Virus record (IMG/VR): IMGVR_UViG_3300042460_000318
Coordinates: 1 to 24,034 of that record
Origin: a virus
Direction: 5' to 3' (one strand)
DNA: 24,034 nt
Shown: piece after piece, positions 1 to 24,034 of the stretch
How positions within the stretch are numbered: the stretch's first letter is position 1
Layout of the letters: each line of letters starts with the position of its first letter
Notes under the pieces: model-generated
What the model saw: only the letters and a program-made list of their open reading frames with translations
Database searches by the model: none
What the model was told of the DNA's origin: nothing
Program-made: the position numbers and the translations under genes

Positions 1-503
1 AACCAGCCAAGCCCAAGGTGGTAAAACTCCTTCCGCAGACCCCTGAAGCGGGTCGCGCAAAGTTAAATGCTAAGGACGAGATCCGTGTTCGGAAGCAGAA
101 CACCCCAACCGTAGAGTCTACAAAGGAACCAGTTGTTCCAGCATCTGCAACGCGAGCCGTTACCAAGACGGTTGTCTCTGGTGAGGGTATCCTTGCAGGG
201 GCAGCCAAGCCAGCGAAGCGCGGACCCAAGCGTGTCGGAACGGTAACGCGAAAGCCTACCTTCCAAGACGCTGTTCTCTCGCAACTTGCTGAGACTGGTG
301 GCAAGAAGGACGTTAGGGACTTCCTCGCGCTAAAGGCGCTCCGCGATACGGGATTCCCGAAGTCCGAAGTTCGCACCCGTGCTAAGCAGATGGAAGTATC
401 CGCCAATGTTCGGAAGGCTGCTAAGGCATCTGGGCTACTCAGTTTTGCGGTGATGGCACTTCGGCATCTTGATGGTGAGAGTAAGCGCAAGAAGAAGGAC
501 TAA
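1..503 (+). CDS. Basic protein of unknown function, 5'-truncated by window edge
   Basis: The reading frame is open from the first bases of the window (codons from base 3 read P-A-K-P-K) up to the TAA at 501-503. The GTG at 18 has no ribosome binding site, so the true start probably lies outside the window. What is visible is about 166 residues rich in Lys, Arg, Ala, Pro and Val, with no transmembrane segment. The first half looks disordered. The second half, starting about residue 90 counted from the GTG, has mixed helices and ends in a KRKKK cluster. I recognise no family. It sits directly before the tail-fibre gene and its 3' end carries that gene's AAGGA ribosome binding site. A nucleic-acid-binding or minor virion role is possible but unproven. 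Confidence 0.8.
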   Translation, partial: PAKPKVVKLLPQTPEAGRAKLNAKDEIRVRKQNTPTVESTKEPVVPASATRAVTKTVVSGEGILAGAAKPAKRGPKRVGTVTRKPTFQDAVLSQLAETGGKKDVRDFLALKALRDTGFPKSEVRTRAKQMEVSANVRKAAKASGLLSFAVMALRHLDGESKRKKKD

Positions 504-2294
504 GTGGCTAAGTTCCATGCGACAAAGAGGATTGATATCCTATGGAATGGACTATATTTCAAGGGTCCAGCGGGAACAATCTTTACGCTGCCCGACGAAT
601 ACTATGAAGAGTTTGTTACCGAAGTCAGCCATGGTGATCCTGAGTTTATCTGGGATTCTATTAACGAAGATCAGGATCTAGAAGACCGTGTCCTTGATCT
701 TGAGACTAATGGAGTCCCGACCGATGCTACGATCACGGTTGGCACAACTACGACTGGTGCTGCTGGCAGCACTGCCTCTGTCACGAACAGTGGCACGACC
801 CATGACCCGATCCTTAACTTTACTATTCCACGCGGTGATACTGGTGCTACTGGTGCTACTGGAGCCACTGGCGCTCAGGGCGTGCAAGGTATTCAGGGGG
901 CGACTGGTCCAACGGGCGCGACGGGCGCTACGGGATCTACGGGAGCGACTGGTTTAGCAGCAAGTGTTAACGTTGGCACGACCGCCACGCTATCTCCTGG
1001 TGCTTCAGCAGCAGTTACTAACAGCGGATCCTCAAGCGCAGCGGTATTCAACTTTAGCATTCCTCAGGGTGCAACAGGCGATACGGGCGCTACTGGTGCT
1101 ACGGGTCCGACTGGTCCGACTGGCGCAACAGGTCCTCAGGGTATTCAGGGTGCAACTGGAGCCACGGGTGCAACAGGTGCAACTGGCGGATCATCCTCTC
1201 ACTACCACTATAAAGCCAAGACCACTAACACATCTGGCGATCCAGATAGCCAATACCTTGGATGGGACAACGCAACGCAGGTAAGTGCTACCGCGCTAAG
1301 GGTCAATCACGTAGACAGCGACAATCAGGACGACGAGGTATTCCTGGATCTCGTAGCACTTGGCGACTTCCTTATTATTCAGGATACTAGCGACGCCGCA
1401 AACTATCAGAAGTGGGAAGTAACTTCAACACCAACCTACAACAGCACGTGGAACAACTACCCAGTCACGCTTGTGGAAAGCGCAGGAACTGGTACTACAG
1501 GATTCTCAAATAACCACGCCGTTCTCCTAATGATCGTCAACGTTGGTGCCGTCGGACCGACTGGACCGACTGGCGCAACTGGCGCGACGGGCGCAACTGG
1601 ACCGACTGGGGCGACTGGACCACAGGGAGCAACTGGTGCGCAAGGGATTCAGGGAATTCAGGGGATTCAGGGTGCAACTGGGGCAACTGGAGCAACGGGC
1701 GTAGGCATCGTAACTGGTACTGTGGCTATGTGGGCTACGGCTAGTTCTCCAACTGGCTGGCTGTTCCTAGACGGGGCTACTTACAACCAGTCAGCATACC
1801 CAGATCTTGCGGCAGTCTTTGGGGTGGGATCTGGGACATTTACCCTCCCAGATATGCGCGACCGCTTTGCCGCTGGTCTTGCCGCCGTTGGAGCACTCAG
1901 CAATAACGCTGGTACGTTTGCGCCAAACACGGCAAACGCTACAGCCCACGACCATACGACTAACATTGCGCACGCCCACGCGGACACCATTGCCGTTTCC
2001 ACACACGGCGACCATACACACAGCGTTAACCCAGCATCTACTGCTTCTGGAGCGCCGAGCAGCAACACAACGTTCTTTCACTCAACAGGTAGCACGGAGC
2101 GAACTGTCGCAAGTTCTACGCACACACACTCCACAGATATTGCCGCCACAACCTCTGGTGCAGAAAGCACCAATCTTACCCACACCGTTACTGGTGGAGT
2201 TACGTCTCTTGGCGCAACATCCGTAACATCATCTAGCGCGGGTGGTACACTAACTCCTAAGGCTACGTTGTTGAACTTTATTATTAAGACTTGA
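504..2294 (+). CDS. Collagen-like tail fibre with phage collar domain
   Basis: This is a 596-aa trimeric tail-fibre or receptor-binding protein, expected at the virion tail tip. It starts at GTG 504, immediately after the TAA of the previous gene, with AAGGA four bases before that stop. Residues 1-74 form a short head that may attach to the tail. Three collagen Gly-X-Y blocks lie at about 111-150, 189-228 and 348-399. Blocks 1 and 2 are each preceded by a related 36-residue module. Residues 229-347 are a non-collagen insert of unknown fold. Residues 405-460 match the phage tail collar family, with W-x6-GW-x2-LDG followed by [10 protein letters not shown]. Residues 479-545 are rich in HxH pairs (HDH, HAH, HTH), which in T4-type fibres bind metal ions along the trimer axis. 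The C-terminus (LLNFIIKT) is typical of collar proteins. No catalytic motif is seen. Confidence 0.93.
729..1070 (+). repeat. Duplicated 36-residue inter-collagen module
   Basis: Codons 729-836 and 963-1070 of the fibre gene encode two 36-residue units sharing 17 identical positions, including VGTT, VTNSG and the closing NF-x-IP-x-G. Each unit runs straight into a Gly-X-Y block. They look like an ancient duplication within the fibre and probably fold as small caps that nucleate or space the triple helices. Confidence 0.8.
834..953 (+). repeat. Collagen-like Gly-X-Y repeat block 1
   Basis: This block has 40 codons (residues 111-150) in the pattern GxT/GxQ with almost no proline. It is the bacteriophage Thr/Ala/Gln type of collagen repeat. 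The underlying DNA is a degenerate 9-base repeat (ggngcnacn). Confidence 0.9.
1068..1187 (+). repeat. Collagen-like Gly-X-Y repeat block 2
   Basis: Residues 189-228 of the fibre read as uninterrupted Gly-X-Y triplets with GAT, GPT, GPQ and GIQ units. Synonymous codons vary from unit to unit, so the repeat is old or has been diversified. Confidence 0.9.
1545..1700 (+). repeat. Collagen-like Gly-X-Y repeat block 3, with three near-identical 9-base units
   Basis: Residues 348-399 form the longest collagen block. Bases 1644-1670 hold three consecutive 9-mers, each reading gg(g/a)attcag and encoding GIQ three times. They are nearly identical at the DNA level, which points to recent slippage or expansion. 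Confidence 0.9.
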
Positions 2295-2296
2295 GG
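2293..2296 (+). promoter_or_regulatory. Ribosome binding site that decides the peptidase start
   Basis: GAGG lies six bases before ATG 2303 and overlaps the fibre stop codon. This favours ATG 2303 over the in-frame TTG at 2291, which has no such site. Confidence 0.75.
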
Positions 2297-2302
2297 AAAA
2301 TA

Positions 2303-2983
2303 ATGAACCTACTTAAAATTGTTACCCAGCGCGACTCCATTGAGGTTGGCAAACCAGGAGTTCAAGATAACTGGATGGACGACTGCGCGTGGTCAACACT
2401 AGCCTGCGCGATCAACCACCTGACTGGCTCTACTCTTGCAACCAAGCAAGCCCTTGTCATTGGCGAATCCGTGGGTCGGCATGACCGAGACGGCTTCCCA
2501 GACCCTACATCGCTTGCGCAACTTGTGGCTGGGGCTAAGAAGGCTGGCATTGCAGCCCGCTACGCCAAGTCGTGGGATGATGTGCTCAAGGCTCTGGCTG
2601 CTGGCGCGGTCATCGGCATCAACGTAGAGCAAGCAAAGAACTACCCGCCAGTCAAGATGAGCGACTGGCATCGCAAGCATCAGGTTCGCAAGCCAGGTAA
2701 GACCTACGGGCACATGACCTGCGCATCGCAGCACGAGAAGGGCGCTCAGTGGGCTGACCCAACCATGTCGGGCAAGGGCAGTGAGTCCTACGCCGTCCCT
2801 GTAACATTGGCAGAACTTAAGCAGATTGCCTCCTCTAAGGGAGATGCCCCACATAAGCGTTGCCTGATCTTCACTAGGAAGCCCGTAGTGGCTCCTGCGA
2901 AGCCCGTAGCGCCTAAGAAAGCGGTAGTTAAGGTCAACACCCTGCTTAGCCAAATCCGTAGGTCTGTGACCCGCAATGTCTGA
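2303..2983 (+). CDS. C39-like papain-fold cysteine peptidase, probable lysin
   Basis: This 226-aa protein has the layout of the peptidase C39-like family. A Cys follows a short hydrophilic N-terminus (D26-D27-C28-A-W-S), a His lies in YGHM (H137), and an Asp follows in WADPTM (D152). Together these make a plausible Cys-His-Asp triad. C39-like domains form the N-terminal peptidase part of many mycobacteriophage-type endolysins. Here the domain is followed only by a Lys/Pro/Ala/Val-rich tail (about 192-226), without a recognisable muramidase, amidase or wall-binding domain. It sits between the tail fibre and the small-terminase candidate, overlapping the latter by eight bases. No signal peptide is seen, so it would need a holin to reach the wall if it is a lysin. 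A virion-borne peptidase or a processing protease is the alternative. Confidence 0.75.
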   Translation: MNLLKIVTQRDSIEVGKPGVQDNWMDDCAWSTLACAINHLTGSTLATKQALVIGESVGRHDRDGFPDPTSLAQLVAGAKKAGIAARYAKSWDDVLKALAAGAVIGINVEQAKNYPPVKMSDWHRKHQVRKPGKTYGHMTCASQHEKGAQWADPTMSGKGSESYAVPVTLAELKQIASSKGDAPHKRCLIFTRKPVVAPAKPVAPKKAVVKVNTLLSQIRRSVTRNV

Positions 2984-3458
2984 ACTAGCCGCAGTCCTTA
3001 CGGGTTGCCACGCTTGCCGCTCACCCTTCGTAGAGTCTATTAATAAGAAGATGAAAGAGGGGCTGCCAGACAGCCGTATTGCCGATTGGCTCAAGGAGCA
3101 GGGCGGATACATTAGCCGCATCACTCTTGGTCGCCACAAGCGCGAGCATCTCATTGACTCCTTTGAGAAGAAGCGCAAGGAGGCTGCCGAAGTGTTACAG
3201 CGCCAGCAGAAGACCATTAAATCTGAGGTTGATTTGGCTTCGCTGGTACGAAACCAAGTAAACCTTATGCTGGAAGATGGTATACTTCTTCCTACGTTAG
3301 CGGAGGGGCTACGGGCGCAGGAGATCATTGACCGACGGAATGAGAAGTCAACAGATCGCGACCTAACCATCATGCTGGCTCAAGTACTTGGCGGTGTTGC
3401 AGTGATTGAAGGATCTGCACGAGAAATAAGAATGGAGATTACAGATGGTGAAGCGTAA
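2976..3458 (+). CDS. CxxC/HTH protein, candidate small terminase subunit
   Basis: This 160-aa protein begins at ATG 2976 inside the end of the lysin gene (ATGTCTGA overlap). Near the N-terminus is a C11-H-A-C14 motif. A predicted helix-turn-helix spans about 30-58 and includes the ISRITLGRHKREHL stretch, a form (a serine/threonine turn followed by xxRHxxxH) common in phage DNA-binding proteins. The middle is a charged, probably coiled region (60-90), and the C-terminal half is helical and acidic. A short DNA-binding protein with a helical oligomerisation region, upstream of the large terminase and in the same operon, fits a small terminase subunit. The gene is separated from the large terminase by five genes, and a transcription regulator is possible. 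Function is inferred from layout, not from a confirmed family match. Confidence 0.5.
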   Translation: MSELAAVLTGCHACRSPFVESINKKMKEGLPDSRIADWLKEQGGYISRITLGRHKREHLIDSFEKKRKEAAEVLQRQQKTIKSEVDLASLVRNQVNLMLEDGILLPTLAEGLRAQEIIDRRNEKSTDRDLTIMLAQVLGGVAVIEGSAREIRMEITDGEA

Positions 3459-4041
3459 GACACTACGAAGAGTAAAGGTTAAGTACGGGGTAGACCCTGA
3501 ACTTGAGCGCATTGCTAATATTTACCTTGAGGGTAATAAGCCAGCAAAGCCAAAGAGGACTAAAGAGGCTAAGCCGTTAAACACTGGCGTCGCTACGGAA
3601 GTAATTCGCGGAGCAATAACAGGCGACATTGCTAGGCTAAGCAATAATAAGCGTGCATCTACAATTCTTGGTCGTGCGGCTGGAGTAGAGTTGGCTCGCG
3701 GCAAGAGATTGGCAGCAGCAGGGCAAGGTGCTCGCGCAAAGAAAAGCATTTCTGTTGGAGATGCACTTATTGGCGTTGGTCAAGTAGCCAAGGCGGGTGC
3801 TGATGCAGCGCCTTACGATCTTGCGAACAAAGCAAAGAATCGTGGTAAGAAAGATTCCGCGCTGATTACTGGGGCAACGCGAGTAGGTCGCAAAGTCCGA
3901 CAAACGGACAGGATGATTGGCGCAACTAGAAGGACGCTAAGAACTGGCAAGGCTGTCGGTGGTAAGCGCGGTAGTATATTGGGGATCGCGGCAATGTTTG
4001 CCTCGCATCTCGCTGGTAATAATAAGAAAGATAGAGGTTGA
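3445..4041 (+). CDS. Basic Ala/Gly/Lys-rich protein, unknown
   Basis: This 198-aa protein starts at ATG 3445, with GGAG seven bases upstream, inside the last 14 bases of the preceding gene. It is strongly basic, with many Lys and Arg and few aromatic residues. A short hydrophobic helix lies near the end (about 180-190, ILGIAAMFASHLAG), followed by NNKK. I recognise no domain. The next gene encodes a protein of similar size and composition that also ends in a hydrophobic helix plus NKK, so the two may be paralogues or partners. The charge and small hydrophobic helices would suit a DNA-contacting internal virion protein or a membrane-interacting peptide donor. Both ideas are inference. Confidence 0.75.
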   Translation: MVKRKTLRRVKVKYGVDPELERIANIYLEGNKPAKPKRTKEAKPLNTGVATEVIRGAITGDIARLSNNKRASTILGRAAGVELARGKRLAAAGQGARAKKSISVGDALIGVGQVAKAGADAAPYDLANKAKNRGKKDSALITGATRVGRKVRQTDRMIGATRRTLRTGKAVGGKRGSILGIAAMFASHLAGNNKKDRG

Positions 4042-4043
4042 TT

Positions 4044-4589
4044 ATGGCTCCGAAGAAGATTGTTAAGCGTATTAAGCGTTCACTTCCACCACGAAATAAG
4101 GATGGCTTTGACCCACGACTTGTTGCGCTCGGCGCAATTGGCGGCGCTGCTGCGGGGGCTGCTCGCGGTCGCGCTGCTGGGCGACGTTCGGCGCTCAACG
4201 ATATTTCAATGAGTGGTCGCTACCCAACTACAGATGATATTCGTCGCTCCAAGGATGTTCCTAGTGGAGAGGATAACTGGGGAAGCACTCGCTACAAGCA
4301 AGTTCCTGATAAATTTGGAACTGGGGTAATGAGTGCTGGCTATAGGACTAGGTTGGGTCGCAATAGCCAAGCATCGGAATGGCTCTCAGAAAATATGGCA
4401 ACAGAAGGAAAAAAGGAATATAAGTCCGACCGAAAGGTCAGCAAGTTTGTTGCAAGGACTATCGGCAAGGCAACTGTTTCTGCTCGCGGCAAGCAGGGTG
4501 CCAAGCGAGGCGCTGTAAAGGGCGCGATTGGCGGCGCTGCACTTGCAGCCCTTGTTCAGTTGGTAGCAAAGGAACTTAACAAGAAGTAA
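4044..4589 (+). CDS. Basic Gly/Ala-rich protein with hydrophobic N- and C-terminal segments, unknown
   Basis: This 181-aa protein is read from ATG 4044, which has AGAGG six bases upstream. An in-frame TTG at 4038 is less likely. A glycine/alanine zipper-like stretch (about 24-45, GAIGGAAAGAARGRAAG) lies near the start. A second one (about 155-172, GAIGGAALAALVQLV) lies at the end, before a KELNKK tail. The middle (50-140) is polar and charged. Glycine-zipper segments of this kind occur in membrane-inserting or ejection-type proteins, but no family is recognised here. It follows a basic protein of similar size without a gap and precedes the metallopeptidase by 16 bases. An internal virion or membrane-active role is a guess. 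Confidence 0.75.
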   Translation: MAPKKIVKRIKRSLPPRNKDGFDPRLVALGAIGGAAAGAARGRAAGRRSALNDISMSGRYPTTDDIRRSKDVPSGEDNWGSTRYKQVPDKFGTGVMSAGYRTRLGRNSQASEWLSENMATEGKKEYKSDRKVSKFVARTIGKATVSARGKQGAKRGAVKGAIGGAALAALVQLVAKELNKK

Positions 4590-4605
4590 TCCCTGGGAGG
4601 GGAAT

Positions 4606-5046
4606 ATGACAAAGAGGGAACTGGCTCAGGCGTATATCGCCAAAGCCCTCCCCTTGCTTAACCTTAAGCAATGGGATGTAAAGGTTTCAGAGTCTTTGCC
4701 GCCAGACGATTCGTACGCAGACATTGAGGTTTCTGAGAACCTCTGGTCTGCGACGATTCGTCTTTCGGAGGATTTCTGGAAAGAGAAACCAGAGAATCAG
4801 CGCCGTATTATTGCGCATGAACTTATTCATGTACACTATGCTGGCGTTGAACGGTTGCTGAATACCATTCAGACATCGGTTGGCAGTATGGTCTTTGACG
4901 TGCTAAACCACGTCTGGGATACGGAGACAGAGCGTGGGGCTGACTCGTTGTCTACTCCTTTGGCAAAGGTATTGCCGCTCCCTGATTTCAAGGAGGTTCA
5001 AGATGGCGGGCAAGAAGCCAGCAAAACTCGCAAGCGCAAAGCCTAA
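4606..5046 (+). CDS. Small HELIH zinc metallopeptidase
   Basis: This 146-aa protein has the zinc signature H71-E72-L-I-H75. In zincins the two His bind zinc and the Glu activates water. About 35 residues later, E107-T-E109-R-G-A-D113 gives a candidate third zinc ligand in an ExxxD arrangement, as in gluzincins. The N-terminal half (1-65) has a short helix and strands, like the minimal phage zincins. A very strong ribosome binding site (GGGAGGGG, 4595-4602) sits three bases before ATG 4606, so it may be expressed well. The C-terminus is a basic tail (KTRKRKA). There is no signal peptide or membrane segment, so it acts in the cytoplasm or within the virion. The substrate is unknown. Capsid or scaffold processing, or cleavage of a host factor, are both open. 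Confidence 0.8.
   Translation: MTKRELAQAYIAKALPLLNLKQWDVKVSESLPPDDSYADIEVSENLWSATIRLSEDFWKEKPENQRRIIAHELIHVHYAGVERLLNTIQTSVGSMVFDVLNHVWDTETERGADSLSTPLAKVLPLPDFKEVQDGGQEASKTRKRKA
4991..4996 (+). promoter_or_regulatory. AGGAGG ribosome binding site inside the metallopeptidase gene
   Basis: A perfect AGGAGG lies six bases before ATG 5003, within the 3' end of the metallopeptidase gene. It fixes the start of the small zinc-finger gene at 5003 rather than at the upstream in-frame GTG 4934. Confidence 0.85.
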
Positions 5047-5191
5047 CCAGACGTTCTGGACACCAAAGCCCTGCGGTGGGTGCGGCAAACTGATTGAGAC
5101 AATGAAGGAAGCCAACCGACTACTAGTCAAGGACTTCGTCGGCGCTAAGGCTAATACCCGATTCCTATGGAGGCACAAACTCTGTGTCTAG
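5003..5191 (+). CDS. 62-aa mini zinc-finger protein
   Basis: The frame is open further upstream, but the AGGAGG at 4991-4996 selects ATG 5003, which overlaps the metallopeptidase end by 44 bases. The product is small and basic, with C24-G-G-C27 near the middle and H58-K-L-C61 at the very end. This makes a plausible Cys2-His-Cys zinc site whose two halves are 30 residues apart. The N-terminal 20 residues are a Lys/Ala/Pro tail. It may bind nucleic acid or a protein partner. No named family is recognised. The last eight bases are shared with the start of the next gene. Confidence 0.75.
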   Translation: MAGKKPAKLASAKPNQTFWTPKPCGGCGKLIETMKEANRLLVKDFVGAKANTRFLWRHKLCV

Positions 5192-5480
5192 TCCAGCGTG
5201 GTCCCGTAAAGAAGGAAAGAACCCAGCAGGCGGGCTGAACGCCAAGGGTCGTGCGTCTTATAAGGGCGGCACGCTCAAGGCTCCAGTTAAGAGCGGGGAT
5301 AACCCGCGCCGTGCGTCGTTCCTTGCCCGAATGGGTGGAATGCCTGGAGCAGAGTACGATGCTAACGGCAAGCCTACCCGCCTACTCCTGAGCCTACGGG
5401 TATGGGGTGCAAGCAGCAAGGCTGACGCAAAGCGGAAGGCTGCAGCAATCAGCGCCCGTAACAAAGCCAAGCGTGTCTAG
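5184..5480 (+). CDS. DUF6321-like small phage protein
   Basis: This 98-aa protein starts at GTG 5184 within the preceding gene (GTGTCTAG overlap). The sequence W6-S-x2-EGKNP-x-GGLN-x-KGRASY, then GGTLKAP and the RRASFLARMGGMPG segment (about 43-56), has the look of a conserved small protein found in many cyanophages and other aquatic phages (DUF6321, from memory, unchecked). It is basic, Gly-rich and has no transmembrane helix. Its function is not established. The ending RNKAKRV runs directly into the large terminase start, so it is co-translated with packaging genes, and it may be linked to DNA packaging or the virion. The family name is from recall and should be checked by a profile search. 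Confidence 0.7.
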   Translation: MSSPAWSRKEGKNPAGGLNAKGRASYKGGTLKAPVKSGDNPRRASFLARMGGMPGAEYDANGKPTRLLLSLRVWGASSKADAKRKAAAISARNKAKRV

Positions 5481-6957
5481 TCTCCTAGAAGACCTAAAGG
5501 CTGGTAGGGAAGATCCAGTTTTCTTTGCCGAGAGATTCCTCGGAATCATAATGAACCCTGGGCAGCAACGGTGGGCGCGTTCTTGTGTAGAACGGGCTGA
5601 GAATGGCTGGTCTCCCAAGTTCCTCACCACGGTAGTAAGCGCGGGCAATCGCGCTGGCAAGACTATTGCTATGGCTCTCGTCATCTTCCACTCCGCGTTC
5701 TATAAACTTGGGGTCAAGCCACCACTTGCTGGAGATTCGGACGACGCACTGCGCTGGATCAAGGAGCCGTACGAGTGGTATCACATCGGCATCCAACAGG
5801 AAACCGCCGAACTTGTGTTTCGCGAGTTGACCATGATCTCGCAGGGTATTCACCCAGCGCAGAAAGGGCGGAAGGCTCCACTTTTTATGGAGTTGGGACA
5901 GATCGCGACCTTCAACAAGAAGTATCGCGGCGAGTACCTCTGGTTCCAGTTCAACAAGGCGGTCGGCGGTGCGAGCATCCACTTTCGTACGACGCAAGAC
6001 AAGGCGAAAGCCCTCCTCGGTAAAGATATGAACGGCATCTCGTTTGACGAAGCGGCGTTTGATTCCCATCTCATGACCGTTTATCAAGAGGTCTTGAACC
6101 TTCGCCGCCTTTCTACTGGCGGACAACTTCACTTTATCTCTACCCCTACGGAGGGCATCAACGATTACGCGGATCTTTGGGAACTTGGTAATCCTGAGAA
6201 TAGCGAGCGGGATTCCCAGTTTATCTCGTTCCGAATGTCTACTAGGGATAACATTGGCTACGGGCTTACTCAAGAGAACTTTGATTCCATTGTCCGACAG
6301 CAGGTTGCCTACCTTGTTCCACAGAACATTGACGGGTACTTTATTGAGGCTAGGGAAGCGTACTTCAATGCTCCTCAGGTGGAGAAGGTATTTGACGATA
6401 CAATGCCTGACGAGCAGGAGCCAGTGGCTAAGAGGCGGTACGTTCAGGGGTGCGACCCAGCCATTGCTTCGGACTCCACTTGGGCGATTATCCTTGACTT
6501 TACAGACAAGAAGAGCATGCAAGGCGTGCGTTGCCGCAAGAAATCTGGTCGTCAAACCGTTACCTCCTTAGTAAATATGCTACGAGAGAGCCATCTGTTG
6601 TATAATCAGGGAAGTCATTGTACCACTATCATTGATAATACAGGATTTGGTGGTAAGATGTTTGCTCAGGAGTTGAGTATAATCAAACCGTTAAGACAGG
6701 TAGACTTTGCAGGTACTAAATCTAAGAAGTTAGAAATCCTGTCTGACCTTAAGACTATTATAGATAAAGAAATGATCAAGTTCCCTAAGTCGGGGATCTG
6801 GCTTGAACTACGAAGGCAACTTCTGGGGTATAAGTTAGAGGATCGGAATCTAGAAACTGACGCGGTAATGGCTCTGGCAGTAGCGGTGCGACATGCAATG
6901 CGATCTGCTGGAGAGACAGTAGCCGAGGCTAAGTTCAACTACTTTGGGGAGATGTAA
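5473..6957 (+). CDS. terL: Terminase large subunit (packaging ATPase and nuclease)
   Basis: This 494-aa protein is the motor that pumps DNA into the prohead and cuts the concatemer. GTG 5473 is chosen because it overlaps the upstream stop (GTGTCTAG), and the protein then begins MSSLLEDLK. The open frame extends to 5407 without a ribosome binding site there. The Walker A motif is G58-N-R-A-G-K63-T64. Walker B is I189-S-F-D192-E193. The RNase H-like nuclease has acidic residues at D328 (GCDPA), D388 (IIDNTGFGG) and D463 (ETDAVMA), the usual three-Asp pattern. The length is normal for the family. Codon use in the nuclease half is more AT-rich than in the ATPase half. It ends in TAATG, sharing one base with the portal gene. 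Confidence 0.96.
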   Translation: MSSLLEDLKAGREDPVFFAERFLGIIMNPGQQRWARSCVERAENGWSPKFLTTVVSAGNRAGKTIAMALVIFHSAFYKLGVKPPLAGDSDDALRWIKEPYEWYHIGIQQETAELVFRELTMISQGIHPAQKGRKAPLFMELGQIATFNKKYRGEYLWFQFNKAVGGASIHFRTTQDKAKALLGKDMNGISFDEAAFDSHLMTVYQEVLNLRRLSTGGQLHFISTPTEGINDYADLWELGNPENSERDSQFISFRMSTRDNIGYGLTQENFDSIVRQQVAYLVPQNIDGYFIEAREAYFNAPQVEKVFDDTMPDEQEPVAKRRYVQGCDPAIASDSTWAIILDFTDKKSMQGVRCRKKSGRQTVTSLVNMLRESHLLYNQGSHCTTIIDNTGFGGKMFAQELSIIKPLRQVDFAGTKSKKLEILSDLKTIIDKEMIKFPKSGIWLELRRQLLGYKLEDRNLETDAVMALAVAVRHAMRSAGETVAEAKFNYFGEM

Positions 6958-8948
6958 TGGCAAAGAACATTCCAAGTCTGCAGACAAACGACCCACAGGT
7001 AATTGACATTGCCCAGCGCGGTAATGCGCTCGTCTCTAAGATTGCAGGCGGGGGCAGGAAGAACCTTAACAGCCCAGTTCTTTCTGAAGAGAACAAGCGA
7101 ATCCTCAAGTATGCCAAGACCTCTAACGATGAGAACGCCGTTGCTAAACTTCAGCAGATGCTTGAGCGCAAGGGTTCAGTAGAGCCAGAGAACGCCCGAC
7201 GACGACAACTGTTCCGCCGCTTTGATAATCTGTTCCACGCGAGGACGATCACGGCTGGCGGAGCAGACCATTGGGCTGAAGATCCGTCGGCTCGCATGGC
7301 TGGGCGAACGCACGTTTCGGTCAACGTTCACCCTGCTTATGTTTCAATTCCAGCGTCGCTACAGGCAGTACGACCAGTAATCAACTATCTCCCAGATGGT
7401 CCGACGCGAGATGACCGCAAGGAGGCTCAGGCTCGTGAGCGACTATTCCTCCGATGGTGGGAAGAGGCTGATCTGGATATCATTATGGAAGATGCCGCTC
7501 TGTACAAGTCGCTATACGGTGATACTGCCGCCAAGATTGAATGGAATGAAAACGATGGTATTCCAAAGGTCAGCGTAGTTTCTTCACCAGAGAACCTATA
7601 CCTCGGTTACGGTGCATCCGACTACACTAAGATTGACTGGGCGTTGTACCATTACGGACTTTCTCCGCAGGCTGTGCAGGATGAGTTTGGTCTTGACGTT
7701 ATCCCAATGAAGGATGGAAACGAATACTTCCCATATGTAAACTCCAGCGATCATCTTGATCCGCTGATGCAGGCGTGGGCTGCTTCTGCTGAGCGCATGG
7801 TTGACCGACGAGATACGGCTTACGAGCGCATGCAGATCTCAGTCTTTGACTACTGGTACAAGGTCCCAGTAAACGATAAGGAAGATCGTGTCTACAACTG
7901 CGTCTTTGTTGGCAACAAACTTGTTAGCGAAACCGAGCACCCAGAACTTGACGGCAAACTACCATACCTTCCACTTGTCAACTCTCGCATTCCTGGGTCG
8001 CCATACGGCAAGCCAGAACTCTACGACGTAGAGCAGTTGCTTCGCGAGAAAGACGAGCGTATTACTCAGGCTGCCCAGTTTATTCAGCAGGTTGTTGGCG
8101 GACAGATGTTCCAGTTGATTGGGCAGGATGCGCCAGAGGAAGTTCCAGCCAACGCAATTCCAAAGCCAGGTCGTATCGCTGCTCCTGGGGCTGGAAACCG
8201 TATTGAACCAATCCAGCCGTTTATTCCAAACATTCAGATTGAGCAGTACAACCAGCGTATTGACCGCGAACTTGCGGTTGTCTCTGGCTTGAACGACTTG
8301 CTACTCGGCGTTGCTCCGTCCTCTGTACTTGGATCGTCGCGTGCTATTGCGTCGCTTGTTGCAAACTACGAGCAGCGCATTGCCGCTAAGCGCAAGATCT
8401 TCTACAAGTGGATTAAGGAAGTGTGGAAGGTTGCTGCTAAGATCTGGGAAGAGAAGGATCCTTCAGTTGCTATGATCATCAACGGTCACTACCGTATTGA
8501 GATTACGCCACCTGAACTTACCCCACGAGATACGCTTGAACTCGCAAATACGGCGATCAGTCTTGTGCAGAACCGTATCTGGAGCGCAGAGCGCGCAATG
8601 GACCGTGTCGGCGTGGACGATGTGCAGAACGAGAAGGAAATTATCCGCGACGAGCAGACAGATGCAACGCTTAACCCAGCCGCCGTCTCTACGATGGCAA
8701 GCGTGGTCGGTGCGTTTAAGCAACTTGGTCTTGGCGCACCAGAAGGCATTGGCGATCCTAATGCACCTCTTGACCAAAATCAGGCAATGGCTGCAATGCG
8801 CGGTCAGAATCCACCGCCACAGGGAAGTCAGTCAATGAACGATCAGAACCTCATTCCGCCTGGAGCGGCAGAGGCTCAGCCACAGAATCCAGCCGAGGGT
8901 GCTGCCGCTCTAATGGGCGAGCAACTTGGTCAGCAGCAAGGAGTATAA
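6957..8948 (+). CDS. Portal protein
   Basis: This 663-aa protein forms the dodecameric ring at the capsid vertex through which DNA passes and on which the terminase docks. It follows the large terminase by a one-base TAATG overlap, the standard gene order. Portal-like features include the N-terminal stretch with paired Tyr/Pro-rich strands and a WW-rich helix (about 155-170). Next comes the long central stem-type region with EQLLREKDERITQAAQ (about 360-377), then an SSRAIASLVANYEQRIAAKRKIFYKW helix (about 461-486). The last 60 residues form a Gln/Pro/Ala-rich disordered tail. No protease or MuF domain is fused. The assignment rests on context and overall pattern, with length in the upper range for portals. 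Confidence 0.88.
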   Translation: MAKNIPSLQTNDPQVIDIAQRGNALVSKIAGGGRKNLNSPVLSEENKRILKYAKTSNDENAVAKLQQMLERKGSVEPENARRRQLFRRFDNLFHARTITAGGADHWAEDPSARMAGRTHVSVNVHPAYVSIPASLQAVRPVINYLPDGPTRDDRKEAQARERLFLRWWEEADLDIIMEDAALYKSLYGDTAAKIEWNENDGIPKVSVVSSPENLYLGYGASDYTKIDWALYHYGLSPQAVQDEFGLDVIPMKDGNEYFPYVNSSDHLDPLMQAWAASAERMVDRRDTAYERMQISVFDYWYKVPVNDKEDRVYNCVFVGNKLVSETEHPELDGKLPYLPLVNSRIPGSPYGKPELYDVEQLLREKDERITQAAQFIQQVVGGQMFQLIGQDAPEEVPANAIPKPGRIAAPGAGNRIEPIQPFIPNIQIEQYNQRIDRELAVVSGLNDLLLGVAPSSVLGSSRAIASLVANYEQRIAAKRKIFYKWIKEVWKVAAKIWEEKDPSVAMIINGHYRIEITPPELTPRDTLELANTAISLVQNRIWSAERAMDRVGVDDVQNEKEIIRDEQTDATLNPAAVSTMASVVGAFKQLGLGAPEGIGDPNAPLDQNQAMAAMRGQNPPPQGSQSMNDQNLIPPGAAEAQPQNPAEGAAALMGEQLGQQQGV

Positions 8949-8951
8949 GAG

Positions 8952-11786
8952 ATGGCAGTAACTGGACAGTTTGGTCGCGCACTTACGGGTAACGGCTCGT
9001 TGTCAAGTGCTATCTCAAGCATTGCGTCAGAGTTCGTTACCCTGCGAACAAATCGCATCTACGACGCGTACATTAATGAGGAAGCCCTAGACGGTACTGT
9101 CATTGATGCTCAGACTGCTATTGCCGAACTGAAGAAGTTGATGGCTGGAACGACTGAGGATACACGAACTGGTCAGAGTATTGCCGACATGATCCGTGCA
9201 GTCCGCAAGGCAAACCGCACGCGAACCCTCAACAAGTTGGATGCAGACTTGGCTGAGATGGGAGCCGAGAAAGGCGACTATGGAAAGATGGTTACGGCAA
9301 TTCAGGAAATGCTTCTAGACCCAACGCTAAACCCAGACGACGAAGCAGAACTACGCAAGGAATTGAGCACTGCTGTCCAGATGCTTTTTGACAACTCAAG
9401 GAACCAGTTTAATGCTAGTGGGAAAATTACATTCAACGGCAAGACAATTGACTTTGACGGTGGCGCAAACTACGAACAGTTCCTTCAGATCTACGACAGC
9501 GTTGCTCGGGCAAACCCAGATATGGCAGACAAGATCAATCGTCAAAAGTACGAGGCTGAAGTATCAGTTGCCGTTTCTCAGGCAAATGCTATTTGGGCAA
9601 GCGTTTCACGAACTACCGATTCTCAGAAGTTGCAAGGGTATGTTGCCCAGTTGAACATTCTTCGCAAAGCCTATGACAAGTTGAAGGCTCAGGGGCTAGA
9701 AGGTGGCGAGGCTGGCGTAGATCTCCTAGATAATATCCGAACCATTGAGGGTTACGAAGCAAATAGCAAGTCAAACATTGGTCAAGAGTCCAGCAACAAG
9801 CGTATCTCTGGTATGGATACCGAGGTCTACGGCGCTCTCTACGATATTGACGACGCGCTTGCCTTGATGGGCGTTAATACTGGTGAGGGCGGAATTGCAA
9901 ACTTGCTGCTTACAAATCCTAATGCTGCCTACAATGCTATTGATATGGCAATTGCCATGAACGGTGGATCAACAAGCATTACGGTAGACGGTAAGGTTGT
10001 AGAGATTGACCGCGACACCATCTATGCTGTTATTGCCGACACCAAGGCTTCTGCCGTCTCTGCAAATAACTGGGCAAAGAATAATCCTAACGTTAGTGCT
10101 TCTAACAAGATTGCCATCCGTAACTACGTAACAAGTGCCACGGCGCTCTTTAACAACGTTCCAAACCTAAAGGTTGAGGATGCGTACGACAATGCTCGCA
10201 CTACGCTAGAAACCGCGCTAGAGGCAAACCCAGACGATATCAATGCTCGCGTTAATGCGCTTAAGGCATTTGGTAAGGCAATCCGTACGCTGGCTGGAAC
10301 AACTGGAAACACCGCAGTTAGGACTGCACTAACGGCAGAGGCAGACCTGTTTGAAAGTGGCAAGCAGCCAAAGCAAGGTGTCATGGTTTACGGCGAGTGG
10401 AGTGGAAACCTTGATGGCGGACCAGGTGGGGAAAGCGCACTTGCGGTTGGTAGCCAACTTGGAAGGCTCATTAACCCACGCGTTGACTCTGGAGATGTAT
10501 CTATCTCCGAAGCCATTGCGTTGATCTACAGCCAGCAAGGAACATTTAACGCTGGTGGTGGTGAGGTATACATTGACGGCATTACTGGCGAGCGAGTCGC
10601 AACTGCTGTGTCGGAAGACGTATCCGCCTATGACAATAGCCAAGGCATGGGCGGAACGACGATGGTTAGCAATTCCTTTGGTGACGTAACCGTTGATACT
10701 CAGCACTCAGCCGTTTATGCTCGTTACCGTATTGTTAACTCAACCTTTAGCGGCAATACAACTGACGCTGGTCTAAAGGCTGCAACCGTCGGTTGGATTA
10801 GCGTTATTACTGACGATAAGGGCAATCCTATTGAGGTTGTTCTCTTTAACGCTCCTGGGTCAGGTAATGGCGTTGAGAGGGTTGTCGGGGCAGCAGATGT
10901 TGCAACAATTCTTGCAACGATGGGTATGAGTATGGGAAATATCCCGTTGCGTCAGGTTGGTAATAATACAGTGGTTGTTGCAAGCGCAGCGTTTGTTGCG
11001 GCAATGAACCAATCAAGAAACGGATTTAACGCGAACACTACTGATATTACTAACGGGGACTCTGACTTCTGGAGTAAACTAGTTACAAATGGTGGCTACA
11101 CAAGCCCAACGACATTTGCAAATCTAGAAACTGAAGGATTCTACAAACTTCTTGATGCAGGAAAGATCAAGACCCAGACTGGCGCAAACGGTGAGGTTCT
11201 CGTCTTTGTTGCTGGCAAAGGCGTAGGAGAGAATCAGGTTTGGACAAACATTACTGGCTCTCTTGGTGAAGAACTTCTTGGAGTTATCCGAGAGGCGCAG
11301 CAACTTATTGATGCTGGCGCACCACCCCCAGGCGGAGTTCCAGGGTATGTTCCACCAGAAGGTGGTGGCTCTGCTCCAAACGAGGATGGTAGTGGTGTTG
11401 GCGGCGGCGGCATTCCAGGGGGTCCTGCTGGTACAAGTAGGGGCGGCTTGAACCTTCGCGAAGCAATTGACGCTGCAAAGGCTCGCCGAGAAGCGGCTGC
11501 TGCGGCACGTGCCGCACGGCTTGCACCAGAAACTGGCGAAGGTCAGATGCGACCGACCAGGGATGGTCTCAAGCGAACCACGACTAAGCCGCCAGTTACC
11601 CCAGTAAAGAACCCAACCATTGATGGATATTCAGCAATTGAAAAGTCGCGAGAAAATCAAGCAATGCTTGGAACGTTTATGCGCAACATGCCAACTGCCT
11701 CCGCAACAACGCCGCAGTCGGCATCAACTGGTGCGCAGGGTAAGAAGGTTCAAGGGGTTGAGCGCGTCGCAAGAAAGGCAGTCTAA
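8952..11786 (+). CDS. 944-aa large virion-associated protein, unrecognised
   Basis: The gene starts at ATG 8952, three bases after the portal stop, with AAGGAG upstream (8938-8943). Residues 1-450 look mostly helical, with many charged Ala-rich stretches. Residues 450-780 are more strand-like and Gly/Asn/Thr-rich. A Pro/Gly-rich linker spans 791-830 (PPPGGVP onward, then GGGG runs). After it come a charged Ala-rich helix (about 838-865) and a basic tail. There are no transmembrane helices, signal peptide or catalytic motif that I can name. It lies between portal and scaffold with another giant gene, so a head-associated, internal or ejected protein is likely by context. It lacks the long hydrophobic coiled pattern of a tape measure. 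I cannot assign a function. Confidence 0.8.
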   Translation: MAVTGQFGRALTGNGSLSSAISSIASEFVTLRTNRIYDAYINEEALDGTVIDAQTAIAELKKLMAGTTEDTRTGQSIADMIRAVRKANRTRTLNKLDADLAEMGAEKGDYGKMVTAIQEMLLDPTLNPDDEAELRKELSTAVQMLFDNSRNQFNASGKITFNGKTIDFDGGANYEQFLQIYDSVARANPDMADKINRQKYEAEVSVAVSQANAIWASVSRTTDSQKLQGYVAQLNILRKAYDKLKAQGLEGGEAGVDLLDNIRTIEGYEANSKSNIGQESSNKRISGMDTEVYGALYDIDDALALMGVNTGEGGIANLLLTNPNAAYNAIDMAIAMNGGSTSITVDGKVVEIDRDTIYAVIADTKASAVSANNWAKNNPNVSASNKIAIRNYVTSATALFNNVPNLKVEDAYDNARTTLETALEANPDDINARVNALKAFGKAIRTLAGTTGNTAVRTALTAEADLFESGKQPKQGVMVYGEWSGNLDGGPGGESALAVGSQLGRLINPRVDSGDVSISEAIALIYSQQGTFNAGGGEVYIDGITGERVATAVSEDVSAYDNSQGMGGTTMVSNSFGDVTVDTQHSAVYARYRIVNSTFSGNTTDAGLKAATVGWISVITDDKGNPIEVVLFNAPGSGNGVERVVGAADVATILATMGMSMGNIPLRQVGNNTVVVASAAFVAAMNQSRNGFNANTTDITNGDSDFWSKLVTNGGYTSPTTFANLETEGFYKLLDAGKIKTQTGANGEVLVFVAGKGVGENQVWTNITGSLGEELLGVIREAQQLIDAGAPPPGGVPGYVPPEGGGSAPNEDGSGVGGGGIPGGPAGTSRGGLNLREAIDAAKARREAAAAARAARLAPETGEGQMRPTRDGLKRTTTKPPVTPVKNPTIDGYSAIEKSRENQAMLGTFMRNMPTASATTPQSASTGAQGKKVQGVERVARKAV

Positions 11787-14700
11787 GTGGTACAAGGTCC
11801 TGGAATTCCAGCACCAGTAGGTGACGAGTACGTCCCTCAATCAGAACGTCCTGGAGTCTTTAACGTTGATATTGTCGGCAAGGCTCCAGGAGTTGTTGGC
11901 GACGGACTAGGTGCAATTGGCGGTGTTGCTGCTGGTGCGCTTACTGGGCTTGCGGATCTAACGCAGGTTCCATTCCGCATTGCTGCTCAGCCTATCGCAG
12001 AAGCACGGCTGGTAAATGCGTTGCGATATGGCGACAATCAAGTTGACCGTAAGTATCTTAACGCTGTTGCTGGTGGGCGTAGTATTTCCGAAGTCGCAGA
12101 TCAGATGCTTAAGGATGGCGTTGGTCTCAGCGGTGGCGTTGCCCACGATCTTCTAGCCAACATCTTCTTGGACCCGTTTAACCTTATTATGGCTGGAGTA
12201 GGCAAGGGATACAGCGTTGGTCGGCGAGCCTCAGACATTCAGTCTCGCTACACTGACTCTGCGCATAGTTCTGGCGTAGATGCTGTTGCCCGTGCAGGAG
12301 CAAATCAGGCAGACCTTGACTGGCTTAACAGCGGACGTGGGAAGCAACTGCTTGGAAAAATGTACACGAGAACATCTCGTGGTCTAAGCGGAGTTACCCG
12401 TGGTGCTGCTCAGGCAATGTTCGGCAAGACTATGCCGTACTACATTGCTGCTATGGGCGGCAACGTTCTGCGCCATATCTTTAACGCCGCAGAAAGGGCT
12501 GGTCGCTCTGACGCAATTACCGCCGCTATTGGCTCTGCTGCCCACCACGTTACGATGGATGCTGGCGCTGCAATTGTCACACGTCGGATCTACGGAGAGG
12601 TTCGTTCTGCTGCCCTGCAGAAGGCACAGATTATTGCTCAGTCTGAGGGAGTTGATGACGTTGCTGGGTATGCACGCTTTGAGCGAGCCGTATCGCTGCA
12701 GTCTCAGACTTCAGATGTAACTCGTGTTGAGATTCGTGCGCATTGGGAAATGCTTCATAGGCAGTACACCGATTCTGGAATGAACCGCGCCGCGCTTGCT
12801 GACGCGATTGCCAATGATGATACCGCTGCAATGATTAACCAGAACATCGGAAAGAACCGTGTCGGCGCAGTTGCTGAGGATGCTCGGTCACTGGACGAGA
12901 TTCAAGTTCAGCGCATCCTTGGTACGCAGAAAGACTTCTACGTATCCGAGAACGTTACGACTTTGGCAAATGGCGCAAACGATGCTGAGCGCGTACAGAT
13001 TGCTCGTTACGAATTTGTTGAGAACGTTTCCCCAGTTCTGGGCAGAAGCGCAGCGGAAGAAGCATGGGCTGCTATCCTCTTGGACATCGGCAAGCCAAAG
13101 AATACCGAGTCGCTACTGCGATCTCTTTCTGAGGCAATGTACGCTTCGCAACAGATTCGCTTCGGTGCAGTTGCAGAGTCGTTTGGTGCAGCGAAGACAA
13201 GCCTTCTGCAGCGTATCAATCAGGCTGGGGAAGCCTTTGCCGCTGGCTTGCCGATTAAGACTCGTGCAATTATTATGGATCAGGTTCCGCGCTTGACCGT
13301 TGTAGCGCGAGATACCCTTACTGATGTTGATGCGAGCACAATTGCTAAGCAACTAGGGGACGAGGCGCTAGACATTTCGGATAAGGCACAGGCTGCTGTC
13401 AATGCTGTCTACCAGTTCAGCATCCTTCGCAAGCGATTCCACGCCCCGACCCTACTCAAGGTAGCCAACGAAGATCCAGATAAGGTGGTGAAGATGGTTG
13501 CTAAGGAACTAGAGCAGATCGTCAGCCAGGGTGCGCTGCTTAAGGAAGTTCCTATTACCAACTGGAAGGGCATTTCTGCTTCACTACCAGAACTCAAGCA
13601 GATGAAAGACTCTGCCGAACGTGGTGGATACCGACTCGTTCTAGAGCCAGAGACGGCTGCAAGCGTTACGAGCAAGGTGTACTCTGACCAGAAGGTCAAG
13701 GACGTATACCGACTTGGCGTTGATATGTGGGTTCCAATTACTGGCGGTAAGATGGATGTAGCCTTTGGCAACCGCAATACGCTAGGTCGCGCCCTAGACA
13801 TGCTTATGACCGAGAAGTCAACCGCTGGAACGTTTGCAAACGTGCTTGTCCGAATGCAGGAATACGCTACGGCAAACAATATCCCATTAAGCCGCGACGA
13901 AATCGTTGCACTGCATAAGTCTCTTGTCAACCGTTCGTTCAAGTCTGGCGAGGCATCAACCTCTATGCGGCAGGAAATCAAGGGAGATATCCGAAACTTT
14001 GGCGGGTCTGAGGGTAGTGTTCTTGATGAGTTCTACTTTGAACTTCGCAAGAAAGATCCACAGGCAGCACAAAGATTTGCTGAGCAAGTTAAGAATGGCA
14101 GCCTCCGACGCATGATCTTCTACGCTGCGGAGGGCGACTGGAAGAAGGTTGGTGTCAGCACAAAGTTTACAGGATATCTAAAGAACAAGGCAATCGGCGG
14201 CGACACGTACACTCTTATCGGCGATATGCTTTACCCAATGCTAAAGTTTAAGACCAGCCAAGTCTTCTCTATCCAGGACATTACTGAGTCTAAGTTCTGG
14301 AATACTATTCGTGGCTACCAAGACGAATGGAATATTGGTAAAGTCAATGACATTGTTCGCTATGGAAACAAGCGTAAGTACAAGGTGCGAGACCCATACA
14401 CGGGTGAGCCACTAGAACTTGACGCTACCGAAATTGTTTCCGAGTCTCTCGTATCTTCGCGGGACGAACTGCGCTACGCCCAGCAGATGGGTTTGCTGCA
14501 CGCATACTATGGGGCAAACGCTGCTGAGCAGATCCTAACCTTTGGTCGCGGCAATGAGGGATTTGTGACCGCGCTTAAGGCTGGTCTTGGTCGTGACTAT
14601 ACAGATATTAAAAACCTTGACTATCTGAAATACGTAGCAGCAGAAGGACTTGACGACCTTGCTGAAAACTTTGCTGGGCGCATGTCTGCAGTACATCCAG

Positions 14701-16103
14701 TTGCATGGAACCTATTCCTCGGCGCAGCCAATGGAGATCCACGAGCAGCAACACTACTATTCCTTCGTGAGCGTCAGGCTGCCATCCGAGGTGAGGCTGC
14801 ATCACGCGCACTCTTTGAAAGCCAGAAGCCATTTGGCATTGGCTTCGGTCGTAGGTTTGATGACGACGTTCTTAAACTACTTGACAAGGCTGCCACCGAT
14901 GCTGGTAAAACGCTTCGCTCGTCAACCAACCCAAACGTAAATGGAAAGATGCTGCGCGATCTGCAGGCTGCAATCAACGTGCTTACTGGGGATGCCCGTG
15001 CAATTGGCTATTCGGACGAAGCAATTGCTGGTCTATCCGATGCAGCGAATGGCTTGGCTAATGCTGCAGAAAATCTAAAGTTTGCGGGCAAGACTGGTAA
15101 ACTGACAAAGCAGTCCAAGGAAATTATTACGACTGCCTTGACTCAGGTTGCTGATGCCCGTGCGCGATTGCGTGCAGAGTTTACTGCTGCAACTGCGCGA
15201 CGCAAAACCGTAGAAGATATGGTGCTTGGTCTTGACGGAGTGACTAAGAAGACTGCTCGCGAAATTGGCGATCTGTTTGTTGTCTCGGAGCGACGCAAGG
15301 AAATGCTGCCAGGAATTTCTAACGAGATTACCGCCTTTATGAATGGCGAGACGGCAGACCCAGGTCTTGCACAGCGAGTTGCCGACCACCTCCTGAAGAT
15401 CCGTGAGGCGCGGGTAGAGGAAGAGACTGGATGGAACGCAATCTTCCATGCGCTCACTGGCGCTGCTCGCAACGCTGAGAAGACACACTACTTCAACACC
15501 CAGAGAAACGTGCTGGAGCGATCACTAAATCACCCAGTCTTTGCCGCATACCCAGTTTCGTACATGTTTGGAAAGGTGTTCCCAGAGTACCTACGAGCAC
15601 TGTATCTAAGCCCAACCCGTGGCTTGAGTGGCGCTGTGCTTGCGCCGTGGACACTTATGCTTAACCTTGCAAGCGGTGGGAAGTTCACCGCCAAGTCGTG
15701 GGGGCAGTTTGCCCCTCTTGTCGGGTTCAACTCTGTTCGCAAGATCCGCGATGCAATGCTTGAAGATAACGCCGAACAGCAGAAGCCAAGCGCCCTGACG
15801 TACTTCTTTGCAAGCGTATTGATTCCAGGTTTGCCAACAGAAATTAGCGTTTCGGTTGCCGCCCCAGTGCGCCGAGTTGTAGAAGCACTGGACGAGGGTA
15901 AGGATCCTGTTGAGTCCGCTCTTTACGGTTTGGAGACTATGACGAAGAATCTTTCTGGTCCTGGACGAGTAGTTTCAACAGTCAGACAACTCTACTCAGA
16001 AGCCTCTGATACAATAGAAGAAGAAGGCGGCATCATTGAAGCCGTTGGTAGTGGTATTGGAAACGCCGTAGAAAGTCTTGGCGATTTCCTTAGGAACGAA
16101 TAA
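11787..16103 (+). CDS. 1438-aa giant protein, candidate internal or ejection protein
   Basis: This is the largest gene in the window. It starts at GTG 11787, directly after the TAA of the 944-aa gene, with AAAGG eight bases before the start. Residues 35-58 form a Gly/Ala/Val-rich hydrophobic stretch (GVVGDGLGAIGGVAAGALTG). Residues 200-850 are mainly helical with many charged residues. Around 1260-1310 are aromatic and hydrophobic stretches (YPVSYMFGKVFPEYLRALYL; LAPWTLMLNLASGG). A hydrophobic LIPGLPTEI segment and an acidic C-terminus (IEEEGGIIEAVGSGIGNAVESL) follow. No transglycosylase, peptidase or nuclease motif is seen. Size, position between portal and scaffold, and membrane-prone segments fit an internal protein ejected into the host, but this is inference. 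A tape measure is the alternative, made less likely by position upstream of the capsid gene. Confidence 0.8.
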   Translation: MVQGPGIPAPVGDEYVPQSERPGVFNVDIVGKAPGVVGDGLGAIGGVAAGALTGLADLTQVPFRIAAQPIAEARLVNALRYGDNQVDRKYLNAVAGGRSISEVADQMLKDGVGLSGGVAHDLLANIFLDPFNLIMAGVGKGYSVGRRASDIQSRYTDSAHSSGVDAVARAGANQADLDWLNSGRGKQLLGKMYTRTSRGLSGVTRGAAQAMFGKTMPYYIAAMGGNVLRHIFNAAERAGRSDAITAAIGSAAHHVTMDAGAAIVTRRIYGEVRSAALQKAQIIAQSEGVDDVAGYARFERAVSLQSQTSDVTRVEIRAHWEMLHRQYTDSGMNRAALADAIANDDTAAMINQNIGKNRVGAVAEDARSLDEIQVQRILGTQKDFYVSENVTTLANGANDAERVQIARYEFVENVSPVLGRSAAEEAWAAILLDIGKPKNTESLLRSLSEAMYASQQIRFGAVAESFGAAKTSLLQRINQAGEAFAAGLPIKTRAIIMDQVPRLTVVARDTLTDVDASTIAKQLGDEALDISDKAQAAVNAVYQFSILRKRFHAPTLLKVANEDPDKVVKMVAKELEQIVSQGALLKEVPITNWKGISASLPELKQMKDSAERGGYRLVLEPETAASVTSKVYSDQKVKDVYRLGVDMWVPITGGKMDVAFGNRNTLGRALDMLMTEKSTAGTFANVLVRMQEYATANNIPLSRDEIVALHKSLVNRSFKSGEASTSMRQEIKGDIRNFGGSEGSVLDEFYFELRKKDPQAAQRFAEQVKNGSLRRMIFYAAEGDWKKVGVSTKFTGYLKNKAIGGDTYTLIGDMLYPMLKFKTSQVFSIQDITESKFWNTIRGYQDEWNIGKVNDIVRYGNKRKYKVRDPYTGEPLELDATEIVSESLVSSRDELRYAQQMGLLHAYYGANAAEQILTFGRGNEGFVTALKAGLGRDYTDIKNLDYLKYVAAEGLDDLAENFAGRMSAVHPVAWNLFLGAANGDPRAATLLFLRERQAAIRGEAASRALFESQKPFGIGFGRRFDDDVLKLLDKAATDAGKTLRSSTNPNVNGKMLRDLQAAINVLTGDARAIGYSDEAIAGLSDAANGLANAAENLKFAGKTGKLTKQSKEIITTALTQVADARARLRAEFTAATARRKTVEDMVLGLDGVTKKTAREIGDLFVVSERRKEMLPGISNEITAFMNGETADPGLAQRVADHLLKIREARVEEETGWNAIFHALTGAARNAEKTHYFNTQRNVLERSLNHPVFAAYPVSYMFGKVFPEYLRALYLSPTRGLSGAVLAPWTLMLNLASGGKFTAKSWGQFAPLVGFNSVRKIRDAMLEDNAEQQKPSALTYFFASVLIPGLPTEISVSVAAPVRRVVEALDEGKDPVESALYGLETMTKNLSGPGRVVSTVRQLYSEASDTIEEEGGIIEAVGSGIGNAVESLGDFLRNE

Positions 16104-16118
16104 GAAGGAGAATCACAG

Positions 16119-16700
16119 ATGAGCGAAGAAGTCGTAACGACCACCGAAGAGTCGCAGAAGCCAGTAGCCCCCGTTGAAGGTGCTGCTGTTGAAGCCACTC
16201 CAGAGGCGGACGATGTTGCCACTTGGAAGAAGCGTCTCGCTGGTAAGGACCAGGCGTTGACCGCAGCACAGAAGTCTCTGGAAGTCTTTAAGACTGAAGC
16301 AGAGAATCTTAAGCGGTGGAAGGCTGAACAAGAGCAAGCAAACATGTCCGAGTTTGAGAAGGCTCAAGTGAAGTTGGCAACCCTGGAAGCCGAGTTAAAC
16401 CAGACGAAGGAGTACGCCCGTATGGAGCGTATCCGAGCGTCTGCCCCGTCATACGCCCAGTTTATTGCTGATACGGCAGGACTTGATGAGGAGGCTCGTG
16501 CAGTCTCCTTTGAGAAGTTCCTTGCTGACATCAAGGGTAAGCAGGACGAAGAGAAGGGTATTTCATCGGACGCTGGAACAAATGTTGTTAGTAAGCCAAC
16601 GCTCAACACTCGCAAGGACTCAACGCCCACTGGAAAGCGGACGATTGCAGACATTGAAGAGGAGTTGAAGAAGTTGGGAAATCCCTTTCTAGGGATGTAA
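16119..16700 (+). CDS. Capsid scaffolding protein
   Basis: This 193-aa protein has the usual scaffold layout. It has an acidic, disordered N-terminus (1-35), a long charged coiled coil with Gln/Glu/Lys heptads (about 36-100), and an alpha-helical C-terminal half ending in a basic and amphipathic region (IADIEEELKKLGNPFLGM) that would bind the capsid protein. It lies directly upstream of the major capsid gene, 23 bases away. A ribosome binding site (AAGGAG, 16105-16110) precedes ATG 16119. No protease signature is present, so scaffold removal would use another enzyme or exit without cleavage. The HELIH metallopeptidase further upstream is a candidate partner. Confidence 0.85.
   Translation: MSEEVVTTTEESQKPVAPVEGAAVEATPEADDVATWKKRLAGKDQALTAAQKSLEVFKTEAENLKRWKAEQEQANMSEFEKAQVKLATLEAELNQTKEYARMERIRASAPSYAQFIADTAGLDEEARAVSFEKFLADIKGKQDEEKGISSDAGTNVVSKPTLNTRKDSTPTGKRTIADIEEELKKLGNPFLGM
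16681..16696 (+). other. Short inverted repeat just before the major capsid gene
   Basis: A perfect 6-bp stem, ATCCCT at 16681-16686 with AGGGAT at 16691-16696 and a four-base loop, covers the last codons of the scaffold gene. It lies 27 bases before the capsid ATG. It has no T-run, so it could act as an mRNA-processing or stability element rather than a terminator. Confidence 0.4.
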
Positions 16701-16710
16701 TAGTTAAGTA

Positions 16711-16716
16711 AAGGAG
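16711..16716 (+). promoter_or_regulatory. Ribosome binding site of the major capsid gene
   Basis: AAGGAG lies seven bases before ATG 16724, an optimal site for a highly translated gene. Confidence 0.8.
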
Positions 16717-16723
16717 CCACATC

Positions 16724-17704
16724 ATGGCTTATGTAAATACTGGTACGACGAACTTTTCGGCTCTCGTCCAGGATCTCGTTCAGGCTAAGGCTGAGCAGGA
16801 ACTTCGCGCTCGGTTGGTTCACGCCAACCCAGATGCCTACGTTCATGGTCGCTTTGTAAAGGGCACGAACCAGATTCGTTTCGCTCGCTATTCTGACCTC
16901 GGCGCAAATACCACGGTTCTTGGGGAAGGCGTTCCGCCAACCTCACAGAGCATGAGCATTTCGTCCGACGCATTCAGCGCATTGCAGTACGGTCAGACGC
17001 TCTCAATTACCGACCTCGCTCAGTTGGACTCGCCACACGACTTGATTTCAGTTGCTTCTGACCGCCTTGCGCGTCAGGCTGCTGAGACCATGGACCTTGT
17101 TGTGCGCGATGTTCTGGCTGCGGGAACCAATGTTCGGTACGCTCCAAACATTAACGCAAGCACTGGCGCTCAGACCGCAAACACCGCTCGTGGTACGATT
17201 ACCGCGACGGCTCGTATTACGGGTGAGCAGGTAAAGAAGACGGTTGCTTCCCTCAAGGCAGCGAACGTCCCAGCCTTTGCCGACGGCACGTACCGCTGCA
17301 TCATCCATCCATTCCAGGAGTACGATCTGATTTCAGATACGACTGCCAATGGTTGGCTTGAGGCTAACAAGTACGTGGACAATACCCCTCTCATCACTGG
17401 TGAGATTGGTAAGTTCGCTGGCGTTCGCTTTGTGGTCTCGTCAAGGGCTAAGGTCTTTACGGGCGCAAGCGGCGGCGCAAACGATGCTAACGTGTACTCA
17501 GCCCATTTCTTTGGTCCTGATTCGTACACCGTTGGTGACTCGCAGACTCTTCAGGCATACTTCACCGCCCCAGGCGGAGATCACTCCGACCCACTCGCTC
17601 AGATGGCGATTGCTGGTTGGAAGATGCGCTTCGGCGCGAAGTTGCTTGACCTTGCTGGTGCGAAGTACGTTCGTCTTGAGACGGGCGCAACGCTCGGCGC
17701 GTAG
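16724..17704 (+). CDS. Major capsid protein, N4-gp56 family
   Basis: This 326-aa protein is the HK97-fold shell protein of the N4-gp56 family. Recognisable are the N-terminal A-x-L-V-QD-LVQAKAEQELRAR helix, the LGEGVPP loop (about 66-72), and the segment from YGQTLSITDLAQLDSPHDL to LARQAAETMDLVVRDVLAAGTN (about 88-135). Also present are the CIIHPFQEYDL strand and loop (about 190-200) and a C-terminal domain with GWKMRFGAKLL. The length is slightly under the 350-400 residues usual for the family. It follows the scaffold, has a strong ribosome binding site, and ends in tandem stops (TAG TAA), consistent with very high expression. There is no prohead-protease-type N-terminal delta domain, which agrees with the separate scaffold gene. 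Confidence 0.94.
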   Translation: MAYVNTGTTNFSALVQDLVQAKAEQELRARLVHANPDAYVHGRFVKGTNQIRFARYSDLGANTTVLGEGVPPTSQSMSISSDAFSALQYGQTLSITDLAQLDSPHDLISVASDRLARQAAETMDLVVRDVLAAGTNVRYAPNINASTGAQTANTARGTITATARITGEQVKKTVASLKAANVPAFADGTYRCIIHPFQEYDLISDTTANGWLEANKYVDNTPLITGEIGKFAGVRFVVSSRAKVFTGASGGANDANVYSAHFFGPDSYTVGDSQTLQAYFTAPGGDHSDPLAQMAIAGWKMRFGAKLLDLAGAKYVRLETGATLGA

Positions 17705-17718
17705 TAACTAGGAAGCGG

Positions 17719-17740
17719 GGGGCTGCTGGCGGGCAGCCCC
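17719..17740 (+). terminator. GC-rich hairpin after the capsid gene (weak or partial terminator)
   Basis: A perfect 8-bp stem (GGGGCTGC with GCAGCCCC) with a six-base loop lies 14 bases after the capsid stop. Only two T follow, so full intrinsic termination is doubtful. It may lower read-through into the connector gene or protect the capsid mRNA 3' end. Confidence 0.6.
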
Positions 17741-17761
17741 TTGCGACCATAAGGAGATAGC

Positions 17762-18433
17762 ATGGCAACTAGAGCAGATATCCGAATCCAGATTAGGCGA
17801 GAACTCCGTGACGTTGACGGGAATACTTGGCTTGATACAGAACTAAACGATCTGATCAATGCTGGGATCAATGCCGTATCTGACTTGTCGCCACGCGAAG
17901 CAGTTGAGACCGTAACGTGGACTGCTGCAGCATTAGGTTCACAGTTTGGTTTGCAAAAGATTGTTGACCCAACAACTACATTCCGAAACATCTTCAGGGT
18001 TGAGGTCCTTACCGTAGACGGAATGGTGTGGCAGACGTTGCCACCTGATAACGGAGAAGGATCTTCAAGCGGCTGGTCGTTCTGGCAGGGCAATGTCCGC
18101 CTACCAGAGAAGTACACTCTGCCAGTTAGTTACAACGGCGGGGGCTACGAGCAAGTAGTCGTTCGTATCTACGGCTACGCCGATCATACGTTGCTTGACA
18201 GCGACGCGACCGCGACAACCCTAACAACCCGTGAGCAGGATGCCGTCCGCGTCTTCTGCACGGCTGAGGCTCTCTCGCGACTGATGATCAACCGAGCAAC
18301 CTTCCAGCAATGGCAGGTTTCTTCTGGTGCAAACAACGTTAGCATTAGCGAGTTGGCTGTACTGGCTAACAGCGCACGCTACCGATGGTCGCAGGAACGC
18401 GGCAAGTTGCGCAAGATGCGAAGAATTTCATGA
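17762..18433 (+). CDS. Head-tail connector / adaptor protein
   Basis: This 223-aa protein begins at ATG 17762 with AAGGAG upstream. The N-terminal 50 residues, with RADIRIQIRRELRD then TWLDTELNDLINAGIN, match the helical opening seen in phage head-tail connectors. A beta-rich middle (60-150) and a helical end (TREQDAVRVFCTAEALSRL) follow. It is the first gene after the capsid, where the ring that joins the portal to the tail is expected. The last four bases overlap the next start (ATGA). The family assignment is by pattern and context. Confidence 0.72.
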   Translation: MATRADIRIQIRRELRDVDGNTWLDTELNDLINAGINAVSDLSPREAVETVTWTAAALGSQFGLQKIVDPTTTFRNIFRVEVLTVDGMVWQTLPPDNGEGSSSGWSFWQGNVRLPEKYTLPVSYNGGGYEQVVVRIYGYADHTLLDSDATATTLTTREQDAVRVFCTAEALSRLMINRATFQQWQVSSGANNVSISELAVLANSARYRWSQERGKLRKMRRIS

Positions 18434-19431
18434 TTGATCTATCGCTGCCAGTCACTATTGAGGACGGTGCTGGTCATGCGCTAAATCTAAACTCCCTCGT
18501 GGGCGAGCAAAGTTTGGCTGGCGGCAGCGTGCCGCTTAGCGGATATCTTGTAGACGCGTTTACTTTTGGCGGATCTAACCCTGTCGGCTACGAGGAGTCT
18601 CGCTCTACTGATGACGGCGTAGACGCAACGGAAGCGTACGTGGGTCGCCGCATTCTGAATGCTGTGGTCTGGGTATATGGCGCTACCCGACTAGACTTGT
18701 ACAATCGGATGCAGGTTCTTATCAACGCAATGCGCTTCTTGCCAAACCGATACATCCAGACAGACGGGTTTAGGAAGTTACAGTTTACAATGCTTACCCC
18801 AGATGTAACCAACTACCCACCTGACGGATCGCTGTCTGCGTACTGCGTTGTACGACCAGCACAGTTGCCTGCTATTCAGGTAGACAGCAGTACCATTACT
18901 GGCTCTGACGAACTAGGATACGCTAGTCGTATCTCGCTGTCGTGGCTGATGAAGTACCCCTTTAAGTACGCAAGTTCCCTAAACTCTCTGAATGTTCCGA
19001 TTACTAATACCAATACCAACGTAGCAAACCATGGTGCGGCAGATGCTGATCCGCAACTTCTTATTACTGCGACTGGCAGCCAGACCACAGACGTTAAGAT
19101 CACCGTTACTTTAAACGGTACACCGCTAGAACTGCTTGTAACCAAGACACTTGGCACCGACGGAAGCATTACCCGATCTATCCTAATTGACTTTAAAGAT
19201 CAGGTTGTCTACACCCGCGAGCAAACAGGAAGTGTCATCTCTTCTATCCTGTCCCAGAATCTTATTGTCATTAACTCTGGTGCAACGTTTGGACAGATCC
19301 ACCCGATGCGAGACTCAGACGATGGGGTAACGCCAACGGTTGTTAAGGTGCGCATCCAGAATTCTAGTACGCTTGCTGATATCACCACGGGGTACACGGC
19401 AACTTTGTCGTGGCGAGAAGCGTGGTTCTAG
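18430..19431 (+). CDS. Dit-like distal tail protein
   Basis: This 333-aa protein is read from ATG 18430, which overlaps the connector stop in ATGA. The open frame extends upstream to 18385 without support. The N-terminal half (to about 180) has the RRILNAVVWVYGATRLDLYNRM helix, then the KYPFKYAS motif at the end of a beta-sandwich. The C-terminal half (about 195-333) shows repeated strands, IDFKDQVVY and the SATLSWREAWF-type ending, like the galectin-like domain of Dit proteins. Dit forms the hexamer at the tail tip that carries the hub and fibres. It is followed without a gap by the hub/fibre protein. Tape measure and tail tube genes are absent upstream, which is unusual for a Dit-bearing phage. 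Confidence 0.7.
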   Translation: MIDLSLPVTIEDGAGHALNLNSLVGEQSLAGGSVPLSGYLVDAFTFGGSNPVGYEESRSTDDGVDATEAYVGRRILNAVVWVYGATRLDLYNRMQVLINAMRFLPNRYIQTDGFRKLQFTMLTPDVTNYPPDGSLSAYCVVRPAQLPAIQVDSSTITGSDELGYASRISLSWLMKYPFKYASSLNSLNVPITNTNTNVANHGAADADPQLLITATGSQTTDVKITVTLNGTPLELLVTKTLGTDGSITRSILIDFKDQVVYTREQTGSVISSILSQNLIVINSGATFGQIHPMRDSDDGVTPTVVKVRIQNSSTLADITTGYTATLSWREAWF

Positions 19432-22158
19432 GTGGCAACGTCAACATTTAATACCAGCGTAACGGACGCGAGTGGCTATACAACTCTATCTGGAACGAGT
19501 CCTTCAAGGGTTGAAGCAAGTGATGCACCAGACTTCTGGAATGGCGTATACCGATCTAGCCCAGTAGGAGTTACTGAAAGCGGGGGTCTATCGTTTCGTT
19601 CTTTGATTAAGATCCCTATTGATTTCTCTACCCTTACTGGAGCGGTGCAAATCACTGGAGCGACACTTAAACTCCGATACTTTAACGTCAGCACCACACT
19701 AAACCAGTCTGCAAATACTGGATCGCGTACTGTAAACATCCACCGCTCGTTGGTTTCCTTTACGGAGTCTCCTGGGTCTGATCCAGGTACGGGGCTAGGA
19801 TGGCAATCCTCTACTACCCAGAACTGGGACAAGAAACTCAAGACGGCAGGCACGCATTACGATGCTACTGTCATTGCAAGCAAAGCCCTTAGCGGGACCG
19901 TAGCCAACAAGGTTTTGCACGAGTACGATATCCTACCATTCATCCTAAAGATCGCGCCAGCGTCGCTCCTAGTGGGGTCTACGACGGGCGTAGCGGGAGA
20001 GGGACTAGCCAATAACGGGCTGCTGCTAAAGATGAGCGCAACAGGGTCAAGCCAAGCGGCGGAGTACTACAGCCGAGAAGGTGCTGCCACCTACGCCACC
20101 GATGCTCCAACCATTGTCCTTACCTACACAACTAACCAAGCCCCAACTGTTCCGACAAGCCTAAGTCCTAATAGCGGTGCGCTGCAGGCAGGTGCAAACA
20201 TTACGTTCACCGCCAACTTCAACGACCCAGATGCTGGTGACACAATGAAGTCCTTTGGTATTCAGATCACTGAGGGCGAGGACTTCTCTACTACCCTTAC
20301 GGATCAAGAAGTAACTGCCACAACGATTTCCTTTGTTTCCCCTATGACTAACTATACCTCTGGTATTATTTATAAATGGCGCGTGCGCGCAACAGATGCG
20401 GCTGGTGCAGTGAGCGATTGGTCGGAGACGCAAACGTTTACTGCTCCAACAAACACGTCAACCGCGCCGCCACCGTTAACGGGTAACACAAACTTTGCCA
20501 CAACGCAGACTCCAACGCGTAGCAAGTACCGTGTAGAGGTTTACTCTATCCTTGCATCGCTCAACGGGTTTGACCCAAAGCCTATTGCGGTACTCTTTGA
20601 CGCTAAGAACATTGGTGTTGGCACGCAAGTCAACGGTGCTGGAGAATGCTTCTTTACGCTAGTCAACACACACGATCAGATTGAGGTGATTGATCCGCAG
20701 AAGACCTTCTTCCGTATCTGCCGATGGGATAAGTGGGCTGGCTACTACCGAGTCATGACCGAAGGACTCATTACCCGCAAGGAAGAGGGTAGGAACGAGA
20801 CGCTCTTCTACGGCATTGATAAACTAGGAATGCTTAACCGAAGCATGGTCTTCACAGATACGGTGGGGGCAACCTACTCGCACGTATCCGTAACCCTCTC
20901 ACAACTCCATGACTCTATCCTGCGGCGTACTGGGCGAACCGCAACGGTGACTGCTGCAAGCGTTGCATCTGGCGAGATCACTTACACCGCAGCCTCCCAC
21001 CCATTCCGTGGTGGAGATGTCGTTACCGTGGTCGGGACGACTGGATTAGACTGCACGCTATCAACAGTGACCGCCACAACTGGCACTACCTTCAAGGTTA
21101 AGTCGGCATCAACGGCAAGCGCGTGGACGGGCACGGCATCTTCCACCCTAGCAAATTCGGTGATTGACTTGGGCTGGGGCGAGTCGCCGACGGATCTCTT
21201 CAGGGATTATTCCGTATCCAACCCATCTTCATCCGCTACCTCGTCTGCAACCAAGAGCATTCAGGTGTCTGGGCAGAATTGCCTTGATGCTATCTCTGCC
21301 TTTTCCGACCTATTGATGGCAGGAACAACGAACAAGGTCATCCTTGAGAACCCAAACATTGGCTTGCCAGCCGCAGCAATTGAAACTATGAACGTCGGTT
21401 TGCGCTACCGCCACCTCACCATCACCGACATTGTCAAGCCAGGTTGGTGGCTGCAGTATGGCGTGAACGTCAAGCAGTACAAACTCAGCGACAACCTTGA
21501 CCAGATGTCTACCCGAGCATCAGTCATCAACCGATCTAACATTGGCTCAAGCCTTACAAGCAGCCCTTACAATGGCGACACCGACGCAGATCTTTACGAT
21601 CAGTACCTGCTCATCCAGCGTATTGAGGTTACCAACGAAGAGCGCAACGAGATTGATTACTCGGCACAGTTCCGATACAACACGCATCCTGATCGGCTGT
21701 TTACGTTAGAGGTAAACGTTAAGCCAAACTGGATTACTCCATTTGACGGTTACACTGTAGGCGATGACTTGACTGTGTACATTGTGGATCTTCCAGTTGA
21801 TCTTAAAAAGGATCTAACACTTGTTGCACAACAGTGGATTGCAAACGATAACGGTGCTGAGTACATGGCGTTTGCATTCTCACAACGTATGGAGAAAGAG
21901 TTCCTCATCCGAAAGGAAACGCCTCTTACGCCAGATCCTACTGGTAAAATCTTGCCCGATCTTGACCCTACTCCGAAGACTGTAGATGAGGGAAGTACGC
22001 TTGATCAAATGCGTGGCGCACCTGGTCGTGGTATAGTTGGTGGAGAACCGCAACCAGATCCTATCGTTGCACCTCCACGTATTATCACGCCGCCACAGCC
22101 AACGCTTCCACCAGAGGTGACACCGCCACCGCTATTCCCACGGAAGCCAGTGCTATGA
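19432..22158 (+). CDS. Large tail-tip protein: DNRLRE-like, Fn3-like and hub-like regions
   Basis: This 908-aa protein starts at GTG 19432, directly after the TAG of the Dit-like gene. Residues 1-232 resemble a DNRLRE-type beta-sandwich (LSFRSLIKIPIDF, GATLKLRYF, then GLLLKMSATG and APTIVLTYT). Such domains are often carbohydrate-binding or structural. Residues 237-345 look like one Fn3/Ig-like domain (IIYKWRVRATDAAGAVSDWS). Residues 364-850 resemble a tail-hub-like region (SKYRVEVYS, FFRICRWDKWAGYYRVM, then LFTLEVNVKPNW strands). The last 50 residues are Pro-rich. It probably attaches to the Dit-like ring and contacts the host surface. No lytic enzyme motif is seen. The domain order, with accessory domains before the hub-like part, is unusual. 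Family names are from pattern recall. Confidence 0.7.
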   Translation: MATSTFNTSVTDASGYTTLSGTSPSRVEASDAPDFWNGVYRSSPVGVTESGGLSFRSLIKIPIDFSTLTGAVQITGATLKLRYFNVSTTLNQSANTGSRTVNIHRSLVSFTESPGSDPGTGLGWQSSTTQNWDKKLKTAGTHYDATVIASKALSGTVANKVLHEYDILPFILKIAPASLLVGSTTGVAGEGLANNGLLLKMSATGSSQAAEYYSREGAATYATDAPTIVLTYTTNQAPTVPTSLSPNSGALQAGANITFTANFNDPDAGDTMKSFGIQITEGEDFSTTLTDQEVTATTISFVSPMTNYTSGIIYKWRVRATDAAGAVSDWSETQTFTAPTNTSTAPPPLTGNTNFATTQTPTRSKYRVEVYSILASLNGFDPKPIAVLFDAKNIGVGTQVNGAGECFFTLVNTHDQIEVIDPQKTFFRICRWDKWAGYYRVMTEGLITRKEEGRNETLFYGIDKLGMLNRSMVFTDTVGATYSHVSVTLSQLHDSILRRTGRTATVTAASVASGEITYTAASHPFRGGDVVTVVGTTGLDCTLSTVTATTGTTFKVKSASTASAWTGTASSTLANSVIDLGWGESPTDLFRDYSVSNPSSSATSSATKSIQVSGQNCLDAISAFSDLLMAGTTNKVILENPNIGLPAAAIETMNVGLRYRHLTITDIVKPGWWLQYGVNVKQYKLSDNLDQMSTRASVINRSNIGSSLTSSPYNGDTDADLYDQYLLIQRIEVTNEERNEIDYSAQFRYNTHPDRLFTLEVNVKPNWITPFDGYTVGDDLTVYIVDLPVDLKKDLTLVAQQWIANDNGAEYMAFAFSQRMEKEFLIRKETPLTPDPTGKILPDLDPTPKTVDEGSTLDQMRGAPGRGIVGGEPQPDPIVAPPRIITPPQPTLPPEVTPPPLFPRKPVL

Positions 22159-22400
22159 CAAGCGCAAACTACAAAGCCCTTATTGACGGGATCACGGAAG
22201 TGAGGTCCGATGTGAATGATGTAAGAACCGAATTGCTCACGCGACTTGATCGCATTGATGAGCGGCTGCGGCATGTAGAAGTTTCGCAAGCCAAGTCCGA
22301 CATCCGAACTGTGGAACTATCCAACAAGTGGAAGGCGGGAATCGCTACTGGCATTGCTTCTGGTTTGGCTGCGCTGATTCAGGCGCTCCTCCAGAAATAG
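22155..22400 (+). CDS. XhlA-like holin accessory / small membrane-anchored coiled-coil protein
   Basis: This 81-aa protein overlaps the tail gene by ATGA. Residues 8-55 are a charged amphipathic coiled coil (DVNDVRTELLTRLDRIDERLRHVE). A single hydrophobic helix (59-79, WKAGIATGIASGLAALIQALL) ends the protein. This is the layout of haemolysin XhlA-type proteins, which assist holins in lysis of Gram-positive hosts. It is the last gene of the plus-strand unit, as expected for a lysis gene. The lysin is 20 kb upstream, while an LL-H-type holin lies next door on the other strand. A tail-tip membrane-contact role is an alternative. Confidence 0.65.
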   Translation: MTSANYKALIDGITEVRSDVNDVRTELLTRLDRIDERLRHVEVSQAKSDIRTVELSNKWKAGIATGIASGLAALIQALLQK

Positions 22401-22401
22401 G

Positions 22402-22433
22402 GACAGGCTGTGGGGAGGAAGCCACAGCCTGTC
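22402..22433. terminator. Bidirectional hairpin terminator between converging units
   Basis: A perfect 12-bp stem (GACAGGCTGTGG with CCACAGCCTGTC) has an eight-base loop. It lies one base after the plus-strand stop and seven bases before the minus-strand stop. There is no long T-run on either side, so termination may be helped by another factor. Position and symmetry make it the shared end of two converging transcripts. Confidence 0.75.
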
Positions 22434-22440
22434 ATGTTCA

Positions 22441-22755
22441 CTACTTCCCGAAGTGCTGGTATACCGCCGCTTCAATAGCCGCGTCTACCGCATCGTAGTC
22501 CACCTTGATACCCCTGTTGGCAAGAAGGCTATCAACGAACTGATGAGCCTGTGCCTTCTTGAGTTCACCTGATTCCCCAAGGAACTGCTTCTCTACAGCA
22601 AACACTGCAGTGCCAGCAATAGCCGCAAGGATACCATACTCTCGTGCGGTAACGTTAGCCTTGAGCCACCTGTCCGCAGAGCGGAGCACAAGTGCAACAA
22701 GTGCAACGATTGCCGTAGCGAGTACTGGAGCGAGAACGTTAATAACTTCCTGCAT
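22441..22755 (-). CDS. LL-H family holin
   Basis: This 104-aa protein matches the phage holin LL-H type. It has one N-terminal hydrophobic helix (about 4-24, VINVLAPVLATAIVALVALVL), then a second helical stretch with AVEKQFLGESGELKKAQA. It ends with GIKVDYDAVDAAIEAAV, the typical pattern of this family. Holins form the membrane lesion that lets lysin reach the wall. I chose ATG at 22755, one base after the exonuclease stop at 22757, with GAGG at 22767-22764. The GTG at 22764 is less likely. It is the last gene of the minus-strand unit. Confidence 0.85.
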   Translation of the reverse strand: MQEVINVLAPVLATAIVALVALVLRSADRWLKANVTAREYGILAAIAGTAVFAVEKQFLGESGELKKAQAHQFVDSLLANRGIKVDYDAVDAAIEAAVYQHFGK

Positions 22756-22756
22756 A

Positions 22757-23500
22757 TCAACCACCTCGGTGCATGTTTCGGATGAGGCGCTTCAACTTGC
22801 CGTAGACATCGCGGGTCACGAAGACATCCGCAATGTTGTGCTCAATGATCAACTCATACGATGCCTTATCCCCGTGGTCAGCGCGATCCCAGATGCGCGG
22901 ATCAAGCGGGGTCTTCTTCGTTTGCACGCCAAAGTACTTGGACACATTGTCCAGACTCTTGCGTCCGACTCGTACCGCCGAGCCAGTAGCCTTGTACATC
23001 AGGTCAACGTGCATGACTGGGCTACAAGGATCTTCACCCGCTGCCACAAGGCGAGCGTTGATGATCGGTAGGTCAAAGAGCATGCTGTTCCAGCCGACAA
23101 CGATGTCGTAGGACTGGAGGCTTTCCTTGACTGCCTTCACAAGAACTGAGTCGTCAGTCCACGAAGTGCCCTTGTACTTAGGATCATCCAGTCGGAAGAT
23201 CTCTAGGTTGCCGAAGCCGTCTACGATACACACGGAGAGGATGCGGCTCCAAGCGGAGTACGTCGTCTCAATGTCGTAGAACGCAATCGTCGGTCCGATG
23301 TATCCCTCTGGTGACTTGGTGTGATAGCCCTTCTTGGCAGGCTGCTTCACAGCCTTCCCCTCAAAGTCATCACCCTCAAGGTAACGCTTGTACATCTTCT
23401 GCACTGCGTCCTTGCTCATACCGACAACCTTACCGATTGCCGTGTACGACTTGCCCTCTTCCTTGAGGGCAATTACCTGTCGCGTAAGTGCGTTGGACAT
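22757..23500 (-). CDS. HTH-exonuclease fusion (RNase H-like, DnaQ/PolB-exo or YprB-type)
   Basis: This 247-aa protein has an N-terminal helix-turn-helix (about 5-42, with TAIGKVVGMSKDAVQKMYKRY) followed by a linker and a 3'-5' exonuclease-like domain (70-240). Motif I is D76-I-E78. Motif II is N138-x3-F142-D143. Motif III is H221-N-I-A-D225. The four acidic residues of the DEDD group are therefore present, but in DEDDy enzymes Tyr-x3-Asp is expected, and here His occupies the Tyr place. ATG 23500 has a perfect AGGAGG six bases before it. It is predicted to be cytoplasmic and to trim or degrade nucleic acid, possibly targeted by the HTH. A role in replication, recombination or host DNA breakdown is undecided. 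Its stop is one base before the holin start. Confidence 0.8.
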   Translation of the reverse strand: MSNALTRQVIALKEEGKSYTAIGKVVGMSKDAVQKMYKRYLEGDDFEGKAVKQPAKKGYHTKSPEGYIGPTIAFYDIETTYSAWSRILSVCIVDGFGNLEIFRLDDPKYKGTSWTDDSVLVKAVKESLQSYDIVVGWNSMLFDLPIINARLVAAGEDPCSPVMHVDLMYKATGSAVRVGRKSLDNVSKYFGVQTKKTPLDPRIWDRADHGDKASYELIIEHNIADVFVTRDVYGKLKRLIRNMHRGG

Positions 23501-23501
23501 C

Positions 23502-23738
23502 TCAGTCCTCCTTGCTTGTTAGGCGCATCTCGTTCCGCAGTATATCTGCGGCGTGCTCTACGCCCATTAGCAGTGCGCCAACCATGTCGTTGGGCACCAG
23601 CCCTTCCGTAACCATTTTGACTACGGCGGCTCTATACTCTTCATCGGTCTTCGCATTACCGACAAACATATCCATCTTCGCTAGTGCTACCCGTGCCGCT
23701 GCGCCGTGCGCTGCGAGTGGGCTAAGTTCAACGCTCAT
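23502..23738 (-). CDS. Small helical protein, unknown
   Basis: This 78-aa protein is read from ATG 23738, although an in-frame TTG at 23744 is possible. No clear ribosome binding site is seen for either, and translation is probably coupled to the preceding gene, whose last 11 bases it overlaps. The sequence is helical, Ala/Met/Glu-rich and mildly acidic, with no membrane segment or recognisable motif. It ends one base before the exonuclease ATG. I cannot assign a function. Confidence 0.6.
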   Translation of the reverse strand: MSVELSPLAAHGAAARVALAKMDMFVGNAKTDEEYRAAVVKMVTEGLVPNDMVGALLMGVEHAADILRNEMRLTSKED

Positions 23739-23928
23739 ATTCAAGCACTGCTAGTACAACAAAGATCACAGCAACTGCCGTGAATGGCTGAGGTACTAGG
23801 TTGGTCACGAGTCCAGCGGCTAGTGCTCCAAGTGGAACAGCGTAGTCGCGTACTGCACGAACAGCCTTGACGTTTAGTCGCTCTAGGAACGTTGGCTGCG
23901 GAGCCAACTCCTCTTCGTTAGTTGCCAT
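23728..23928 (-). CDS. Small two-helix membrane protein
   Basis: This 66-aa protein has an acidic start (MATNEEELAP), an amphipathic basic helix (about 14-28, FLERLNVKAVRAVRD), then two hydrophobic segments (30-45 and 49-62) separated by a Pro-containing turn (VPQPF). That hairpin topology is common in small phage membrane proteins, including holins and antiholins. It overlaps the upstream gene's stop in TAATG and lies three genes above the LL-H-type holin in the same transcript. A role as antiholin or accessory holin is only suggested by this. Confidence 0.65.
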   Translation of the reverse strand: MATNEEELAPQPTFLERLNVKAVRAVRDYAVPLGALAAGLVTNLVPQPFTAVAVIFVVLAVLEYER

Positions 23929-24034
23929 TAGAACTTCACCTTCCCCGTGATGGCGAGGGCAACGTCTGCTGCCTTCTTCATCAACTCTACTTCTACGGGG
24001 TTCGTTGGATCAGGTTCTCCCTGTAGCCCAACGC
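23928..24034 (-). CDS. Partial CDS, 3' end only, cut by window edge
   Basis: The minus-strand frame is open from the right edge to the TAA at 23930-23928. The last 35 residues read VGLQGEPDPTNPVEVEL and then a helical MKKAADVALAITGKVKF. The start lies outside the window. No family can be assigned from so little. The stop overlaps the next ATG (TAATG), so the gene belongs to the same operon as the membrane protein. Confidence 0.6.
   Translation of the reverse strand, partial: VGLQGEPDPTNPVEVELMKKAADVALAITGKVKF

Follow-up and report, generated by a model that had tools for sequence, protein, structure and literature searches.

Two giant cysteine-free proteins encoded beside the portal gene are candidate ejection proteins of an uncultured, probably short-tailed phage lineage

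Phage T7 stores proteins in its head and threads them into the bacterium before its DNA. Among the phages reviewed in PMC8954989, a gp15-like protein (431–982 aa) is followed by a larger gp16-like protein (609–1337 aa), and the two are paired by size and order rather than by sequence. Identity between gp15 proteins is 34% where portals keep 69%, and phi29-like phages of Gram-positive hosts are without ejection proteins (PMC8954989). Short-tailed phages repeatedly encode giant proteins beside the portal, and these account for a quarter of the genome in cluster EK and for about 30% of the DNA described here. This DNA, an IMG/VR virus record of 24,034 nucleotides (IMGVR_UViG_3300042460_000318, hereafter the window), is nearly identical to contigs L001 and L002 and encodes two giant proteins of 944 aa (G944) and 1438 aa (G1438). 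We propose, with a probability of about 0.72, that they serve a short-tailed dsDNA phage as internal virion (ejection) proteins and form a new, unrelated family. What we suggest is a functional analogy with the T7 proteins; membership of the T7 family is not claimed.

The window carries, in this order and on the plus strand, the genes for portal, G944, G1438, scaffold and capsid. The portal gene (6957–8948) was recognised by SPP1_portal of Pfam (E 3.9e-7) and by phrog_64 (E 6.6e-9). G944 (8952–11786) starts with ATG 3 nt after the portal stop, and an AAGGAG ribosome-binding site (8938–8943) lies 8 nt before this start, within the 3′ end of the portal gene. G1438 (11787–16103) starts with a GTG that abuts the TAA of G944, leaving a gap of 0 nt, and its ribosome-binding site, AAAGG (11774–11778), lies 8 nt upstream within the 3′ end of G944. 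Downstream come a weak scaffold match (16119–16700; phrog_3760 E 0.002, and position) and the major capsid gene (16724–17704; phrog_1357 E 6.9e-48, Phage_capsid_3 E 1.4e-16). The ORF list contains both frames exactly as the original prediction had described them at 8952–16103, tightly coupled and placed in the head module between portal and scaffold, and the "about 7.1 kb, close to a third of the window" that it gave is 7,152 b or 29.8%. G1438 is in frame straight after the G944 stop, but a fused reading was rejected because a ribosome-binding site precedes G1438 and because in several relatives (e.g., L007, L010, L013) the two genes share one base and are read in different frames. Protein-level conservation in independent contigs shows that G944 and G1438 are real genes. 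In one relative, L012, a frameshift near the start breaks the G944 homolog (12492–14145), which is either a genuine change or an assembly error.

To collect relatives, we searched IMG/VR with the terminase, the giant proteins and the portal; the portal alignment yielded 303 candidates, of which 80 were kept. Wherever a retrieved locus extends at least about 6 kb past the portal, two giants directly follow the portal: the first is 783–975 aa long and the second 1285 to more than 1879 aa, reaching 2146 aa in genome G017. Where the sequence goes on further, scaffold and capsid come after them. Homology between two independently built G1438 alignments extends along most of their length (hhalign E 3e-42), and FLDPFNLI and NHPVF..YPxSYMFGK are conserved motifs of the protein. 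Identity to the window is 29–38% for G944 and 36–43% for G1438, compared to 80–83% for the terminase, 72–77% for the portal, about 80–90% for the capsid and 65–73% for the scaffold; on the tail side, it is 52–60% for the adaptor and 45–50% for a protein resembling the distal tail protein Dit. Thus, the giants diverge far faster than the portal, terminase or capsid. Judging from IMG sample numbers alone, the clade appears to be a freshwater one.

The N-terminus of G1438 homologs recurs elsewhere in two genomes, where that of a late ORF is nearly the same (G001, 2872–4167, MARLVQR and MANLVQR; G002, 13443–14792, MVRLVS and MVRLVS). A shared N-terminal peptide acting as a capsid-targeting signal was considered and dropped; it is absent in G010 and G013.

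Neither giant has a Pfam or PDB sequence match, and the only PHROG hit at an E limit of 1 was at chance level (0.12). Tblastn of both giants, the portal and the terminase against 50,697 phage records gave no match, searches of phage records with the giants of relatives gave none either, and a scan of the genome contigs for a prophage or host link found none. A scan of the giants for peptidoglycan-hydrolase motifs returned scattered short matches and no consistent motif, while single weak hits to lysin and endolysin PHROGs could not be traced to any family member or domain. By sequence, the giants are a family without detectable relatives of known function, and the remark in the original prediction that they hold no nameable motif stands.

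Predicted structure offers a lead for the first giant. The AlphaFold model of G944 (34 sequences, mean pLDDT 73.8) comprises a helical half (residues 17–470) with two short hairpins (158–167 and 342–351), a beta-rich part (about 537–645) and a disordered Pro/Gly-rich tail (795–944). When this model was compared with BFVD by Foldseek, a same-family protein ranked first (E 2e-57) and an unnamed protein second. The next three matches were internal virion or structural proteins of Providencia PSTRCR_114, Pantoea LIMElight and Acinetobacter Petty (E 1.6e-3 to 5.7e-3), all of which are, by size and position, gp15-position genes of T7-type phages. Because the TM-scores were low and nothing in the PDB matched below 1e-3, we treat this fold match as a lead and not as proof. 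By hhalign, similarity to T7-type profiles was not significant (gp15, E 0.026; gp16, E 0.43 and 0.38).

The giants nevertheless resemble T7-type gp15 and gp16 in several ways: in both cases adjacent late genes encode a smaller and then a larger protein, both Cys-free, helical and fast-evolving, with the marginal fold match of the first in addition. The closest layout is that of the LIMElight gp15–gp16 pair, ORF46–ORF47, whose proteins have 914 and 1368 aa, where ours have 944 and 1438 aa. Size and order also agree with the reviewed gp15 and gp16 ranges, 1438 aa lying slightly above the upper limit. Three differences stand out: (i) the genes of the giants lie between portal and scaffold, whereas the ejection genes of T7 and P22 come after the tail genes; (ii) no gp14-like gene (about 200 aa, with transmembrane helices) adjoins the giants; and (iii) unlike in T7-type gp16, no transglycosylase or other lytic domain was found in either protein.

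For G1438, residues 239–1438 were modelled by AlphaFold as almost entirely helix (pLDDT 62.7), and the sole significant Foldseek match was a same-family protein. The several membrane-prone stretches that had been suggested for this protein did not hold up, since no 19-residue window reaches a Kyte-Doolittle value of 1.6, the best being 1.31 at residues 35–53 and 1337–1355. No clear transmembrane segment emerged, which counts against the ejection reading. Its closest BFVD relative (40% identity) is named "large polyvalent protein associated domain-containing protein," and this name is the basis for the idea that the giants are head-packaged polyvalent or effector proteins that act on host targets after injection instead of forming a conduit. 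Polyvalent proteins of portal-terminase phages are predicted to be packaged and injected (PMC5512222). However, such proteins are defined by several catalytic domains, disparate enzymatic domains being combined in one polypeptide, whereas Pfam scans revealed no enzymatic domain in any family member. The LPD38 model was also unmatched in 16 relatives, in a search that lacked a positive control, the control genomes being likewise without a match. We therefore regard a polyvalent nature of the giants as improbable.

A further feature links the giants to ejection proteins: both are entirely devoid of cysteine. Their genes contain no in-frame TGY codon, where base composition predicts 74.5, while the other two frames contain 61 and 191. 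The same holds in relatives, whose giants have a single cysteine in 128,464 residues (114 ORFs), while their own portals have 125 in 46,803 residues. At the rate of the window's terminase, portal, capsid, adaptor and tail proteins, 9.6 cysteines would be expected in the two giants and none was found (P about 7e-5), and 25 of 33 annotated ejection or internal proteins are Cys-free compared to 1 of 30 portals, capsids, adaptors, nozzles and fibres, the P value being a guide only because the proteins compared are related within groups. Cys-free proteins include T7 gp15 and gp16, P22 gp7, gp20 and gp16, and N4 gp50 (part), gp51 and gp52, and Cys-free pairs also occur in LIMElight, Petty, PSTRCR_114 and others; Epsilon15 is an exception, its ejection proteins having a few cysteines. 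Among tape-measure proteins, those of lambda (H) and TP901-1 have none and that of DumpTruck has 1 in 2419 residues. Because the lambda and TP901-1 tape-measure proteins, Beephvirinae gp9 and Akoni gp31 are Cys-free as well, the mark fits proteins that pass through a channel and not ejection proteins alone. Absence of cysteine is a criterion derived in this analysis and not an established one, and a narrow literature search found no statement of Cys avoidance in such proteins. Counting cysteines could offer a simple way to spot proteins that are threaded through a phage channel, with no need for homology.

Could the giants instead stay in the particle for good, as structural components of the head or of the short tail, such as a neck or a core associated with the portal? 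Their genes sit in the head module, and some fixed virion proteins are Cys-free too, such as the N4 capsid protein. Yet the window's terminase, portal, capsid, adaptor, Dit-like and tail proteins all contain cysteine while the giants have none, and Foldseek gave no nozzle- or spike-like fold for G944 or G1438. A permanent structural role thus seems very improbable to us.

What type of phage encodes the giants? Among the near-complete genomes, G001 is 39.9 kb long and its end genes adjoin in the relative G002, while G012 (41.4 kb) and G013 (41.0 kb) have direct terminal repeats of 127 and 123 bp. Their late region runs from terminase, portal, the two giants, scaffold and capsid to adaptor, Dit-like protein, large tail protein, fibre and small genes, and these genomes of about 40–41 kb contain no recognisable candidate for a tube, terminator, tail chaperone or tape-measure gene. 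In the window, a putative portal adaptor of short-tail type (17762–18433, plus strand) matches SU10_adaptor at E 0.0014, below the cut-off; the G013 homolog reaches the curated cut-off. Distant relatives of the capsid include podophages, e.g., Pagevirus and Beephvirinae. In the human faecal contig L018 (MT835607), a capsid gene with 34% identity to that of the window is followed by an ORF of 2685 aa (13404–21461). Because an adaptor gene is present and no tail tube, chaperone or tape-measure gene is recognisable, the virion is probably short-tailed. The original prediction had spoken of internal or ejected proteins that replace missing long-tail parts; the first part of this statement is the best-supported reading, but the second misleads in part, since the phage appears to be of an ordinary short-tailed kind, for which such parts were never required.

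Alternatively, the phage may be long-tailed, with tube genes that have diverged beyond recognition, and one or both giants may be its tape-measure proteins. Tape-measure proteins are large, helical and Cys-free or nearly so, as the giants are, and they appear low in the Foldseek lists of both G944 and G1438. Moreover, one G944 relative matches TMP_3 (PF20155), and the window encodes the Dit-like protein (18385–19431; phrog_33 E 3e-6). The TMP_3 match, however, scores 20.1 bits against a cut-off of 41, and the same model gives sub-threshold matches in most control genomes too; PhageMin_Tail (PF10145) gave no match. A confident match to a tape-measure or tail-tube family, which the original prediction had named as evidence against itself, was therefore not found. 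Gene order also argues against this alternative: tape-measure genes sit between the tube and chaperone genes and Dit, whereas in all relatives the giants have the portal on one side and the scaffold on the other, and they precede scaffold and capsid. The Dit-like gene comes immediately after the adaptor gene, and no tube, terminator or chaperone gene separates the two. Tape-measure identity is thus unlikely, and less likely than an ejection function. The weak Dit match directly after a short-tail adaptor is in itself an unusual pairing for a phage without a tube gene.

Two other groups of phages encode comparable giants. Gp9 of the Beephvirinae (Streptomyces phages), about 1640 aa, is giant and Cys-free, and its gene follows the portal gene of a podophage-like genome at a distance of a few small genes. 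The protein has a short DF/DL..LDP(L/F) motif region in common with our giants; in contrast, these phages have one giant and not two, with tail genes in between. Homology to gp9 was not significant (hhalign E 0.042, over 46 columns only). Akoni gp31 (4487 aa), from the cluster EK podophages of Microbacterium, is likewise giant, Cys-free and encoded beside the portal, and its phage is short-tailed and has no tape measure; in contrast, the gene lies before the portal and the protein is three times longer. Homology to gp31 was not significant either (E 0.09 and 0.54).

The ejection reading rests on gene order and neighbourhood, protein sizes, fast divergence, the lack of cysteine, the helical fold, the short-tail adaptor and the absence of a tail-tube gene; from these we infer that both giants are virion proteins, that they are ejected and form a conduit, and what each of them does. 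How would such proteins operate? G944 and G1438 would sit in the head close to the portal. Once the phage has adsorbed, both would precede the DNA out through the channel of portal, adaptor and tail and would then build a conduit spanning the host envelope. By analogy with T7-type gp15–gp16, the helical tunnel would be made by G944, while the larger G1438 would reach the cytoplasmic membrane and the DNA. The ejection-protein case thereby provides testable candidates in an uncultured clade. More tentatively, and with considerable doubt on our part, a large freshwater short-tailed lineage might use an ejection machine that consists of two giants, bears no sequence relationship to the T7, P22 and N4 machines and lacks an adjacent gp14-like (outer-membrane) component, possibly serving in a one-membrane host, and Cys avoidance might be a general rule for portal-channel proteins. 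If true, Cys avoidance could flag such proteins where homology fails.

Further Cys-free proteins are encoded outside the late head module. In G013 (IMGVR_UViG_3300032291_001563), another Cys-free giant of 2388 aa lies at 28852–36018, between the early region and the fibre gene, and the matching place holds two Cys-free ORFs in G010 (484 and 600 aa) and two in G001 (431 and 704 aa). These may be more channel-passing proteins. In the window, a small protein conserved upstream of the terminase gene (4606–5046) matches an SprT-like zinc peptidase at E 0.0018, below the cut-off. It is preceded at 3445–4589 by genes for two small basic Cys-free proteins (198 and 183 aa) with glycine-zipper-like hydrophobic stretches, which are possible candidates for gp14-like membrane components.
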